From contig NZ_PIGG01000015.1 of NCBI RefSeq assembly GCF_002924445.1, forward strand, positions 1 through 64,000: 64,000 nucleotides of DNA, read 5' to 3'. Both the position numbers and the translations under genes were made by a program. The notes beneath the pieces are model-generated. The model saw only the letters and a list, made by a program, of their open reading frames with translations, had not been told where the DNA came from and made no database searches. Within the stretch, counting starts at the first letter, position 1. Each line of letters opens with the position of its first letter. This document shows, one piece after another, positions 1 to 64,000 of the stretch. The DNA is from Minwuia thermotolerans. Lineage in GTDB: Bacteria; Pseudomonadota; Alphaproteobacteria; Minwuiales; Minwuiaceae.

Positions 1-36
1 GGAGCGGCTTCGCCGCAAGTCGATGATCTTGGCCGG

Positions 37-57
37 ATGCCCGCACAAGGCGGGCAT
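37..57. repeat. 8-bp inverted repeat (small hairpin)
   Basis: ATGCCCGC and GCGGGCAT form a perfect 8-bp stem around a 5-base ACAAG loop. There is no T run, so a Rho-independent terminator is not supported. It lies in the noncoding stretch downstream of ftsH (1-191), where I see no gene on either strand that looks better than a high-GC shadow. Confidence 0.45.
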
Positions 58-127
58 GACACCAAAGCCCCAGTGGCTATTCAATCTCCTCAAGGTTTGC
101 TCTGAGGGCGCGGGTCAGCGTCGGTGC

Positions 128-169
128 GATCCCCCACCCTGCCCTCCCCCTGACCAAGGGGGAGGGTGG
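128..169. repeat. REP-like GC-rich palindromic repeat, copy 1
   Basis: A run of C-rich sequence contains CCCTCCCCCT, a 5-base spacer and AGGGGGAGGG, a perfect 10-bp stem (142-151 with 157-166). A related copy with the same stem lies at 15246-15310, so this is a dispersed intergenic element rather than a gene-specific structure. Copies of this kind are common between genes in alphaproteobacterial genomes. Confidence 0.65.
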
Positions 170-191
170 ACCGGCCCGCCGGCGCCGAACA

Positions 192-223
192 GAAAAACCC
201 CGCGGGTTGCGGCCCGCGGGGTT
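192..223 (-). terminator. Rho-independent terminator of the tol-pal-ftsH operon
   Basis: An 11-bp perfect stem (196-206 with 213-223), very GC-rich, closes a 6-base loop. Read leftward it is followed by five T residues. It lies 28 bases past the ftsH stop and is the obvious end of the leftward operon. Confidence 0.85.
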
Positions 224-250
224 CATTCGTTCGCGCCGGTGGCGGAGCGG

Positions 251-2182
<1,932 letters not shown>

Positions 2183-2328
2183 GTGTTTCCCGTTTCGATC
2201 ATGTCATCAGGGCGCCGGCCGCTCCGGCGGAGAGACCGCCAGTCTCGGCGCACCTTTGCTAGATAAGCGTTAAAGCGTTTCGGGCAAGCAGGCGCAAGGG
2301 CCGATCTTTCGCCGCGCGCCTCCGTGGA

Positions 2329-3333
2329 TCAGAGTTGATCGCCGCGTGTGGACCGCGCCTCCGCCGCCACGCTCAACGCCGTCCGGTCCAGCGCCAGCAC
2401 CGTGCCGCCCACCGTGACCCGGCGCTGGGTCTCCAGCCGCGCCATGGCGTCCTCCAGCCGGCCGAGCGGCGCGCGCGCGCCCGCCACTTCCCGGATCGCG
2501 CGGTCGAGCACGCGCAGCGCCATCTCCTCGGGCAGGGCCCGCCAGCCGGCGGGGTCCAGCACCAGCGGCCGCGCCGACGGGTCGGCGCAGAGCGCCGCGA
2601 AGGCGTCGCCGGCGGCGGTCTCCAGCGCGTCGGCGGCCCGCGCCGCGCGCCGCGCCAGCCGGCCCAGCCGGCGGCGGAGACGGCCGTCCTCGTCCAGTTC
2701 CGCCAGCCAGCCGTCCAGCCGGTTGCGCTCGAACTCGGGGCTGTCATTGCCGGGATCCTCGATCCAGTCGTCGCCGGCGTCGCGCAGCAGCGCCAGCAGA
2801 TCGGCCCGCGCCACGCCCAGCAGGGGCCGGATCAGGCGCAGGCCTCCGCGGCGGCTCTCGGGCCGCATCGCCGCCAGCCCGTCCAGCCCGCTGCCGCGCC
2901 TGAGACGCATCAGCACCGTCGCGGCCTGGTCGTCCCGGTGGTGGCCGATGAACAATTCGCCAGCGCCGTACGCGCGGCACCAGTCGAGGAGCAGCGCGTA
3001 ACGCGCCTCCCGCGCGGCTTCCTGCAGCCCGGAGCCGGGGCGGGCGCCCTGCCGGGCGAGCACCGCCGCGTCGACGCCCAGCGCCCGCGCCCTGCGCGCC
3101 GCCAGCTCGGCCTCCGCCGCCGATTCGGACCGCAATCCGTGATCCACGACCAGGGCGCTGACCCGCCGTCCGCTTTCCGCGGCCCAGTCCCGGGTCAGGC
3201 GCAGCAGCGCGGTGCTGTCGGGGCCGCCGGAGAACGCCACGGCGACGTGCGGACCCGCCGGCGGCAGGGCCGCGAGCGCGGCCCGGAAGGCCGCCGCCGG
3301 ACCGCCGTCAGCAGCCCGCCCGGCGGCGCTCAC
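2329..3333 (-). CDS. tilS: tRNA(Ile)-lysidine synthase TilS
   Basis: TilS ligates lysine to C34 of the CAU-anticodon tRNA-Ile using ATP, which makes it read AUA. The PP-loop SGGPDS is at residues 35-40, followed by conserved N-type ATPase strands (VVDHGLRSES) and the GHHRDDQAATVLMRL segment that forms the active site. At 334 residues it is a short form lacking much of the C-terminal tRNA-binding region of the E. coli enzyme, as in many alphaproteobacteria. It starts at a GTG and overlaps the end of cpoB by 26 bases, so translation is probably coupled. Confidence 0.95.
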   Translation of the reverse strand: MSAAGRAADGGPAAAFRAALAALPPAGPHVAVAFSGGPDSTALLRLTRDWAAESGRRVSALVVDHGLRSESAAEAELAARRARALGVDAAVLARQGARPGSGLQEAAREARYALLLDWCRAYGAGELFIGHHRDDQAATVLMRLRRGSGLDGLAAMRPESRRGGLRLIRPLLGVARADLLALLRDAGDDWIEDPGNDSPEFERNRLDGWLAELDEDGRLRRRLGRLARRAARAADALETAAGDAFAALCADPSARPLVLDPAGWRALPEEMALRVLDRAIREVAGARAPLGRLEDAMARLETQRRVTVGGTVLALDRTALSVAAEARSTRGDQL

Positions 3334-4297
3334 TGTCGGCGCGCCGCAACAGGGTCTGCGCGGCGTCGGGGTAGCGGTCCCGCAGCTCGTCGAAGACCGC
3401 GCAGGCGTCCTTGTTCTGGCCCAGCTTGGTCAGCGTCATGCCGAGCTTCAGCAGGTTGTCGGGCGCTTTCGAGCTGCCGCGGTATTTCTTGTAGCCCTCC
3501 AGAAAGGCCCCCGCGGCGCTCTCGTAGTCCTGCTGGACATAATAGGTCTCGCCCAGCCAGTACTGGGCGTTGCCGGCCAGCTCGTGTTCCGGATAGCTGG
3601 CAAGGAAGCCGCTGAAGGCGGACTCGGCCTCGCCGAAGCGCTTCGAGCGCAGCATGTCGAAGGCAGCGTTGTAGGCCTCCTGCGGGGTGCCCCCGGCGGC
3701 GGCCGGCGTCTCGACGGGCCGCGCCGGCGCGGCCAGCGCCGCGCTCTCCGACCCGCCAGCGGCGCCGTTCTCCGCCGGCGCCGGCACGCGCTCCAGCGCC
3801 TCCGGCGAGACCGTCCCGAGATTGCGCGGACCCGGCGCGACGCCGCCGGCGCTGCTGTTGGAACCGTCGCCGGCCGGACCCTGGCCCGCGGCCGGCGGCG
3901 CGCCCCCGCCGGCGGCAAGATTGCGTTCGATGGCGGTCAGTCGGAAATCGATGTCGGCGACCAGCTTGTCCATGCGGTCGTTCAGCCGCCGCACCGTGAA
4001 GTCGATCTCCTCGAGCCGGTTGGTGAGTTCCCGGATCTCGGTTTCCAGCGCCTGCACCTTCAGCCCGGCAGCCGCCCTGTCATCGCCGGATGGCGGCGCT
4101 GTCGCCGCGGCCCCGGCGCTGTCCGACGGCAGGGGCCTGCCGCCCAGCACATGGGCCTTGAGGTCGTTGATGCTGCGCTCCAGGCGCTGCACCCGGTCCT
4201 GCAGCGGCGCGAGGTCCTGCGCCGACGCCGGGACCGCCGGCAGGGCCAGCATCGCCGCCGCGGCGGCGAGCGCAAAAGGTCGAACAGCGGATATCAT
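3308..4297 (-). CDS. cpoB: Tol-Pal accessory protein CpoB (YbgF)
   Basis: This periplasmic protein coordinates Tol-Pal with peptidoglycan synthesis during cell constriction. A signal peptide with cleavage after ASA (about residue 26) precedes a coiled-coil segment (about 28-48) and a second, longer one (about 85-130). A Gly/Ala/Pro-rich linker leads to C-terminal TPR repeats beginning near PQEAYNAAFDML, with the TYYVQQDYESAAGAF pattern. The 329-residue length fits alphaproteobacterial CpoB, which is longer than the E. coli protein. It lies 98 bases downstream of pal and overlaps tilS. Confidence 0.95.
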   Translation of the reverse strand: MISAVRPFALAAAAAMLALPAVPASAQDLAPLQDRVQRLERSINDLKAHVLGGRPLPSDSAGAAATAPPSGDDRAAAGLKVQALETEIRELTNRLEEIDFTVRRLNDRMDKLVADIDFRLTAIERNLAAGGGAPPAAGQGPAGDGSNSSAGGVAPGPRNLGTVSPEALERVPAPAENGAAGGSESAALAAPARPVETPAAAGGTPQEAYNAAFDMLRSKRFGEAESAFSGFLASYPEHELAGNAQYWLGETYYVQQDYESAAGAFLEGYKKYRGSSKAPDNLLKLGMTLTKLGQNKDACAVFDELRDRYPDAAQTLLRRADSERRRAGC

Positions 4298-4395
4298 CGC
4301 GTCTCCTTCTTCGATCGCCCCCCGCGGACCCGCATCCGCGGGCGGGGTCCCTCCCGGCCCCCGCCGCGAATGCGTTCAGCTCGCCTGCCCGTTGG

Positions 4396-4929
4396 TCAGT
4401 TGGCGATGACGGTCACCGCGCGGCGGTTCTGGGCCCAGGCTTCCTCGTTGTGACCCAGCGCCACCGGACGCTCCTTGCCGTAGGAGATCGTGGTGATGCG
4501 GCCGGGCGCAACGCCGAGGCTGACCAGGTAGTCCTTCACCGAGGTGGCGCGGCGGTCGCCGAGGCCGAGGTTGTACTCGCGGGTGCCGCGCTCGTCGGCA
4601 TGACCCTCGATAACCACGTTCTTCGACGGGAACTGCTGCAGATAGGCTGCCTGGCGGCGCAGGGTTTCGATGTCTTCGGCGTCGAGGTCGTAGCGGTCGA
4701 AGTCGAAGAACACGCGGTCGCCCACGTTCAGCACGAAGTGTTCCTGCGTGCCCGGCTGGGGGCCGGCCGGCTGGCTCGGCTCGGCCTGCGGCGCCGGCGC
4801 CGGCGCCGCCTGCGCCTGTCCGCCGCCGGTGTCGCTGGTGGTGGTCACCGGCTCCTCCTCGCCGCAGGCGGCGACGAGGAACAGGGCAGCGGCGAGGCTG
4901 CCCATCTTGATCAGAAATCGCTGGCGCAT
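4396..4929 (-). CDS. pal: Peptidoglycan-associated lipoprotein Pal
   Basis: Pal is an outer-membrane lipoprotein that grips peptidoglycan and is the endpoint of the Tol energy relay. The start at 4929 gives a 177-residue protein with a proper lipoprotein signal: a basic N-terminus, a hydrophobic core and lipobox LVAAC with Cys22. An upstream ATG at 4962 would place 11 charged residues before the signal and lacks a good ribosome site, whereas GGGAG lies 11 bases before 4929. A Pro/Ala/Gln linker is followed by the OmpA-like domain with FDFDRYDLD, the EGHADERGTREYN peptidoglycan-binding loop and SYGKERP. Confidence 0.96.
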   Translation of the reverse strand: MRQRFLIKMGSLAAALFLVAACGEEEPVTTTSDTGGGQAQAAPAPAPQAEPSQPAGPQPGTQEHFVLNVGDRVFFDFDRYDLDAEDIETLRRQAAYLQQFPSKNVVIEGHADERGTREYNLGLGDRRATSVKDYLVSLGVAPGRITTISYGKERPVALGHNEEAWAQNRRAVTVIAN

Positions 4930-5118
4930 CTTTATTGTTGCTCCCTCATGCTTGACGCCCACGTGACGTCAGGTTGCAGATGCTGTCCGGCGCTTGATTA
5001 AGTCACGCGGACGCGGACAGTGGCTGCAACATTTAACACCCAAGTTCGCAAAGCAAAACGGCGGAGTTGGGCCGAACCGGCCCTACGGTGTGGCAAATAC
5101 GTGTCATTCGGCCCCAAA

Positions 5119-6474
5119 TCAGGGCGACAACGCCGACAGCGGCGACCAGGCGGGGTCCGAGGCGTCCAGCGGCGTCGGCACCTCCCTGAGGTTGCGCCCG
5201 GTAAGGTCGACCGACCAGAGCTTGACGCTGCCGCCGCGGCCGTCATTGCTGCCGGGCACCTGCCGGAAGAAGATCAGGACGCGGCCGTTCGGCGACCATG
5301 TCGGCCCCTCGTCCAGGAAGCTTTCGGTCAGGATCCGTTCGCCGGTGCCGTCGGGCCGCATCACCCCGATGAAGAAACGCCCGCCCTTCAGCTTGGTGAA
5401 GGCGATCAGGTCGCCGCGCGGCGACCAGACCGGCGTCGCGTAGCGGCCATCGCCAAAGCTGATGCGCTGCACGTTCGAGCCGTCGGCGTTCATGGTGTAG
5501 ATCTGCTGGCCGCCGGAACGGTCGGAGTTGAAGGTCACCTGCTGGCCGTCCGGCGACATGCTGGGCGAAGTGTCGATCGCCAGATTGCGCGTCAGCCGCC
5601 GCGTCACCCGCGTGCGCAGGTCCATGATGAAGACGTCGGAATTGCCGCCTTCGGCCATGGAGAACAGCACCCGTTCACCGTCCGGGGAGAAGCGCGGCGC
5701 ATAGGTCATGCCCGGGAAGTCGCCCAGGATCTCCTGCTGGCCGGTGTCGATGTTGAACAGGTAGACGCGCGGCTGGTTCTGGAAATACGACATGTAGGTC
5801 ACGACCTGCTGCGTCGGCGAGAAGCGCGGCGTCAGCACCAGGTTGGAGCCGTCGGTGAGGAAGCGGTGATTGGCCGAATCCTGGTCCATGATTGCCAGCC
5901 GCTTGACCCGGCGGTCGGGCGGGCCCGATTCGGCGACATAGACGATGCGGGTGTCGAAATAGCCCTCCTCGCCGGTGAGCCGCTTGTAGATGGCGTCGGA
6001 AATGATGTGGCCGATGCGGCGGGCGTTCTCCGGCGAGGTGAAGTAGACGAGGCCGGTGAGCTGGGCTCCTGCGAAGACGTCCCACAGCCGGAACTCCGTC
6101 CGCAGCCGCCCGTCGCTCTCGATGCTGACATTGCCCGCAACGAGGGCCTGGGCCTGGATGGTGCGCCAGTTGCCGAAGTTGGGCCTGACCTGGATGGCGG
6201 CCGGCTCCTCCAGATAGGCGCGCGGGTCGATGACCCGGAACAGGCCCGAGCGGGTCAGGTTGCCCCGGATCACGGAGGCGATCTCCTGGCCCAGTTCGCG
6301 CGTCGTGCGGGTCTCGCCGTGGATGTCGGTGACCGCGATCGGCAGCGGGTCGACATTGGCGCTGGTGACGTCGACCTGAAGCTGCGCGCGGGCCGGCGCC
6401 GCAGCCAGCAGCGCCAGGGCGACAAGCGCCAGCGCCGCGAAGGCCGGAAGGCGTCGAATTCCTGCAATGATCAT
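5119..6474 (-). CDS. tolB: Tol-Pal translocation protein TolB
   Basis: TolB is a periplasmic beta-propeller that shuttles between Pal and TolA. At 451 residues it has a cleavable signal ending near APARA (about residue 30), an N-terminal alpha/beta domain, and a six-bladed propeller made of repeated SPDGxxVxF/ADGSN-type PD40 motifs ([48 protein letters not shown]). Its start codon shares one base with the tolA stop (TGATG), showing translational coupling in the tolQRAB operon. Confidence 0.97.
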
Positions 6475-7541
6475 CAGCCGTACATGTCCCTGAGGTTGAA
6501 GTTGATCTCGATCTCCTGCCAGTCCTGGAACTTCTCCTGCGGCAGGGGCAGCGGCTGCGACTTGTAGACGGCCCGGACGGCGCTGTCGGAGAAGGCGCCG
6601 AACACGTCCCGCGACTGACCCGCGTCGAACCCGTCGATGACGCGGGGCGGCGCCGCCAGCGTGCCGTCGGGTTTGAGGACTATGCTTATCACGACCTGCA
6701 TGCTCTCGACGCCGGGCGCCCCGTGGTTCGGGCTCCAGTTCTCCCGCAGCCGGTGTCGCAGGAGGTCCACTTCCGAAACCGATAGTTTCTGATTGAGCCG
6801 ATTCTGTGACACGCCGCCCTCGCCGATGCGGATGTCGGCCAGCTGCCGCCGGTCCTGCTCGCGCGGCCGCGGCGGCTGGCGTTCATCGGCCATGCGGTCG
6901 ATCTTGGCGGCCAGCCGGTCGAGATCGAGGCCCTTCTTCTCGGTCTTCTCGGGTGCGGGCTTTGGCGCCGGTTCCGGCGGCGTCGCAGCGGTCTTCTTCT
7001 CGGGCTCCGGCTTCGGGTCGGGCTTCGGTTCCGCCTTCTTCTCCGGCTCCGGCCCGGGCTCGGGCGCCTTCGGCTCCGGCAGAGGCTCGCGCGCCGCCAG
7101 CTTCTCGGCCTCCTCGACCACCTTCTCCTTGGGCGCGACCGCCTTGTCGGCGCGCTCCTCGACCGCCGGGCGCGGCGCGGGCGGCGCCACGGCGACATCG
7201 GGTTCCGGCTCCGGCTCCGGCTCAGGGGCGGGCGGCTCCGGCGCCTCGCGCACCAGGGCGTTGGTGTCGGGCAGGGGCGGCGGCTCCGGCGCCGCGGCAG
7301 GCGGCGGGGGCGGAGGCGGCGGCGGGCTGTCCGGCGCGGTGGCCTGCGGCGGCGGCGGGGCGTCGGTCTTCTCGCCCGCGGTGGCCTGATTGGTTTCCGG
7401 GCCGATGGTGGTCAGTTCGACGGGGATGATGGGGTCGCTCAGCACCTCGGCCGGCGAGTCCAGAAAGGCATAGTCGAGCACCAGCATCACGACCACGAGG
7501 ACGTGCAGGCCGAACGAGAATGCGGCGCCCCGGACCATCAC
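6474..7541 (-). CDS. tolA: Tol-Pal envelope-spanning protein TolA
   Basis: TolA is anchored in the inner membrane by one segment (about residues 7-26) and reaches across the periplasm to TolB and Pal. The 355-residue sequence shows the N-terminal anchor, then a long low-complexity region rich in Pro, Glu, Lys and Ala (about 60-220), then a compact C-terminal domain with the TonB/TolA-like [12 protein letters not shown]-type strand pattern (here [15 protein letters not shown]). The middle region is proline-rich rather than the Ala-Lys helix of E. coli TolA, as is usual in this class. Confidence 0.93.
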
Positions 7542-7551
7542 GCCTCCCGCA

Positions 7552-7988
<437 letters not shown>

Positions 7989-7989
<1 letters not shown>

Positions 7990-8720
7990 CAGCGGCTCTC
8001 CCCTTCGTCGAGCTGGCGCGACATGATCGCCGAGAACTCGCCTGCGAAGCCCTCCAGCCGGGTGGCGTAGCGGGCGATGTCATTGGCGAACTTGTTGTAG
8101 GCGACGGTCGCGGGGATGGCGGCGACGAGACCCAGCGCCGTGGCGAACAGGGCCTCGGCGATGCCCGGCGCGACCACCGCCAGAGAGGTGTTGTTGGTCG
8201 CCGCGATGGACTGGAAACTGTCCATGATGCCCCAGACGGTGCCGAACAGGCCGAGGAACGGAGCGGTCGAGCCGACGGTCGCCAGCACGCCCAGATAGCG
8301 CTCCAGGCGGTCGACCTCCCGGTCGATGGAGATGCGCATGACCTGGCTGATGCGGTCCTGCAGGCCAGCGCGGAGCTTGTCGGTCCGGGCCAGGCCGCGT
8401 TCGGCGGTGCGCCGCCACTCCCGCATCGCCCCGGCGAACAGCACCGCCATCGGGTGGGAGGCATTGGCGCCGATCTCGTCGTAGAGCTTTTCCAGGCTGC
8501 CCCCCGACCAGAACAGGCGCTCGAACTCGTCGGCCTGCTTCTGCACCCGGCGGTAGCGGACCCACTTCTCGAAGATGATGGCCCAGCACCAGATCGAGGC
8601 GACCAGCAGCGCCAGCATCACGATCTGCACGACGATGTCGGCGCGCAGGAACAGCGACCACATCGACAGATCCACCTCGGCGGCCCCCGCGAATTGCCGG
8701 GCGATGACGTCTTCGTTCAT
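7989..8720 (-). CDS. tolQ: Tol-Pal proton-channel subunit TolQ
   Basis: TolQ is an ExbB/MotA-family inner-membrane protein. I place the start at 8720 (MNEDV..., 243 residues), where GGGAAG lies 7 bases upstream and the ATG overlaps the ybgC stop as ATGA. A longer reading to 8768 adds an unconserved basic stretch. Three membrane segments are visible: one near residue 20-45 and two in the C-terminal half around the conserved GTVWGIMDSF and LVAAIPATVAYN motifs. Confidence 0.97.
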
Positions 8721-9178
8721 GTTGATTCTTCCCTGCCGTTTCCTGTCAGGCGTTCCATCGCGGCGCAAATCGCGGGCGGAATGCGCCGGGGCCTTCCGTC
8801 GAGACCGATAAATGCCGCACGTACATGGGCCCGGACAAGGGGGGCCCCAAGCCGGGAGATATCCTGCCGCAGCGCGATCGTCGCGCCCTTCAGCGCATCG
8901 AGGCGCGTGGTCACCAAAAGGTCATCGTCCAGCCGCGCCGGACGCAGATATTCGACCTTCACGTCGCGGACGGCGAACATCGCGCCGTCGCGCCAGATCG
9001 CGGCCTGGTCGACGCCGATCAGGCGCAGCATGTCGGAGCGCGCGCGCTCGGCGAATTTCAGATAGTTGGCGTAGTAGACGATGCCGCCGGCGTCCGTGTC
9101 CTCCCAGTAGACGCGGACGGGAAACAGGTGGGCGTCGGCCTCGACCCGGCCCAGCGCTGCCGCTGCCGGCTCAGCCAT
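8717..9178 (-). CDS. ybgC: Tol-Pal-associated acyl-CoA thioesterase YbgC
   Basis: This is a hot-dog-fold thioesterase acting on short-chain acyl-CoA or ACP thioesters. The signature [22 protein letters not shown] is near the N-terminus and includes the catalytic Asp. The 153-residue length includes a short N-terminal extension. It is the first gene of the tol operon here and overlaps ruvB by 8 bases and tolQ by an ATGA. This arrangement fuses the ruv and tol clusters into one transcriptional run. Confidence 0.94.
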
Positions 9179-10223
9179 CGCCGCCGTCCAGCATGTCCAT
9201 CTGCCCCGGCATGGCCGATTGCGGCGCCGCGAGTCCCAGATGCGTCCAGGCGGCGGCGGTCATCATCCGCCCGCGCGGGGTGCGCACCACCAGCGCCTGC
9301 TGGATCAGATAGGGCTCGATGATGTCCTCGATGGCGTCGCGCGGCTCCGACAGGGCGGCGGCGAGGTTGTCGACGCCGACCGGCCCGCCGCCATAGTTCT
9401 CCGCCATGCAGCGCAGATAGCGCCGGTCCATGGCGTCGAGGCCAGCCTCGTCGACCTCAAGGCGCTTCAGCGCCGCGTCAGCCTTCGGCGCGTCCACTTC
9501 GTCCGCGCCGGCGACAGCGGCGAAGTCCCGCACCCGCCGGAGCAGCCGTCCGGCGACGCGCGGCGTGCCGCGGGCCCGTCGGGCGATCTCGGCGGCGCCG
9601 TCGGCGGTGAGCTTCAGCCCCAGCACCCGGGCGCCGCGGCGGACGATCTGCTCCAGCTCGGCAGGCGCGTAGAACTCCAGCCGGCAGGGAATGCCGAAGC
9701 GGTCGCGCAGCGGCGTGGTCAGCAGGCCCGAGCGCGTCGTCGCCGCCACCAGCGTGAACGGCGGCAGATCGATCTTCACCGAGCGCGCGGCCGGCCCCTC
9801 GCCGATCACCAGATCGAGCTGAAAATCCTCCATGGCGGGATATAGAATCTCTTCTACGGCAGGATTAAGGCGGTGCACCTCGTCGATGAACAGGACGTCG
9901 CGCGCCTCCAGGTTGGTCAGGATGGCCGCGAGGTCGCCGGCGCGGGCGATCACCGGACCGGAGGTGGCGCGGAAGTTCACGCCGAGTTCGCGGGCGACGA
10001 TCTGCGCCAGCGTCGTCTTGCCGAGGCCGGGCGGACCGAAGAACAGGGTGTGGTCCATGGCTTCGCCCCGGGCGCGGGCGGCGTCGATGAAGACGCGCAG
10101 GTTCTCGCGCACCTTCTGCTGGCCGATGAAATCGGTGAGTTCCAGCGGCCTGAGGCCGATCTCGCCGCCGTCCTCCGGGCGCTGCTCGCCCGTCACCAGC
10201 CGCTCGCCCTCGGCGCCGCTCAC
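9171..10223 (-). CDS. ruvB: Holliday junction branch-migration ATPase RuvB
   Basis: RuvB is the hexameric AAA+ motor that drives branch migration with RuvA. At 350 residues it is full length. [18 protein letters not shown] opens the AAA domain, Walker A is GPPGLGKTT, Walker B is [10 protein letters not shown], and the sensor [17 protein letters not shown] and arginine-finger regions follow. The C-terminal winged helix ends with [16 protein letters not shown]. The start overlaps the ruvA stop by 4 bases. Confidence 0.98.
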
Positions 10224-10828
10224 CGCGCCAGCTCCTTCAGCCCGGCGGTGATCAGGGCCTCGACGGTGGCGTCCTCGCCGGCGATGGCCGCGCCGCGCAG
10301 CACCGCCGCCTCGGCCTCGGCCCGGCGGTAGCCCAGATTGACCAGCGCCGAGGCCGCGTCGCCCGCCGCGCCGCCGACCGGGGCCGCGCCCGGAGCCGCA
10401 CCGGCCTGCGCCGGCCGGGCGGGCAGGGCGCCGACCTTGTCCTTCAGTTCGCTGGCGATGCGCTGCGCCAGGCGCTTGCCGACGCCCGGCGCGCGGGTGA
10501 TCGTGGCGACGTCACCGGACGCGATGGCCATGCGGATGTCGTCGGCGGCCAGCGCCGAGAGGATCTGCAGCGTCACCTTCGCGCCCACGCCCTGGACGGT
10601 CTGCAGCAGGCCGAACAGCTCCTTCTCGGCGCGGTCGGCGAAGCCGTAGAGGTGAATGTGATCCTCGCGGACATGGGTCTCGACCTGGATGGCGACCGCA
10701 TCGCCCTCCGTCCCCAGCGCCGCCAGGGTGCGGGCCGAGCAGAACACCAGATAGCCCACGCCGCCGACGTCGATCACCGCGTGATCGGCGCCGATCCGGT
10801 CGAGAATTCCCTTGAGGCTGGCGATCAT
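10220..10828 (-). CDS. ruvA: Holliday junction-binding protein RuvA
   Basis: RuvA is the tetrameric junction-binding subunit. Its 202 residues comprise the OB-fold domain ([28 protein letters not shown]), tandem helix-hairpin-helix motifs ([14 protein letters not shown] and [19 protein letters not shown]), a Pro/Ala linker, and the UBA-like domain III with [15 protein letters not shown] that contacts RuvB. It lies 49 bases downstream of ruvC. Confidence 0.97.
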
Positions 10829-10877
10829 GGCGGGCGGCGGTCCGGGGATGATTCGGTATCGGGCCGTTGTAGCAGAT

Positions 10878-11381
10878 TCAGCGCGGCAGCGCAGATGGCG
10901 TCGGTCCCGTACCGTGATGGGCGTGGCAGATGGCGCAGGCCAGCGCGTCGGTGGCGTGTTCGTTGGTCAGCCGCGCGCCGGGCAGCAGCGTCTTCACCAT
11001 CAGGTGGATCTGGTCCTTGTGCGCATGGCCGGTGCCGACCACGGCCTTCTTGACCGCATTGGGGGCGTATTCGGTCACCGGCAGGCCGTTCAGGGAGGCG
11101 ACCAGCAGCGAGACGCCGCGCGCCTGACCCAGCTTCAGAGTCGAGGTCGGGTTCTTGTTGACGAAGGTCTCCTCGACCGCCGCCGCGTCGGGCCGCCATT
11201 CGGCGATCACCGCCTGCAGGCCGTCGTGGAGCTGCACCAGCCGCTCGGCGAGGCTGCCCTTCGGGTCGGAGGCGACCGAGCCGTCGGCGACCCAGATCAG
11301 CCGGTTGCCCTCCACATCGACCACGCCCCAGCCGGTGTGACGCAGGCCGGGATCCAGGCCGATCAGCCGCAGCCGGGTCAT
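10878..11381 (-). CDS. ruvC: Holliday junction resolvase RuvC
   Basis: RuvC cleaves Holliday junctions symmetrically. The start at 11381 yields 167 residues beginning [17 protein letters not shown], with the first catalytic Asp in LDPG. Further acidic residues are in [13 protein letters not shown] and the C-terminal [14 protein letters not shown]. An upstream in-frame start at 11453 lies inside yebC and adds nothing conserved. The AAGGA that serves as ribosome site overlaps the yebC stop, and the start is one base past that stop. Confidence 0.97.
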
Positions 11382-11382
11382 A

Positions 11383-12132
11383 TCATCCTTCCAGCCGGGC
11401 CATGACCTCGTCGGAAACCTCGAAATTGGCGTGCACCTTCTGGACGTCGTCATTGTCGTCCAGGGCGTCGACCAGCTTCAGCAGGGTGCCGGCCTTCTCC
11501 TCGTCGACCTCGACGGTGTTCTGCGGCCGCCATTCCAGGCCGGCCCGCCCGGCCTCGCCGAATTCCGCCTCCAGCGCCTCGCGGACGTCGTTGAAGGCTT
11601 CCACGGCGGTGATCACCTCGAAGCCATCCTCGCCGGCGACCACGTCGTCGGCGCCGGCCTCGACCGCCGTTTCGAACAGGGCCTCCATCCGGGCGGCGGC
11701 GGCCGGGTACTCGATCACGCCCACATGGTCGAACATGAAGGAGACCGAGTTGGTCTCGCCCAGGCTGCCGCCGTGCTTGGAGAAGGCGGAGCGGACCTCG
11801 GAGGCGGTGCGGTTGCGGTTGTCGGTCAGCGCCTCGACGATCAGCGCCACGCCGCCCGGTCCGTAGCCCTCATAGCGGATGTTCTCGAAGGTATCGGCGG
11901 CGCCGTCGCCCGTCGCGCGCTTGATGGCGCGGTCGATGTTGTCGTTGGGCATGTTTTCCTTGCGGGCGGCGGCGATGGCCGCGCGCAGGCGCGGATTGGC
12001 GGTCGGGTCGTCGCCGGATTCCTTCACCGACACGGTGATCTCCCGCGCCAGCTTGGTGAACACCCTGGCGCGCTTCGCGTCCTGCGCGCCCTTGCGGTAC
12101 ATGATGTTCTTGAACTGTGAATGGCCCGCCAT
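11383..12132 (-). CDS. yebC: YebC/PmpR-TACO1 family protein
   Basis: This is a member of the YebC/TACO1 family, described both as transcriptional regulators and as ribosome-associated factors that help translate proline-rich stretches. The canonical start [22 protein letters not shown] fixes the first residue at 12132 (249 residues). The [19 protein letters not shown] and [14 protein letters not shown] signatures are intact. It heads the leftward yebC-ruvCAB cluster, a classic arrangement. Confidence 0.96.
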
Positions 12133-12211
12133 GGCGGCCTCCGTGCTCACGATAGGTTCGGTGGAGCGCTTCTTTTCAGCCTTTTCCCGCCGCGGTCAAG
12201 CCCGGCCGCGC

Positions 12212-13189
12212 TCAGCGCGCACCCGCTGTGGCGTCCAGCCAGTCCAGTGCGGCGTCGACGACCTCTTCCGTTGTCGCGGGGCTCATGATATCGCCGGCGA
12301 TGACATGATGGCTGGGACCGGCGGCGCCGGGCACGTCGATCCAGCGCTTCGGCCCGCCCCAGCGGTCGAAGACCCGCCGCGTCGCCGCCGGATCGACCAC
12401 CTTGTCGTCGGGGGAGTGGAACACGAGCAGCGGCGTCCCGGCCCGGCCGTGGTCCTCCGCGGCGACGTGCTTCACCAGCGCCGCCATGGGCAGCAGCGCC
12501 ACGGTCGGGTAGCGCGTCTGCCAGTGCCGCTCCACCTCGTCATTCTCGGCGCCCGTGTCGCGCTCCCGCCCGAAGGCGAGCGGCAGGAGCCGGCGCGCCC
12601 ACGGCAGGGTGAGCGCGGCGGCGGCCTTCGAGCGGACGCCGAAATTGGGCGAGACGAAGATCAGCGCCCGGACGCCAGCCATGTGATCGCCCGTCACGGC
12701 ATGATGGGTCACCGCGGTGGCGCCGGTGGAGGTGGCGATGACGATGACCTTCTCGCCGATGCGCCGGCCGACCTCCAGGGCCTCGGCGACGTCATCCAGC
12801 CAGTCGCCGGCCTCCGCCTCCGCCATGGCCGCGCCGGTGCGGCCATGGCCGGCCAGCCGGGTATAGAACAGGTTCGCCCCCAGCGCCGCGGCGATGCGGT
12901 CGGGGACGGGACGGATCTCCGCCTTGCTGGCCGAGAAGCCATGGACGTAGACCACCGCCCATTCGGTGCGCGCCGGCGCCGCCGGGTCGCGCCAGACGAT
13001 CTCCCTGGCCTGGCCCGCACGGATGTCGCGGAAGCGCGCCTCGGACGCCGCGAGCGCCGCCGCCGGATCGGCGCCCAGGTCCGCAGGCCGGAAGCCGATG
13101 GCGGTGCGCACCCGCTCCCGCGCGCCCAGCAGGAAGGCAAGGGCCAGCAGCAGAACGATGGCGAGCAGGACGTAGAGGAGCGGCTTCAT
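12212..13189 (-). CDS. Membrane-anchored alpha/beta hydrolase
   Basis: The protein has 325 residues. An N-terminal membrane segment (LLYVLLAIVLLLALAFLLGA) precedes an alpha/beta-hydrolase domain of the serine aminopeptidase/lysophospholipase-like type. The oxyanion strand is VVYVHGFSASKAEI, the loop LAGHGRTG follows, the nucleophile elbow is ATSTGAT (Ser in a TST context rather than GxSxG), the acid is likely in VFHSPDDKVVDP, and the histidine is in PSHHVIAGD. The substrate cannot be told from sequence. The start at 13189 places the membrane segment at the N-terminus; the in-frame extension to 13276 is basic and unconserved. It stands alone, transcribed away from the next gene. Confidence 0.85.
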   Translation of the reverse strand: MKPLLYVLLAIVLLLALAFLLGARERVRTAIGFRPADLGADPAAALAASEARFRDIRAGQAREIVWRDPAAPARTEWAVVYVHGFSASKAEIRPVPDRIAAALGANLFYTRLAGHGRTGAAMAEAEAGDWLDDVAEALEVGRRIGEKVIVIATSTGATAVTHHAVTGDHMAGVRALIFVSPNFGVRSKAAAALTLPWARRLLPLAFGRERDTGAENDEVERHWQTRYPTVALLPMAALVKHVAAEDHGRAGTPLLVFHSPDDKVVDPAATRRVFDRWGGPKRWIDVPGAAGPSHHVIAGDIMSPATTEEVVDAALDWLDATAGAR

Positions 13190-13344
13190 TCGGCGGTCCG
13201 GCGGGCGGGGAAAGCTCTCCGGCCAGCAGACCACGCGCCGCCCGCGGCGGCAAGGCCGACAGGGCCCGTGATCCACGCCTTGCGCCGGCGCGTAGGCTTC
13301 GCATATGCGGGATCAGATCCCCGCGCGCCGCAGGAGTATCCATC

Positions 13345-14049
13345 GTGCCGTCCGGAATGAAGAGCTTGGCCGCCGCCCTGGTGCTCGCGCTTGCGCCGGC
13401 GGGGCCCGCGGCGGCTGCGGCGCCGGCCGATTTCGACCCGCTGAAGGCCTATGGCGAGCGCATCGTCTTCGACGTCTATCGCGGCGAGGACCGGATCGGC
13501 CAGCATGTCGTCCGCTTCACGCGCGACGGCGGGAACCTGGGGGTCAGGGCGCAGTTCAACGCGGCGGTCAAGATGATCGGCTTCACCGTGTTCCGCTTCG
13601 ACTACCGCTCGGACGCGTCCTGGCGCGACGGTGCGCTGCTCGACCTTACGGCCAGCACCAATGACGACGGCGACCGCCGCACGGTGCGGGTCGACCGCCG
13701 GAACGGTCGGCTGGTGGTCAGCGGCCCGGACGGCGCCGAGACCACCGATCAGGGCGTCTTTCCCAGCAATCACTGGCATCCCGGCGCGGTGACCGGCTCG
13801 CGGCTGATCAACACGCTGACCGGCGACGTCGCCGAGGTGCGCGTCAGCCGCGTCGGCCAGGAGCGGGTCGCCACCAACGCCGGACCGGTCGAGGCCACCC
13901 GCTACCGCTTCGACGGCGATCTGCGCGACATCGACGTCTGGTACGACGGGGACGGCCGCTGGGTGAAACTGCGTTTCAGGGAGAATGGCAGCGTCATCGA
14001 CTATCGCTGCGTGCAGTGCGTCAACGGCCCCCGGATGGCCCGCGAATGA
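13345..14049 (+). CDS. Secreted DUF6134-like protein
   Basis: A GTG start at 13345 is chosen because AGGAG lies 8 bases upstream; the next in-frame ATG (13357) would be 20 bases away. The 234-residue protein has a signal peptide (KSLAAALVLALAPAGPAAAAA) and a beta-rich body with the pattern YGERIVFDVYRGEDRIGQHVV and FRFDYRSDASWRDG. I associate this with the DUF6134 family of periplasmic proteins. A pair of cysteines (YRCVQC) lies at the C-terminus. It is the first gene of a three-gene rightward operon; the next gene overlaps by ATGA. The function is unknown. Confidence 0.8.
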   Translation: MPSGMKSLAAALVLALAPAGPAAAAAPADFDPLKAYGERIVFDVYRGEDRIGQHVVRFTRDGGNLGVRAQFNAAVKMIGFTVFRFDYRSDASWRDGALLDLTASTNDDGDRRTVRVDRRNGRLVVSGPDGAETTDQGVFPSNHWHPGAVTGSRLINTLTGDVAEVRVSRVGQERVATNAGPVEATRYRFDGDLRDIDVWYDGDGRWVKLRFRENGSVIDYRCVQCVNGPRMARE

Positions 14050-14813
14050 GCGCCATCGTCTGGATTACGGGCGCCAGTTCGGGGCTGGGGCGGCAGGCGG
14101 CGCTGGAATTCGCCCGCCGCGGCTACCGCGTCGCCGCCACCGCGCGCAGCGAGGACAGGCTGCAGGAACTGGCCGCGGAGGCCGATGGCCTGCTGGGCGA
14201 CATCACGGCCTGGCCCGGTGACGTCACCGACGAGGCGCGGATGACGGCGGTGATCGAGGCGGTCGAGCGGGACCTCGGCCCCATCGGCATCGCCATCCTC
14301 AACGCCGGCATCTACCGGCCCATGACGGTCGATGATTTCGACCCGGAGGCGCTGGCGCAGACCTTCGAGGTCAACGTGATGGGCGTCGCGCGGCCGCTGC
14401 GCCCGCTGCTGGCGCGGATGACCGCGCGCGGCGCGGGCAGGATCTATCCCACCGCTTCGCTGTCGGGCTATATCGGCCTGCCCATGGCCTCCGCATACGG
14501 GATGAGCAAGGCCGGGCTGATCAACATGGCCGAGGCGCTGCACACGGAGCTGAAGCCGAAGGGCGTGCATTTCGGCATCATCGTGCCGGGCTTCGTCGAG
14601 ACGCCGCTGTCGGCGAAGAACGACTTTCCCATGCCCTTCCTGATGCCCGTCGACAAGGCGGCGCGCGCCCTCGCCGACGGCGTGCTGGACGGCCGGTTCG
14701 AGGTCGCGTTCCCGCTCCCCTTCGTCCTGATCATGAAAGCGCTGAGGTGCCTGCCCTATGGACTCGCTCTCCCCCTCATCCGCCGGGCCACCCGCGGACG
14801 CCGCCAGGCTTGA
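14046..14813 (+). CDS. Short-chain dehydrogenase/reductase
   Basis: This is a 255-residue NAD(P)-dependent oxidoreductase of the classical SDR type. The Rossmann motif TGASSGLG is near the N-terminus, NAG is in the middle, and the catalytic YxxxK is in AYGMSKAGL with a serine upstream (TASLSG). The start at 14046 overlaps the stop of the upstream gene (ATGA). The C-terminus ends in an arginine-rich hydrophobic tail that may be membrane-associated. The substrate is unknown; neighbours suggest a small lipid or envelope-related pathway, but that is a guess. Confidence 0.9.
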   Translation: MSAIVWITGASSGLGRQAALEFARRGYRVAATARSEDRLQELAAEADGLLGDITAWPGDVTDEARMTAVIEAVERDLGPIGIAILNAGIYRPMTVDDFDPEALAQTFEVNVMGVARPLRPLLARMTARGAGRIYPTASLSGYIGLPMASAYGMSKAGLINMAEALHTELKPKGVHFGIIVPGFVETPLSAKNDFPMPFLMPVDKAARALADGVLDGRFEVAFPLPFVLIMKALRCLPYGLALPLIRRATRGRRQA

Positions 14814-15228
14814 TCGCTTCGCCGCCTTCTTCGAGCGCATGACCGCGGCGGATGTCGGCCGGCTCGGCGAGATCTACGCCGAGGACGTGCATTTCGCCGA
14901 TCCCTTCAGCGATTTCCGCGGCCTGGACGACCTGCGCCGGGTTTTCGCCGCCATGTTCGACGGCATGCGCGACTATGCGCTGAGCGTCGACGAGAAGGGC
15001 ATGACCGCCGCCGACACCGGCATGGTGCGCTGGACCATGTCGGGCTCCGTCAGGGCGCTGGGGCGCGAGCCCTGGATCGTCCACGGCGTCAGCGTGATCC
15101 GCTTCGACGCCGAGGGGCGCGTCCGCGAACATCTCGACTACTGGGACGCCGCCGGGCAATTCTACGAACGCCTGCCCGTCCTCGGCTGGGTGTTGCGCCG
15201 CATCCGCCGCCGCATCGCGCAGCACTGA
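14758..15228 (+). CDS. SnoaL-like/NTF2-fold protein
   Basis: This 156-residue protein has an NTF2-like cone fold. RFAAFFERMTAADVGRLGEIYAEDVHFADPFSDFRGLDDLRRVF matches nuclear-transport-factor-2 family proteins that often accompany SDR enzymes. It overlaps the SDR gene by 56 bases in a different frame, as frequently seen for this pair. It is the last host gene before the prophage, whose end is 90 bases downstream. Confidence 0.85.
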   Translation: MDSLSPSSAGPPADAARLDRFAAFFERMTAADVGRLGEIYAEDVHFADPFSDFRGLDDLRRVFAAMFDGMRDYALSVDEKGMTAADTGMVRWTMSGSVRALGREPWIVHGVSVIRFDAEGRVREHLDYWDAAGQFYERLPVLGWVLRRIRRRIAQH

Positions 15229-15245
15229 GCCTTTCGGAGGATCGA

Positions 15246-15310
15246 CCCCCCACCCGACCCGCTGACGCGGGCCACCCTCCCCCTGCCAGGGGGAGGGACG
15301 GGGAGGGGTT
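15246..15310. repeat. REP-like GC-rich palindromic repeat, copy 2
   Basis: CCCTCCCCCT and AGGGGGAGGG pair around GCC (15275-15284 with 15288-15297). The element resembles the copy at 128-169, with an additional CCGCTGACGCGG dyad upstream. It lies directly beside the prophage target site, so the phage inserted at the edge of this repeat. Confidence 0.65.
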
Positions 15311-15312
15311 GG

Positions 15313-15317
15313 ATCCT
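15313..15317. repeat. 5-bp target-site duplication, left copy (ATCCT)
   Basis: ATCCT immediately precedes TGT at 15318 and is repeated immediately after ACA at 57159-57161. Five-base duplications are what Mu transposition produces. Confidence 0.85.
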
Positions 15318-15404
15318 TGTAGCGCGCCACATGTTTCCGGAGTCCTCGCCGCTTGAATCTGGAGCACATTTAGCCGCCTCTCAGCGGGCGATAATAGCCG
15401 CCTC
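15318..15404 (+). promoter_or_regulatory. Prophage right end with transposase sites R1 and R2
   Basis: Core repeats CATGTTTCCGGAG (15330-15342, R1) and CTTGAATCTGGAG (15352-15364, R2) start 12 and 34 bases from the terminal TGT, 22 bases apart. They share the core of L1 at the other end (CTTGATTCTGGAG, also 12 bases in). Further in, TAGCCGCCTC occurs twice (15371-15380, 15395-15404), 24 bases apart, with unknown role. A third MuA-type site near 15425-15440 is too degenerate to claim. Confidence 0.85.
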
Positions 15405-15431
15405 AGAGACCGTTGATAGACCTCTCCCGAA

Positions 15432-16250
15432 TCAGGGTGGAGCACCGCCGGAGATGATCAGCTCCGCTGCCGGTCGGGAACGGCCCTTGGTGAGCGTGTA
15501 CGTCGTCGTGACCTCCTCGATGGCGAAGCCGGCGAAGAGCTCCCGGATCTCCGGCGTGTCGTTGATGGACATCAGGAAGCAACCCTTCAGTCGGCCGAGT
15601 GCCTCGGCCATCTCCGCGAACTGCTCGCGGCCGAACAGATCCGTGCCGTAGTCGCCCTCGCTGCCCCAGTAGGGCGGGTCGAGGTAGAACAGCATGCCCG
15701 GCCGGTCGTAGCGCTCGATGAAGGCCCGCCATGGCAGGCATTCGACCACCACGCCGGCGAGGCGGCTGTGCACGTCCTCCAGCATCGGCGCCAGCGTGGT
15801 GACGTTGAAGCGGCCGCCATGGCCGGAGCTCACGCCGAAGTTCCGGCCCGCGACCTTGCCGCCGAAGGCCGTGCGCTGGAGATAGAGGAAGCGCGCGGCG
15901 CGCTCCAGGTCGGTCAGCGTCGCCGGATCGGTGGCCGACAGCCGCTCGAACTCAGCCCGGGTTGTGACCTGGAAGCGCATCATCTCCATGAAGGCCGTGT
16001 AGTGGCGCTGGAGGATGCGGAAGAAGTTGGCGACGTCGCGGCTCCGGTCGTTGATCACCTCGACCTTCGGCCGGGCCGTGCGGCGAAGGAAGACGCCGCC
16101 CATGCCGACGAAGACCTCGGCGTAGCCGTCGTGCGGCGTCTCGTTGATGCGCGCGACCAGGCGCTTGGCCAGGTTGCGCTTGCCGCCGACATAGGGCGCG
16201 ACGGGCCGCACCGGGTCGACGGGCGAGAGAGCGTTTGGATTCGACTCCAT
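15432..16250 (-). CDS. D12-class DNA adenine methyltransferase (Dam type)
   Basis: The protein has 272 residues. The SAM-binding start PYVGGKRNLAKRL (about 19-31), the FVGMGGVFLR segment (about 47-56) and the catalytic DPPY at 191-194 place it in the D12 N6-adenine class, which often methylates GATC or related short sites. It is the last gene before the phage right end, the position held by the DNA-modification gene mom in Mu, although this is an unrelated enzyme. It probably protects phage DNA from host restriction. Confidence 0.92.
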   Translation of the reverse strand: MESNPNALSPVDPVRPVAPYVGGKRNLAKRLVARINETPHDGYAEVFVGMGGVFLRRTARPKVEVINDRSRDVANFFRILQRHYTAFMEMMRFQVTTRAEFERLSATDPATLTDLERAARFLYLQRTAFGGKVAGRNFGVSSGHGGRFNVTTLAPMLEDVHSRLAGVVVECLPWRAFIERYDRPGMLFYLDPPYWGSEGDYGTDLFGREQFAEMAEALGRLKGCFLMSINDTPEIRELFAGFAIEEVTTTYTLTKGRSRPAAELIISGGAPP

Positions 16251-16572
16251 GATCCTCGGGTTTCACTATCGCCCCGCCCCTGCAGGGGTGGCGGGACGGC
16301 CGCAGAGCGGCCGGTTGCGGTCGTGGGCGTGTCAGCTCGCCCGGTTCGCGGTGCGTCAACACCGCGGCCCCCGCCGGCCTTTCCGGCGACGTGGATGGAC
16401 TTGATCATCGCTGAGCGACAGAATGCGCCTGCCCCCAGCGGGGTGACGGGTCAGCTGCAACTGGCCACTTGCAGCCTTGGGGCGCCCCCACGCCCTGGCT
16501 CGCGCCGGTAGCTTCATGCGGGCCCCCGTCGGCCACGACGGGAGATCACATGGCTCCGCGATCGCGGTGTTC
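16251..16572. other. Stretch without a confident gene
   Basis: Between the methylase and the small gene at 16573 there is no clearly coding frame. It holds a perfect 6-bp hairpin GGCCGC-AGA-GCGGCC (16298-16312), a GC-rich inverted repeat around 16274-16292, a near-perfect 20-bp palindrome (16455-16474), and one weak open frame listed separately. It may separate the tail operon from the methylase transcript. Confidence 0.5.
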
Positions 16573-16580
16573 TCACCCAT
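16356..16580 (-). CDS. Hypothetical protein, weak call
   Basis: An open frame of 74 codons starts 8 bases inside the end of the preceding small gene (ATG at 16580). The product (MGENTAIAEPCDLPSWPTGARMKL...) becomes arginine-rich and low in complexity towards its end, which is typical of chance frames in GC-rich DNA. It overlaps the 16455-16474 palindrome. I list it because the overlapping start is the pattern used throughout this phage, but it may not be a gene. Confidence 0.25.
   Translation of the reverse strand: MGENTAIAEPCDLPSWPTGARMKLPARARAWGRPKAASGQLQLTRHPAGGRRILSLSDDQVHPRRRKGRRGPRC
16455..16474. repeat. 20-bp near-perfect palindrome
   Basis: The arms CTGCAA and TTGCAG surround CTGGCCAC; only one symmetric base pair fails to match. 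It could be a protein-binding dyad or a hairpin between the tail genes and the methylase. Confidence 0.4.
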
Positions 16581-16743
16581 CGCTGTTCCCCCACCGCCGC
16601 CACTCTGTCGGCCGGGCGACGCAGGCCCAGTGGTCGAGGGTCTGGGGCGTGCAGGGCGTGCGCGGAGCGTTCAGCGCCGTGGCGGCGTCGAAGGCTGTCC
16701 GCAGGTCGGCGCCGGCGCCGAAACGGAGGTAACAGGTCTGCAT
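16573..16743 (-). CDS. Small phage protein after the tailspike
   Basis: This 56-residue product is short but well supported: an excellent ribosome site AGGAGG lies 7 bases before the ATG at 16743, and it begins 11 bases after the tailspike stop. The sequence (MQTCYLRFGAGADLRTAFDA...) has three cysteines and a C-terminal WACVARPTEWRRWG, suggesting a small folded protein. I do not recognise the family. Position suggests a tail-fibre accessory or assembly factor. Confidence 0.65.
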   Translation of the reverse strand: MQTCYLRFGAGADLRTAFDAATALNAPRTPCTPQTLDHWACVARPTEWRRWGNSDG

Positions 16744-16754
16744 GATCCGGCCTC

Positions 16755-19541
16755 CTACGAGAGCTTCGTGATCTGGATGAAGTTCTCGGCTGCCGTGCCG
16801 CCGGGCAGCACCTTGTTCGTGCCGCTGTCATGGCTGAGCTGGCCGAAGAGCTTCTCGCCCACGGCCAGTTCGAAGACCCGGGAGACGTGCAGGCTCTCGT
16901 GGTCCGCCGTCGAGGCGCGCTGGGCGACGAGTGTCTTCATCCTGGCGATCACGTTCTCGGTCGGGGTCGGTTCGGCCCCGTTCGACTTGACCGCCTCGAG
17001 CGTCCAGAGCACGTCCTCCGCCGTGTCGGGACGGACCGACGTGTAGATGTCGATCAGGTACACGCCGGCCTCGGCGGCGGTGAAGTCGTGGTCCGTGTCA
17101 CTCCAGCCGCCGACATCGCCGTTCAGGTACTCGAGGCGCTCGACCCCGGAGTGGTTGATCGTCTGCGAGCCGCCGGCGATGTCCGCCACCACAGTCGGAT
17201 CGACGTAGACGCCCTTGCAGCCAAAGATGCGCCTGGTCCCGGGCGTGATGCCCTCGACGAGCTGGTTGTCCGGGCAAGCGGACAGGTCGCCCCCGATCAG
17301 CTCGAAGTGGTCAATCGCGCTGACGGGGTCCGCGCCCGAGCTGAGCGTGATCCCGTCGTTCACCGTGGCGTCGCAGATCGGCGAATGGACGACGAGGCGG
17401 TCCAGGTCGACCGACCCGCCCATCGTGATCAGGCGGACGTCCGAACCGTTGCCCGAGAAGTTCCGCGCGTTGACCGGCCCGATGGAGATCAGGCGCGCGG
17501 CCACGGTCGTCTCCACCCAGTGGAAGACGTGCAGGATCGGATACGGCGTCGGATCGTCGGACGGTGTCTGCGTCGAGAACAGGTTGTCGTTCGAGACCCC
17601 GTCGATGTAGCCGACCCCGATCCTGATCTCCTTGTAGCCCTGCAACGTGAACAGGCGGACCGCAGCCGCAGTGCCGCCGACCGAGCAGTTGTAGAACGAG
17701 TAGCCGTCGATCTGGAGCCGCTCGGACTCCGACGCCTCGCAGTACACCAGCGCGCCGGAGCCCTGCAAACGGACGCCGGGGTCGTCCGGGTCCTCGATGT
17801 CACCGCCGTAGCCCTCGACCGACAGGTAGCCGACACGGATGTCGTCGGTCCCGAAGTACACCGCGGCCCGGTCCTCACCGTCGTCGGCGAAGAGCTTGAT
17901 CTTGTCGACGTCGATGTTGAAGCCCTTGGCCTGTGATCCGGCGACGCGGCGTGCGCCCTTGAACACGACGCTTGCCTCGTGATGCCCGGCGTTGATCGTG
18001 AGAATCTGGCCGACGCTGGAGTTCTGCCCCTTGAAGTATACGGCGGTCGTGTCGGACCGATAGTAGCTGGTGACGCCCTCGATCAGGAGCTGGCCGATGA
18101 GCATGTTCTGGCCGAGCAGCCGGACGCCGTCACAGGACGCGACCTGCCCACTGTTCTTCTGCACCCGGGCGTCATTAATGCCGGCCACTGCGACCCGACC
18201 GATGGACCAGCGGACACACAGATCCTGCGCGTCTGGGTCGTCGTCGCCGATCAACAGACCGTCCCCGTAGCCCGAGTTGATCATGTCGTCGCCGTCGAAG
18301 TGGTCGTCGCTGTTGGGGACGGAGATGTCCCGGACATCGTAGTCGTCCACGTCCGCGTACTTGACCGCGAGCGAGAAGGACAGACCGCCGAGGCCGCCGG
18401 TGCCGCTGATGTCGAGGAGGCGGAGCGTCGTGAGATAGTACCCGGAGCTGTAGTCCTCCCTGAGCCTCGCCGAGAACTGCGCGCCGTTGCTGTAGCGCCA
18501 GCCCCGGATGTCGATGAGATCGATGTTCCCGGTCAGCTCATTGAAATTGTCGATGAGCGCCATGTTCTCGGTGTAGATGTTCCAGAAGCGCAATCCCGCC
18601 GAGAGGGGCCTGAACAGGACCGGGCCGCCGCTGCCACCGAGGAGCTTCGAGTTCCCGATGCCGACGACCGTCACTTCGGTCGTGAGATCCTGCGTCGTCG
18701 CGTTCGGAATGTAGTACGAGCGCCCGTCGAGGATCAGGGTCTTCCCGTTGGTATGGGCGTCCGCGACCGCGCTGTTCCACGCCGCGCTGTCGTCGGTCAC
18801 GCCGTCTCCGGCGGCGGCGTACGCCTCGAGAGTGACGGAGGTGTCCCAGCCCACGGCTGCCTCAGCGGCAGCCTGGGCGGCTTCCGCCGCCGTCTGGGCG
18901 GCCTGTGCATCGATCTTCGCGGTCAACGCGGTGATCGCCGAGACCTCCGCATTGGTCTCGGAGGTCGCCGCGGCGCTGGCGCTGGCTGCCGCGTTCGTCT
19001 CGGAAGTCGCCGCGTTGGTCTCCGAGGTTGCCGCGGCGCTGGCGCTGGCCGCGGCCTCGGCGGCCTTGGTCAGCGCCTGGCCGATGGTGTCGTCGCCGGC
19101 CAGATCCGCGGCCACGGCGGAGATGTCGGCGATCGTGTCCGCCACGGCCTTCAGGTCAGCGGCGTCGATCGCGGCGGTCGAGCTGAAGTCGATGGTCTCG
19201 ATCTTGTGGGTGTCGGTCACCGCCGGGTCGATGGTCAGCGTCGCCCCGTCCAGTGTGAACGCCCGCGTCGGCACGCCGTTGACGAAGACCATGAGCGCAT
19301 CGGCCGATTTGGGCGTCGTCGACAGCGTCCAGTCGGTCTCCACCCCGTCGCCGGTGAAGTCGTCGTGCACCGGTCCGGCCAGGGCGGTGATGGCGGCGAT
19401 CGCCTTGGCCAGGCTGTCGACCGTGCCGGCGTCGGTCTCGACGGTGGCCGAGGCGTCGCCGTGGACGATGTCGTTCAGCTTCTGCAGATCGAGCATCGCC
19501 TGGGCGAGCAGCGGGATGAACTGGCTGTAGTCGGTGGCCAT
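16755..19541 (-). CDS. Tailspike / tail fibre with right-handed beta-helix domain
   Basis: This 928-residue protein is the likely receptor-binding protein. Residues 1-125 form a virion-attachment region. Residues about 155-245 are an Ala/Ser/Thr/Glu repeat (ASAAATSETNA occurs repeatedly) typical of a trimeric fibre stalk. From about 250 the VTLEAYAAAGDGVTDDSAAWNSAV motif opens a pectate-lyase-like beta-helix of the kind found in capsule- or LPS-degrading spikes. The C-terminal 120 residues look like a compact beta-domain, perhaps for trimerisation or carbohydrate binding. It starts 12 bases after the tail-tip gene. Base use is somewhat less GC-rich in the helix part, consistent with modular exchange. 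Confidence 0.88.
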   Translation of the reverse strand: MATDYSQFIPLLAQAMLDLQKLNDIVHGDASATVETDAGTVDSLAKAIAAITALAGPVHDDFTGDGVETDWTLSTTPKSADALMVFVNGVPTRAFTLDGATLTIDPAVTDTHKIETIDFSSTAAIDAADLKAVADTIADISAVAADLAGDDTIGQALTKAAEAAASASAAATSETNAATSETNAAASASAAATSETNAEVSAITALTAKIDAQAAQTAAEAAQAAAEAAVGWDTSVTLEAYAAAGDGVTDDSAAWNSAVADAHTNGKTLILDGRSYYIPNATTQDLTTEVTVVGIGNSKLLGGSGGPVLFRPLSAGLRFWNIYTENMALIDNFNELTGNIDLIDIRGWRYSNGAQFSARLREDYSSGYYLTTLRLLDISGTGGLGGLSFSLAVKYADVDDYDVRDISVPNSDDHFDGDDMINSGYGDGLLIGDDDPDAQDLCVRWSIGRVAVAGINDARVQKNSGQVASCDGVRLLGQNMLIGQLLIEGVTSYYRSDTTAVYFKGQNSSVGQILTINAGHHEASVVFKGARRVAGSQAKGFNIDVDKIKLFADDGEDRAAVYFGTDDIRVGYLSVEGYGGDIEDPDDPGVRLQGSGALVYCEASESERLQIDGYSFYNCSVGGTAAAVRLFTLQGYKEIRIGVGYIDGVSNDNLFSTQTPSDDPTPYPILHVFHWVETTVAARLISIGPVNARNFSGNGSDVRLITMGGSVDLDRLVVHSPICDATVNDGITLSSGADPVSAIDHFELIGGDLSACPDNQLVEGITPGTRRIFGCKGVYVDPTVVADIAGGSQTINHSGVERLEYLNGDVGGWSDTDHDFTAAEAGVYLIDIYTSVRPDTAEDVLWTLEAVKSNGAEPTPTENVIARMKTLVAQRASTADHESLHVSRVFELAVGEKLFGQLSHDSGTNKVLPGGTAAENFIQITKLS

Positions 19542-19553
19542 GGTTTCCTCCGA

Positions 19554-22500
19554 TCAGGGGCCTTCGCCCGGGTTGAGGGCAGGCGTCAAGAAGCTCGTCT
19601 GACCGGTCCAGTTGAGCCCGGTGAGTGTGCCGTCATGGGCGGCCATGCGGACGTAGTAGGTATTGCCGCCGTAGAGGCCGGTGAGCGTGATCGAGGGACC
19701 AGCCCCGGTCTTCTTTGAGCCGCCGCCGGGGCCGAAGGGCGAGGTGGCAAAGGCGACGACATAGCCCTGGACGTCGGCGTCGCCCACCGGGTCGCAGGAG
19801 ACGGACCCGGTGTTCTTGTCGATCGCGGCTGCCGACAAGCCGGTGGGCGCCGAGGGCGCCGGGTTGGCGTATGTGTCGGCGGCCGGGTTGGCGACGCCGC
19901 CGGAGCCGACGCTGCGCACCCGGATGCGCGCTGTGCGAAACGGCCCACCGTCCGCGGCCTGTTCGTCGGCCGTCCAGGATGCGGCGCCGGCGGCGGCAAT
20001 CTCGGTGCGCTTCAGGCTCAGGCTGTCGGCCGCGGCGCCGCCCAGGAACTCGACGTCGTAGGAGGCCGCGCCGGCCACCGTGTCCCAGGTCCAGTCGAGA
20101 TCGCCGTTCGACAGCTCGGTGAGGGCGAAGCTCGCGGCATCGACCGCATCCGGCGGGGTGACCTGGTCGGAGATGTTGCGCACGATCCGTGTGCCTTCGC
20201 CGCCCGGCCCTTCGGCCCAGTACTCGACCACCAGCGTGTCGTCGACGTCGGGCACGATGCCCTTCAGCTCCGGCGCGGCCGAGGGCGTGAGCTCCGCATA
20301 GTCGCCGCCGTCCGCCCGGAAGCGCGCGCGGTAGAGCACCGCGCCCGGCGCCGACGGGCCGACCAGCGTCATCTCCCGGGCGTCGCCGAGATCGCGGAGC
20401 GCGATCTTCACGTCCAGCCAGACCGGCGACGACGAGTTCGCACCGAGGCCGGCGGCGGCGACCTCCTCGGGCTGGGCGGTGTCGGTCTCGGCCGTGTGGA
20501 CGCGGGCATCGTCGACGACCGCGGCGATGGCGACCGTGCCGTCCGGCCGGGGCTCGGTGTCCAGGATCAGCAGCTCCCGCCAGACCTGGTCCGCCTTGCC
20601 GAACATGGCCCGGGTCGGCTTCCGGCCGTCGCGCTTGAGCGCGATCCAGTCCTTCGGATTGGCGTGATAGTCGCGGCCCTGGGCCGGCTCGGCGAGATAG
20701 GCGGCCAGGTCGGCGGCGTCGATCACCAGCGTGCGCTCGTGCGCGCCGACCGTCGCCTTCACAGGGCCCCAGAGCTCGCCATCCGGCGCCACCAGGCCGA
20801 TGACATGGTCGCCGCCTTCCGCGTCGAGGGCGAACGGCTCGTCGAGCGTCAGCGTCCGCCCATCCGGCGAGAGGCCGGTCGCCATGGCGCTCTGCCCCCA
20901 GGCGGGCCGGTAGTGCGCCAGTGCGATCTTCTGGCCGCGGCGCAGGAAGCGCCCGCGTTTCAGGGCGGAGAAGGTGACGAACAGCCGCCGGAAGCGGTGC
21001 GCCGCCGCTTCGGTCACGCCCTCCCGCCAGGCCTGGGGGAAGTTGTCGATGCCGGTGAAGCGGACGTCGGCGACCCGGTCGGGCGCGATGCCGTCCAGGG
21101 CGGCGATGACGTCGCGCTCGACGCCGGCGGCGTCGGTGAACAGCACCCGCGCGGCGTTGGCGTCCTCGCTGGTCACGTGCAGGCGGCGGATCTGCAGCGA
21201 GCCGCGGACGATGTCGTGGGGCGCGAAGGCGGCGACCGGAATCGGCTGCGGCTCGTCGCGCCAGAAGGTGAGGTCCGCGCCGATGCGGATCGGCTGGGCC
21301 CGGCCGGCCCGGAGCACGGCGGTGAGCTCCTCCCAGGGCGTCGCATCGCCGGTGAAGAGATGGTTGAACGTGTCGCCGCGCGCCGCCCAGGTCTCGGCCA
21401 GCGCCTGCAGCGTGGCCAGATCCACGCGGTGGTCGGCGAGGCCGGCCTGCCGGTCGTCCTGGGCGATGTGGCGCGCCGCCGCCTCGATCGCCGCGGTCGG
21501 GCCCTCGACCCATTCCTCGGCGCCCGCGTCCCAGTATTCATGGATGCCAGTCGCGGTGGCGAACAGCGTCCGGCTCTGCGCCGTCGCCGCCGTGCCCTTG
21601 AAGCGGATCGCCAGCACCGTCTCGTCGTCGAAGACCTGGTCGGAGGGAACGAAGCCCTTCAGCCCCGACCAGACCGTGCGGTCGGAGGCGGCCGAGGTGC
21701 CGACCGTGTTGTTGGTGCGGCGGACGCGGACCTCGTAGCGGCCGCGGTCGACCGCGTAGAGCTTCGAGAGCCGCTGCGGCGTCGTGGTGCCGGCGGTGAA
21801 GCTCTCCGCGCCCAGCAGCTCGAACGACGCGCCTTCGACCGGGTCGCCGTTGTCGTCGATCTCGCGCGCCTCGACGCGCCAGGTCACCGTGGTCTGGCGG
21901 ATGCGGTTAGAGACCGTCTTGAACAGCGCGCCGGGCCATTCGATGTCGACGCCGATGCGGTCGGCGACCTGGCCGGCCGGGCAGGCGGCGAAGGGCCCGA
22001 GGAAGAGGTCGTCGGTGGTCTCGCCGCCCTCCAGCTCGTTCTCGGCGCGGAGCTTGGTGCCGGCCGGCTCGGAGGAGCTGGTGACGGCCGCGGGGAACAG
22101 CGTCACCGGGTCGCCGGGCTCGACGATCTCGATCTCCAGCGCGCCACCAGCGGTGGTCACGCCATCGGCCTCGGTCCAGATCACCGTGTCCTCGAACTCC
22201 AGGCGGTCGAGGCGGACCTTGTCCCTGCCGAGGCTGTAGAGGGCGAAGACCAGGTGCTCGTTGTCGGCGAACTCGCCATAGGGCGGCGCGATCCACTTCG
22301 GCGCGAAGCGGACCGTGCCGTGCAGCTCGGGGATGCGCTCGCCGGCGCGGACGATCTGACCCGACAGCGTGGCGCGGAAGGCCTCGCCCGGCCCCGGCAG
22401 CGGCGGCGGCGCGGCGGGCGCAGACGGCGGGAACAGGGCGTTGATCAGGAAGCCGCCGGCGACGGAGATCACGGCGGTCGCGACCGCCGCTCCCAAGGTG

Positions 22501-22880
22501 CCCGCGCCGAACATGGCGGCGCCGGCATAGGGCGCCACCACCATCAGGGCGATCATGGCCACCATGGCGATGGGATTGGAGCCGCCCTCGCTATCGGCCG
22601 GCGGCGGCGGCGTGACGTAGAGCACGTCGCCGGCGAGGAAGCGGACGGTCTCCCACTCGTTCTCGCCCGTCAGCGGGTGAGAACGCAGCAGCGCCGAAGC
22701 GCCCTTCCAGCAGAGCGGCCGGGCCGGGGCTGCGTCGTCCAGCAGCATCAGCGCTGTCGCCGCCGTGATCCCGGTCGGCAGCTGGCGCACCTCCGCGCCC
22801 AGCAGCGGCCGGAGCGGATCCTTCGCGATCACCACGCGGACGCCGTTCGCCGGCAGGGGGCCTGTCAGAAGCGGGTTCAC
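19554..22880 (-). CDS. Tail tip / host-specificity protein (TipJ, lambda J-like)
   Basis: At 1108 residues this is the central tail-tip protein. A hydrophobic Ala/Gly-rich segment near residues 112-150 (VAMIALMVVAPYAGAAMFGAGTL and onward) is characteristic of TipJ proteins, as is the following APPPLPGPGEAFRATLSGQIVRAGERIPELHGTVRFAP strand region. The C-terminal part has fibronectin-III-like domains (PSAPTGLSAAAIDKNTGSV...). It overlaps the upstream peptidase gene by 4 bases. It indicates a long non-contractile tail with a lambda/GTA-type tip rather than a Mu baseplate. Confidence 0.88.
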   Translation of the reverse strand: MNPLLTGPLPANGVRVVIAKDPLRPLLGAEVRQLPTGITAATALMLLDDAAPARPLCWKGASALLRSHPLTGENEWETVRFLAGDVLYVTPPPPADSEGGSNPIAMVAMIALMVVAPYAGAAMFGAGTLGAAVATAVISVAGGFLINALFPPSAPAAPPPLPGPGEAFRATLSGQIVRAGERIPELHGTVRFAPKWIAPPYGEFADNEHLVFALYSLGRDKVRLDRLEFEDTVIWTEADGVTTAGGALEIEIVEPGDPVTLFPAAVTSSSEPAGTKLRAENELEGGETTDDLFLGPFAACPAGQVADRIGVDIEWPGALFKTVSNRIRQTTVTWRVEAREIDDNGDPVEGASFELLGAESFTAGTTTPQRLSKLYAVDRGRYEVRVRRTNNTVGTSAASDRTVWSGLKGFVPSDQVFDDETVLAIRFKGTAATAQSRTLFATATGIHEYWDAGAEEWVEGPTAAIEAAARHIAQDDRQAGLADHRVDLATLQALAETWAARGDTFNHLFTGDATPWEELTAVLRAGRAQPIRIGADLTFWRDEPQPIPVAAFAPHDIVRGSLQIRRLHVTSEDANAARVLFTDAAGVERDVIAALDGIAPDRVADVRFTGIDNFPQAWREGVTEAAAHRFRRLFVTFSALKRGRFLRRGQKIALAHYRPAWGQSAMATGLSPDGRTLTLDEPFALDAEGGDHVIGLVAPDGELWGPVKATVGAHERTLVIDAADLAAYLAEPAQGRDYHANPKDWIALKRDGRKPTRAMFGKADQVWRELLILDTEPRPDGTVAIAAVVDDARVHTAETDTAQPEEVAAAGLGANSSSPVWLDVKIALRDLGDAREMTLVGPSAPGAVLYRARFRADGGDYAELTPSAAPELKGIVPDVDDTLVVEYWAEGPGGEGTRIVRNISDQVTPPDAVDAASFALTELSNGDLDWTWDTVAGAASYDVEFLGGAAADSLSLKRTEIAAAGAASWTADEQAADGGPFRTARIRVRSVGSGGVANPAADTYANPAPSAPTGLSAAAIDKNTGSVSCDPVGDADVQGYVVAFATSPFGPGGGSKKTGAGPSITLTGLYGGNTYYVRMAAHDGTLTGLNWTGQTSFLTPALNPGEGP

Positions 22881-23362
22881 GGCTTCGCCTCCGCAGCCGG
22901 GCGGCAGGCCTCGATCGAGGTCCAGCTGCGCGCGCGTGCCGTCGACCAGGGCTCCAGCACCACGCCGTCGAAGCGGGCGCAGTGCAGCAGCCCCGTCGCG
23001 CCCTGGCCCAGCGCCGTCCAGGTGCCGACATGACAGAACGCGCCCCGGCGGAAGACGACGACGTCGCCATGGCGCCAGCCGGCGGTGGTGGCGAGCCGCG
23101 CCGCTTCCTCGCCCTCGGCGCGGGTCACCACCGGCCAGGCGGCGTCCAGCTCGGCGTCGGCGATGGCCTGGCGGAGCGCGGCGGCCGAGACGAGGTCGCC
23201 ATAGTCGGCAAGGCTGACGGGCAGTTCGCGGCCCATCATCCCGCGCTGGACGAAGGCGGTGAAGCTGCCGCAGTCGAAGGCGTCGGGCCCGGCTGCGCCG
23301 CGTTCCCAGGGCAGCCCGATCAGCGGCCGGACGAAGCGAATGGAGTCCGAACGGTTCAGCAT
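22877..23362 (-). CDS. NlpC/P60-like tail peptidase
   Basis: This 161-residue protein resembles tail-associated NlpC/P60-fold cell-wall peptidases. The catalytic Cys is in FDCGSFTAF (Cys31), and the His is in CHVGTW (His111), preceded by GDVVVFRRG, the usual strand before the histidine. It lies immediately upstream of the tail-tip gene, as lambda K and GTA peptidases do, and overlaps it by 4 bases. It probably opens peptidoglycan during DNA entry. Confidence 0.82.
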   Translation of the reverse strand: MLNRSDSIRFVRPLIGLPWERGAAGPDAFDCGSFTAFVQRGMMGRELPVSLADYGDLVSAAALRQAIADAELDAAWPVVTRAEGEEAARLATTAGWRHGDVVVFRRGAFCHVGTWTALGQGATGLLHCARFDGVVLEPWSTARARSWTSIEACRPAAEAKP

Positions 23363-23366
23363 CCCC

Positions 23367-23897
23367 TCAGCCCCCGATCAGCGGGTGGCTGGAGCGGGTG
23401 TAGATCAACCCCGCGGCCCGCTCCCAGTTGAACATGCCGGCGCGCGCCCGGACGGCGCGGTCGGTGGCGAGGCTCTCGCGGATCTCCAGGCCCTCGACGA
23501 TGGCGGCCGGGCCGGTGAGGTCGGTCGAGAGATACGAGCGGACGGTGAGCTCGACGGCGGCGTCGGAGGCGAGCGTCAGGTCGAGCACCCGCTCCAGCGC
23601 GGCGTTGGCGTTCATCGCCTCCAGCTCGATCTCGGGGCTGCGGTCGCGCTTGGTCGCCGGCCAGGTCAGCTGGAAGCCCGAGCGCTGGAAGGTCACGGTC
23701 TCGCCCGGGTTCGCGGGCGCCGTCGCCTCCAGGGTCAGCTGGTGGCCGACGCGGTCGTTGACCACGCGTACCGGCTCGCTCAGCGCCGGGTGGCGGAACT
23801 CCAGGGTGACCAGCTCCACCTCGCCGGCCGGCAGCGAGGCCTCGTGCTCGCGGATCGCCAGGCTGGCGCGCTCGGCGTCTGTCAGGAAGGCCGGCAT
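23367..23897 (-). CDS. Minor tail protein, DUF1833-like
   Basis: The start at 23897 shares one base with the preceding stop (TGATG), giving 176 residues. PAFLTDAERASLAIREHEASLPAGEVELVTLEFRHPALSEPVRVVND resembles DUF1833 proteins found between tape-measure and NlpC genes of siphoviruses. It is beta-rich. By position it is a distal tail or hub component. Confidence 0.72.
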   Translation of the reverse strand: MPAFLTDAERASLAIREHEASLPAGEVELVTLEFRHPALSEPVRVVNDRVGHQLTLEATAPANPGETVTFQRSGFQLTWPATKRDRSPEIELEAMNANAALERVLDLTLASDAAVELTVRSYLSTDLTGPAAIVEGLEIRESLATDRAVRARAGMFNWERAAGLIYTRSSHPLIGG

Positions 23898-24391
23898 CAG
23901 GCCACCGCCGCCGGGTAATCGCTGTGCACCAGCTCGGCCAGATCGGCCAGCGCCTGGATGCCGGCCGCGCCCATGACCTCGGCGATCTGCATCGCCGCCA
24001 GCACGTCGGCCTCGGGCGTCGGCAGGTCGAGGATCTCGATCTGGACGGCGGCGATCCAGCGGTCGCCGTCCGGCTGGCCGGCGCGCCAGGGCTCGACGGC
24101 CATGCGGCACTCGGTCTCGACATAGGCCTCGCCCGTCCAGACCGGCATCAGGAAGGTCCGGGCGCCGCGGCCGAGATTGAGCCGCCACCAGCCCTTCAGG
24201 ATCTCGAACTGGCGCAGCGTGGTCTCGATCTCGACCTGGTAGCGGGCCGGCGAGACCGTGAAGAGCGATTCCCGGTCGGTCCAGCCCTGGTCCATCTCGA
24301 CCGCGTTGAACGAGGTCATGGGCTGCAGCTGCAGCGGTTCGCGGAACGGCGTGTAGGGCACGCCGGCCGGCCATGTCACCGGGGCGCTCAC
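23897..24391 (-). CDS. Minor tail protein
   Basis: This 164-residue protein overlaps the tape-measure stop by ATGA and lies between the tape measure and the DUF1833-like protein. The body (VTWPAGVPYTPFREPLQLQPMTSFNAVEMDQGWTDRE...) is beta-rich with conserved aromatic residues (LKGWWRLNLGRGARTFLMPVW), suggesting a distal-tail protein. I cannot name a family with certainty. Confidence 0.65.
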   Translation of the reverse strand: MSAPVTWPAGVPYTPFREPLQLQPMTSFNAVEMDQGWTDRESLFTVSPARYQVEIETTLRQFEILKGWWRLNLGRGARTFLMPVWTGEAYVETECRMAVEPWRAGQPDGDRWIAAVQIEILDLPTPEADVLAAMQIAEVMGAAGIQALADLAELVHSDYPAAVA

Positions 24392-27279
24392 GGGTTGGCC
24401 CTCGGCCGGGGCAGGCTCATGGGCAGGCCGCCGTCGCGCATGGCGGCGAAGACCGGGCCCTGGCCGGAGCGGAGGTCGGCAGCGATGTCGCCGGAGACGT
24501 CGTCCTTCAGGCGCCGCAGGAAGTCGATGCGCAGCCCGCCGTCAGGCGTGCGGCTGGCCTTCGCCTCGGCCTCGCCCCCCAGGTGATTGTGGATCTCGAC
24601 GTTCATGCCGCCGCCGGCGACCTCGGCCCGGCCGGACGAGACCGCCGCCATGGCGCGCAGGCTCTCGGCCAGGCCGGAGATGGTCCGCGCCGTCGCCGCC
24701 TGCTGCGCCTCGGTCAGCACCCGCTCACCTTCCAGCAGCACTGCCGGCACCTCGCGCGGGCCGAGGCCCGCGGCGGCCGTGCCCTCGTGATAGCGCGGCG
24801 CGGTGCGGAACAGCGCCGCCGGCAGCGTCCGCGGCGCCTGGCCGTCGCGGCCGGCGACGCCGCCCTCGTGCAGCGGCGTCACCCCGGTGACCGAGCCCAG
24901 CGACCCACCCGCGCCGGGCCCGAAGGACGGCGCGAACAGGCTGCCGAAGATCTGCCCCAGCTCGCCCAGCCCCTGTTGCAGGATCGGGCTGATCGACATC
25001 TGGAAGGCCAGCCGCGCCAGCTCGGCGACGGCGAAATCGACGAAGTCGGAGAGCGAGGCCTTGCCCTGCACCAGGCGCACGAAGAAGTCCTCGGCGGAGC
25101 GGGTGGCGCGGTCGAACAGGTCCTCGGAGACCGCGGCCCAGTCGCCCTGGACGGCCTCCGCCTCGGCCATGGCGCGCTCGATGCCGGCGGCCCAGTCGGT
25201 GCGCCGGTCGAGATCCTCGCGATAGGCCTCGGCCAGCATCCCCTCATGGATGCGCTCGACGTCGGCGGCGAACTCGGCATAGCCGGCCGCGGTCTCGTCC
25301 AGCCCGGCCAGGGCCTCGTCCCGCCACCGGTCGGCGGCGGCCGCGGCGCGCTCAAAGCTCGGCGCCAGCTGGTCGAGCCGCTGGGAGATGTCGTCGGTGG
25401 TCTGCTCGTGCAGCCGGGCGGTCTCCTCGGCCGCGCGGGCGGCCTCGCGGGTCGCCTTGGCATGATCGCGCTCGGCCTGCTGCGCCAGCAGCAGCTCCGA
25501 GACCAGCGCCTCCAGCTCCAGGGCCTGGCGGCGCGTGACCTCGATCTTCGCGTCGGCCGCCTGCTCGACGATGCGGGCTGTCTGCTGCTCGGCCTCGATG
25601 TCGATCGCGGTCAGCCGCTCGAAGTCCGGCGAGACCTGGCGGGCGCGGCGCAGACGCTCGATCGCCGCCAGCTCGGCCTCGGCGTCCGCGATCGCGTCGG
25701 CGAAGGGGTTCTTCTTCGGCGCGCGCCCCGGCGGGTCGTCGTCACCGCTGCCGGCCTTCGTCTCCGCCGACTTCAGCCGCTCAATCTCGGCGCGGGTGGC
25801 GGCGATGCTGCTCTGGAGCTGTTCCAGCTCGGCGCGGGCGTGGTCGATGTCCTCACTATCACCCTGGCGCTGGTGACTTTGGACGAGGCCAAGCGCCAGG
25901 TTGTTGGGCTGGCTCCGCTGCAGCAGCTGCCGTTCTTCTTCCCGGGCCTGCAGGTCGGCGGCCAGGCTGTCGAGCTCCGCCGTGAGCGCCTGCTCCCGAA
26001 GACGCTGTCCCTGCAGGCGGAGTTCCGCCGTCTCCAGCGCCGCCGCGCGGCTGTTGTCGGTCAGCCGGCCGAGGGCGCGGGCCTGTCGCTCGATGGCCTC
26101 GGTCGCGGTGTCCGTGTCGCCGCCGAGGTCAATCATCGACGCGGCGGCTGTTGCGGCCACGCCGGCGACCAGGCCGATTGGGTTCGACCGCATGGCGACG
26201 TTGAGGCCGCGCATGGCGATCGCCGCGCCGCCGGTCGCGGCGGCGAAGCCGGCCGTGGCGATCCGCGCGGTGGCGTAGCCGGCGGCGAGCGCCGCGATCG
26301 TCTCCAGGTTGCGCGCCGCGAAAACGGTGATGTCGCCGATCGCGGAGGCGACGGTGGAGAGCCCGTCGACCACGGCCGGATCCCGCAGGACGACGGCGAG
26401 TTCCTGCGCCGATTCGGTGACCGCGTCGAGGAAGCCGCCCTCGGCCAGCGCCACCTCCAGGTCGAAGATCGTCGTGCCGAAGCGGTTGAAGGCCGCGCGC
26501 GCCGATTCGGCGGCTCCGGTCACGCCATCGGCGAATTCGGCCCGCAGCTGGCGGGCGAAGCGCGGGATGAAGTCGTCGGAAAAGAGTTCGCCCTGCTCCA
26601 GCATATCCGAAAGCGCCTGTGTCGAGACGCCCATGGCCCTGGCGGCGACCTGGAAGGCGCCCGGCAGGACTTCGCCCAGCTGGCCGCGCAGCTCCTCGGC
26701 TGAGACCTTGCCCTTGGAGATCACCTGCTGGATCGCCAGCAGGGCGCGCTCGGTCTCGTTCGACGACCGGCCCAGCACGGCCATGGCCTCGGAGACGGCG
26801 GTGAAGATCTCGCGGGTCTGGCCGGCGTCGATCGCCGTGCCCCGGGTCGCGGCCGCCAGCGCCGTGAAACTCTCGATCGCCGGCCGGAGCGAGAGGCCGA
26901 GGCGGTCGGCCTCGGCGCGCACGAAGGCCATGGCGTCGGCGCCGGCCTCCGCCGAGCCGGTGGCGACCGCCAGTGCGTTCGTCATGGATTCGACGGCGAC
27001 GCCGGTCTCGGCGATCGAGCGGGCAACGCGCAGCGCGCCGAAGGCGGCCAGGGCGGCGACCACGCCGCGGACCGCGCGCTCCAGCTCGACGCCGGAGCGG
27101 GCCATGCGTTGCTGCTCGGCCGCAGCCGAGCGGGTGGCGCGCTCGAAGCCGCGTTGGGCCTCGGCGGCGCGGTCGGTGGAGCGGTCCAGCCGCTCCAGCC
27201 CGGCCTCGGCCTCGCGGGTGGCGCCGGTGAAACCGGCATCCCGGGCGGTGAGCGTCAGGCCGACGCGGTACTCGGTCAT
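24388..27279 (-). CDS. Tail tape-measure protein
   Basis: At 963 residues this is the longest helical protein of the tail cluster. The first 80 residues are coiled coil, a canonical tape-measure domain follows (KGKVSAEELRGQLGEVLPGAFQVAARAMGVSTQALSDML), then hydrophobic Ala/Gly-rich segments at about 310-385, long coiled-coil stretches to about residue 740, and a C-terminal phage-tail domain (YHEGTAAAGLGPREVPAVLLEGERVL). Its start overlaps the frameshifted chaperone stop by 4 bases. The length predicts a medium-length tail. Confidence 0.92.
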   Translation of the reverse strand: MTEYRVGLTLTARDAGFTGATREAEAGLERLDRSTDRAAEAQRGFERATRSAAAEQQRMARSGVELERAVRGVVAALAAFGALRVARSIAETGVAVESMTNALAVATGSAEAGADAMAFVRAEADRLGLSLRPAIESFTALAAATRGTAIDAGQTREIFTAVSEAMAVLGRSSNETERALLAIQQVISKGKVSAEELRGQLGEVLPGAFQVAARAMGVSTQALSDMLEQGELFSDDFIPRFARQLRAEFADGVTGAAESARAAFNRFGTTIFDLEVALAEGGFLDAVTESAQELAVVLRDPAVVDGLSTVASAIGDITVFAARNLETIAALAAGYATARIATAGFAAATGGAAIAMRGLNVAMRSNPIGLVAGVAATAAASMIDLGGDTDTATEAIERQARALGRLTDNSRAAALETAELRLQGQRLREQALTAELDSLAADLQAREEERQLLQRSQPNNLALGLVQSHQRQGDSEDIDHARAELEQLQSSIAATRAEIERLKSAETKAGSGDDDPPGRAPKKNPFADAIADAEAELAAIERLRRARQVSPDFERLTAIDIEAEQQTARIVEQAADAKIEVTRRQALELEALVSELLLAQQAERDHAKATREAARAAEETARLHEQTTDDISQRLDQLAPSFERAAAAADRWRDEALAGLDETAAGYAEFAADVERIHEGMLAEAYREDLDRRTDWAAGIERAMAEAEAVQGDWAAVSEDLFDRATRSAEDFFVRLVQGKASLSDFVDFAVAELARLAFQMSISPILQQGLGELGQIFGSLFAPSFGPGAGGSLGSVTGVTPLHEGGVAGRDGQAPRTLPAALFRTAPRYHEGTAAAGLGPREVPAVLLEGERVLTEAQQAATARTISGLAESLRAMAAVSSGRAEVAGGGMNVEIHNHLGGEAEAKASRTPDGGLRIDFLRRLKDDVSGDIAADLRSGQGPVFAAMRDGGLPMSLPRPRANP

Positions 27280-28003
27280 CCGCTACCTCCCGCCGCTTCG
27301 GCGAAGACGGAAACCGCGCCCGCCTCCAGCGCGCGGAGATCGCCGAACCGCGCCGCCGTCATCTCGATGCCGGCCATGCGCGCCGCCGCCTCGACCGCCG
27401 CGTAGTCCAGGGCGGCGGGACGGGAGAGCGGCACGAAGCCGGCGCCGGCGGGAATGAGCTGCATGAGCTGCCGCCACTGGCCCTGGACCAGGGCGAAGAG
27501 CTCGATCGCCGGGCCGGCCGAGGCCGGCAGGACCAGCAGTCCCGCCGCCATCTCGGGGCGCCGCCGCCGCAGGCGCTCCAGCTGGTCCTCGCTCAGGCCC
27601 CATCGCTCGGCCTGGCGGATCGCCGAGGAGCTGCGCCGCGCCCGGCCGCCGGCGAAGCGCCGGCCGAGCTCGCGGAGTTTTTTCTGGCGTACTCCCGGCC
27701 CGACAGCGCCTGCCAGTAGGCCAGTACCGCCGCCTGGACGGCGGGGATGTGGCGCAGGAACTGCGCCTTGGCCGTGTCCGAGAACTCGATATCGGCGCCG
27801 TCCGCGTCGCGGACCTCGGTCCAGCCGACCAGCACCCGGCCGAGAAAGGCGGCGTTGGATTCCTTCGCCAGCGGCTCGGCCTCGTCGACCGGCAGCCGCT
27901 CGAAGACGGCGGTGAACTCCTGGAAGGCCATGGTGCCGTCCGCCTGGGGGGCGGGCACGGCGACGGGCCACGAGAACGTCTCGCGCTCGGAAAGGGTGAA
28001 CAG
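27276..28003 (-). CDS. Tail assembly chaperone, -1 frameshift product (GT-like)
   Basis: If ribosomes slip back one base at the AAAAAAC heptamer (27677-27683), the first 109 codons of the chaperone join a second frame that runs to 27276, next to the tape-measure start, giving about 242 residues. The second frame (LRELGRRFAGGRARRSSSAIRQAERWGLSEDQLERL...) has no ribosome site or plausible start of its own but is clearly protein-like. This is the arrangement of lambda gpG/gpGT. The short form comes from the same start. Confidence 0.78.
27593..28003 (-). CDS. Tail assembly chaperone, short form (G-like)
   Basis: I start this at a CTG (28003) because a perfect AGGAGG lies 5 bases upstream and the codons that follow (FTLSERETFSWPVAVPAP) are the N-terminal strand of the tail-chaperone family. 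GTG at 27958 or ATG at 27931 would cut that strand off and lack ribosome sites. The product is 136 residues. The protein keeps the tape measure soluble during tail assembly. The last 27 residues, after the slippery site, are low-complexity Ser/Ala/Arg, as expected for the short form. Confidence 0.75.
   Translation of the reverse strand: MFTLSERETFSWPVAVPAPQADGTMAFQEFTAVFERLPVDEAEPLAKESNAAFLGRVLVGWTEVRDADGADIEFSDTAKAQFLRHIPAVQAAVLAYWQALSGREYARKNSASSAGASPAAGRGAAPRRSARPSDGA
27648..27683 (-). promoter_or_regulatory. Programmed -1 frameshift signal
   Basis: Read leftward, A AAA AAC (27683-27677) is in the correct phase with the chaperone frame (AGA AAA AAC). Twelve bases downstream a perfect 7-bp GC stem, GCCGGCG-CTT-CGCCGGC (27648-27664), can act as stimulator. 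The shift joins the two frames exactly as required for a GT-type chaperone. Confidence 0.8.
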
Positions 28004-28012
28004 CGGAGCCTC

Positions 28013-28948
28013 CTACTTCGTGGTGATGGTGATCTCGTCGTCGCCCGACGAGGGCGTGATCTGCAGGTCCAGCGGCATTGCCAGTACGCCGTCGCGGTCG
28101 GTGAACTGGCCCGTCTTGATCTGCACCGCCGGCATGGTGATCTCGACGATGTCGCCGCCGCTGGCGCCGTGGGTGATGACGATCGCCTGCGTCCCGGCGG
28201 CCGCGGCCTCCTCGACCAGGTTCTTGGTCCCGATCGTCGGCAGGTCGAGGCTGATCCGCCCGGACATCCGCCGGCGGTTGATGCGCACGCCGCGATGGCC
28301 CGCCATGTCGTCGAAGCTGGGCCGGCGGCCGCAGTCGATCGAGAACTCGGAGACGCGCATGGCCTCGCCGCCGATGGTGATCGTGGTCTCGACCGCGCCC
28401 ACCGGCAGGCCCTCTGCGAAGGCGGGCAGCGAGCCGGAGATCTGCGCCGCCGCGGCGATTGCCTGGCGCAGGCCCAGCATCTGGAAGTTGATCCGCGGCA
28501 CCTGGCCGGCGCGGCCCTCGATCACCGCGTTGCCGCGCGCGCCGAGCAGGCGGCCGTCGACGCCGTCGATGTTGGGATGGATCGTGACCGAGCCGTAGTC
28601 AGCCGAGACCGGCTGGAAGTCGACCTTGGTGTCGGCGGTTACCGTCTGGGCGAAGCCGCAGGCCAGCAGCAGCGCCGCCCAGTGGGGCACGGTATCGAGC
28701 GCGGCGTCGTCGCCGCCGGCGGCGAGCTCGACGGAAAGGCCGAGGGTGGCGTGCGGCGCGCCGACGAACTGCTTCTTGGCGCCGGCACGGCCGTCGACCA
28801 GCTCCCGGTCGCCGTAACTCGCCGCCAGCGGGTTCCACTGTGGGCTGCCGACGCAGAGCACGGCGTCGCCGATCGCCGGCGTCGGGTCCGTGCCCTCGGT
28901 CACCTCGGTCTTCGCCAGGATCAGGTACTCGTCGTAATCATAGGGCAC
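28013..28948 (-). CDS. Major tail tube protein
   Basis: This 311-residue beta-rich protein lies just upstream of the chaperone. It has a typical tail-tube N-terminus (MPYDYDEYLILAKTEVTEGTDPTP) and repeated domain strands (SVELAAGGDDAALDTVPHWAALLLACGF). There is no tail-sheath gene beside it, which supports a siphovirus-type tail. Position upstream of chaperone and tape measure supports the assignment more than any single motif does. Confidence 0.82.
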   Translation of the reverse strand: MPYDYDEYLILAKTEVTEGTDPTPAIGDAVLCVGSPQWNPLAASYGDRELVDGRAGAKKQFVGAPHATLGLSVELAAGGDDAALDTVPHWAALLLACGFAQTVTADTKVDFQPVSADYGSVTIHPNIDGVDGRLLGARGNAVIEGRAGQVPRINFQMLGLRQAIAAAAQISGSLPAFAEGLPVGAVETTITIGGEAMRVSEFSIDCGRRPSFDDMAGHRGVRINRRRMSGRISLDLPTIGTKNLVEEAAAAGTQAIVITHGASGGDIVEITMPAVQIKTGQFTDRDGVLAMPLDLQITPSSGDDEITITTK

Positions 28949-28951
28949 GGC

Positions 28952-29146
28952 TCAGTCCTCCTTGGGCGCCGCGGCCGGCTTCGGCCGGGGCGCGGGTTCG
29001 GTCATCGGCCGGGGCGCGGGTTCGGCCATGATCCGGTGGGCGGGATCGGCGGGCGGCGCGGTGCGGCTGCCCTTCACCAGGCGCGCCGGCTTGTCGTCGG
29101 CCTCGCGGCGGTAGATGCCGCCGCGGCGGCGGGTGGTCTCGGTCAT
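28952..29146 (-). CDS. Small tail-region protein (Mu gp38 position)
   Basis: This 64-residue basic protein is rich in Pro and Ala, with an internal near-repeat (AEPAPRP, TEPAPRP). It overlaps the previous gene by ATGA and ends 3 bases before the tail-tube start. It holds the place of Mu gp38 but I see no firm sequence match. It may be a short disordered tail-completion or assembly factor. Confidence 0.55.
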   Translation of the reverse strand: MTETTRRRGGIYRREADDKPARLVKGSRTAPPADPAHRIMAEPAPRPMTEPAPRPKPAAAPKED

Positions 29147-29574
29147 GACGTCACCTCGCGGGTCTCGACGCCGTCGAAGCGGAAGGCGTCCTCGAAGATC
29201 AGGATGCGGTCGGTCAGCTCGGCCAGGCGGCCGGAGACGGGGATCGGATTGTTGCGCCCGGCCGGGTGGCGGAAGGCGACCAGGGCGCCGATCAGCCCGT
29301 CGCGGAGATCGGCCAGCTCGTCATTCCCGGCCGCGCCGGTGCCGCCGGCGACGTTGCGCACCACCGAGACGGCCGAGAACGCGTAGGTGATTCGCTGGCG
29401 CAGCTTCGGGCCGGTCTCGCGGCCGCCGGTCCGGGTCTCGCCGGTGGGCACGATGAACAGCGCCGGCAGGCGGGGCGCGTTCTCCAGCACCTCGCCCAGC
29501 TCCGCGGCGCCGCCGATGTCGAGATAGCCGAGGCCGACGGCCTTCAGGTGATCGATGACGGGCTGGATCTTCAT
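29143..29574 (-). CDS. Mu gp37-like tail terminator protein (DUF1834)
   Basis: The protein has 143 residues. IQPVIDHLKAVGLGYLDIGGAAELGEVLENAPRLPALFIVPTGETRTG matches the Mu gp37/DUF1834 family, which caps the tail tube at the head-tail interface. It overlaps both neighbours by 4 bases in the gp36-morphogenesis-gp37 run. Confidence 0.82.
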   Translation of the reverse strand: MKIQPVIDHLKAVGLGYLDIGGAAELGEVLENAPRLPALFIVPTGETRTGGRETGPKLRQRITYAFSAVSVVRNVAGGTGAAGNDELADLRDGLIGALVAFRHPAGRNNPIPVSGRLAELTDRILIFEDAFRFDGVETREVTS

Positions 29575-30089
29575 GCCCCCGCTCCCGAGCTGGGCCCGCC
29601 GCCCGCGGCGGCGTCGAGGCGGCGGACGACGATGCCTTCGATGTCCTCCTGAAGCGCCGTTGAAAGGCCGATGAAGGGCCTGGCGGGGATCGTCACCTCG
29701 CGCTTGCGCACCCAGGCGCCGCCGATGCGGAAGACGAGGCCTTTCTTCGTCTTCGCGCGGATCTGGCCGCCGGTCTGGTGGATCGCGGCGTAGACCAGGT
29801 TGGTGCCGACCGAGGCCGTATCGGCGGTCGCCGAACTCGTGATCGAGCGCCGCAGCCGGCCGGCGTCGGTCAGGGTCCGGCCGCCTTCGGCGCGGGCGCG
29901 GAGCGACGGCTTCCAGGGCCGTCCGTCCGGCGCGGTCTCCGTGTCGAAGTGCCCAACGGTGTGGCTCTCCATCTGCCCCGCGATCGAACGCATGATCGGC
30001 GTGAGATCCTCGCCGGCCTGGCGGAGCCGCCGGAGCCCGCCCCGGGCGCGCTCGAAGCCGTCGACATCGATGGTGAGCTGCAGCGCCAT
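29571..30089 (-). CDS. Phage virion morphogenesis protein (Mu gpG / P2 gpS family)
   Basis: This 172-residue protein is a recognisable tail-completion/virion morphogenesis protein. Its features are TPIMRSIAGQMESHTVGHFDTETAPDGRPWKPS, the TLTDAGRLRRSI motif, YAAIHQTGGQI, and IPARPFIGLS near the end. It acts at the head-tail joining step. It sits between gp36 and gp37 homologues. Confidence 0.88.
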   Translation of the reverse strand: MALQLTIDVDGFERARGGLRRLRQAGEDLTPIMRSIAGQMESHTVGHFDTETAPDGRPWKPSLRARAEGGRTLTDAGRLRRSITSSATADTASVGTNLVYAAIHQTGGQIRAKTKKGLVFRIGGAWVRKREVTIPARPFIGLSTALQEDIEGIVVRRLDAAAGGGPSSGAGA

Positions 30090-30514
30090 CAGAGGCCCTT
30101 CAGGCTCTGCCGCGAGAAGGTCCGGCCCGGGCTGGTGAACTCGGGCGCGCCCTCGGAGGCCGCGGCGCTGTCGCCGGCGTCGTCGTCGCCCAGGCTGAGA
30201 AGCCCGCGGGCCACCTGCTGCAGACCCTTCACCGCGGCCTCGTGCCGGGTGCGCACGGTCTCGGGGACGCTGTGGACGTGCAGGTAGTAGCGGGCCATGT
30301 CGGCCGCCCAGGCGGTCAGCTGCGCCGGCGGGTCGGCCAGCGGCAGCGTGTAGCGCTTGACCAGGTAGCCGTTGATCTCCGCCTCGGCCGTGGCGATGGC
30401 GCTGTCCAGGACGCTGTCGACGATGGCGCCGGCCTGGCCGTCGCGGTCGGTCAGCTGCTCCAGTTCCCGGGCCCCGAAGCGGGCGGTCATGTCGGCCTTG
30501 GTGGTGTAGCTCAT
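30089..30514 (-). CDS. Mu gp36-like protein (DUF1320)
   Basis: This 141-residue helical protein has the DUF1320 start YTTKADMTARFGARELEQLTDRDG and the AEINGYLVKRYTLPLADPPAQLTAWAADMARYYLH core. It is the head-tail adaptor of Mu-like phages. Its start follows a terminator-like hairpin. Confidence 0.9.
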   Translation of the reverse strand: MSYTTKADMTARFGARELEQLTDRDGQAGAIVDSVLDSAIATAEAEINGYLVKRYTLPLADPPAQLTAWAADMARYYLHVHSVPETVRTRHEAAVKGLQQVARGLLSLGDDDAGDSAAASEGAPEFTSPGRTFSRQSLKGL

Positions 30515-30531
30515 GGCTCGGCCCCGGTGAG

Positions 30532-30555
30532 AAAAAGGTGGCCGTCTCTCCGGCC
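30532..30555 (-). terminator. Possible attenuator between capsid and head-tail genes
   Basis: Read leftward, GGCCG-GAGAGA-CGGCC is followed by ACC and five T residues. It sits in the 166-base gap between the capsid gene pair and gp36. Such a weak terminator would raise capsid transcript relative to distal genes. The stem is only 5 bp, so I am not certain. A GC-rich palindrome, GCCCGCCGGCGGGC, lies upstream in the same gap. Confidence 0.4.
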
Positions 30556-30680
30556 TGTCACGCCCATGCCTCAGACGTCGCAGCCGGCGTCCGCCCGCCG
30601 GCGGGCCTACTCACCCGCTCCACGCGCCAGCCCGGCCGGCGCGCTTCAGCACGAGCTTTCGCTCGGGATCTCCTCGGGCG

Positions 30681-31106
30681 TCAGCTCCCGCCGCCGCCCG
30701 CGTTGCCGCCGTCGCTGCCACCCTGGCCGTCGCCTTCCTTCATCGCCCGGAAGGCGGCCCAGGACGTGGCGATCGTTGCCGCCGGGATGGCGAAGCCGGC
30801 GATGCGCTCGACGGACTTCGCCTTCGGCGTGCCGTCCCGGGTGAAGTCCTTCGCCTGGTCCAGGCCGGGGAAGACGTCGAGCAGCTTCTCGTGGATCTCC
30901 GTCTCGGTCATGGGCGGGTCCGCGGGCGCCGGCGCGTCCTCCAGGTGGACGACCAGCATCGGGTCGGCCAGGATGGCCTCCACCTGGTCGGGCCGGAAGT
31001 TGGTGGCGGGCGCCTCGGTCCGCTCGGCCGGCCAGGCGCGGCCGGCGCGGCGGAAGCCGGGCCGCTTCGCGGTCACCACCAGGATCCTGTTCTCGTAGGC
31101 GTGCAT
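30681..31106 (-). CDS. Mu gp35 / HI1506-like protein
   Basis: The start at 31106 is preferred because GGAG lies 6 bases upstream; the ATG at 31112 abuts the GGAG directly. The product (141 residues) begins MHAYENRILVVTAKRPGFRRAGRAW, typical of HI1506-related proteins encoded after the capsid gene in Mu-like phages. The rest is acidic then ends in Gly/Ser repeats. It may be a minor head or decoration protein. Confidence 0.75.
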   Translation of the reverse strand: MHAYENRILVVTAKRPGFRRAGRAWPAERTEAPATNFRPDQVEAILADPMLVVHLEDAPAPADPPMTETEIHEKLLDVFPGLDQAKDFTRDGTPKAKSVERIAGFAIPAATIATSWAAFRAMKEGDGQGGSDGGNAGGGGS

Positions 31107-31117
31107 GGTCATCTCCG

Positions 31118-32011
31118 TCAGCCCAGCCACGGCACGACCAGCAGCTCGGCCGTGCCCTTGTAGACGTTGGTGGCGCCGGCGGCGTCGCGCTCGGCGTTGA
31201 GGATCTCCAGCGCCTCGCCTTCCAGCGAAGGCGGCACGACCAGCAGCCGCGGCATGACGCCGATCGGCCGGCCATGGTCGCCCTTCATCCCCATCAGGCT
31301 CTCGCGGGCGATCTTGTAGTTCGCCTTGTTGAGGGTCTGCTTGGAGCCCCAGGCGAACTGCCAGAAGCCGAACCCGACATTGCGACGGTGCTTGATGCCG
31401 TACTTGTATTCGTCGCTGTTGAAGACCGGCTCGTCGGTGGGCGCGTCCTGGCGGACCAGCGGGCCCTCCTGGCGGACCTGGTGGATCAGCGGCTTCAGCG
31501 GCCGGCTGACGTCCATCAGGAACCAGGGCGTGCCCGCGCCGCCGTCGGTGTTGGCGACCGACTGGACCTCGCCGTTCTCGTCCAGCACCGGGTGGTCGGT
31601 GTCGAAGAAGAACTGCCCGTCATAGCAGACGGTCGAGAAGCCGGCGTTGAGCAGGGGCCAGATCAGCTGGTCCGGGTGCGCGGCGGCCGAGCGGCCCATC
31701 TCCTCGAACATCGGCGCGTAGACGCCGTACTTGTCGTCCTCAATGTGGTCCACCGGCACGCCGAGGGTCAGCTCGAACTTCCGGTTCTTGATCGAGTAGT
31801 CGTGCTGCTGAAGGTTCTGCACGACCCGGTCGCCGAACCATTCGCGCAGGTTCGGCACCTGGCCGAGCCAGCCATACTCCTCCTCGGAAGTGGTCGACGG
31901 CACGCGGGTGGCGACCCGCGGCCACTGCGGCTCGTGCTGGCCAATGCCGTTCTGGAAGCTCGCCTTGAACCCCGTAAAGAGCGTGGCGAGATTGCCCCGG
32001 TTGATGATCAT
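31118..32011 (-). CDS. Major capsid protein, Mu gpT family
   Basis: The 297-residue protein has the Mu gpT signature: MIINRGNLATLFTGFKASFQNGI at the N-terminus, WLGQVPNLREWFGDRVV, ELTLGVPVDHIEDDKYGVY, and GRPIGVMPRLLVVPPSLEGEALEIL near the end. It has the HK97-like fold by family. It lies 17 bases after the decoration protein gene. Confidence 0.95.
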   Translation of the reverse strand: MIINRGNLATLFTGFKASFQNGIGQHEPQWPRVATRVPSTTSEEEYGWLGQVPNLREWFGDRVVQNLQQHDYSIKNRKFELTLGVPVDHIEDDKYGVYAPMFEEMGRSAAAHPDQLIWPLLNAGFSTVCYDGQFFFDTDHPVLDENGEVQSVANTDGGAGTPWFLMDVSRPLKPLIHQVRQEGPLVRQDAPTDEPVFNSDEYKYGIKHRRNVGFGFWQFAWGSKQTLNKANYKIARESLMGMKGDHGRPIGVMPRLLVVPPSLEGEALEILNAERDAAGATNVYKGTAELLVVPWLG

Positions 32012-32028
32012 GGTGCTGGAAGCTCCGC

Positions 32029-32865
32029 TCAGTAGGTGATTTCGAGGACGGTGTCGGCCACCCGGGCCGCGCTGTTGGCGCCGCCCACGGTGATGGCGAT
32101 GACGTCGCCGGCGGCCACGGTGTTGGCGGCCGTGGGCGTCGCCTCGTCGACGTCGCCGGCGGCCGAGCCGGCCTCGGCGATCGTGATCACGCCGTTGGTC
32201 ACGGGCGTGCCGTTGATCGAGAGCGTCAGCGTCGCGTCGCCGTCCGCCAGGGCGCCGTCGAGCACCGAGCGGAACTTCGTGATGTCGCCGGCGAGCGGCG
32301 CCACCAGGCGGTAGACGTCGGTGCCGCTCAGATCCGCGGCCTTGGCGTTGAGGAAGATCTTGTCGGCGCCGAGATTGCCGCGCGCGGCGGCCGCGTCATC
32401 GACGTCGCCCAGGTCGTTGGCGGCGAGCAGCGCGCCGTCCGGGCTGACCAGGACCTGCGGCCCGGTGCGGACCCAGACGCCCTGGGCGTCCACGTCGGTG
32501 ACGATGCCTGCGGGGCTGCGCGCGCCGCCATTGCTCGTCTTGGCGACCGTCTGGTCGTCGACGATCCAGCAGGCCTTGCCGATCTCGGAGACCGCGATCG
32601 CCTCGCCGCCCTCCGAATTGGCCCAGCGGAAGACGCCCTCGCGGATCCGGACGGTGATGTCACCATTGGCGCCGGCGGAGTTGTCGGCCCTCTCCTCGGC
32701 GCGGCCCACGGCCACCAGGCCAGTGGCGGTGGCGCCCTGCTGGACGAAGGCGCCGCTGAGCGCCACCAGGGCGCCGGCGTGGATCAGGGTCGCGGCCTTG
32801 ACGGGGAGGTCGTGGAAGACGCCCTCCATCAGCGGCGTGTTGCGGTCGGCGGAAAGCGCGGTCAC
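32029..32865 (-). CDS. Capsid cement/decoration-like protein
   Basis: At 278 residues the first half (VKAATLIHAGALVALSGAFVQQGATATGLVAVGRAEERADNS...) resembles small capsid cement proteins (DUF2190 type). The second half adds a Thr/Ala/Asp-rich beta extension ending in VADTVLEITY. Location between scaffold and capsid genes supports a head-stabilising role. The start overlaps the scaffold gene stop by ATGA. Confidence 0.7.
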   Translation of the reverse strand: MTALSADRNTPLMEGVFHDLPVKAATLIHAGALVALSGAFVQQGATATGLVAVGRAEERADNSAGANGDITVRIREGVFRWANSEGGEAIAVSEIGKACWIVDDQTVAKTSNGGARSPAGIVTDVDAQGVWVRTGPQVLVSPDGALLAANDLGDVDDAAAARGNLGADKIFLNAKAADLSGTDVYRLVAPLAGDITKFRSVLDGALADGDATLTLSINGTPVTNGVITIAEAGSAAGDVDEATPTAANTVAAGDVIAITVGGANSAARVADTVLEITY

Positions 32866-33452
32866 TGGCTGGTCTCCTCGTTCTCGTCACGGGCGGCCTT
32901 GAAGGCCTCGGCCGTGAGGCCCATCGACCGCGCGACCTGCAGCTCCTCGGCCGATAGACCGGACTTGTCGGTGTGCGCGGCGGCGGTGGCGATGGCCGGG
33001 TCGCGGCCGGCGGCGACGATCACCGGGGCCTTCTCGGCCCAGGCGGCGAAGCCCTCCGGGTCGGCGGTGGCGTAGTTCATCGCCCACTCGTTGAGCGCGG
33101 GCGAGACCTTGCCGGCCTTGGTCGCCGCCTCGACGGCGGCCTGCGCGCCGGAGGCGGCGCTCGCCGTCTCCAGCTTCTCGACGCGGGCCGCCAGCTCGTC
33201 ATAGGCGGGCTTCGGCACGTACTTCTTCGGGTCCGGCTCGGCGGAAGCGGTCTGCAGCTTCGCCGCGACGCCGGTGGCGACCGCCTCGGTCAGCTCGTCC
33301 TGGCCGGCGGCATTCGCGACCTTGGCCGCGGCCGTCTCCAGGGCGGTGTGCGAGGTCGAGAGCTGATCGGCCGCCGTGACGATGGCGGCGGCGTCGGCGT
33401 CGTCCGTCAGGCCGAACGCCTTCCGGAGCGCGGCCAGCTGTTCCTTGGTCAT
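32862..33452 (-). CDS. Internal scaffold protein (Mu gpZ-like), in frame within the protease gene
   Basis: An in-frame ATG at 33452 (MTKEQLAALRKAFGL) begins exactly at the protease/scaffold boundary and is preceded by AGGAGG 11 bases upstream. This would give a free 196-residue scaffold, the same strategy as Mu I/Z and lambda C/Nu3. The protein would line the procapsid and be cleaved by the longer form. Confidence 0.65.
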   Translation of the reverse strand: MTKEQLAALRKAFGLTDDADAAAIVTAADQLSTSHTALETAAAKVANAAGQDELTEAVATGVAAKLQTASAEPDPKKYVPKPAYDELAARVEKLETASAASGAQAAVEAATKAGKVSPALNEWAMNYATADPEGFAAWAEKAPVIVAAGRDPAIATAAAHTDKSGLSAEELQVARSMGLTAEAFKAARDENEETSQ

Positions 33453-33941
33453 GGTGGGGTCGTCCTCCTGGGCGTGTGCGACCGCAGGCAGCTCCTGGAT
33501 CGCGGGAACATTGACCAGACCGGCGCCGACGATGCGGGTGACGTTGCCCGCCTTGTCGGTGCCGAAGGCCGGAGAGATGAAGCGGTAGGCCCTGGACGCC
33601 AGCGCCTCGCGGCCCTCGGCGGTCCACTCGACGCGGCCGCGGATGGCGCCGTCTTCCGCCGCCTCCAGGCGGTCGATCCAGCCGACCGCGCGGCCGGTGC
33701 GGCCGGGCCGGGGCTTGTGGATGTCGTGATCGAAGTCGATGGGCAGGACGTGACCGGCGGCCGTGGCGAGCGAGGTCTCGACGACCTTGGCCGCGTCGGT
33801 CACCCGCCAGGAACCGCGGCCGTCGACGGGAACGACCTCGGCCCCGCCGGCGGGCCAGAGCGTGATCCAATCCCCACCATCGGCCGCCTCGGCGGCGGCG
33901 GTGACGGGCTGGGGCTGTCCGTATGCGAATTGCCGATCCAT
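32862..33941 (-). CDS. Head maturation protease-scaffold (Mu gpI-like)
   Basis: The start at 33941 gives 359 residues, essentially the length of Mu protein I (361). The N-terminal protease half has VLPIDFDHDIHKPRPGRTGRAVGWIDRLEA with a conserved His, then YRFISPAFGTDKAGNVTRIVGAGLVNVPAIQELPAV. The C-terminal half is a helical, Ala/Glu-rich scaffold. Longer in-frame starts to 34091 run through the operator. The gene begins 33 bases downstream of the 33974-33997 palindrome. Confidence 0.9.
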   Translation of the reverse strand: MDRQFAYGQPQPVTAAAEAADGGDWITLWPAGGAEVVPVDGRGSWRVTDAAKVVETSLATAAGHVLPIDFDHDIHKPRPGRTGRAVGWIDRLEAAEDGAIRGRVEWTAEGREALASRAYRFISPAFGTDKAGNVTRIVGAGLVNVPAIQELPAVAHAQEDDPTMTKEQLAALRKAFGLTDDADAAAIVTAADQLSTSHTALETAAAKVANAAGQDELTEAVATGVAAKLQTASAEPDPKKYVPKPAYDELAARVEKLETASAASGAQAAVEAATKAGKVSPALNEWAMNYATADPEGFAAWAEKAPVIVAAGRDPAIATAAAHTDKSGLSAEELQVARSMGLTAEAFKAARDENEETSQ

Positions 33942-33973
33942 GGGGCCGACTGTGCGGCTCCCGGCCCGGCCGG

Positions 33974-33997
33974 ATAAGGGCGTAACGGTTACGCCCC
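33974..33997 (-). promoter_or_regulatory. Candidate Mor operator 2 (protease-capsid operon)
   Basis: GGGCGTAACGGTTACGCCC (33978-33996) is a perfect 19-bp palindrome with one central base. A 24-base block around it is identical to that at 46355-46378. It lies upstream of the head operon. No good -35 box is visible beside it, as expected for activator-dependent middle or late promoters. Confidence 0.75.
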
Positions 33998-34174
33998 ACG
34001 GCCCGCCCCGCCCGGGATGGCGGAGGGTCGGCGGGCGGGGCGACTGTGCCTGGCCGGTCTTGCCGGACTGGGCCAGCCAGCCTCGCAACACGGCGGTCCG
34101 CCACCATGACGCCAGGGAAGAAAATTGTCTATTCTGTCGCCGTCAGGCGGGAAAAGACGAGGGGGACCGGGTTG

Positions 34175-36409
34175 ATGACCGAGCCGTCAGGGGAACAAGC
34201 CGAAATCCAGGAATGGACGATGAATAGCGATCGCCCGATCGCCGAGCCCGACGAGGATCAATTCGAGCTGACGTCCTTTGCCAGAACGATTGCCCGAGTG
34301 ATCGCAAAGAATCGCAGCGAGGACAGCTTCGTCCTCGGTGTCCACGGCCCTTGGGGCATCGGCAAGAGCAGCACGGTCGCCCTCGTCCGGCACTGCCTAG
34401 ATGCCGAGTTTGGTGAGGACAGGGAGAATCTGGAGATCATCGAGTTCAATCCCTGGTGGTTCACCGACAAGGAGTCCCTTCATGCGGATTTCTTTGCGGA
34501 ACTGGCGGCAGCGATGTCCCTGCCTGATAGGGAGAGAGCGCGTCTACGCGCCATCGGTCACCGCTTGGGAAAACACTCGGCCAGTATCGCGCCGATCGTT
34601 GGGCTGATCGGCGGATCCGCCATGGAGAAGGCTCTCAGGGCGACCGGCGGCGTGTTGCAGGACTTTCTTGAAGACCCCAAGGCCACTGTCCCACACGAGC
34701 ACCGGCGGATTTCGGACGCACTTCGGGAAGCAGGCAAGCGTTATCTCGTGGTCATCGACGATCTGGACCGGCTCGATATCGAAGAAGCGATGATGGTGTT
34801 CCAACTCGTGAAATCCTCAGGTCGATTGCCCAACATCACATACATGCTCGTTTTCGATCGAGCTCTGGTCGAGCGTCACCTTAAGGAAAGATTCTCAGGG
34901 GCAGACCAGCAGTATCTCGACAAGATCATCCAGGCTTCCTTCGAGGTGCCTCCTCCAGACAAGACTGACCTCCGCTACAAACTGCGGGAACAGGTCCTTC
35001 GCGCAGTGGATGCGCAGAACCAGGATGACGAGGCACGCATTCTGGACGTCCTTGTTGACGTGGTCTGGCCCTTCCTCAATACGGCGCGAGACCTGGCGCG
35101 GTTCGACAACGTCCTCAAAATCCTTTGGCCATCCGTCGAAGGTGAACTCGACAGGGCGGATTTCGTGGGCATCGAGGCTTTGCGGGTCTTTCTTCCTCTC
35201 CTGCATCGGCGCATTTTTGACAACAAGAATGCCGTGCTCCGACGTCCGGCAGCTCGCGGTCTTTCAGAGGACGACAGGGCTTCGATGACGAAGACGTTGT
35301 TCGACGGCCTTGATCAGCCATCGGTCAGAGTCCTTCAGCAAGCGCTATCGCGCCTATTCCCGAGGTTGGAGATCTACTGGGGTGGTAGTGGCTACGATTC
35401 CGATTGGGAAGCCGAATGGCGCAAGAACCGGCAGATCTGTAGCGAGACCTTTTTCGACTCGTATTTCCGCTATGCCATCGACGACAGCACGTTACCAGCC
35501 TCACAGTTGGATCAGATCATCAGTCAGTCGGGGGACGGGAAGACAGTTGCGAGCGCGCTGCGGAAAGCAAGCGCCCGACCCAGGCGCCAAGGCGGGACTA
35601 AAGCTGCCTCTCTGCTCGATGAGTTGGTGGTTCGCGCCGAGGACGTGCCCGAGCAGAATATCGAAAGCTTCCTCGGGGCTGTGTTCAGTGTGGTTGACGA
35701 GATCAATTTGCCGATAGACGGGTCCAGGCGGTTGGGGGATTTCGAGGACAACGAACTCCGCGCGCACTGGTTGCTCAACCGTTTCAGAGACCGAGTTTCC
35801 AAAGAGCAATTCGATCGTGCAGTCGTCCGGGCTGCGAAGCTCGCGTCTCTGCAGTTCCTTCTGAGCCTTGCGGATCGCGCATTACGAAACAACGGCCTGA
35901 TTGAGGGTCGACGAGGGGCCGAGCGATCCATCGTGTCAAGCGAGGCGGCAATCGAACTGCGTGATCTCGCATTGGAGGCGGTCACGCGGGCCGCATCCGA
36001 TATGTCCTTGCTTCAAGTACCCGAACTGGTTTCTTCGCTCTATGTGTGGATGCAACTGGAGGAGATGATGGGAGAGGAGACTGTCCGGGACTGGGTTCAG
36101 CAGAATCTGGAAGATCCTCAGCTCGTCGTGGCGCTTGCGGGTTCCTTTGTTTCCACGAACCAGTCGTCTTCTGGCCGCAGCAACGTCACTAGAACACGAT
36201 ATTTAGTTCACAAGAAGTTGGTCGCCGGGCTGTGCGATCCGAAACGACTGATTTCCTGTGTCGATGAACTTCTTGCGGGTCCCGGGACGACAGACGAGGA
36301 AAAGAGCACGCTACGCCACTTTCGCGAATTGTGGGATGAAGCCTCGGACGAAGAGCCCTTATTCGTAGAGCAATTGGCGCTCGATGAGGCGGACATGACA
36401 GAGGAGTAG
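34175..36409 (+). CDS. KAP-family P-loop NTPase (cargo)
   Basis: With the ATG at 34175 (G-rich ribosome site about 10 bases upstream) the protein has 744 residues; ATGs at 34106 or 34220 are alternatives. Walker A GPWGIGKSS is at 58-66, FNPWWF at 91-96 is a KAP hallmark, and Walker B LVVIDDLDRL is at 191-200. The C-terminal 500 residues are helical with no family I can name. KAP NTPases include the F-plasmid exclusion protein PifA and are recurrent in phage-defence loci. The gene runs against the phage late genes and is visibly less GC-rich than its neighbours, suggesting recent acquisition. Confidence 0.85.
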   Translation: MTEPSGEQAEIQEWTMNSDRPIAEPDEDQFELTSFARTIARVIAKNRSEDSFVLGVHGPWGIGKSSTVALVRHCLDAEFGEDRENLEIIEFNPWWFTDKESLHADFFAELAAAMSLPDRERARLRAIGHRLGKHSASIAPIVGLIGGSAMEKALRATGGVLQDFLEDPKATVPHEHRRISDALREAGKRYLVVIDDLDRLDIEEAMMVFQLVKSSGRLPNITYMLVFDRALVERHLKERFSGADQQYLDKIIQASFEVPPPDKTDLRYKLREQVLRAVDAQNQDDEARILDVLVDVVWPFLNTARDLARFDNVLKILWPSVEGELDRADFVGIEALRVFLPLLHRRIFDNKNAVLRRPAARGLSEDDRASMTKTLFDGLDQPSVRVLQQALSRLFPRLEIYWGGSGYDSDWEAEWRKNRQICSETFFDSYFRYAIDDSTLPASQLDQIISQSGDGKTVASALRKASARPRRQGGTKAASLLDELVVRAEDVPEQNIESFLGAVFSVVDEINLPIDGSRRLGDFEDNELRAHWLLNRFRDRVSKEQFDRAVVRAAKLASLQFLLSLADRALRNNGLIEGRRGAERSIVSSEAAIELRDLALEAVTRAASDMSLLQVPELVSSLYVWMQLEEMMGEETVRDWVQQNLEDPQLVVALAGSFVSTNQSSSGRSNVTRTRYLVHKKLVAGLCDPKRLISCVDELLAGPGTTDEEKSTLRHFRELWDEASDEEPLFVEQLALDEADMTEE

Positions 36410-36528
36410 TGACCATCCGGGTGACCATCGACAGCCTGCACGTCATCAGCAGCGTCCAGACCGTCGGCGGCGTCATTACGCTGTTGTTCCTGCTGCTCAC
36501 GCTGCGCAACCGCTTCAAAATGCACTGA
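36409..36528 (+). CDS. 39-residue single-span membrane peptide
   Basis: GTG at 36409 shares a base with the stop of the NTPase gene, and GAGGAG lies 2 bases upstream; a second in-frame GTG is at 36421. The peptide has a polar N-terminus (VTIRVTIDSLHVISS), one hydrophobic span (VGGVITLLFLLLTL) and a basic tail (RNRFKMH). It could be a small membrane effector or a regulator of the NTPase. Its short length makes the call tentative, but the overlap and composition favour a real gene. Confidence 0.5.
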   Translation: MTIRVTIDSLHVISSVQTVGGVITLLFLLLTLRNRFKMH

Positions 36529-36562
36529 CGCCACCGGCGCCGCGTGCAGGCAGATTGCAACT

Positions 36563-36850
36563 GTGGCGCGGCGCAATGCGATCGCCGATCATCGCCCCAT
36601 GGCCGCGTCGCGCACCGTTCTGGATCTGGTCGAGGATCGCATGATCGCGATCCGCTGCACCCGCTGCGGCAAGAACGGGCGCTACCGCCTGCGCACCCTG
36701 CTGCGCCGCTTCGGCCCCGGGATGGCGGTGCCGGACATGCTCACGGCCCTTCGCGACGCCGGCCGCTGCCCGCGCCGCGGCGATCGGTGGAGCGGCTGCA
36801 GCCTGGCGCTGGCCGAGACACCCGGACCCGAGTTTCTAATAGACGAATAA
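36563..36850 (+). CDS. Small zinc-ribbon-like protein
   Basis: A GTG at 36563 or ATG at 36599 gives 95 or 83 residues. IAIRCTRCGKNGRYRLRTLL holds one CxxC, and the C-terminal half has CPRRGDRWSGC, so two Cys pairs may bind zinc. The helix between resembles compact nucleic-acid-binding proteins. It is codirectional with its neighbours in the island. Whether it belongs to the defence cassette or is a phage gene I cannot tell. Confidence 0.65.
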   Translation: MARRNAIADHRPMAASRTVLDLVEDRMIAIRCTRCGKNGRYRLRTLLRRFGPGMAVPDMLTALRDAGRCPRRGDRWSGCSLALAETPGPEFLIDE

Positions 36851-37020
36851 TAGCCACTAAAAGGGGGCAGGAGCGGCGAGAGCCGGTTCCGGGCCCATCG
36901 GCTCCCGCCGAACCCGAGAAGCCCCCTGACGGCCCCCTGAGAGCGACCCGGGTTGCCGGCTTCATCGCGCATGCACCAGAATGTTGCCGGACGAGCACAA
37001 GAGGGGGCGTGGCCGGCATC

Positions 37021-38448
37021 ATGGCGGAGACCGAGTACGACCTGTTCCTGAGCTTTGCGCGGAACAGCGCGGAGGCGGATTCCATTTCCGACCTAGCGTT
37101 TCGCCTGCAGCGTGAGGTCTACGGGGTCGGCCTGAAGAACGTCCATATCTGGGTGGATCGGAGCGAAGACCCCGCCGCCGAGGCCTGGGAGCGGGCGTGC
37201 GCCGGTGAAAACGATGGCAGCGCCGTTCTTCTGGCCTTCATAACCCCGGCCTGGTTCTCGGACCCCCTGTGCCGCCTGGAGGCGCAACTCTTCCAGTCTT
37301 TCGAGAGACAACTCGGCCGCAAGGACCTGATTCTGCCGGTGCGCTTTCTGCCGACGCGTGACATCGAATTCCCCCGAACGTCGGCCCACCCCAAACTTGC
37401 GGCAGATCTGGTGTCGCGATGGTTGCTTCGTGTCGACGACATGGCGGCCGAAGAGGCCAACGGATTTCGAGGCAGCGCCGAAAGGTTGGCGCTTCTCCTC
37501 AAGGGCCAACTCGGTCAGCAGGATCGGGAACCGGCGAGATATGGTCAGGCCACATACGGGAAATCCAGCTTTGGGCGGGCCAGACTTGGGCAGGCAAGGT
37601 GGAGATCAGCCGAAGAGCTAAATGAGGAGAAAGCGGCCAAGCCGCGACTCGAGGAACCGCAGCTCCGGGCACCGGACCTGCCCCGAGAGGATCTTCGCGC
37701 CCTGAGCGTGGAAGAGGGCGCCACGAAGATCGAGGAGTGGTTCCTTCGGAACTACGAACCGCCGGAGATGGGGACGCCAAGAAATGACGGCGAGTACAAT
37801 TACATCTGGGGTGGCCCCTACGAGACCATCGACGTGATTGAGCAATATTTCGATGACGTCGCTACCTGGGAGCAAATGGAGCGCGCCGCCCTAGAGCTTG
37901 ACCGGTACTCCTTCGAGTGGGCGCCGCACGGAGCGCGAATCCGTCCGTCCGACGATGATACGTGGCAGAATCGGCAGACGAAATGGGAGGAGGAGACCCG
38001 TCCCTGGAACGATGAGCGCTTCTCCGCGGCCAAAGCCCATCAGGACATGCTCCAGCGCATCGAGCAACTGGAAGCGGCACTGGAGAAGATCGGTCAGGGC
38101 CCCGCCGGCATGGGTCACAACCAGCCGCCGGAACCCATCCCCGATGAGCTGCCGATCACCCGAGCGGAATTCGAACAGCTGTCCCACGACGTGGCGCATC
38201 TGAAATCGCTGCCCGCGCAGCCGGATCGCGACCAACTGACCGAAGTGAAGGCCATCCAGGATCGAACCGAATCTCTCGGCCGGCGGATTGCCGGCTGGAT
38301 CCTGAAGAAGGCTGACCGGTTCGTAGATGCTACTGTGATCGTGGCCGGCACGAAGGCCGGCTCGGAGATTCTGGGTATCGCGCCCGCCCTGTTGGAGGTC
38401 GGCCAGACGATCTGGACATGGCTCACGACGCTGGGCTGGCGTTTGTAG
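37021..38448 (+). CDS. TIR-domain protein with pentapeptide-like repeats and hydrophobic C-terminus (cargo)
   Basis: The protein has 475 residues. Residues 1-130 are a TIR domain: EYDLFLSFARN opens it, VHIWVDR follows, and DPLCRLEAQLF carries the probable catalytic Glu87 of NAD-consuming TIRs. Residues 173-192 are four tandem five-residue units (YGQAT, YGKSS, FGRAR, LGQAR). Residues about 236-305 form a domain with the motif YNYIWGGPYETIDVIEQYF, which I have seen in other uncharacterised proteins. A GHNQPP linker at 366-371 and a coiled coil lead to a hydrophobic C-terminus (437-475). The gap 36851-37020 upstream has no gene. The likely role is an NAD-depleting or signalling effector in phage defence. 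Confidence 0.85.
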   Translation: MAETEYDLFLSFARNSAEADSISDLAFRLQREVYGVGLKNVHIWVDRSEDPAAEAWERACAGENDGSAVLLAFITPAWFSDPLCRLEAQLFQSFERQLGRKDLILPVRFLPTRDIEFPRTSAHPKLAADLVSRWLLRVDDMAAEEANGFRGSAERLALLLKGQLGQQDREPARYGQATYGKSSFGRARLGQARWRSAEELNEEKAAKPRLEEPQLRAPDLPREDLRALSVEEGATKIEEWFLRNYEPPEMGTPRNDGEYNYIWGGPYETIDVIEQYFDDVATWEQMERAALELDRYSFEWAPHGARIRPSDDDTWQNRQTKWEEETRPWNDERFSAAKAHQDMLQRIEQLEAALEKIGQGPAGMGHNQPPEPIPDELPITRAEFEQLSHDVAHLKSLPAQPDRDQLTEVKAIQDRTESLGRRIAGWILKKADRFVDATVIVAGTKAGSEILGIAPALLEVGQTIWTWLTTLGWRL

Positions 38449-38486
38449 CGACGGGGACGACAACCTGTTCGAACGGAGCAATTGGC

Positions 38487-39206
38487 ATGGACCCAGATGA
38501 TCTGGCAGACGCGTTTGCGAAGATCGATTGGGCCGATACTCAGATCGATGCTCTCGATCAGAAGCTTAGGGGATTTCTGGATCAGAAGCCCTATCGGCTG
38601 AGACCGGTGCCGGATCCCGAGGGGCGCGGCCTGATCTATTTCTTCAAGACTGCGGCTCCCGTGCCCCGGTCAATCGGCGTTCAGACTGGCGCCATCATCC
38701 ACGCGCAGCGAAGCGCGCTCGACCTTCTCGCCTGCGCTCTCGCCGAGCGCAACGGCCATCGGGAGCCCTCCGATACTTACTTTCCTTTCGCCAAATCGGA
38801 GCAGGGACTCGCCGACAAGAGAACCAGGAAGAAGTTTCGGCGTCTTTCCGAAGCGGACCAGGCAGCAATTCTGGGCTTCCGACCGTTTCGCGGCGGCAAC
38901 GCGCTACTCTACGCTCTTCACCATCTGGACCTGACGGATAAGCACCGGAAGCTGCTTGTCTGCGGCATAGAACGCGGGGACGCCCACGTCAGCGGCAACG
39001 GTCATATCAGGCTGATCGCGCTCTGGGATGGCCCCTACACCGATGGCGACCCAGTCGCACGATGGGACGCCGACGAGGGCCTGCAGTTGAACATCACGCT
39101 GAGCGTATCGCTGGCCGACGTTCCCGACATCGGTCGTCCGCCCGTTGCCGAGATGCTCCGGAAATTCAGCGAAATGACGCGGTCGATCTTGGAGTCCTTC
39201 CAATAG
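38487..39206 (+). CDS. Uncharacterised 239-residue partner of the TIR protein (cargo)
   Basis: The start at 38487 has GGAG 8 bases upstream and lies 38 bases after the TIR gene stop, so the two are probably cotranscribed. Residues 67-90 (TGAIIHAQRSALDLLACALAERNG) and 144-154 (LHHLDLTDKHR) match a widespread family of unnamed proteins with an RSALD helix and an LHxLDxxDKH motif. The helical arrangement is reminiscent of HEPN-like folds, but the canonical R-x4-6-H motif is absent. Function is unknown. It could be a sensor, an immunity protein, or an unrelated moron. Confidence 0.7.
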   Translation: MDPDDLADAFAKIDWADTQIDALDQKLRGFLDQKPYRLRPVPDPEGRGLIYFFKTAAPVPRSIGVQTGAIIHAQRSALDLLACALAERNGHREPSDTYFPFAKSEQGLADKRTRKKFRRLSEADQAAILGFRPFRGGNALLYALHHLDLTDKHRKLLVCGIERGDAHVSGNGHIRLIALWDGPYTDGDPVARWDADEGLQLNITLSVSLADVPDIGRPPVAEMLRKFSEMTRSILESFQ

Positions 39207-39319
39207 CCCCTGCCTTCGGATCCGTCATCGAGGCCATCCACCGATCTGCACTGAGCACTTTTGGGAGGTCATCTCCAATCGGTCCCACAACCGCCGGCCC
39301 TCTGGCTTTCATCGCGGCG

Positions 39320-39420
39320 GGCGGATCGCTATATTGACGGTGCCGGCGGGATACACGGTGAAAGTCCCGAAGCCGTAGCAGGCGCCTTCGGCGTCGAGCG
39401 CAATGTGGGTTCAGATCGGG
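39320..39420 (+). other. Structured noncoding stretch at the cargo boundary
   Basis: The 232-base gap 39207-39438 has no gene. Within it GGTGCC, CGGTGAAAGTCC and a CCGTAGCAGG segment follow one another, then a short hairpin GGCGC-CTTCG-GCGTC. The GGTGAAAGTCC string occurs in group II intron RNAs and resembles a cobalamin riboswitch box, but neither structure is complete. It may be a scar of the insertion that brought in the island. Confidence 0.3.
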
Positions 39421-39438
39421 CGCCCACCCCGCCGGTCT

Positions 39439-40635
39439 TCAATCTCCGCGGTCGATCTTCCGGCGACGCCGCTGCTGGCGCAGGGCGTTCTCGCGGCGCA
39501 CTTTCGTGAACGAGGTCAGGAACGCCGCCTGCCCGTCCGCTGTCGCCTTCAGGGCGATGCGGTAGAAGCGGCCCTCGTGCTCCGAGAAGATCAGCAGGCT
39601 CCGCTCCCGGTCGCTGTAGACCGATCCGCCGCCGATGAGGTCTGGAAGACGTCGATAATCGACGAGGGTCAGCTCCGGGTGGCCGGGATTGCCGGGCAGC
39701 TCGCCGCGCTGTTTCCGCATGGTGTCGGCCGAGAGATCCACGCGCTGCACGTCCGTCCCGATCGCGGCCGCGAGCGCCTCGTCCAGCCAGGCGACCGGCG
39801 CGGCGCCCCCGGCGGTGCCGCGGACGATATCCTCGAAGTGCGGGCTCTCCACCGCGGCCCTGGCGGCGGCGTGGCCCCAGTCGGCATCCGTGTAGCGGGC
39901 CGGATCGGGAAACCGCCCCTCGGCCGCCATACCGGGATTGTGGCCCCAGCCCGGATCGATGCCGGCCGGGGCCTCGATCACCTCGCCGGTCCGGCGGTTG
40001 ACGTGCGCCCGGCCGGGCCCGCTCTCGGGCGGCGGCTCGGTCACCTGCCAGCCGCGCCGGCGCATCTGGCCCTCGGAGACCTGCTGGACCTGGCAGCGGC
40101 AGCGCCAGCCGTTGGGCGGGTAATGCGTCTGCCAGAACACGTGGTCGACCGGCAGCAGCGTGCCATGCCAGGCGCGGTGCTGCGGCCGCGTGCGCCCGTC
40201 CAGGACGGCGACGTAGCGGAGATACGGCAGATCCTGTTTCGTCGCCTGGATACGGGTCCAGTGGCCGGCGGCGTGGGCGGCGCGGAGATTGGCGTCGTAG
40301 ATGATGCGGAGCCGCCGGTCGGAGCCGAGCTGCGCCTCGATCGTCTCGCCGGTGAGCTCGTCGAACATGGGCTTGCGGCCCCACCAGCCCAGCTCCTTCA
40401 GCCGGGGCGTGAGCGTCTTGCGGAAATCCTGGAACGTCGTCCCGCCGGCCAGGGCGCGATCGAGCTCGCCCCGGATCGCCTCCATGACGTCGAGGCGCAT
40501 CGCCTTGGCCACCGTGAAGGCCTGGCCGTGCTGCTCGGCCGAGACGTCGCGCCAGCTGAAGCCGGTGAGGTAGCCTTTGGAGCGGAAGAAGGCGACGGCC
40601 TCGGCCGGCGGCAGCGGTTCGAGCTCGATCGCCAC
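39439..40635 (-). CDS. MuF head morphogenesis protein with C-terminal toxin-like domain
   Basis: This 398-residue protein is the Mu gp30/SPP1 gp7-type minor head protein: SRWDVSAEQH-like FSWRDVSAEQHGQAFTVAKAM, then RYVAVLDGRTRPQHRAWHGTLLPVDHVFW and HYPPNGWRCRCQVQQV, the usual MuF motif. After residue about 300 a separate domain (RVDLSADTMRKQRGE...YRRLPDLIGGGSVYSDRERSLLIFSEHEGRFYRIALKA) matches the phage barnase/EndoU/ColicinE5-like nuclease (PBECR) domains fused to MuF proteins. That domain may act as an ejected or polymorphic toxin. Confidence 0.85.
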   Translation of the reverse strand: MAIELEPLPPAEAVAFFRSKGYLTGFSWRDVSAEQHGQAFTVAKAMRLDVMEAIRGELDRALAGGTTFQDFRKTLTPRLKELGWWGRKPMFDELTGETIEAQLGSDRRLRIIYDANLRAAHAAGHWTRIQATKQDLPYLRYVAVLDGRTRPQHRAWHGTLLPVDHVFWQTHYPPNGWRCRCQVQQVSEGQMRRRGWQVTEPPPESGPGRAHVNRRTGEVIEAPAGIDPGWGHNPGMAAEGRFPDPARYTDADWGHAAARAAVESPHFEDIVRGTAGGAAPVAWLDEALAAAIGTDVQRVDLSADTMRKQRGELPGNPGHPELTLVDYRRLPDLIGGGSVYSDRERSLLIFSEHEGRFYRIALKATADGQAAFLTSFTKVRRENALRQQRRRRKIDRGD

Positions 40636-40638
40636 GGC

Positions 40639-42237
40639 TCAGGCGTCCTCGTCCAGGCCCACCCCGATGCGGCCGGCAAGCTTCGCCTGGAACAGGATGT
40701 CGCCCAGCCTTTCCACGGCGCCGTCCGGCGGCTCGCCGCCGACCAGCCGGCGCAGGCGCCGCTCGAAGTCGTCGAAGTCGTCGGCCTCGGCCAGCTCGCC
40801 CAGGGCGTCGGCGACAAGGTCGGAGAGCGGGTCGTAGCCCTCCGATTCCAGCGCCGCGATCGCGAGGTTGTCGAGCATGTCGGCTTCCGCGCCGGTCGCA
40901 GCTGCGGTCGTGAGGCGGTCGCGCCGGGCGGCGGTCTCGGCCGGGTCCGCCGCCGGATCGTCCGTCCCGCCCGGCGGCGGGACTGCCTGCGGCGCCGGCG
41001 CCACCAGCAGCTCTGCGCCTTCGTCCGGATCGGCGAAGCCCAGCATGTCGCGGATCTCCGACATCTGCACCTTCAGGCCCATCGGCACGAAGGTCTTGAG
41101 CCCGTCGATCCGCTTGTCCAGCGGAATGTCGTCGGGCGCCACCAGGCGCATCCTGGGATAGGCGCGCCGCGGCCCGAGGTTGAGATCGACCAGCGGCTTG
41201 ACCAGGTCGCGCGCCAGCGTGGCGCAGAGCTGGCGGGCGTCGGCGTCGCGAATGTCCTCGCGCACGTCGTCGTGGACCCGGCCCACGGCGTGACCGCCGG
41301 CGATGGCGTCGGTGGTCGCGGTCTGGCCCAGCACCAGCTTGGAGGCCTGCTGGTCGAGATAGGCGCAGAGCCGCTCGAACAGGTCGATATTGCCGGCGAG
41401 CTTGGCCTCGATCAGCTCGATCTCCATCGAGCGCGGCACGATGCCGGCCATGTCGGTGCCGATGGCGCTGACCGCGTTGAGCAGAACCTTCCGGTCTTCC
41501 GCGCTCGCGCCGGCATCGTAGCGGCCGATGCGGATCGGGTGGCCGAAGGTCTCGGCGAAGACGATCCAGTCCTTCAGCCCGAAGTTCTGGAACAGGTAGA
41601 GCCAGGCCGCCGCCCGGGCCAGGCCGGCGCGGATCGGGATGCCGGACTTGGCGCGGGCGTGATGGGTGATGAACTTGAACGGCGCCAGCGGCAGATCGCC
41701 GGCGATGTCGCGCAGCAGCAGCGTCGTGCCGTCCTCGATCGAGGGCCGGAACCAGCGCGGGTCGCGCCACTCCAGGCGCTCCGGCCACCAGGCCCGGGCC
41801 TCCTGCCGCCAGATGATCTCGGCCACGGCATAGCCCTTGGCGATGCCGTCCAGCAGGTCGATCAGCTCGTCCTCGATGCCGTCGCGCACCACGGCCTCGC
41901 GCACCAGGTCGGCCGCCTTCACGTCGTCGGCCGCGTCGGAGGCGGCCTCGACCTGCAGCTCCAGTCCGGCGACGGCGCGCTTGCGGACGCCGACGACGGC
42001 GGCGTAGTGGGGATACTTCTCCTCCATCGCCTCGGCCAGTTCCAGATAGGCCGTGGGCTCGCCCTGCTCGGCGTCGAGCAGCAGCCGCGCCAGCCGGGCG
42101 GGCGTGAGCCCCGCCTCCGGGTGGTCGGAGATCACCTGGCGGACGGAACGGAGCGACGGCGCCGCCAGCTCCTCGGTCAGCTTGCCCCGCTCGATCGGGC
42201 GGCCGTACTGGTCCAGGATCCTCGTCTCGGGCATCAC
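40639..42237 (-). CDS. Portal protein (Mu gp29, DUF935)
   Basis: The 532-residue protein is a DUF935 portal, the dodecameric ring for DNA entry. It has RILDQYGRPIERGKLTEELAAPSLRSVRQVISDHPEAGLTP at the N-terminus, EEKYPHYAAVVGVRKRAVAGLEL, and FGHPIRIGRYDAGASAEDRKVLLNAVSAIGTDMAGIVP. The C-terminal region holds an acidic and Pro-rich linker. It overlaps the terminase stop by ATGA. Confidence 0.94.
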   Translation of the reverse strand: MMPETRILDQYGRPIERGKLTEELAAPSLRSVRQVISDHPEAGLTPARLARLLLDAEQGEPTAYLELAEAMEEKYPHYAAVVGVRKRAVAGLELQVEAASDAADDVKAADLVREAVVRDGIEDELIDLLDGIAKGYAVAEIIWRQEARAWWPERLEWRDPRWFRPSIEDGTTLLLRDIAGDLPLAPFKFITHHARAKSGIPIRAGLARAAAWLYLFQNFGLKDWIVFAETFGHPIRIGRYDAGASAEDRKVLLNAVSAIGTDMAGIVPRSMEIELIEAKLAGNIDLFERLCAYLDQQASKLVLGQTATTDAIAGGHAVGRVHDDVREDIRDADARQLCATLARDLVKPLVDLNLGPRRAYPRMRLVAPDDIPLDKRIDGLKTFVPMGLKVQMSEIRDMLGFADPDEGAELLVAPAPQAVPPPGGTDDPAADPAETAARRDRLTTAAATGAEADMLDNLAIAALESEGYDPLSDLVADALGELAEADDFDDFERRLRRLVGGEPPDGAVERLGDILFQAKLAGRIGVGLDEDA

Positions 42238-43721
42238 CAGGCTCCCTTCGATCGCGCGAAACCGGCCAGCGAGGGCGGCCCGTCATCATCCTCGGCGCGG
42301 CGGCCCAGCACGCCGGCGCGGCCGCTGGCGGTGCCGGTGACGGCTTCGTAGCCGTATTCGAACGCGCCCTCGGCGGCGGCCGCCGCAGCCAAGGCATAGG
42401 CCCAGAAGATGTCGGCGTGGACCGTGTCGTCGTTGACCAGGCGCGGCGCGCCGGTCGGGCCGGCGACGCGCTTGATGGCGCGCAGGTCGGCGCGGATCTC
42501 CGGGCTGTCGGGGATGCGGATGGTGCCGTTCTCGAAGCGCGCCTTCAGGATCGTGGCCAGGTCGAGCCGGCGCGGGCCCGAAAGGATCACGCCCTCGCAG
42601 CGCTCCTGGCCGTGGCGCGCCTGGATTTCCTCGACCACCGCCTCGCCCATGCCGGTCTGGTCCATGGCCAGGCGGACGACGCGGTAGTCGCGCATCATCC
42701 GGCCGATCTCGTCGTACTGCTCGGCGAAGCGGCGGTTGTGCATGTAGGTCTCTTCGCGCAGCCAGAGCACGTCACCGACCATCTCGAAGGGGGCGACGAC
42801 GGACAGGTCGCGGCGGCGCGCCACGTCCCAGCCGGAGAAGACGAGGCCCTTTTGGTAGAGCTCGGGGCGGCCGGCTTCCGGGTGCTGCGCGGCGACGATG
42901 TCGTCCAGGCCGATCCAGGAGCCCGCGCCGGTCGAGGGCACGCAGTCCAGCTCCTCGGCGGCGTCGGCGCCGTAGAAGGCGCGGATCTCGGCGCACCAGG
43001 ACGCGCGGCCTTCCGGCGTGGCCTCTCGTCCTGTGACCAGGCAGATGCGCTCGTAGAGCCCTTCGGCGATCGCATCGTCGAAGGTGATGGTCATGGTCGC
43101 GCCCTTGCGCCGGCCGGCGCGGATCTCGTCGATCAGCTGGTTGAACGGATTGTCGACGCCATTGTGCGTGGAGACCACGATCACCGAGCCGCCCCACATC
43201 AGCAGCGCCATGGCCGCCTTCAGAACTTCGGCGAGATCCGAGTAGAACGCCGCCTCGTCCAGGATCACCAGGCCCTGCTTGCCGCGCAGCGCACGGGCGA
43301 CGGAGGGCAGCGCCACCACCTCGAAGCCGGAGGCGAACTTCACCCGGAACGCCTTGATGTCCTTTTCGTCGTCGGCCAGGACGATCTCGTCCATCTCGCC
43401 GACGGCCATGCCGAAGGCGCGCGCCCACATGCCGACCACGTCGATGAACTCGCGCGCCATCTCCAGGTCGTAGCCCATGTACCAGACGTCCATGCCGCCC
43501 TCGCCGCGGGCGGCGGCGGCCGTCAGCGCCGCGTGGGAGGCCATGCCCCAGGTCAGGCCGATGCGGCGTGACTTGTCGATCACCAGCAGGGCCGAGACCG
43601 ATGTCATGGTGACGGCCCGCGCCTGGTACGGCAGCAGGATGTCGCCGCGGGGCATGGCCTTCATCGCGGCCGGCAGCTCGGCCGTCTTCGGCATCAGCTG
43701 CTCGATCGGGCCCTGGTTCAT
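42234..43721 (-). CDS. Large terminase (Mu gp28-like)
   Basis: This 495-residue protein packages DNA by a headful mechanism. PYQARAV leads to the Walker A-like SRRIGLT (51-57), Walker B is LVILDEA (151-157), and the coupling motif STHNG follows. The nuclease half has GWDVARRRDLSVV, LAMDQTGMGEAVVEEIQ and an Asp-containing DDTVHADIFWA segment. The start overlaps the gp27 gene by 4 bases. Confidence 0.94.
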   Translation of the reverse strand: MNQGPIEQLMPKTAELPAAMKAMPRGDILLPYQARAVTMTSVSALLVIDKSRRIGLTWGMASHAALTAAAARGEGGMDVWYMGYDLEMAREFIDVVGMWARAFGMAVGEMDEIVLADDEKDIKAFRVKFASGFEVVALPSVARALRGKQGLVILDEAAFYSDLAEVLKAAMALLMWGGSVIVVSTHNGVDNPFNQLIDEIRAGRRKGATMTITFDDAIAEGLYERICLVTGREATPEGRASWCAEIRAFYGADAAEELDCVPSTGAGSWIGLDDIVAAQHPEAGRPELYQKGLVFSGWDVARRRDLSVVAPFEMVGDVLWLREETYMHNRRFAEQYDEIGRMMRDYRVVRLAMDQTGMGEAVVEEIQARHGQERCEGVILSGPRRLDLATILKARFENGTIRIPDSPEIRADLRAIKRVAGPTGAPRLVNDDTVHADIFWAYALAAAAAAEGAFEYGYEAVTGTASGRAGVLGRRAEDDDGPPSLAGFARSKGAW

Positions 43722-44275
43722 GCGGCGATGCCCAGGATGGCGTGGCGGATGCCCTTGACCGTGTCGGCCGAGAGGCCCGCATTGCGGGCGGCGGCCTCGG
43801 CCTTGTCGGCGCTCGCCTCGCGCTCCTTGCGGCGGGCTTCCTCGACCTTGGTCTCGAAGTCCTGGTCCAGGCGCGCGGCGCGCGCCAGCTCGGCCAGCCC
43901 CTTGCCGATATTGGCGATCGACTTCGGATCCAGGACGCCGCCTTCCTGGTCCACCTGGGCCAGCAGGTCGAAGACGAAGGTCCTGGCCATCTCCACCAGG
44001 AGGCGGCCTTGCTTGCCCTGCATGGCCGCGTCCGGCAGCTCCTTCGCCAGCGCCTCGGTCATCTCCCGCGCCTGGCGCAGCCGCGACGCGGTGCGCTCGT
44101 GATTGACCATGAAGCGGTGCGCCGAGGAGCGCGAGACGCTGATCTCGTGCGGCGCCAGCAGCTCGGCCAGGAAGGTGGTAAAGTCGTCGACCGAGCGGTT
44201 CTCGTCCGCCAGCCAGCGCTTGATGGTCTGACGGACGTCGGACGGCAGGCGATCGATCTGGTGGCGCGGGGGCAT
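43718..44275 (-). CDS. Mu gp27-like protein (DUF3486), probable small terminase
   Basis: The start at 44275 gives 185 residues beginning MPPRHQIDRLPSDVRQTIKRWLADENRSVDDF. An N-terminal helix-turn-helix (ISVSRSSAHRFMVNH) precedes long helices. DUF3486 proteins lie beside the large terminase in Mu-like phages and probably recognise packaging ends. An in-frame start at 44320 overlaps the upstream gene and is not needed. Confidence 0.87.
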   Translation of the reverse strand: MPPRHQIDRLPSDVRQTIKRWLADENRSVDDFTTFLAELLAPHEISVSRSSAHRFMVNHERTASRLRQAREMTEALAKELPDAAMQGKQGRLLVEMARTFVFDLLAQVDQEGGVLDPKSIANIGKGLAELARAARLDQDFETKVEEARRKEREASADKAEAAARNAGLSADTVKGIRHAILGIAA

Positions 44276-44276
44276 C

Positions 44277-44582
44277 TCAGCCGAGCTCGCTGGGCCGGGG
44301 ACGCTCCACGCCGTCGACATGCTCCTCGCCGCGCGCCACCGTCAGGCCCCGGTCGGTCAGCTTCGCCAGGACGTAGGGGCCGACGATCTCGGTCGTGACC
44401 AGATCCCGGTCCTCCATCCACGACAGGTGCGCCTTGACGTCGGATTCCGTCAGCGACTGCGCCGTGGAGACTTCCAGCGCCCGGCGGATGATCGCGTGGT
44501 TCTGGCTGTAGCCGGCGTCGGCCGCCAGCAGGCGCAGGATCTCGCGCCGGACCATGGCGCGGATGGATGCGGCAAGGCTCAT
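44277..44582 (-). CDS. Mu gp26-like winged-helix protein
   Basis: This 101-residue protein is of the VpaChn25_0724/gp26 type. LLAADAGYSQNHAIIRRALEVSTAQSLTESDVKAHLSWMEDRDLVTTEIVGPYVLAKLTDRGLTVARG forms a winged helix-turn-helix. It lies between gp25 and gp27 homologues with 4-base and 1-base spacing. The exact role in Mu-like phages is not established. Confidence 0.83.
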   Translation of the reverse strand: MSLAASIRAMVRREILRLLAADAGYSQNHAIIRRALEVSTAQSLTESDVKAHLSWMEDRDLVTTEIVGPYVLAKLTDRGLTVARGEEHVDGVERPRPSELG

Positions 44583-45028
44583 CGTTTCTCACCCCTCTGC
44601 AGTGCGCCGGCCTCGGGAATGTGATGGCGGACCAGGATCTCCATCAGGCGCTTCAGCCCGCCGATGTCGGCATGCGCGCCCTGCACTTCGGAGGCCATGG
44701 CGGTCACCGCGTCCTTCACGTTCGAGACCCGGTCGTGCAGCCGCTGCAGGTCTTCGTGGCCGGGCGCGTACTGGTGGCGAAGTTCCAGCTCCTGCAGCCG
44801 CTTGTCATGTTCGTCGAGCGACTTCTTGATCTCCGAGGAGACCTCGGCGAGTTCTGTGCGGATGGACGACGAGACGCTCGCCAGCTGCTCGGTCATGTTC
44901 GCGGAGACGTTGGCCATCTCCTGCTTTGCCGACGTGCGGATCGACCAGGCGACCCAGCCGACCACCATGTTGATGATGACCGTGATCACCGGAACGATGA
45001 TCATCGGGATCCAGTTGATCTCCTCCAT
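44579..45028 (-). CDS. Mu gp25-like membrane coiled-coil protein (DUF2730)
   Basis: The 149-residue protein has one N-terminal membrane span (WIPMIIVPVITVIINMVVGWVAW) and a long coiled coil (about 35-110) with many Glu/Gln/Ser residues. DUF2730 proteins occupy the same place in Mu-like lysis/packaging regions. A role as a spanin- or antiholin-like lysis factor is possible but not shown by the sequence. Confidence 0.78.
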   Translation of the reverse strand: MEEINWIPMIIVPVITVIINMVVGWVAWSIRTSAKQEMANVSANMTEQLASVSSSIRTELAEVSSEIKKSLDEHDKRLQELELRHQYAPGHEDLQRLHDRVSNVKDAVTAMASEVQGAHADIGGLKRLMEILVRHHIPEAGALQRGEKR

Positions 45029-45041
45029 TGCGCCGCCCCTC

Positions 45042-45650
45042 CTACGAACCGTCGCGGCCGGTCAGGCGGCCGAGGATGGAACCGATCACACCCGGCCCGC
45101 GGTTCACGCCGGCCGCCGTCTTCTTGTCCTCAGAACGCTTCCAGACGCTGACGCCCAGGACCGAGAGCGCGAACATCCAGATCGGCGCGATCGACGCGAT
45201 GGCGTCGCCCAGGGCGATGAAGATGGCCGGCGCCTCGCGCGGCTCATTGATCGCGACCCAGCCGATCACGAACATCAGGCCCAGCATGGACAGCGCCCAG
45301 GTGAAGGCGACCGCGTAGCCCAGCGTCGGCCGCCAGCGCCGGACATACGGATCGTCGGAGGCGATCTCGGCGCGCATGGTCTCGTTGACCTGGCGGTGGC
45401 GGGCGACTTCCGAGTCGATCTCGGCCAGCTCGATCGCGGTCGCCTGGCGCTGCAGCTCGGCCACCAGCCTGGGGTCGGCCCGGAGACGCTCCAGCGCCTG
45501 CTCGGGCGTCTCGGCGCCGGTGACGCGCCGGGCCACGTCGACCACCCTGGTCGCGACGCGCTCGCCATTCTCGCCGTTGATCAGCCGCCCGATCGACGGC
45601 AGGAACTCGGCGACCAGTGGCAGTGCCGCGGCGATGATGGCGGGGACCAT
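45042..45650 (-). CDS. Holin of the GTA 3TM type
   Basis: At 202 residues the protein has an amphipathic hydrophobic N-terminus (MVPAIIAAALPLVAEFLPSIGRLI), a helical charged middle, and two C-terminal membrane segments (GYAVAFTWALSMLGLMFVIGWVAI and SIAPIWMFALSVLGVSVW). VRRWRPTLGYAVAF is typical of holins used by gene-transfer agents and many alphaproteobacterial phages. It lies two genes after the endolysin. Confidence 0.85.
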   Translation of the reverse strand: MVPAIIAAALPLVAEFLPSIGRLINGENGERVATRVVDVARRVTGAETPEQALERLRADPRLVAELQRQATAIELAEIDSEVARHRQVNETMRAEIASDDPYVRRWRPTLGYAVAFTWALSMLGLMFVIGWVAINEPREAPAIFIALGDAIASIAPIWMFALSVLGVSVWKRSEDKKTAAGVNRGPGVIGSILGRLTGRDGS

Positions 45651-45814
45651 CAGCCCCGCCTCGCCGAGAGATGGTCGAACGGGTAGCTGCGCAGGAAGCT
45701 CAGGGCCTCGACTGAGAGCGCCCGCGGCACCTCGGCCGGCGCGCCGTGATGGCGGCAGCGGTGGAAGGCGCGCTTCTTCACGCGCTGGCTGCGGGCCTTC
45801 CTCGGCGCGCTCAT
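45650..45814 (-). CDS. Small basic protein between endolysin and holin
   Basis: This 54-residue product starts with an ATGA overlap with the endolysin stop and ends on the holin start. The N-terminal half is strongly basic (SAPRKARSQRVKKRAFHRCRHHG); the rest has SVEALSFLRSYPFDHL. No membrane span is visible, so a spanin is unlikely. Position suggests a lysis-region or regulatory role. Confidence 0.6.
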   Translation of the reverse strand: MSAPRKARSQRVKKRAFHRCRHHGAPAEVPRALSVEALSFLRSYPFDHLSARRG

Positions 45815-46296
45815 GCCCCGCCCCCCTGAAAGGTCGCGGCCTCGGGCATGCCGGCGAAGAACGCGCCGACGTCGAAGCACGGGCAGGCCTTGCCCGGATT
45901 GACGTCGCGGTGCCCGATCACGCGCCTGATCGTCGGGAAGCGCCGGCGCAGGTGCTCGACCAGCACGGTCAGCGCCAGCATCTGCGCCGCGGTGTAGTTG
46001 AAGTCGGGCCGGTCGGCGTCCTCGGCCCTGCCGCCGACCAGGCAGATGCCGATCGATTGCGCGTTGTGGCCATAGGCGTGGGCGCCGATTTCCTCGTCGA
46101 CGTCGCCGTCCCGGTCCAGATCGCGGCCTGGCTCCGTCTTGCCGCTGCGGCGGATGACGTAGTTGTAGCCGATGTCATCCCAGCCGCGCCCCTCCGGCGG
46201 CGGGTCGGTGTGCCACGGCCGCATTTCCGCGACCCCGATGTCCATGCCGGGCGGCGTGTGGGCGCCGTGGATGATGATGGTATCGATATGGCGCAA
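45811..46296 (-). CDS. Endolysin, N-acetylmuramoyl-L-alanine amidase
   Basis: The protein has 161 residues. IIIHGAH (His10) and IGHRDVNPGKACPCFD (His129, Lys136, Cys138) give the zinc ligands and the Lys-x-Cys arrangement of T7-lysozyme-like amidases (Amidase_2). Tyr44 in GYNYVI is the expected catalytic tyrosine. There is no signal peptide, so release needs the holin. It is the first gene downstream of the palindromic operator at 46355-46378. Confidence 0.93.
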   Translation of the reverse strand: MRHIDTIIIHGAHTPPGMDIGVAEMRPWHTDPPPEGRGWDDIGYNYVIRRSGKTEPGRDLDRDGDVDEEIGAHAYGHNAQSIGICLVGGRAEDADRPDFNYTAAQMLALTVLVEHLRRRFPTIRRVIGHRDVNPGKACPCFDVGAFFAGMPEAATFQGGGA

Positions 46297-46354
46297 CGGG
46301 CGCTCCCAGGACCGGGGTGATTTGCGGCCATGGTCGGGCTTCTGCCCCGTGCGA

Positions 46355-46378
46355 ATAAGGGCGTAACGGTTACGCCCC
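46355..46378 (-). promoter_or_regulatory. Candidate Mor operator 1 (lysis-packaging operon)
   Basis: It contains the perfect palindrome GGGCGTAACGGTTACGCCC (46359-46377), identical over 24 bases to 33974-33997. It lies 59 bases upstream of the endolysin start and just past the stop of the Mor-type activator gene. Dyad operators upstream of lysis and head operons are how Mu controls its late promoters. Confidence 0.78.
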
Positions 46379-46385
46379 GGCAGGA

Positions 46386-46739
46386 TCAGTCGAAGAGGTC
46401 GATCTGGGCGGCGGGCTTCGGGTCGCGGTCCCAGTGCTGGGCGGTGCGGCGGCAGATCTTCACCGCGGCGCCGGCGCGCTCCTGGCTCCAGTTCTTGGCG
46501 CGGAGCCAGCGGTAGATCACCGCCTTGGCCAGCGGTATCTCGAGGCGCTCGTCGGCCAGAGCGTCCACGATCGCCCGGGCGGCGTCAACGCCGACGATGG
46601 CCGCGAGGTCGGAGCCCTCGGCCCGCTGGGGCACGCGCAGCCGTGTACCGCCCCGCGAGAGCGCAAGTTCCAGCGCCGCCTCGACGCCGGCGGCGTCGGC
46701 CACAAGATTGAGCGTGGCGGGGAGCTGGCCCTCAGCCAT
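46386..46739 (-). CDS. Mor-family transcription activator
   Basis: This 117-residue protein has a duplicated Mor-type dimerisation pattern (LVADAAGVEAALELALSRGGTRLRVP and IVGVDAARAIVDALADERLEIP) and a C-terminal helix-turn-helix (WSQERAGAAVKICRRTAQHW). It overlaps gemA by 8 bases, the usual gemA-mor order. It probably activates lysis and head transcription from the two palindromes. Confidence 0.78.
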   Translation of the reverse strand: MAEGQLPATLNLVADAAGVEAALELALSRGGTRLRVPQRAEGSDLAAIVGVDAARAIVDALADERLEIPLAKAVIYRWLRAKNWSQERAGAAVKICRRTAQHWDRDPKPAAQIDLFD

Positions 46740-47469
46740 GGCCGGCCCTGTCTTCGGGGATGCCCTCGGCGCGGCGGATGCGCCGGCCGAAGGCGGCGAT
46801 GACGCGGTCCAGCTCCTCGGCCGAGAGCTCGTCCAGGCGCGGCGGGTAGTGATCCTTCGGCCGCGCGGTGCGCCCGATCGCGGCGGCGACGTAGAAGGCG
46901 TCGCCGGTCTCGAAGCGGCCCAGCTCGTGCAGCTTGCGGCCCTGGGCGGCCAGCACCGCCAGGCGATCGCGCATCGCAGGCCTGAGCCCTTCGGGCGGGC
47001 GGCCGGCGAAGCCCCATTCGTTCCAGGCCACGCCGGCCTCCCTGCTGAGGAAGTCCTTCAGTCCCTCGACCACCTTCATGGCGTCCTCGCCGTGCTGCCA
47101 CTCGGCGCGCTCGACACGGGTGACGTTCCGGGCCCAGGCGCTGAGCGCCTCGTCGGAGCGGTCGCGGACCACGCCCAGGTGCCAGCCGGAGATCCACAGC
47201 GCGCGGATTTTTGAAAGCATGCCACTGGACGCGCGCGCGCCCGGGGTGGCGGAGGGCCGGCGGGCGCGCGCCTTCTTCGCCGGCCGGAAGCCCTGGCTCC
47301 TGAAGTGCTCGACCAGGTCGACCAGCTGATCGTCGGAGAGCTTCGTCCGGGACCGCGCGCCGTAGCGGGCTTCCAGCAGGTCGCGGAAGTCCGCCTCCTC
47401 TATCCCCAGCTGCTTCACCGCGATCGCGGACTTGGCCAGCAGCGCCTTCCGGTTAGCCGGGACGGTCAT
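46732..47469 (-). CDS. gemA: GemA family regulator
   Basis: The start at 47469 overlaps the methyltransferase stop by ATGA and gives 245 residues. LLAKSAIAVKQLGIEEADFRDLLEARYGARSRTKLSDDQLVDLVEHFRSQGF is the GemA signature; LSKIRALWISGWHLGVVRDRSDEALSAWARNVT follows. GemA of Mu modulates host gene expression and DNA topology. A central basic linker (KKARARRPSATPGARA) separates the two parts. Confidence 0.92.
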   Translation of the reverse strand: MTVPANRKALLAKSAIAVKQLGIEEADFRDLLEARYGARSRTKLSDDQLVDLVEHFRSQGFRPAKKARARRPSATPGARASSGMLSKIRALWISGWHLGVVRDRSDEALSAWARNVTRVERAEWQHGEDAMKVVEGLKDFLSREAGVAWNEWGFAGRPPEGLRPAMRDRLAVLAAQGRKLHELGRFETGDAFYVAAAIGRTARPKDHYPPRLDELSAEELDRVIAAFGRRIRRAEGIPEDRAGHG

Positions 47470-48146
47470 CGGTCCGGTTCCTCGTAGTCGCCGGGCCGCT
47501 CCAGCGCCTTGCGGCAGGGCGGGATCCAAATCAGCTTCGGGTCTATGCTGGTCCGTTTGAAATCCCGGCCCGGCCAGACGAACCATGCGTAGCTCGTCGC
47601 GCTCGACGCCTTTCGATCGAGCCGGCCCTTGAGCATCGGCACGCGCTCCGAGAACGGCGCGAAGATCAGTGGCGGGTTCGACTCGAAGATCTCGCGGTAC
47701 CGCGCCGCGCCCTCCAGGAAGACGGTGCGGACCAGCATGGCGACCGCGATCTCCGCGACCTCCTGGCCTCGGGCGACGAATTCGGCCGCCAGCCGGAAGG
47801 GCGGGTTGGTGATGACAAAGTGAGGGCCCGGCCGGTGCTCTACGATGTAGGGCAGGTACGGCATCAGGAAGTCGTGGGGTGGCCCCCCGTGCATTCTGGC
47901 GTCGACGTCGGTGCCGATGACCTCGCCGAAATACTCGGCAAGCGCATTGACCATGTGGTCCTCGCCGCAGGCCGGCTCCCAGACAACCGAGTGCGCGAGA
48001 AAGCTGCGATAGCCGTACTTGCCAAGGCCGACCAGCACGTGCTCGATCAGCGCCCGCGTCGCCCAGGGCGGCGTTGGGAAGAAGTCCAGAGAATCGTGCG
48101 GCTCGCGCCGCTGCGCCATCACGGCGCTGCTGCGGTTCTGGCTCAT
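47466..48146 (-). CDS. SAM-dependent DNA methyltransferase (early region)
   Basis: This 226-residue protein has DSLDFFPTPPWATRALIEHVL, then VWEPACGEDHMVNALAEYF (SAM site) and FVITNPPF, the NPPF catalytic motif of N6-adenine/N4-cytosine methyltransferases. The C-terminal TSYAWFVWPG pattern fits small phage methyltransferases. It overlaps both neighbours by 4 bases. With the Dam-type enzyme at the right end, the prophage has two unrelated methylases. Confidence 0.85.
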   Translation of the reverse strand: MSQNRSSAVMAQRREPHDSLDFFPTPPWATRALIEHVLVGLGKYGYRSFLAHSVVWEPACGEDHMVNALAEYFGEVIGTDVDARMHGGPPHDFLMPYLPYIVEHRPGPHFVITNPPFRLAAEFVARGQEVAEIAVAMLVRTVFLEGAARYREIFESNPPLIFAPFSERVPMLKGRLDRKASSATSYAWFVWPGRDFKRTSIDPKLIWIPPCRKALERPGDYEEPDR

Positions 48147-48856
48147 TTGCCGACTCCTCGTTTCGCGTCGCGGATGCGGCGGCCGTTGCGGCCGGCCTCG
48201 CGCTGCCGCTTCAGCCGGGCCGCGCCGCCTTTCAGCTGCTCGATCGAGAGCGGCGCGGCGTGGTGCTCCATCTCGATCGCGCTGATTCCGGCGGCGTGGC
48301 CGGGCGGCAATTTCGTGACCTTGCCCTTCGCCAGGAACGCGTCGATCGCCGCCTGCTCCTCGGCCGACCGGCGCAGGCTCGTGCGCGCGATCTCCTGCGG
48401 CCGCCGCGCCGGCAGCGCCGGAAAGGACGGCGCGCGGGCGGGTTCGATTGCCTTCTCAACGGGCTTTGAAGCCTGCTTGATCGCCGGCTGAGGCTTCGCC
48501 GCCGGCGGAGACGCGTGGAGGGAGGTAGCGGGATATGTCGCGGGAGTGGGTTGACAGCATTTATCCAGAGGCCGAGGTTCGTTGCAGGCCGGGGTCACAG
48601 CCTTGTTTTCGGGTCTGCAAGACCTGTCCACAGAGGTGGAGATGGCTTTCGGCCGGGTCGGCGCTGGATGTGAATCGTTAAGCATGCTGGCTTCTGGCGT
48701 CGACCTCGCGTCTTTCAGTTCGAGATCAATAAAGTCGCGGATCGCCTGGTACGGCTTCATGGTCCGCGCGGCGATCTCCGCCGGCTCGAGCCCGGCCTTC
48801 GCCAGGCGGCGGACGTGCTTGCGAGTCTCCCTGCTCCAGGTCATGCCCGCGGCCAT
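48143..48856 (-). CDS. Early phage protein with helix-turn-helix N-terminus
   Basis: At 237 residues (or 233 from the ATG at 48844), the first 50 residues (TWSRETRKHVRRLAKAGLEPAEIAARTMKPYQAIRDFIDLEL) form a likely helix-turn-helix. A long Pro/Ala/Lys linker (about 55-145) follows, then a basic C-terminus (about 180-237). The linker region is less GC-rich and uneven in codon use. I do not recognise the family; it is probably a DNA-binding regulator. Confidence 0.65.
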   Translation of the reverse strand: MAAGMTWSRETRKHVRRLAKAGLEPAEIAARTMKPYQAIRDFIDLELKDARSTPEASMLNDSHPAPTRPKAISTSVDRSCRPENKAVTPACNEPRPLDKCCQPTPATYPATSLHASPPAAKPQPAIKQASKPVEKAIEPARAPSFPALPARRPQEIARTSLRRSAEEQAAIDAFLAKGKVTKLPPGHAAGISAIEMEHHAAPLSIEQLKGGAARLKRQREAGRNGRRIRDAKRGVGK

Positions 48857-48860
48857 CGCC

Positions 48861-49130
48861 TCAGCCCTCGATGTCGCAGCGGAAGCCCGGCCGCTCGCGC
48901 GCCTCGGCGTCCGCGGCCTCAGCCAGCCGGCGGAGGCAGTGCTGGCAGGCTTCCGGTTGCGGCAGGATCAGCTCGGCGTTCAGCACCTCGTTGGCCTCTG
49001 TCACCGCACGGGTGATCACCTGCCGGCGTTCAGCGCTGCGCGAGGAGCGCCCGGCCGGTGCGGCCGCCAGCGCAAGGTTCATCATCACGCGGCGCATCTC
49101 CTCGACGGTGGTGGTCGGGCGCGACGGCAT
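48861..49130 (-). CDS. Small early protein with paired cysteines
   Basis: The start at 49130 has GGAG 6 bases upstream, giving 89 residues. The protein is mostly helical (TTTVEEMRRVMMNLALAAAPAGRSSRSAERRQVITRAVTEANEVL...) and ends with CQHCLRRLAEAADAEARERPGFRC. The CxxC plus a later Cys may bind a metal. Function unknown. Confidence 0.65.
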   Translation of the reverse strand: MPSRPTTTVEEMRRVMMNLALAAAPAGRSSRSAERRQVITRAVTEANEVLNAELILPQPEACQHCLRRLAEAADAEARERPGFRCDIEG

Positions 49131-49132
49131 GG

Positions 49133-49504
49133 TCAGCTCCCGAAATCCGCGGCGATCCGCTGGGCGGCGTCGAGCGCCAGACCGATCATGGAGGCCGGCG
49201 CGGTCTCCGACCGGCGGTCCAGGTTCTCCGGATCGATCGGGCCGGTGGCGACGCGGGCCAGCGAGCGGCGCAGCGCCTCCAGCGGAATGCCGTGCTGCAG
49301 GGCGACGGACGCCATCACGGCCGCGTCCTCCAGGGCGTGGCGGGTCTCCGAGCCCTCCTTGCCGGCGAAGATGAAGATCTCGCGCAATTCGCCGGTCGCC
49401 GGATCGAAGCCGCAGCTGACTTCGGCCGACAGGCCGTTCCGCTCGATCGTCTCTGAGACGGACGGCCGCCGCTCCGGCAGGCGCTGGCGGGCGGCCGCGG
49501 TCAC
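49133..49504 (-). CDS. TSCPD / ribonucleotide-reductase-tail-like protein
   Basis: This 123-residue protein resembles the C-terminal domain of class II ribonucleotide reductases: IFAGKEGSETRHALEDAAVMASVALQHGIPLEALRRSLARV is the shared helix-loop-helix. The cysteine motif itself is replaced by SAEVSCGFDPATGELREIF. As a stand-alone protein it cannot be a reductase. Such proteins occur in early regions of alphaproteobacterial Mu-like phages. Overlaps 70-aa gene by 4 bases. Confidence 0.72.
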   Translation of the reverse strand: MTAAARQRLPERRPSVSETIERNGLSAEVSCGFDPATGELREIFIFAGKEGSETRHALEDAAVMASVALQHGIPLEALRRSLARVATGPIDPENLDRRSETAPASMIGLALDAAQRIAADFGS

Positions 49505-49713
49505 GGTTGACCTCCGGCTGCCATCGCGCCCGCAAGCTGGAAATGCGGCGGCGTGGGGCGGTAGAACGGCTCATTGAGCCGGCGGCAGAACTCGCGCGCC
49601 AGGCACTCGCTGCGGAAGCGGGCGACGACATCATCGCCGAAATGGGTGTCGATCACCGGGTGCGGCAACGCCTGCTTGTCGGCCGGGCCGGGCTGGAAGC
49701 GGGTAGAGATCAT
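49501..49713 (-). CDS. Small early protein
   Basis: This 70-residue product starts with an ATGA overlap with the DUF3164 stop. The sequence contains HFGDDVVARFRSECLAREFCRRLNEPFYRPTPPHFQLAG. No family is recognised. The four-base overlaps at both ends favour translation in the early operon. Confidence 0.6.
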   Translation of the reverse strand: MISTRFQPGPADKQALPHPVIDTHFGDDVVARFRSECLAREFCRRLNEPFYRPTPPHFQLAGAMAAGGQP

Positions 49714-50354
49714 GACGCGCCCGCCAGCTCGGCCGGCGCCCTGGCGCTGGCGAGGTCGATGGTCACCGGCGTCCACGGCTCGCGCGGATGGTCGCGCTTG
49801 TAGAAGCGGACATACTCGCGGCTGCCCTGGATGCGGATGGAGTCGTTCAGCGCAGCGATCGCCTGCCGCCAGCCGTCGTCGTCGATCTCCAGCCGGCGGA
49901 GGCCGAACAGCGCCTCGCGGTTGATCCGGCCCTCCTTGTCGACCTGGAAGGCGTGGTCGACCAGCGTGCGGATCTTCGCGTCCGCGCCCTCCGACCATGC
50001 CGAGATGCAGGCGTCGAAGAGCTCCTTGGCGACCTGCAGCTCGGGCCCGAAGGTGAGCGAGTCCTGCACCTGCACGGACACCTTCATGCAGCCGTCGAAG
50101 GTGATCAGGGTGACGTTGCCCTTCTTGCCGCCGCGCGTGACGCCGTACTTCTCGGACAGCAGGTCCATGAAGGTCGCGACATCGTCGAAGGTGTGGCCGC
50201 GGAACCGCGCGATCTGCGCATTCAGCTCTTCGGCATAGCCCAGGATCTTGCGGACCGTCTGGTCCTCCAGGCGCTCGTGGTCCTTGACCATGTCCTCGGG
50301 CACCAGCCGGCCCTTCGCGTCCATGATGAAGCCATCGGGTATTTCGACATTCAT
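49710..50354 (-). CDS. DUF3164 family early protein
   Basis: The 214-residue protein has the DUF3164 pattern: GFIMDAKGRLVPEDMVKDHERLEDQTVRKIL, TRGGKKGNVTLITFDGCMKVSVQVQDSLTFGPELQVAKELFDACI, and GRINREALFGLRRLEIDDDGWRQAIAALNDSIRIQGSREYVRFYKR. This family is a constant member of Mu-like early regions; its biochemical role is not known. AGGAG lies 8 bases before the start. Confidence 0.88.
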   Translation of the reverse strand: MNVEIPDGFIMDAKGRLVPEDMVKDHERLEDQTVRKILGYAEELNAQIARFRGHTFDDVATFMDLLSEKYGVTRGGKKGNVTLITFDGCMKVSVQVQDSLTFGPELQVAKELFDACISAWSEGADAKIRTLVDHAFQVDKEGRINREALFGLRRLEIDDDGWRQAIAALNDSIRIQGSREYVRFYKRDHPREPWTPVTIDLASARAPAELAGAS

Positions 50355-50357
50355 AGA

Positions 50358-50435
50358 TCAGCTCCTTGCCCAGATGAGGTGAAGCCAGCGCAGCTGCTGG
50401 CGGATGAAGCGGCGGAGGTGGCTACGGCGTCTCAT
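50358..50435 (-). CDS. Possible 25-residue basic peptide
   Basis: An ATG at 50435 opens 25 codons (MRRRSHLRRFIRQQLRWLHL...) ending 4 bases before the DUF3164 start; the ribosome site of that gene lies in its last codons. It overlaps the end of the upstream gene by 14 bases. It would be an amphipathic, Arg/Leu/Trp-rich peptide. It may only be a coupling leader. Confidence 0.3.
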   Translation of the reverse strand: MRRRSHLRRFIRQQLRWLHLIWARS

Positions 50436-50865
50436 CGCAGAGCTCCTCGCGCAGCTGTTGGAGGGTGCGTTCGATCCCGTCGGCCAGCTTCTCCAGCCGC
50501 CAGATCAGGCGCTCGCGGTCGGCGCGGCCGGCCTCGCGCAACACTTCGAAATCCTCGAGAGCGAAATCCGCGTTTATCCCCTGGACGACCTTGGCGACGT
50601 CCGGCTGCGTCCTGAGCGCGTGCTCGGTCTTGCGAATGCCGTGCAGGATGCTGGTGTGATCGCGCCCGAAGAACCGGCCGATCTGAGATGAGGATTTGCC
50701 CAGGCGCCGGTAGATGAGATAGGCGGCAATGTGCCGGGCCTGCGAGGTCTCCCTGTTCCGGGCCTCGCTCATCATCGCCTCGACCGTCACGCCGCAAGCC
50801 TCGGCGGTCCGTTCCGCGACCTGCAGCATCCGGCTTTCGAACTGGTTGGCGGCAATGGCGTTCAT
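50422..50865 (-). CDS. DnaA domain IV-like DNA-binding protein
   Basis: In this 147-residue protein, residues 44-79 (RHIAAYLIYRRLGKSSSQIGRFFGRDHTSILHGIRK) carry the DnaA-box recognition signature GRDHTSILHGIRK (67-79). The AAA+ part of DnaA is absent; the C-terminal half is a charged coiled coil (DRERLIWRLEKLADGIERTLQQLREEL). It could bind DnaA boxes in phage or host DNA and influence replication or transcription. It overlaps its upstream neighbour by ATGA. Confidence 0.88.
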   Translation of the reverse strand: MNAIAANQFESRMLQVAERTAEACGVTVEAMMSEARNRETSQARHIAAYLIYRRLGKSSSQIGRFFGRDHTSILHGIRKTEHALRTQPDVAKVVQGINADFALEDFEVLREAGRADRERLIWRLEKLADGIERTLQQLREELCDETP

Positions 50866-51200
50866 CGCCGCCCCCTGAAGTCTTCCAGGCGCACCACCGG
50901 CTGCGTCGGGTCGGGCTCGAAGCTCGCCACCTCGCCGAAGCCGTCGATCTGTTGCGGCGCGGCCTCGCGATAGCCGGCCGGCGGCGGGACTTCGCCGGGC
51001 CGGCAGACGCGGACGGTCGAGCCGCCAAGGGCGTGCTGTGCGGGCTCGGCGACCACCCGCATCAGCTCCAGTTCGGCGACCCGTTCGATCGTCTCCTCGA
51101 AGCCGAGCAGCGCATACTGAAGCCGCTCCTCGGTGAGCTCGCCGCTCCGCATCAGGTCGCGGAGCTGGTCGACATGGTGTTGCAGGTCAGTGCTGAGCAT
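50862..51200 (-). CDS. Early phage protein of unknown function
   Basis: The ATG at 51200 (GGAGG 5 bases upstream) gives 112 residues; the ATG at 51212 lacks a site. LSTDLQHHVDQLRDLMRSGELTEERLQYALLGFEETIERVAELELMRVV is helical, followed by a Pro-rich region and FEPDPTQPVVRLEDFRGRR. It lies between the MuB gene and the DnaA-like gene, overlapping MuB by 14 bases. No family recognised. Confidence 0.6.
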   Translation of the reverse strand: MLSTDLQHHVDQLRDLMRSGELTEERLQYALLGFEETIERVAELELMRVVAEPAQHALGGSTVRVCRPGEVPPPAGYREAAPQQIDGFGEVASFEPDPTQPVVRLEDFRGRR

Positions 51201-52158
51201 TGTCGCCTCCATCCTCGGAGAGCCGCTTCCAGGCGGCGCTGACGTGGGTGACGTTGAGCGGCTCCCCCTTGCTGTTGGCAAAGGCGCTCGCGATGCGCAG
51301 CACCTTGGTCATGCCGCGGAGCGCGCCCGGCTTGGTGGCGACCGCCTTCAGCAGCCGGACCGTGTCCGGGTCGGTGACCTTCCAGGCGCCGATCAGTTCG
51401 CAGACGTCTTCCGGCCAGGGCTTGCCTCGCGTGAACCGCATGCCGATCCGGCTGAACAGCTGCGCGAACTCCGGCCGCCGGCCCTCGCCCTGCAGCCGGC
51501 CGTAGACACTCTCGTTGCCCACCAGCGCGATACCGACGCCGTAGAGGTCGTGGAGCGAGCGGAGCTGGTCGAGCGCCTTGGAGACCAGGTGCTGGGCTTC
51601 GTCGACGATCAGCAGCCCGCCCGTGTCGCGCACCCGGGCGCCGATGGCCTCGGGCAGCTTCGTCGGGCTCTTCTCGGTCAGCTGCAGGGCCTGGGCGATG
51701 ACCTGGAGCATCGGATAGACGTTTGCCGTCGACGGCTGCATGGTCGCCATCCAGACATTCGGGTTCGTCCCGGCGTAATGCCCGCAGGCCGTGGTCTTGC
51801 CGATACCGGCGCCGCCGGCGACGACGACGATGTCCGGCCCGATTTGCGCCCATTGCAGGACGTCGGTGACACTCGAAGCGGTCCGGGTTTTCACGAACAT
51901 CGGCGCCTGCGGCAGGGACGAACGGGCGCGTTTGCGTTCCTCGCGGGAAGCAAGCCAGAGCTGCACCTTGCCGGCGACATTGTCGTTCCGGCCGGTATAG
52001 GTGCCCGACAGCCAGGCGCTCATGGTCGGCGCAGCAATGCCGGCGTCCCGGGCGGCTGAGGCGTGAGAAAGGTTCTCGTCCGCGATCAGCTTCTTCGCCT
52101 CGGCGCGGATCGCCTCGATCTCGGCGTCTGTAAGGGTCTGGTCCTTGGGAGCGTTCAT
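51187..52158 (-). CDS. Transposition ATPase MuB
   Basis: At 323 residues (Mu B is 312) this protein selects target DNA and activates the transposase. Residues 1-75 hold a helix-turn-helix (ASAARDAGIAAPTMSAWLSGTY). Walker A is GGAGIGKTT (about 113-121), Walker B is LLIVDEAQH (about 181-189). The C-terminal domain has TKVLRIASAFA. It follows the transposase gene by 66 bases. Confidence 0.93.
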   Translation of the reverse strand: MNAPKDQTLTDAEIEAIRAEAKKLIADENLSHASAARDAGIAAPTMSAWLSGTYTGRNDNVAGKVQLWLASREERKRARSSLPQAPMFVKTRTASSVTDVLQWAQIGPDIVVVAGGAGIGKTTACGHYAGTNPNVWMATMQPSTANVYPMLQVIAQALQLTEKSPTKLPEAIGARVRDTGGLLIVDEAQHLVSKALDQLRSLHDLYGVGIALVGNESVYGRLQGEGRRPEFAQLFSRIGMRFTRGKPWPEDVCELIGAWKVTDPDTVRLLKAVATKPGALRGMTKVLRIASAFANSKGEPLNVTHVSAAWKRLSEDGGDNAQH

Positions 52159-52224
52159 GCTGTAGCCTTTCGCTTGTGCAGTTGTTGCTCAGGGGCGGGA
52201 TGGCCGTGGCGCGGCCGCCCGCCC

Positions 52225-54168
52225 CTACTCCTCGATCAGCCGGAGGTGACGGCGCTCCTGCGCCATCGTCCGGGCGAACGCCTCGTCGAAATCGAAATCC
52301 TGTTCCTCCGCCGGCGCCGCCGCGGCCGCCTGGCTGCCATTCGCGACCAGACGGATTGCCGGGGCCTCGGGCGCTACCGGCTCGTCCACGTCGGGCAGCA
52401 GCCGCGCGTACTCCTCCAGCGAGAGCGACTTCTCGATTTCCGCCGCTTCCCTGGTCGCGCGCTTGAAGGCGCTGCGTTTGCGGTTGTGGTCGCGCGCCTG
52501 GCCCGTGTCGGCGAAGCCGGCGGCCTCCAGGCACGCGGCCTCGGCGATCATCTGCCCGTCCAGGCGATAGACGGTGATGCCGTCGTGGAGATGATCGGGG
52601 TCGAAGCGGACGGTCAGGGCCTCGCCGGCGTGTTCGACCAGAGCCTCGGACCAGTAGCGGTTGCCCAGCAGCCGGATGGAGCCGGACTCACGGTCGGCGC
52701 GGACCTTCTCGGCGGCGAGCATGCACATGCGCAGCTGCTCCGGCGTCGCCTTCCGTATCAGCGACTGGCTGTAGCTCTGTCGGAACGCCTCCTCGAAGCT
52801 GAGCTTCCGGCGGCAGACCCGCGTGTTGCGGCCTGGCCGCGTGTTGTGCAGACGGATGCCCTGCTCGACGGTCTCGATGAAAGTCTCCACCGGTACCGCC
52901 TTCGAGCCGTAGTTCTCGGGCTTCGCGTCGGGGCGATTGCCGGTATAGGCGCCCTCGAAGGCGGGATGCTTCGCGATGGAATCGCAGAGGTCTTTGAAGG
53001 CGCGCTCGATCGGCTTCGATTGGCCGCTGTAGGGGCGGGTCCAGTGGATTTCCATGCCGAGCGCCGTCAGCACGCCGGCGGGCTCCTCGGGCTTCACCTT
53101 GAAGCGGTAGCGGTTGGGCGTGCCGCCGGTGATCCACTTCGAGGCGAAGCCCCGGCCATTGTCCAGCCAGACGCGATCGGGAATGCCGTACTTGCGGAAG
53201 ACGTCGCCGAAGGCGAGCCGCACCGTGTCGGCGTTCTCGCTGACATCGAAGCGCCAGCTCAGGAGGGCGCCGGAATAGAGGTCCTGGATGGCGACCATCA
53301 TCGGCCGCACGATTCTGCCGTCGTACCACCGCACGAAGACGTCCCACTTGTGGCCGTCCGCGTTCACCGCTTCCAGGGCGTGGAACAAGGAGCGGTCGCG
53401 CTCCTGCGGCGGGTAGAGCCGGTGCAGGGCGTCATAGCCCTCGCGCAGCAGCACCTGCACCGGTCGCGGGATTTCGTTCTCGAGGCGCCGTTGCAGGGTC
53501 CGCTTCGCCGGGATGGTCCAGCCATGTTCGCCGGCGGCGAGCTCCAGCCGCTGGTAGCAGGTCTCGAAACTCGGCTGCGACAGTCGGAGATAGTCGGCCT
53601 TCAGAAACTCCCAGGCGCGCGGATCGCATCCGGCGGTCTTCGTCCGGCCGGTGTGCTTCGGCGCCAGCGCCGGCAGCCAGTCGGCGCGATCGAGACCTGC
53701 CACGAGACGGAACCAGTCATAGACCGCCGACTTGCCGACCTTGTGGGCGTTGGCGACGGCGCAGACGGCGTTGTTCTTCGACATGCCGCCGCGTTTCAGC
53801 GCCTCGATCTCCTCCAGGACCTTCAGCCGTTCCCGCGCCTTGCGCTTCCGGCTGTCAGGCAGGCTCTCGAACCAGCTCCAGTCGACCCGCTCGGCCGTCG
53901 ATCCGGGCGCCGTCGGCGCGGCCGTGTCGACGGGCGCGGCCAGCGCGGCCTTCGCGATGGCCATCTGCGCCCGCTCGGGCAGAACGCTGCGGTGGTACTC
54001 CATGCCCCCGCCGCGGCCCCTGCGCTTCCGGGCCAAAGGGTCGCCGGCGACCCTCCGCCGGTCGGCCCAGCACTCCCGCCTGGCCATCAGCTGGATCGCG
54101 CGAACAGTGGTCGGCAGACCACTCAGCCCTGCCTCCGCCAGCTCGGCCGCTGTCCACCAGTCCTTCAT
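52225..54168 (-). CDS. Transposase MuA
   Basis: The start at 54168 (MKDWWTAAELAEAGLSGLP) shares a base with the upstream stop, giving 647 residues against 663 for Mu A. An N-terminal winged helix is followed by the bipartite end-binding region and the DDE core: Asp271 (NADGHKWDVFV), Asp336 (WLDNGRG), Glu388 (KPIERAF), with spacing close to Mu. FDVSENADTVRLAF and NRYRFKVK are near-identical to Mu A. The C-terminal helices (AREAAEIEKSLSLEEYARLLPD) include the MuB/ClpX contact region. Confidence 0.96.
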   Translation of the reverse strand: MKDWWTAAELAEAGLSGLPTTVRAIQLMARRECWADRRRVAGDPLARKRRGRGGGMEYHRSVLPERAQMAIAKAALAAPVDTAAPTAPGSTAERVDWSWFESLPDSRKRKARERLKVLEEIEALKRGGMSKNNAVCAVANAHKVGKSAVYDWFRLVAGLDRADWLPALAPKHTGRTKTAGCDPRAWEFLKADYLRLSQPSFETCYQRLELAAGEHGWTIPAKRTLQRRLENEIPRPVQVLLREGYDALHRLYPPQERDRSLFHALEAVNADGHKWDVFVRWYDGRIVRPMMVAIQDLYSGALLSWRFDVSENADTVRLAFGDVFRKYGIPDRVWLDNGRGFASKWITGGTPNRYRFKVKPEEPAGVLTALGMEIHWTRPYSGQSKPIERAFKDLCDSIAKHPAFEGAYTGNRPDAKPENYGSKAVPVETFIETVEQGIRLHNTRPGRNTRVCRRKLSFEEAFRQSYSQSLIRKATPEQLRMCMLAAEKVRADRESGSIRLLGNRYWSEALVEHAGEALTVRFDPDHLHDGITVYRLDGQMIAEAACLEAAGFADTGQARDHNRKRSAFKRATREAAEIEKSLSLEEYARLLPDVDEPVAPEAPAIRLVANGSQAAAAAPAEEQDFDFDEAFARTMAQERRHLRLIEE

Positions 54169-54626
54169 CAGCGGATGCCCTTTCGGGCGAGGCGGCGCGC
54201 CATGTCGTAGTGGCGGTCCAGGTCTTCCTTGGCGTCGGCCAGCTGGCCCACTTCGACCCAGGGCAGCCAGCGGTCCTCGATCACCGACCAGCCCAACGGC
54301 TCCGCCGCGATCTGCAGCAGCCGCCGGTCGCCGGTGACGTGGACCAGCGCCATCAGACGCAGGAAGCTGATCGTGTGTTCTTCCTTCGCCGGGCTGGCAT
54401 AGGCGTCGAGCGTCGACTTGCTGACGGCCTCGCCGAGCCACTCCGACATGGCCTTGGCCACCTCGCTGCGGTCGAATTCGCAGTCGTTCAGCGTCTCGGA
54501 AATGGCCCGCGCGATCCTGATCCTGAGGTCGGCGGCGCGGACGCGCTGCTCGTCATAGCGCGCCACCAGCTTGGGCGGCTCCCATTCGAACAGGTCCAGC
54601 GTCTGACCATCCCGGCGCCGCGCCAT
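54168..54626 (-). CDS. Early protein between ParB-like and MuA
   Basis: The start at 54626 shares a base with the parB-like stop (TGATG); the stop does the same with muA. The product has 152 residues. RRDGQTLDLFEWEPPKLVARYDEQRVRAADLRIRIARAISETL precedes RSEVAKAMSEWLGEAVSKSTLDAYASPAKEEHTISFLRLMALVHVTGDRRLLQIAAEPLG, which has the look of a Cro-like helix-turn-helix. Its position suggests a role in control of transposition. I cannot assign a named family. Confidence 0.72.
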   Translation of the reverse strand: MARRRDGQTLDLFEWEPPKLVARYDEQRVRAADLRIRIARAISETLNDCEFDRSEVAKAMSEWLGEAVSKSTLDAYASPAKEEHTISFLRLMALVHVTGDRRLLQIAAEPLGWSVIEDRWLPWVEVGQLADAKEDLDRHYDMARRLARKGIR

Positions 54627-55462
54627 CAGATGCGCTCCAGACGGTAGCCGCGGGCGGCGACGGCGTCGGCCAGCTCGTCCTCGTCCAGCTCGGCGACGAA
54701 GGCGCGCCGCTCGTCGGCCGAGGCCCGGTTCCATAGATTCCACATGCGGCTGGTCGGCGTCTTCGCCTCGGGCGCTTCGGTCTCGCCATCGACCTTCGCC
54801 AGGGCGTCGGCCACGCTCGCCGCGCGGGCGGCCTCGTCCTCGGCCGTCAGCAACAGCGCGACGCGCTGTTGCTTCCGCGGTTCCAGCCGCGACAGCGACT
54901 CCAGCTCCCGCTGGCTGTCCTCGAACGGGGTGCCGCGCAGCCTGTCGGCGGCGAGCTCGTCCAGGTCGTGGCCGATCAGCGCCTGGCGCTGGACGGTTCT
55001 GGCGCTGCAACTCGCCCGCAGCGCGACGGAGCGATACCAATCTGCCAACCGTGGCACATTGGTCGCGTGATCGCTCCGCCGGTCGCCGCCGTGCCGGGCG
55101 TGAGTGCGCTCCTGGAAAAGACACTTCAGCTGGTGCAGGAACTGGCACCGCTCCAGCGCGGAGAGCTCGATGCGGCAGAGGTTCTCCATCAGCTCGCGCT
55201 CGCGCCGGGCATTGGCGTCGTCCTCGCAGACGAGCACGTCGATCTCTTCGTGGCCGAGTTCCTGGACCGCGGTCAGCCGGTGCAGGCCGGCAACCAGGCG
55301 CCAGCGCCCTCCCTCCTCCTGGCCGACTTCGATCGGGTTGCGAAGTCCGTGGACCTCGATGTCCGCCTTGAGAGGCCCGAGCGCCCGCCGGTCGACGGGA
55401 CGGATGCGGCGCCCGACAAGGATGTCGGCGACGGGGATGCGCTTCAGGACGAGACCGGTCAT
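54626..55462 (-). CDS. ParB/Spo0J-like nuclease-fold protein
   Basis: The start at 55462 (ATGA overlap with the upstream gene) gives 278 residues. The ParB N-terminal domain is clear: IPVADILVGRRIRPVDRRALGPLKADIEVHGLRNPIEVG, then RLVAGLHRLTAVQELG and ENLCRIELSALERCQFLHQL. A helix-turn-helix follows (ALRASCSARTVQRQALIG). No ParA is nearby, so it is more likely a regulator of transposition or transcription than a partition protein. Confidence 0.85.
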   Translation of the reverse strand: MTGLVLKRIPVADILVGRRIRPVDRRALGPLKADIEVHGLRNPIEVGQEEGGRWRLVAGLHRLTAVQELGHEEIDVLVCEDDANARRERELMENLCRIELSALERCQFLHQLKCLFQERTHARHGGDRRSDHATNVPRLADWYRSVALRASCSARTVQRQALIGHDLDELAADRLRGTPFEDSQRELESLSRLEPRKQQRVALLLTAEDEAARAASVADALAKVDGETEAPEAKTPTSRMWNLWNRASADERRAFVAELDEDELADAVAARGYRLERI

Positions 55463-55662
55463 GGCGCGGTACTCGAGACGCCGAGGTGCCAGCCGCCGCA
55501 GAATTCGCAGCGATAGGCCTCGCGGCCCTTGATCTTCCGGCGGCCCTTGAGGGCGCGGTGCGCGAGGGTGCCATTCGGAAAGCGCTTCTTGCCGGAGCAC
55601 TGGGCCAGCTGCGCTTCATGCTTGGATAGCGTCGTCGGGCGGAGCTTGGTGCGGGCGCCCAT
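55459..55662 (-). CDS. Small zinc-finger-like early protein
   Basis: ATG at 55662 is 2 bases past the ner stop with GGAGG 10 bases upstream, giving 67 residues. The protein is basic and ends with YRCEFCGGWHLG, a CxxC-x3-H motif common in small phage proteins. It overlaps the ParB-like gene by ATGA. The role is unknown. Confidence 0.7.
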   Translation of the reverse strand: MGARTKLRPTTLSKHEAQLAQCSGKKRFPNGTLAHRALKGRRKIKGREAYRCEFCGGWHLGVSSTAP

Positions 55663-55664
55663 GT

Positions 55665-55958
55665 CTACGCCGCCTCCCGCTTTTGACACTGACTCCGGCC
55701 GCGCCCGGCGCTACGGTTCAGGCTGGAGAGACGGCGGTTGCCGTCGGCGTCGAACCATTCGGGCCAGAGTTCGTGCACGCTCCGGCCCAGGAACTCGGCG
55801 ATGATGCGGTTGCCGGTCGGCTGCGGCCTGCGGGTGGCGCAGCGGATCGTCGAGGTCGAGACGCCGTGACGGCGCGCGAGTTCCGACATGGACCCGATCC
55901 GCTTGCGGATCTCGGCCATGATGTCGTTCGGGTCTGCGTTCCTTGCCTTCTGGGCCAT
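55665..55958 (-). CDS. Ner-like early transcription regulator
   Basis: This 97-residue protein is the first gene of the early operon. MAEIRKRIGSMSELARRHGVSTSTIRCATRRPQPTGNRIIAEFLGRSVHELWPEWF matches Mu Ner and the Nlp/SfsB helix-turn-helix family. Ner turns down early and repressor transcription. It is transcribed divergently from the repressor across the 194-base control region. Confidence 0.9.
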   Translation of the reverse strand: MAQKARNADPNDIMAEIRKRIGSMSELARRHGVSTSTIRCATRRPQPTGNRIIAEFLGRSVHELWPEWFDADGNRRLSSLNRSAGRGRSQCQKREAA

Positions 55959-56035
55959 CCGTCTCTCTGTCCGATCGCCGGCCCCGCCAGGCCGGCTTTG
56001 TTCGCGCTATGCGCATCGCAACTGAGACGAGGGTA

Positions 56036-56071
56036 CGCAAAATTATGGGCTTCTATCAACATAATTTCGCG
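56036..56071. promoter_or_regulatory. Dyad operator in the early control region
   Basis: CGCAAAATTATG (56036-56047) and CATAATTTCGCG (56060-56071) are inverted repeats matching at 11 of 12 bases, separated by 12. They lie midway between ner and the repressor in the only AT-rich stretch of the prophage. They probably bind the repressor or Ner. Clear -35/-10 pairs cannot be assigned with confidence. Confidence 0.7.
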
Positions 56072-56092
56072 CTTCGTAGTTCAAGATAGAGC

Positions 56093-56104
56093 GCATGATC
56101 ATGC
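56093..56104. promoter_or_regulatory. 12-bp perfect palindrome near the repressor start
   Basis: GCATGATCATGC lies 49 bases before the repressor start. A shorter ATGCGCAT palindrome occurs at 56009-56016 on the ner side. Both may be secondary operators flanking the main dyad. Confidence 0.45.
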
Positions 56105-56152
56105 AATTTTGGATTTTCTCCGCAATATCATTCACTTGCGGGAACAACGAAA

Positions 56153-56929
56153 ATGTCTGTTAAGAACGAAGCGGATTTCGCAGTTCCGGGGCCGAACTCC
56201 GAAATGCAGGAGCGGATTCGGTACGCAATATCATGCGCAGGCGGCGACAAGGCTGTTAACGACCGGTCTGGCGTGAAGGTCCGCAGTCTCCAGAGCTACA
56301 AGACCGGTACGACGCCCTCGGCAATTGCGCTGGGCGAGATTGCTAAGGCCACAGGATTCCGGCTCGAATGGCTCACCTATGGCGAAGGGCCCATGCGGCC
56401 AGACGAGCCGCCAGCCCAGCAGCAGAACCACACACAAACCCAGCTCGCCGACATCCGGGAACGCGTGAAGGCGATCGAGAACGGCGTGGGCAGCGCCAAC
56501 GGCCTGGAACCTGGATTCGTCATGATTCCCCGCTACGATGTCGAGGCCTCGGCCGGGCCCGGCATGTTCTCCGATCAGGAAAACGTCGTGGATTACATGG
56601 CCTTCCAGCGGAAATGGGTGCGCCAGGCGCTCCGCGCCGACCCGGACCACCTGGTCCTGATCACGGCCGCCGGCGATTCCATGGAGCCGGTCATCCGCTC
56701 CGGAGACCTGCTGCTGATCGACACCTCGATCGACCACTTCCGCGACGACGCCATCTACGTCATCGCCATGGCCGGCAATCTGGTGGTCAAGCGCATCCAG
56801 CGCTTCTTCACCGGCGGCGTTTCGGTGAAGTCCGACAATCCCGCCTATGTTGAGCAGACCATCGGCGCGGGCGAGCTCGACCAGGTCCACGTCGCCGGTC
56901 GTGTCCGCTGGATTGGCAGGCTCATCTAA
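56153..56929 (+). CDS. Phage repressor with S24 (LexA-like) peptidase domain
   Basis: The 258-residue protein has an N-terminal DNA-binding domain (MQERIRYAISCAGGDKAVNDRSGVKVRSLQSYKTGTTPSAIALGEIAKATGF) and a C-terminal S24 domain with Ser176 (GDSMEP) and Lys213 (NLVVKRI). Ala134-Gly135 is a plausible self-cleavage site. Such repressors are inactivated during the SOS response, so the prophage may be damage-inducible, unlike classical Mu. It is the only rightward phage gene outside the cargo island. Confidence 0.93.
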   Translation: MSVKNEADFAVPGPNSEMQERIRYAISCAGGDKAVNDRSGVKVRSLQSYKTGTTPSAIALGEIAKATGFRLEWLTYGEGPMRPDEPPAQQQNHTQTQLADIRERVKAIENGVGSANGLEPGFVMIPRYDVEASAGPGMFSDQENVVDYMAFQRKWVRQALRADPDHLVLITAAGDSMEPVIRSGDLLLIDTSIDHFRDDAIYVIAMAGNLVVKRIQRFFTGGVSVKSDNPAYVEQTIGAGELDQVHVAGRVRWIGRLI

Positions 56930-56986
56930 TGGCCCTCTCGGGGCGCTCTAATTGACGTCTGATAGGCCGCTCATTGCCTGCCGCGC

Positions 56987-57161
56987 GATTCCGGTTTCAA
57001 CTGGCGAGATTCCTCGGATCGACCGCCACTCCGGATTCAGACGCCATGAACGACGCCTGACACCTCCCCATGCAGGAGCCCCGGTTTTCCGCGCCGTCCC
57101 GCATAGTCCCGCCTCGTCCCGGAAAGTCCCGGATCACTCCAGAATCAAGTGTCGGTTAACA
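56987..57161 (-). promoter_or_regulatory. Prophage left end with transposase sites L1, L2, L3
   Basis: Reading inward from 57161, cores CTTGATTCTGGAG (57137-57149, L1), TCTGAATCCGGAG (57029-57041, L2) and GTTGAAACCGGAA (56989-57001, L3) lie 12, 120 and 160 bases from the end. L1 matches R2 at 12 of 13 bases. The one-near, two-far spacing is that of the Mu left end. Confidence 0.85.
57096..57130. repeat. Four 10-bp-phased GTCCC repeats between L1 and L2
   Basis: GTCCC occurs at 57096, 57106, 57116 and 57126, exactly 10 bases apart. The phasing matches one helical turn and the block lies in the L1-L2 spacer, where Mu DNA is bent by HU. Confidence 0.75.
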
Positions 57162-57166
57162 ATCCT
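57162..57166. repeat. 5-bp target-site duplication, right copy (ATCCT)
   Basis: ATCCT follows the terminal ACA of the prophage and matches 15313-15317. Removing one copy and the prophage restores a continuous host intergenic sequence. Confidence 0.85.
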
Positions 57167-57192
57167 GATCGTTGCATGAAGAACAGGACCCC

Positions 57193-58104
57193 TCACGCCA
57201 CCAGGGCGCTGTCCTCGGCCGGGCCGGTCTCGGCGGGGATGACGTCGACCTCCACCTTGAGCTGGTGCTCGCCGCCGCCGGTGAGCACGCCCTTGACCGG
57301 CGCCACGTCGGCATAGGTCCGGCCCCAGGCCAGGGTGATGTGGTCCTCCCCGGCGAAGCAGGCGTTGGTCGGGTCCAGGTCGATCCAGCCCGCCTCGCGC
57401 ATCCAGACGCCGACCCAGGCGTGCGACTGGTCGGCGCCGATCAGGCGCGCCTGACCCTCGGGCGGCTCGGTCCTGAGATAGCCCGAGACGTAGCGCGCCG
57501 GCAGGCCGATGACGCGCAGCCCCGCGACCATCAGATGGGCGAAGTCCTGGCAGACGCCGCGCCGCTTCTGCATCACCGCGCCGACGGAGGTGGTCACGTC
57601 GGTGACGCCGGGCACGTAGTCGAAATCGTCGTGGACGCGCCGCGCCAGGTCGCGGGCGGCCTCCAGCACCGGCCGGCCGGCGGGAAAGCTGGGGCGGACA
57701 TAGTCGCGCAACTGCTCCGCCACCTGGGAATGCTCGTTGCGGCCGGCGAAGTCCGACAGCGCATAGGCGCGGGGATCGTTGTTGTTCATGACGTCGGCGG
57801 CGATGTCCTGCCACGGCTCGGTCGCGCCAGCCGGCGGCAGGACGAGCGGGTCCACCGCCACCAGGCTGGAGCTCTCGACGGCGAAGCGGCGATGCGCGGT
57901 GGTCAGCTCGAAGATCGCCACCTCGTTGCCGTAGAAGTCGCGCCGCCGCGCCACCGGTCCGGCGGGCTCCGGCTCGATCACCAGCCGCGTCTCCAGCCGC
58001 TTCTGCCGCTCCGTCGAGCGCGGCGTCAGGTGCAGCATGTGATGCGACAGCAGCACCGTGTCGCCATAGGCGTAGGCGGTTCTGTGGCGGACGCGGTAGA
58101 TCAC
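57193..58104 (-). CDS. Transglutaminase-like cysteine protease-fold protein
   Basis: A GTG at 58104 overlaps the preceding stop (GTGA) and gives 303 residues. An N-terminal beta domain (YRVRHRTAYAYGDTVLLSHHMLHLTPR) precedes the transglutaminase core with Cys in QKRRGVCQDFAHLM, His in SHAWVGVWMREAGWIDLDPTN, and Asp in the same segment. The long open frame reading upstream to 59565 is antisense-type noise. It is the last gene of a leftward operon and its stop is 27 bases from the prophage end. Confidence 0.92.
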   Translation of the reverse strand: MIYRVRHRTAYAYGDTVLLSHHMLHLTPRSTERQKRLETRLVIEPEPAGPVARRRDFYGNEVAIFELTTAHRRFAVESSSLVAVDPLVLPPAGATEPWQDIAADVMNNNDPRAYALSDFAGRNEHSQVAEQLRDYVRPSFPAGRPVLEAARDLARRVHDDFDYVPGVTDVTTSVGAVMQKRRGVCQDFAHLMVAGLRVIGLPARYVSGYLRTEPPEGQARLIGADQSHAWVGVWMREAGWIDLDPTNACFAGEDHITLAWGRTYADVAPVKGVLTGGGEHQLKVEVDVIPAETGPAEDSALVA

Positions 58105-60659
58105 AGCACGTCCTCGATGCCGGCGGCGAGACCGATGGACAATTGCCGCCCCCGGCCTTCCACATGGCTGAAATAGCGCACCACGACGGCGTCGTTCATC
58201 TCCCACAGATGGGATTGCAGGAACTCGACGAAACGCCCCAGCAGCGGTCTTTCGCCGTCTTCCAGCAGCGCGAGCTGCGCCGCATCGGCGGTCCTGACCG
58301 CGGCAAAGGCCGAGACCGCAAGGCGCTCGTCGTCGCCCACCAGCGGCCCGCGCAGTTCGGCCAGGGCCTCCACATGCCCGGTGATGCGGCGGAGCTGATG
58401 GCCCAGCGAGCGGGGATTGTCGAGGTCGGAGATCAGCAGGTCGAGGACCGTGGTGAATTCCGGACGATCGCGGTAGCGCCCGCGATAGGTGGTGACGCAG
58501 TCGCAGACCTCCAGCAGCGTCTCCAGCATCAGCCGCGAACCGCCACTGGGCTGCAGCACGGTGGCGGAGAACAGCTCCAGCATCTGCAGCCCCGTCTCCA
58601 GCCGCCGGCCGAGATCGTAGAAGCGCCAGGCGTGGCCGCGGTCCATGGTCTCGTTGGTGGAGCCATTGGCCGCCTGCAGGGCATAGACGACGTCGTCCAT
58701 CCGTTCCCCCAGCAGGGTCGGGCGGCGCGGCGCGCGCCGGGCCGCGCCCAGCGCCTCGTGCACCCGCGTGACCGCCAGCCAGGTGTCGTTCGACATCACG
58801 TGACGCACGGTCTCGGCCGAATCGCGCAGCCGCGTCAGCGCGTGCAGCAGCCCGCCCTGATGATCGGGATCGAACAGCAGCCCCGAGGCGTGATCCAGCA
58901 GCCGGGCCGGCGTTGCCTTCTCCGCCTCGGGCGCGCTGAAGACGCCGGAGCCGAGCAGGCCGCGCACGACCTCCGCCTCCTCGCCCGTGGCCAGCGGCAG
59001 CAGCCGTTCGTCGACGCTGTTGACCGCGCCGCGGAAGCGCCGGGCGATGGCCGTCGCGCGCTCCAGATAGCGGCCGAACCAGTACATGCCGTCGGCGGTG
59101 CGCGACGGCAGGTTGCCGCGGCCGCGGCGGATCTCGGGCGGGCGCTCGGCGGGCTCGCTCTCCCCGCCCTCCGGGCCGACCTGACCCAGCACCCAGACGT
59201 CCTTGGCGCCGCCGCCGCGCTGCATGGAGACGACCGGGTCGTGGCGGTCGGGGGCGACGCGGACCATGCCGCCGGGCATCACCGTCCAGCCCTCGGGCGT
59301 CCAGCAGAGCAGCATACGCAGCATGATCGCCCGCGGCTCCAGCCCGTGATCGGACCAGGTGGGGGCGGTCGACAGGCGGACATATTCCTGACCGATGAAG
59401 CGCTCGGGGCGTTCGCCGATGGCGGTCTCCAGCGCCGCCAGCCGCGCGGCGTCCGCCCTGGCCCCGAAGACGGGCTCGCCCGGATCGGAAGGAAAGGCGG
59501 GCTTGACCACCAGCGAGTCCAGACTTTCGCGCACATGGGCGCGCTCCTGCGTCTGGCCGCACCACCAGGTGGCGACCGACGGCAGACGCAGTTCCTCGTC
59601 CAGCAGGCTGCGGCAGAGGCCCGGCATGAAGGGCATCAGCCCCGGCGATTCCACCACGCCCGAGCCCAGCGCGTTGACCACCGCGACCGCGCCCTCGCGG
59701 GCCGCATGGGTCAGGCCGGCGACGCCCAGCGCCGAATCGCCGCGCAGCTCCAGCGGGTCGCAGAAGGCGGTGTCGGTGCGGCGCAGGATGACGTCGACCA
59801 AGCGCAGACCCTGCAGGGTCTTCAGGAATACCTCGCCGCCGCGCACGGTCAGGTCGTCGGCCTCAACCAGCGGGCAGCCCAGCCGCCGCGCCAGATAGGC
59901 GTGTTCGAAATGCGCCTCGTTGCGCGGCCCCGGCGTCAGCACGACGATGCGCGGATCGTCCTTGCCGGGGGCGGCCGCGCCCAGACCCTCCCGCATCGCC
60001 GCGAAGAAGGCGGAGACCGGCCGCACATTGGCGCGGCGCATCAGTTCCGGGAACACCCGGCCCAGGATCGCCCGGTTCTCCAGCGCATAGCCGAAGCCCG
60101 ACGGCGCCTCGGTGCGGTCCATCATGATGCGCCACTGGCCGTCCGGGGTGCGGGCGAGATCCGCGCCGTAGAGGAACAGCCGCTGGCGGTCGCCGCCGGC
60201 GGCGTCGACGGTGGGTCGGAAGAAGCCCGGATGGCCGAACACCAGCGGCGGCGGGATCAGGCCGCTGGCGAGCAGGGTCTGCGACCCCAGCAGGTCGCGC
60301 AGGATCAGATCCAGCAGCTTGGCGCGCTGCGCCAGCGCGGCCGACAGCATGCCCCACTCGTCGGCGCGCAGCACCATGGGCACCGGATCGAGCCGCCAGC
60401 GGTCCGCCTCCGACTGGCGGCCGTGATAGACGTTGTAGGTGACGCCATGCTCGCGGAGGGTGCGCAGGCCGCGGTCCCAGCGCCGGCGCCAGTCCTCCTC
60501 CGACAGTTCCGCCATGAAGTCGGCGATCTCCCCCCAGGCCGGCCTGAGACCGCCATGGGATTCGGTCATCTCGTCATGGACGCCGGGTTCCGGCCCGTAG
60601 CCCAGGCGGAAATCGCTGCTCCAGGGATTCCGGGGCGCCGCCCGCTCGCCGTCGCCCAT
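58101..60659 (-). CDS. Circularly permuted ATP-grasp fused to alpha-E domain
   Basis: The start at 60659 gives 852 residues (a GTG at 60674 is an alternative). Residues about 30-480 are a circularly permuted type-2 ATP-grasp domain (VTYNVYHGRQSEADRWRLDPVPM, RIVVLTPGPRNEAHFEHAYLARRLGCPLVEADDL, SLVVKPAF). Residues about 530-852 are the alpha-helical alpha-E domain (TADGMYWFGRYLERATAIARRFR, GRRLETGLQMLELFS). These domains are often separate genes; here they are fused. The neighbourhood with transglutaminases is predicted in comparative genomics to make or remove peptide-like amide bonds. Confidence 0.9.
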   Translation of the reverse strand: MGDGERAAPRNPWSSDFRLGYGPEPGVHDEMTESHGGLRPAWGEIADFMAELSEEDWRRRWDRGLRTLREHGVTYNVYHGRQSEADRWRLDPVPMVLRADEWGMLSAALAQRAKLLDLILRDLLGSQTLLASGLIPPPLVFGHPGFFRPTVDAAGGDRQRLFLYGADLARTPDGQWRIMMDRTEAPSGFGYALENRAILGRVFPELMRRANVRPVSAFFAAMREGLGAAAPGKDDPRIVVLTPGPRNEAHFEHAYLARRLGCPLVEADDLTVRGGEVFLKTLQGLRLVDVILRRTDTAFCDPLELRGDSALGVAGLTHAAREGAVAVVNALGSGVVESPGLMPFMPGLCRSLLDEELRLPSVATWWCGQTQERAHVRESLDSLVVKPAFPSDPGEPVFGARADAARLAALETAIGERPERFIGQEYVRLSTAPTWSDHGLEPRAIMLRMLLCWTPEGWTVMPGGMVRVAPDRHDPVVSMQRGGGAKDVWVLGQVGPEGGESEPAERPPEIRRGRGNLPSRTADGMYWFGRYLERATAIARRFRGAVNSVDERLLPLATGEEAEVVRGLLGSGVFSAPEAEKATPARLLDHASGLLFDPDHQGGLLHALTRLRDSAETVRHVMSNDTWLAVTRVHEALGAARRAPRRPTLLGERMDDVVYALQAANGSTNETMDRGHAWRFYDLGRRLETGLQMLELFSATVLQPSGGSRLMLETLLEVCDCVTTYRGRYRDRPEFTTVLDLLISDLDNPRSLGHQLRRITGHVEALAELRGPLVGDDERLAVSAFAAVRTADAAQLALLEDGERPLLGRFVEFLQSHLWEMNDAVVVRYFSHVEGRGRQLSIGLAAGIEDVL

Positions 60660-60670
60660 GCCGGTCCCGC

Positions 60671-63600
60671 TCACACGTCCGATCGCATGACCGGCGCGCG
60701 CAGGTCGAGCGTGTGCGGATAGCTCGGATTGTGCTCGCGCACCGGCACGCCGGCGACGCCGGGCGTGTGCCCGTGCGCGTCGAAGCGCGCCAGCCGCCGG
60801 CCCTCGGCCTCCTCGGCATTGACGGGCGTGGTCTCGTGGGAGCGGCCGCCGGGGTGGGCGACATGATAGCGGCAGCCGCCGAGCGCGCGGCCGTTCCAGC
60901 TGTCGATCAGGTCGAAGACCAGCGGCGAATGCACGCCGATCGTCGGGTGCAGGGCCGAGGACGGCTGCCAGGCGCGGAACCGCACCCCGGCGACGTACTC
61001 GCCCGCGGTCTCGGTGGCCTGCAGCGGCACGCGGCGGCCGTTGCAGGCGATGACATAGCGCTCGGGATGGGTCAGCCCGTCGATCCTGACCTGCAGGCGC
61101 TCCACCGAGCTGTCGACATAGCGCACCGTGCCGCCGCCGCCCGGCTCCTCGCCCATGACGTGCCAGGGCTCCAGCGCGGTGCGGATCTCGATGTTCATGC
61201 CGCTGTAGCTGACGTCGCCGCAGCGCGGGAAGCGGAACTCGAAATGCGGCGCGTACCAGTCGTCCTGCACGGGGATGCCGCTCTCGCGCATTTCCTGCAG
61301 CACGCCGCGGAAGTCCTGCCAGATGTAGTGGGGCAGCATGTAGCGGTCGCGCAGCCGGTCGCCGTGCCGCACCAGCGGCTTGGTGTAGGGATGATCCCAG
61401 AAGCGCGCGATCAGCGCCCTGAGCAGCAGTTGCTGCGCCAGGCTCATCTCCGCATGCGGCGGCATCTCGAAGGCGCGGAACTCCACCAGGCCCAGCCGCC
61501 CCGACGGCCCGTCCGGCGAGTAGAGCTTGTCGATGCAGATCTCGGCGCGGTGGGTATTGCCCGTCAGGTCGATCAGCAGGTTGCGCAGGATGCGGTCGAC
61601 CAGCCACAGCGGCGCGTTCTCGCCCGGGCCGGGCAGCTGCGCCAGCGCGATCTCCAGTTCGTAGAGGATGTCGTCGCGGCCTTCGTCGACCCGGGGCGCC
61701 TGGCTGGTCGGGCCGATGAACAGCCCGGAAAACAGGTATGAGAGGCTCGGATGGTTCTGCCAGTAGCGGATCAGCGAGCCGAGCAGGTCGGGGCGGCGCA
61801 GGAACGGGCTGTCGGCCGGCGACTTGCCACCGCAGACGATGTGATTGCCGCCGCCGGTGCCGATATGGCGGCCGTCGACCATGAACTTCTCGGTGCCCAG
61901 CCGGGACTGGCGGGCCTCCTCGTAGAGCGCCATGGTCACGTCGCGCAGGCCGCTCCAGCTGGCCGAGGGGTGGATGTTCACCTCGATCACGCCGGGGTCC
62001 GGGGTGACCTTGATGACGTTGAGCCGCGGATCGTGGGGCGGGTCGTAGCCTTCCAGGTGGATCGGGATGTCCATCTCGGCGGCGACGTCCTCGCAGGCCG
62101 CCGCCAGCTCCAGATACTGCTCGGCCTGGCTGGTCGGCGGCATGAAGACGTTGAGCCGCCCGCCGCGCGGCTCCACGGCCAGGGCTGTGCGCACGTCCTT
62201 GCTGACCAGCCCGACGTCGCCTTCCGTCGGCTCGCGCTGGGCCGCCGGGTCCGGCAGGCGCTGGGGCGACTGCGTCTCGCCGGCGGGCCCAGTCTCGCCG
62301 CGACGGAAGGGCTGGCGCTTCAGGTCCGGCTCCGGCAGCGGCCCCTCGATGGAGAACGGGTCGGCCGGGAAATGATAGGGATAGCGGCCGGGCGGGATGT
62401 AGGGCAGCGATTCCAGCGGCAGCCGGAAGCCGACCGGCGAATCGCCGGGCAGCAGGAACAGGTGCTCACCGCGGAACGGCCAGCGGCCGGTGATCCAGGA
62501 CGGACCGGCCTTGGCCTGCCAGGCCTGCAGCGGCAGGACATAGCCCACCGGATTGCCCAGGCCCTGACGCAGCACCCGGGCCAGCCGCGCGCGGTCCTGG
62601 TCCTTCTGCAGTTCCGGCGCGTCTGGGTCCAGGTTCACGGGCAGGCCCTGTTCCGCCTGGACGTGCTCCAGCGGGTCCTCATAGGCCGGCATCACGTAGT
62701 CCGGGTCGACCTCCAGCCTCTCGCAGAGCGAGATGATGAAGCGCTTCGCGTCCACGGGCGTCGGCTTGTAGTCCACGTCCTCACGGGCGATCAGCCGCTC
62801 CTCGTTCCACAGCGGCCGGCCATCGCCCCGCCAGTAGAGACCGAAGGCCCAGCGCGGCAGCGGCTCGCCCGGATACTGCTTGCCCTGGCCGAAGGTCTGC
62901 AAGCCGTCCGGCGCGAAGCGCTTGCGCAGGCGCTGGATCAGGTTGTAGGCGAGCTTGCGCTTGGTCGGACCCAGCGCGGCGGTGTTCCATTCCGCGCCGT
63001 CCATGTCGTCGATGGAGATGAAGGTCGGCTCGCCGCCCATGGTCAGCCGCACGTCGCCCTGCGTCAGGCGCGCTTCCACCGCCTCGCCCAGAACGTCGAT
63101 CGCCGCCCACTGCGCGCCCGTGTAGGGCCTGGTCACCCGCGGACTCTCGTAGATGCGCTGGACCGACATCTCGTGGCGGAAATCGACCTCGGAGCGGCTG
63201 ACATTGCCGGTGATCGGCGCGGCGCTGGTCGGCACGGCGGCGCAGGCCAGCGGAATGTGGCCCTCGCCGGCCAGCAGCCCGGAGGTGGCGTCGAGACCGA
63301 TCCAGCCGGCGCCGGGCAGGTAGACCTCGGCCCAGGCGTGCAGGTCGGTGAAGTCGGCCTCCGGTCCGGTCGGACCTTCGAGCGCCTTCTGGTCCGGCGT
63401 GAGCTGGATCAGGTAGCCCGAGGTGAAGCGCGCCGCCAGCCCGCAATGGCGCAGGATCTGGACCATCAGCCAGGCCGAGTCGCGGCATGAGCCGCGGTTC
63501 TTCTCCAGCGTCTCCTCCGGCGTCTGCACGCCGGGCTCCATGCGCACGATGTAGTCGATGCGCTGTTCCAGGTCCTGGTTCACCGCCACCAGGAAGTCGA

Positions 63601-64000
63601 CGATGTGGCGTTCCGAACGGTCGACCTTCGTCAGGTATTCCTGCAGCAGCGGCCCCGCCGGCTCCGGGTCGAGGTAGGGCTCCAGTTCCTCGGCCTCCTC
63701 GCCCTCATAGGCGAAGGGGTAGGTCTCGGCATGCTCGGCGACGAAGAAGTCGAAGGGATTGAGCACCGCCATCTCGGCGGTCAGGTCGACCTCGACGTGG
63801 AAATGGTCCACCGGATCGGGAAAGACCACGCGGGCGAGATAGTTGCCCAGCGGGTCCTGCTGCCAGTTGATGAAGTGGTTCTTCGGCGAGATGTTCAGCG
63901 AATAGCCGATGATCCGCGTCCGGCAGTGGCCGGCCGGCCGCAGCCGGATCACCTGCGGCGAGAGCGAGACCTTGCGGTCGTAGTCGTACAGCGTCTTGTG
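60671..64000 (-). CDS. Transglutaminase-DUF2126 protein (5' end outside window)
   Basis: The reading frame is open to the end of the window, and the visible N-terminal residues (HKTLYDYDRKVSLSPQVIRLRPA) are a few short of a normal start, so only the first residues are missing. The transglutaminase core has Cys in NRGSCRDSAWLMVQIL, His in DLHAWAEVYLPGAGWIGLDATSG and the Asp after it. From about residue 290 the DUF2126 domain follows (RLTMGGEPTFISIDDMDGAEWN, FGQGKQYPGEPLPRWAFGLYWR, GRHIGTGGGNHIVCGG). It heads the leftward operon with the ATP-grasp/alpha-E gene. Confidence 0.93.
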   Translation of the reverse strand, partial: HKTLYDYDRKVSLSPQVIRLRPAGHCRTRIIGYSLNISPKNHFINWQQDPLGNYLARVVFPDPVDHFHVEVDLTAEMAVLNPFDFFVAEHAETYPFAYEGEEAEELEPYLDPEPAGPLLQEYLTKVDRSERHIVDFLVAVNQDLEQRIDYIVRMEPGVQTPEETLEKNRGSCRDSAWLMVQILRHCGLAARFTSGYLIQLTPDQKALEGPTGPEADFTDLHAWAEVYLPGAGWIGLDATSGLLAGEGHIPLACAAVPTSAAPITGNVSRSEVDFRHEMSVQRIYESPRVTRPYTGAQWAAIDVLGEAVEARLTQGDVRLTMGGEPTFISIDDMDGAEWNTAALGPTKRKLAYNLIQRLRKRFAPDGLQTFGQGKQYPGEPLPRWAFGLYWRGDGRPLWNEERLIAREDVDYKPTPVDAKRFIISLCERLEVDPDYVMPAYEDPLEHVQAEQGLPVNLDPDAPELQKDQDRARLARVLRQGLGNPVGYVLPLQAWQAKAGPSWITGRWPFRGEHLFLLPGDSPVGFRLPLESLPYIPPGRYPYHFPADPFSIEGPLPEPDLKRQPFRRGETGPAGETQSPQRLPDPAAQREPTEGDVGLVSKDVRTALAVEPRGGRLNVFMPPTSQAEQYLELAAACEDVAAEMDIPIHLEGYDPPHDPRLNVIKVTPDPGVIEVNIHPSASWSGLRDVTMALYEEARQSRLGTEKFMVDGRHIGTGGGNHIVCGGKSPADSPFLRRPDLLGSLIRYWQNHPSLSYLFSGLFIGPTSQAPRVDEGRDDILYELEIALAQLPGPGENAPLWLVDRILRNLLIDLTGNTHRAEICIDKLYSPDGPSGRLGLVEFRAFEMPPHAEMSLAQQLLLRALIARFWDHPYTKPLVRHGDRLRDRYMLPHYIWQDFRGVLQEMRESGIPVQDDWYAPHFEFRFPRCGDVSYSGMNIEIRTALEPWHVMGEEPGGGGTVRYVDSSVERLQVRIDGLTHPERYVIACNGRRVPLQATETAGEYVAGVRFRAWQPSSALHPTIGVHSPLVFDLIDSWNGRALGGCRYHVAHPGGRSHETTPVNAEEAEGRRLARFDAHGHTPGVAGVPVREHNPSYPHTLDLRAPVMRSDV

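Follow-up and report, generated by a model that had tools for sequence, protein, structure and literature searches.

The window (the whole 64,000-nucleotide stretch of Minwuia thermotolerans DNA that was analysed) carries an island of five genes within the head operon of a prophage, and the question raised by this locus was whether these genes form one undescribed defence or exclusion cassette, as the original prediction suggested, or separate modules at one site. The features concerned were:

15318..57161, no strand assigned, Mu-like transposable prophage that carries the island
32862..33941, minus strand, gpI head-maturation protease, flanking the slot on the left
34002..39292, no strand assigned, cargo slot
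34175..36409, plus strand, PifA-family KAP P-loop NTPase, 744 residues
36409..36528, plus strand, possible 39-residue single-span membrane peptide
36563..36850, plus strand, CxxC protein, 95 residues
36822..36882, no strand assigned, element of about 60 bp that overlaps the end of the CxxC gene
37021..38448, plus strand, TIR protein, 475 residues
38487..39206, plus strand, 239-residue protein of an unnamed family
39439..40635, minus strand, MuF minor head protein, flanking the slot on the right

The island is real and lies inside a Mu-like transposable prophage. All the marks of such a prophage were found: MuA (52225-54441) and MuB (51187-52158) by Pfam, the flanking 5-bp target duplication ATCCT (15313-15317 and 57162-57166), and Mu-type head genes by PHROGs, including gpI (phrog_328; E = 2.2e-68) and MuF (phrog_220; E = 7e-90). 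All five frames predicted between MuF and gpI were present as described, reading rightward on the strand opposite to the head operon. Identity to a sister prophage (genome G003; main blocks 85-95% identical) ended at 34001 and restarted at 39293, both by BLAST and by alignment. The sister held other genes there: a small CxxC protein, DUF3800 and DUF3892, together with a relative (71%) of the gene for the 239-residue protein; with different cargo at the same site, the site is therefore a cargo slot. The GC content of the island was 0.611 vs. 0.704 for the remaining prophage, the five segments of island length with the lowest GC all started at 34018-34218 (sampling step of 50 bases), and the three large island genes were similar in GC (0.58-0.63). 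The prediction of prophage cargo at an internal site thus held, on low GC, orientation against the late operon and a slot that differs between sisters. In a Mu-like prophage of a further genome (G010), a PIN_12 protein lay between MuF and the protease. The IMG/VR contig 3300035329_000003, tried as a further sister phage, was left uncounted because it matched G003 at 100% identity across the 6.5 kb aligned. Sigma-70-like sites in 33800-39700 numbered 0 vs. 1.1 expected, and Rfam gave no match in 33900-39500 up to E = 1.

PifA of plasmid F is a KAP NTPase that excludes phage T7. The KAP domain predicted for the first island gene was recovered by Pfam (E = 2.7e-44), with a Walker A motif (GPWGIGKS) at residue 58 and a Walker B motif (LVVIDDLDR) at residue 191, and the protein matched the PADLOC PifA model (E = 2e-105) over model positions 4-674 of 720. 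It resembled F PifA in length (744 vs. 741 residues) and was colinear with it beyond the NTPase domain (PifA residues 14-691; 235.8 bits with a custom profile), but identity between the two was 22% over 489 residues. The F gene in this comparison, which we take to be pifA, is annotated as a P-loop NTPase and adjoins pifC; no pifC relative was found in the window (tblastn of PifC, best E = 0.58), and pifC was read as characteristic of the F operon rather than of the PifA protein family. As a further difference from F PifA, the island protein is phage-carried, yet 0 of 50,697 phage records matched it (E ≤ 1e-5); matching plasmid records numbered 1,024. The score against QatA, the KAP protein of the Qat system, was 48.4 bits, below the curated cut-off of 600. 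Peptide patterns gave no PifA relative in IMG/VR, a PDB sequence search gave a designed repeat protein as the single match, which was of no use, and, among the matches listed from the open-licence literature, there was no PifA relative in a Mu-like phage. Judged by its sequence, the KAP gene belongs to the described PifA family and is not novel.

The TIR domain predicted for the fourth gene was likewise present (Pfam TIR_2, residues 9-111; E = 4.2e-07; 30.9 bits, above the curated cut-off of 28), and its Glu87 (in CRLE), which we take to be at the position of the catalytic glutamate of TIR domains, aligned with a Glu of the G024 TIR protein. No PADLOC family matched the protein (E ≤ 0.1). Its C-terminal half (HEPN/RES-NTD1-like, with GHNQPP) shared a W-F ... 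E-x-P ... I-[WY]-G-G-P-Y core with 46 loci, and HEPN/RES-NTD1 (PF18870) was matched by 28 of the 36 proteins scanned with a C-terminal domain of this type. PF18870 gave no match to the island protein itself up to E = 1, so that the link runs through its relatives; in two of these (L044 and L046) the PF18870 score was just above the cut-off, and a third (L045) gave no match at E ≤ 0.1. To our knowledge, HEPN/RES-NTD1 has been described from sequence only. No TIR domain was seen in the 46 loci with a two-sequence TIR profile, which would miss a distant TIR. Alignment A2 comprised 35 of these 46 genome-collection loci plus the island protein; L050, L061, L065, L067, L070, L073, L074, L078, L084, L086 and L088 were left out for brevity, several of them being near-duplicates, fragments or frames with doubtful starts, and L067 encoding the protein already represented in alignment A1 by the G233 locus. 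The motif started at residue 49-79 of the frame in nine of these 11 loci, which therefore had no room for a preceding TIR domain; the leaders of L086 (140) and L050 (224) were longer and were covered by the TIR profile search only.

The excerpted text of PMC3710099 reports HEPN/RES-NTD1 fused to HEPN and RES domains, gives HEPN, RES, an ABC ATPase and two other novel domains as its companions, and lists TIR fusions for AbiJ-NTD2, -3 and -5 and for one DUF4145-type HEPN protein. The island protein differs in that the domain comes after a TIR domain. It is predicted to join a TIR domain to a family that otherwise stands alone and is related to the toxin-associated HEPN/RES-NTD1 domain, a combination that looks new. 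No relatives were found in the 50,697 phage records (E ≤ 1e-5) or, with peptide patterns, in IMG/VR, and four plasmid records matched in the C-terminal half only. A PDB sequence search gave no match, the AlphaFold model was poor (pLDDT 45.7; single sequence), and no TIR-HEPN/RES-NTD1 fusion was among the matches listed from the open-licence literature.

The 239-residue protein had no Pfam, PADLOC, PHROGs or NCBIfam family, and no relatives in IMG/VR with the peptide patterns used. Relatives were found in G003 (71%, in the sister slot), G280, G323 and one plasmid record. With an alternative upstream start, ATG at 38418, the protein would be 262 residues long and its gene would overlap the TIR gene. 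The AlphaFold model was poor (pLDDT 47.7; four-sequence alignment), and the top Foldseek matches of this model were HEPN toxins (MntA-HepT entries), none better than E = 1. The HEPN motif appeared by eye to be missing, and the HEPN likeness is a lead only.

The families of the KAP and TIR proteins do belong to phage-exclusion or conflict systems, as had been claimed. The conserved co-occurrence that the original prediction proposed as a check was not found: no examined locus outside this genome had two of the PifA, TIR and 239-residue families. The 46 loci with the TIR C-terminal domain had no TIR, PifA or 239-residue relative within up to 5 kb per side. No common partner was seen in the flanks (about 1.5 kb) of eight of the 10 PifA relatives from the class outside this genome (L098 and L099 left out), and there was no TIR or PifA relative in the DNA examined around the 239-family genes of G003, G280 (contig ending just after the gene) and G323. 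The one-system reading is therefore not supported, and two unrelated modules plus other genes are the better reading. Of the predicted undescribed defence cassette, the cargo with exclusion- or conflict-type families stood, but its KAP member belongs to a described family; what is new is, narrowly, the TIR fusion and the use of the MuF-protease slot.

The best explanation, with a probability of roughly 0.6, is a slot filled by a composite block of separately acquired genes whose core is two unrelated exclusion modules. What we infer for the block is separate acquisition, expression, sensing, toxicity, protection and a defence function. Because the cargo is read against the head operon, it could be expressed in the lysogen. 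In the first module, the PifA-family NTPase would act as a single-gene abortive-infection protein that reacts to a product of the incoming phage and stops the infection, perhaps via membrane damage, as suggested for PifA. In the second, the HEPN/RES-NTD1-related C-terminal half of the TIR protein would serve as the infection sensor, and the TIR domain, with the expected NADase glutamate kept, would deplete NAD or convert it into a signal. Counting against this explanation are the 1-base KAP/39-residue gene overlap and a 239-residue gene start inside the TIR gene, which would fit coupled genes, the 22% identity to F PifA, the missing PF18870 match for the TIR protein itself, the missing sigma-70-like site, and the narrow range of F PifA, which affected only two or three phages of the BASEL panel according to the excerpted text of PMC8594841.

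The TIR and 239-residue proteins might instead work as effector and regulator in a pair of two genes that is independent of the PifA-like gene: the two genes are adjacent, on the same strand and 38 bases apart, or overlapping with the start at 38418. This pair is unlikely, since, in the DNA examined, the 239-residue family lacked a TIR relative around G003, G280 (at the contig end) and G323, and a 239-residue neighbour was lacking at 46 of 46 loci with the TIR protein's C-terminal half. A single multi-gene system, with cooperation of the PifA-like NTPase, TIR protein and 239-residue partner, e.g. with the NTPase as the sensor and the TIR protein as the effector that it activates, would account for five close genes on one strand, of similar low GC and opposite to the head operon. 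It is quite unlikely given that two of the three families were never together at examined loci outside this genome, that the sister slot keeps a 239-residue relative without PifA or TIR relatives, that PifA relatives had no common partner in the eight flanks, and that the approximately 60-bp element shared with the sister slot separates the KAP/CxxC part from the TIR gene.

The MuF-protease interval was compared in 14 of 198 annotated phage records and nine prophage regions of class relatives. The island slot corresponds to the anti-CRISPR locus of the Pseudomonas aeruginosa Mu-like phages DMS3 and Ab30, in which anti-CRISPR genes occupy the same MuF/neck-protease interval; the island differs in that its cargo is far larger (MuF and protease are 5.5 kb apart), is oriented opposite to the head genes, and consists of genes of exclusion type, not anti-CRISPR. 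For D3112 and relatives, the excerpted text of PMC4378225 describes the anti-CRISPR region as RGP G, variable and of low GC, and gives no position relative to the protease. Exchangeable prophage or satellite cargo, including a TIR protein, is also known from P2, P4 and other prophage defence hotspots in the excerpted text of PMC9122126, where two further hotspots differ in adjoining a repressor or a regulator and the integrase region; the words "Mu-like" and "transposable" are absent from that text. The shared interval in DMS3 and Ab30 would suit a block of counter-defence or phage-regulatory cargo instead of defence against rival phages, which is very unlikely because the anti-CRISPR proteins of that slot are small and the island holds a PifA-family NTPase and a TIR protein, of families linked to exclusion or cell suicide. 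Decayed passenger DNA without present function would fit the missing promoter-like site and is highly improbable with open frames and with Walker A and B motifs and TIR Glu87 kept.

An extension of the two-module reading, tentative and doubtful as a whole, joins a general arms slot of Mu-like phages with a new single-protein immune switch. The MuF-protease interval may hold anti-CRISPRs in Pseudomonas phages and genes of exclusion and toxin type (PifA, the TIR fusion, PIN and DUF3800) in alphaproteobacterial ones, and a HEPN/RES-NTD1-type sensor may control a TIR NADase that replaces the usual RNase (HEPN, PIN or RES). If the slot serves both anti-CRISPR and anti-phage genes, MuF-protease intervals would be easy to search for new defence and counter-defence genes, and sister prophages would supply built-in controls. 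The TIR fusion would offer a direct test of whether HEPN/RES-NTD1 is a sensor, as the domain precedes RNase-type toxins and here stands behind a TIR domain. With the PifA relative there is a second, distant form of this classical exclusion protein, the trigger and action of which are still poorly understood.

Support is weakest for the two small genes of the island. The possible 39-residue peptide was suggested by translation, with a coding-like GC3 of 0.93, a hydrophobic stretch (hydropathy 2.1) and the overlap of its gene with the KAP stop by one base; a search of 11 stretches with this short query found no match. The approximately 60-bp element was inverted in the sister slot and had no Rfam match. 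An IMG/VR match of this element in L150 was rejected as chance, since it falls within a long reading frame of a phage rich in AT and is limited to a 19-base core. The CxxC protein, the 39-residue peptide and the 239-residue protein probably represent either accessory genes or neighbours that have no fixed link. The CxxC protein had no match in the 50,697 phage records at E ≤ 0.01, and its gene had two chromosomal paralogues elsewhere in this genome, on contig C26 (71-73% identity; 48-49% with one internal stop codon).

Five rightward genes, encoding the KAP protein, a 39-residue membrane peptide, a CxxC protein, the TIR protein and a 239-residue protein, broke the leftward head operon between MuF and the gpI protease, as the original prediction had described; this MuF-protease interval measured 5.5 kb. 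The surrounding prophage was bordered outside both ends by an ATCCT direct repeat (15313-15317 and 57162-57166), and protease, major head protein, MuF, portal and both terminase subunits were recognised within it (PHROGs).

Features of the prophage around the slot
15318-57161, Mu-like transposable prophage, first bases TGTAGCGCG, last bases TTAACA
32862-33941, leftward, protease, left neighbour of the slot
39439-40635, leftward, MuF, right neighbour of the slot
51187-52158, MuB C-terminal domain (Pfam, 7.1e-23)
52225-54441, Mu transposase (Pfam DDE_2, 2.5e-62)

Positions 34002-39292 are a cargo slot. Their GC content was 61.1%, against 70.4% for the remaining prophage, and the five lowest-GC intervals of slot length began 16-216 bases inside the slot (sampling step 50 bases). 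The sister prophage of another species of the genus (G003) was 85-95% identical in the main blocks on either side; identity ended at 34001 and returned at 39293 (79%, 123 columns) and 39653 (94%). Its slot held other genes, coding for DUF3800 and DUF3892 proteins, a small CxxC protein and a relative (71%) of the 239-residue protein.

Protease relatives occurred in 13 of 385 drawn class genomes, own genome counted, and nine prophage regions were fetched from 8 of the other 12. MuF and protease were both found in 8 of the 9 regions (the second G384 copy duplicating another of the eight); in G344, MuF was not found in the stretch covered around the protease. Raw distances between matched parts were 400 to 2,085 bp, some being upper limits (partial MuF matches). 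The interval contained a gpG-type gene in G262, and in G010 a 374-residue PIN_12 protein on the head-gene strand (L143 898-2019; E=1.9e-22), which is toxin-type cargo in the same slot of another Mu-like prophage. Among phages, the protease matched 198 of 50,697 records, and annotation near it was read in 14. Anti-CRISPR genes and a winged-helix gene directly preceded the protease in DMS3 and Ab30; small hypothetical genes occupied the interval in six (Pelagibaca P1, Rhodovulum P1, GXNNB6, CF74a, R24 and RC1, the last uncertain with its MuF gene unlabelled), and in six it was empty or had only a gpG-type or virion-morphogenesis gene (POA1180, MuM16-2, FP_Mushu, UMP151, ThpS-P1, 3927AP2). A KAP or TIR protein was named there in none of the 14 annotations. 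The window slot is the counterpart of the anti-CRISPR locus in Pseudomonas Mu-like phages; PMC4378225 assigns the anti-CRISPR genes of D3112 and its relatives to RGP G, a region of plasticity with low GC.

By sequence, the KAP protein (P0001, 744 residues) is a PifA relative. It matched the PADLOC PifA model over residues 15-667 (E=2e-105) and the F-plasmid protein adjoining pifC at 22% identity over 489 residues (BLASTP), and a profile of P0001 with six class relatives matched the latter over residues 14-691 (235.8 bits). The F plasmid has pifC beside PifA, whereas no PifC relative was found across the window. PADLOC matches to QatA were weak, far under the NCBIfam cut-off. PifA relatives (E<=1e-30) were found in 10 of 384 other drawn class genomes, and 1,024 plasmid records matched the KAP protein. 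PMC8594841 counts F PifA among abortive-infection proteins: on sensing T7 proteins it is presumed to depolarise the membrane, sensitivity is linked to Gp1.2 with some part for capsid Gp10, and the target range is narrow.

The TIR protein (P0003, 475 residues) matched TIR_2 at residues 9-111 (Pfam). This domain could be aligned with the TIR protein of genome G024, which also has a Glu in the column of Glu87, the presumed catalytic glutamate. From about residue 215 to its C-terminus, P0003 matched free-standing proteins of ~270 residues. A scan for [WY]I[WY]GGPY[DEY] in a genome collection of 84,980 species picked out 66 stretches, and 46 loci were confirmed; the motif started at frame residue 39-80 in 36 of these loci and further in for 10. 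Beyond the motif the proteins ran, by eye, into a GIGHNxPP segment or into HEPN-like or other domains, and L066 had a long PIN-like leader. Among 36 proteins scanned with Pfam (35 loci plus P0003), HEPN_RES_NTD1 (PF18870) was present in 28, RiboL-PSP-HEPN in 7, PIN_8 and PIN_12 in 1 each, and TIR_2 in P0003 alone; P0003 itself did not match PF18870. Its domain make-up identifies the TIR protein as a fusion of a TIR domain to an otherwise free-standing family. The PF18870-type domain is listed alongside HEPN, RES, ABC ATPase and two further novel domains in PMC3710099.

The 239-residue protein matched no named family (Pfam, PADLOC, PHROGs, NCBIfam). Beyond the sister prophage (71%), relatives occurred in genomes G280 and G323 (38% and 30%) and on a single Paenarthrobacter plasmid (28%). 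Two paralogues of the CxxC protein were encoded elsewhere in this genome, on a different contig, with a stop codon interrupting one of them; weaker relatives occurred in 8 of 384 other drawn class genomes.

The island had been proposed as an undescribed defence cassette, one system or two. A joint system of the KAP, TIR and 239-residue proteins would call for conserved co-occurrence, and was not borne out: no second locus with two of the three families was found among those fetched. Flanks covered ~1.5 kb per side for PifA relatives, up to 5 kb for the 46 motif loci and, for 239-residue relatives, up to about 10 kb (G323), 18 kb on one side (G280) and 80 kb (G003); the TIR profile was built from two sequences. 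Eight of the 10 PifA relatives were read (one cut by a contig end) and had no common partner gene within ~1.5 kb per side, nor any match to the 239-residue and TIR profiles. No TIR or PifA relative lay in the flanks covered beside the 239-residue relatives of G003, G280 and G323, the G280 contig stopping just after the gene. Two independent exclusion modules, one PifA-like and one TIR-based, are the simplest account, in which we infer sensing, NAD involvement and protection alike. The first would act through a single gene, independently of the second, in which a toxin-associated domain would serve as sensor for a TIR effector. Expression in the lysogen is suggested because the island is read against the head operon; no sigma-70-like site was found for it.

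PifA relatives and prophage cargo are already known. Within reach of database and open-licence literature searches, the fusion of TIR to a HEPN/RES-NTD1-related domain is new, as is PifA/TIR cargo in a slot that elsewhere holds anti-CRISPRs.

Immediately upstream of the protease gene, at the slot edge, the palindrome GGGCGTAACGGTTACGCCC (33978-33996) was unchanged in the sister prophage and is a candidate operator of the head operon. Both slots shared a ~60-bp sequence in opposite orientation (window 36822-36882; G003:C1 82021-82093, minus strand), composed of a CTAATAGACGAATAATAG core, a GGGGGCAGGAGC stretch and a short GAGA-loop hairpin, in whose stem the copies differed in bases with pairing kept (by eye). 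In the window it separated the KAP/CxxC part from the TIR gene. Inverted ends TGTCTCAGTTTGAAAT / ATTTCAAACTGAGACA bracketed ~0.6 kb of the G003 slot (about L029 2100-2750, by eye), probably a small insertion element.

At the extreme left prophage end, a D12-class adenine methyltransferase (15432-16250; Pfam 1e-22) possibly shields phage DNA against restriction. Three contigs of the own genome (C4, C15, C37) shared 57,161 identical bases (window 1-57161), including 15.3 kb of host DNA with translations resembling ftsH, tol-pal and ruvABC (by eye), and C15 and C37 diverged only beyond the right phage end; this identity and split point to a second right-end junction (transposition) plus duplicated assembly paths.
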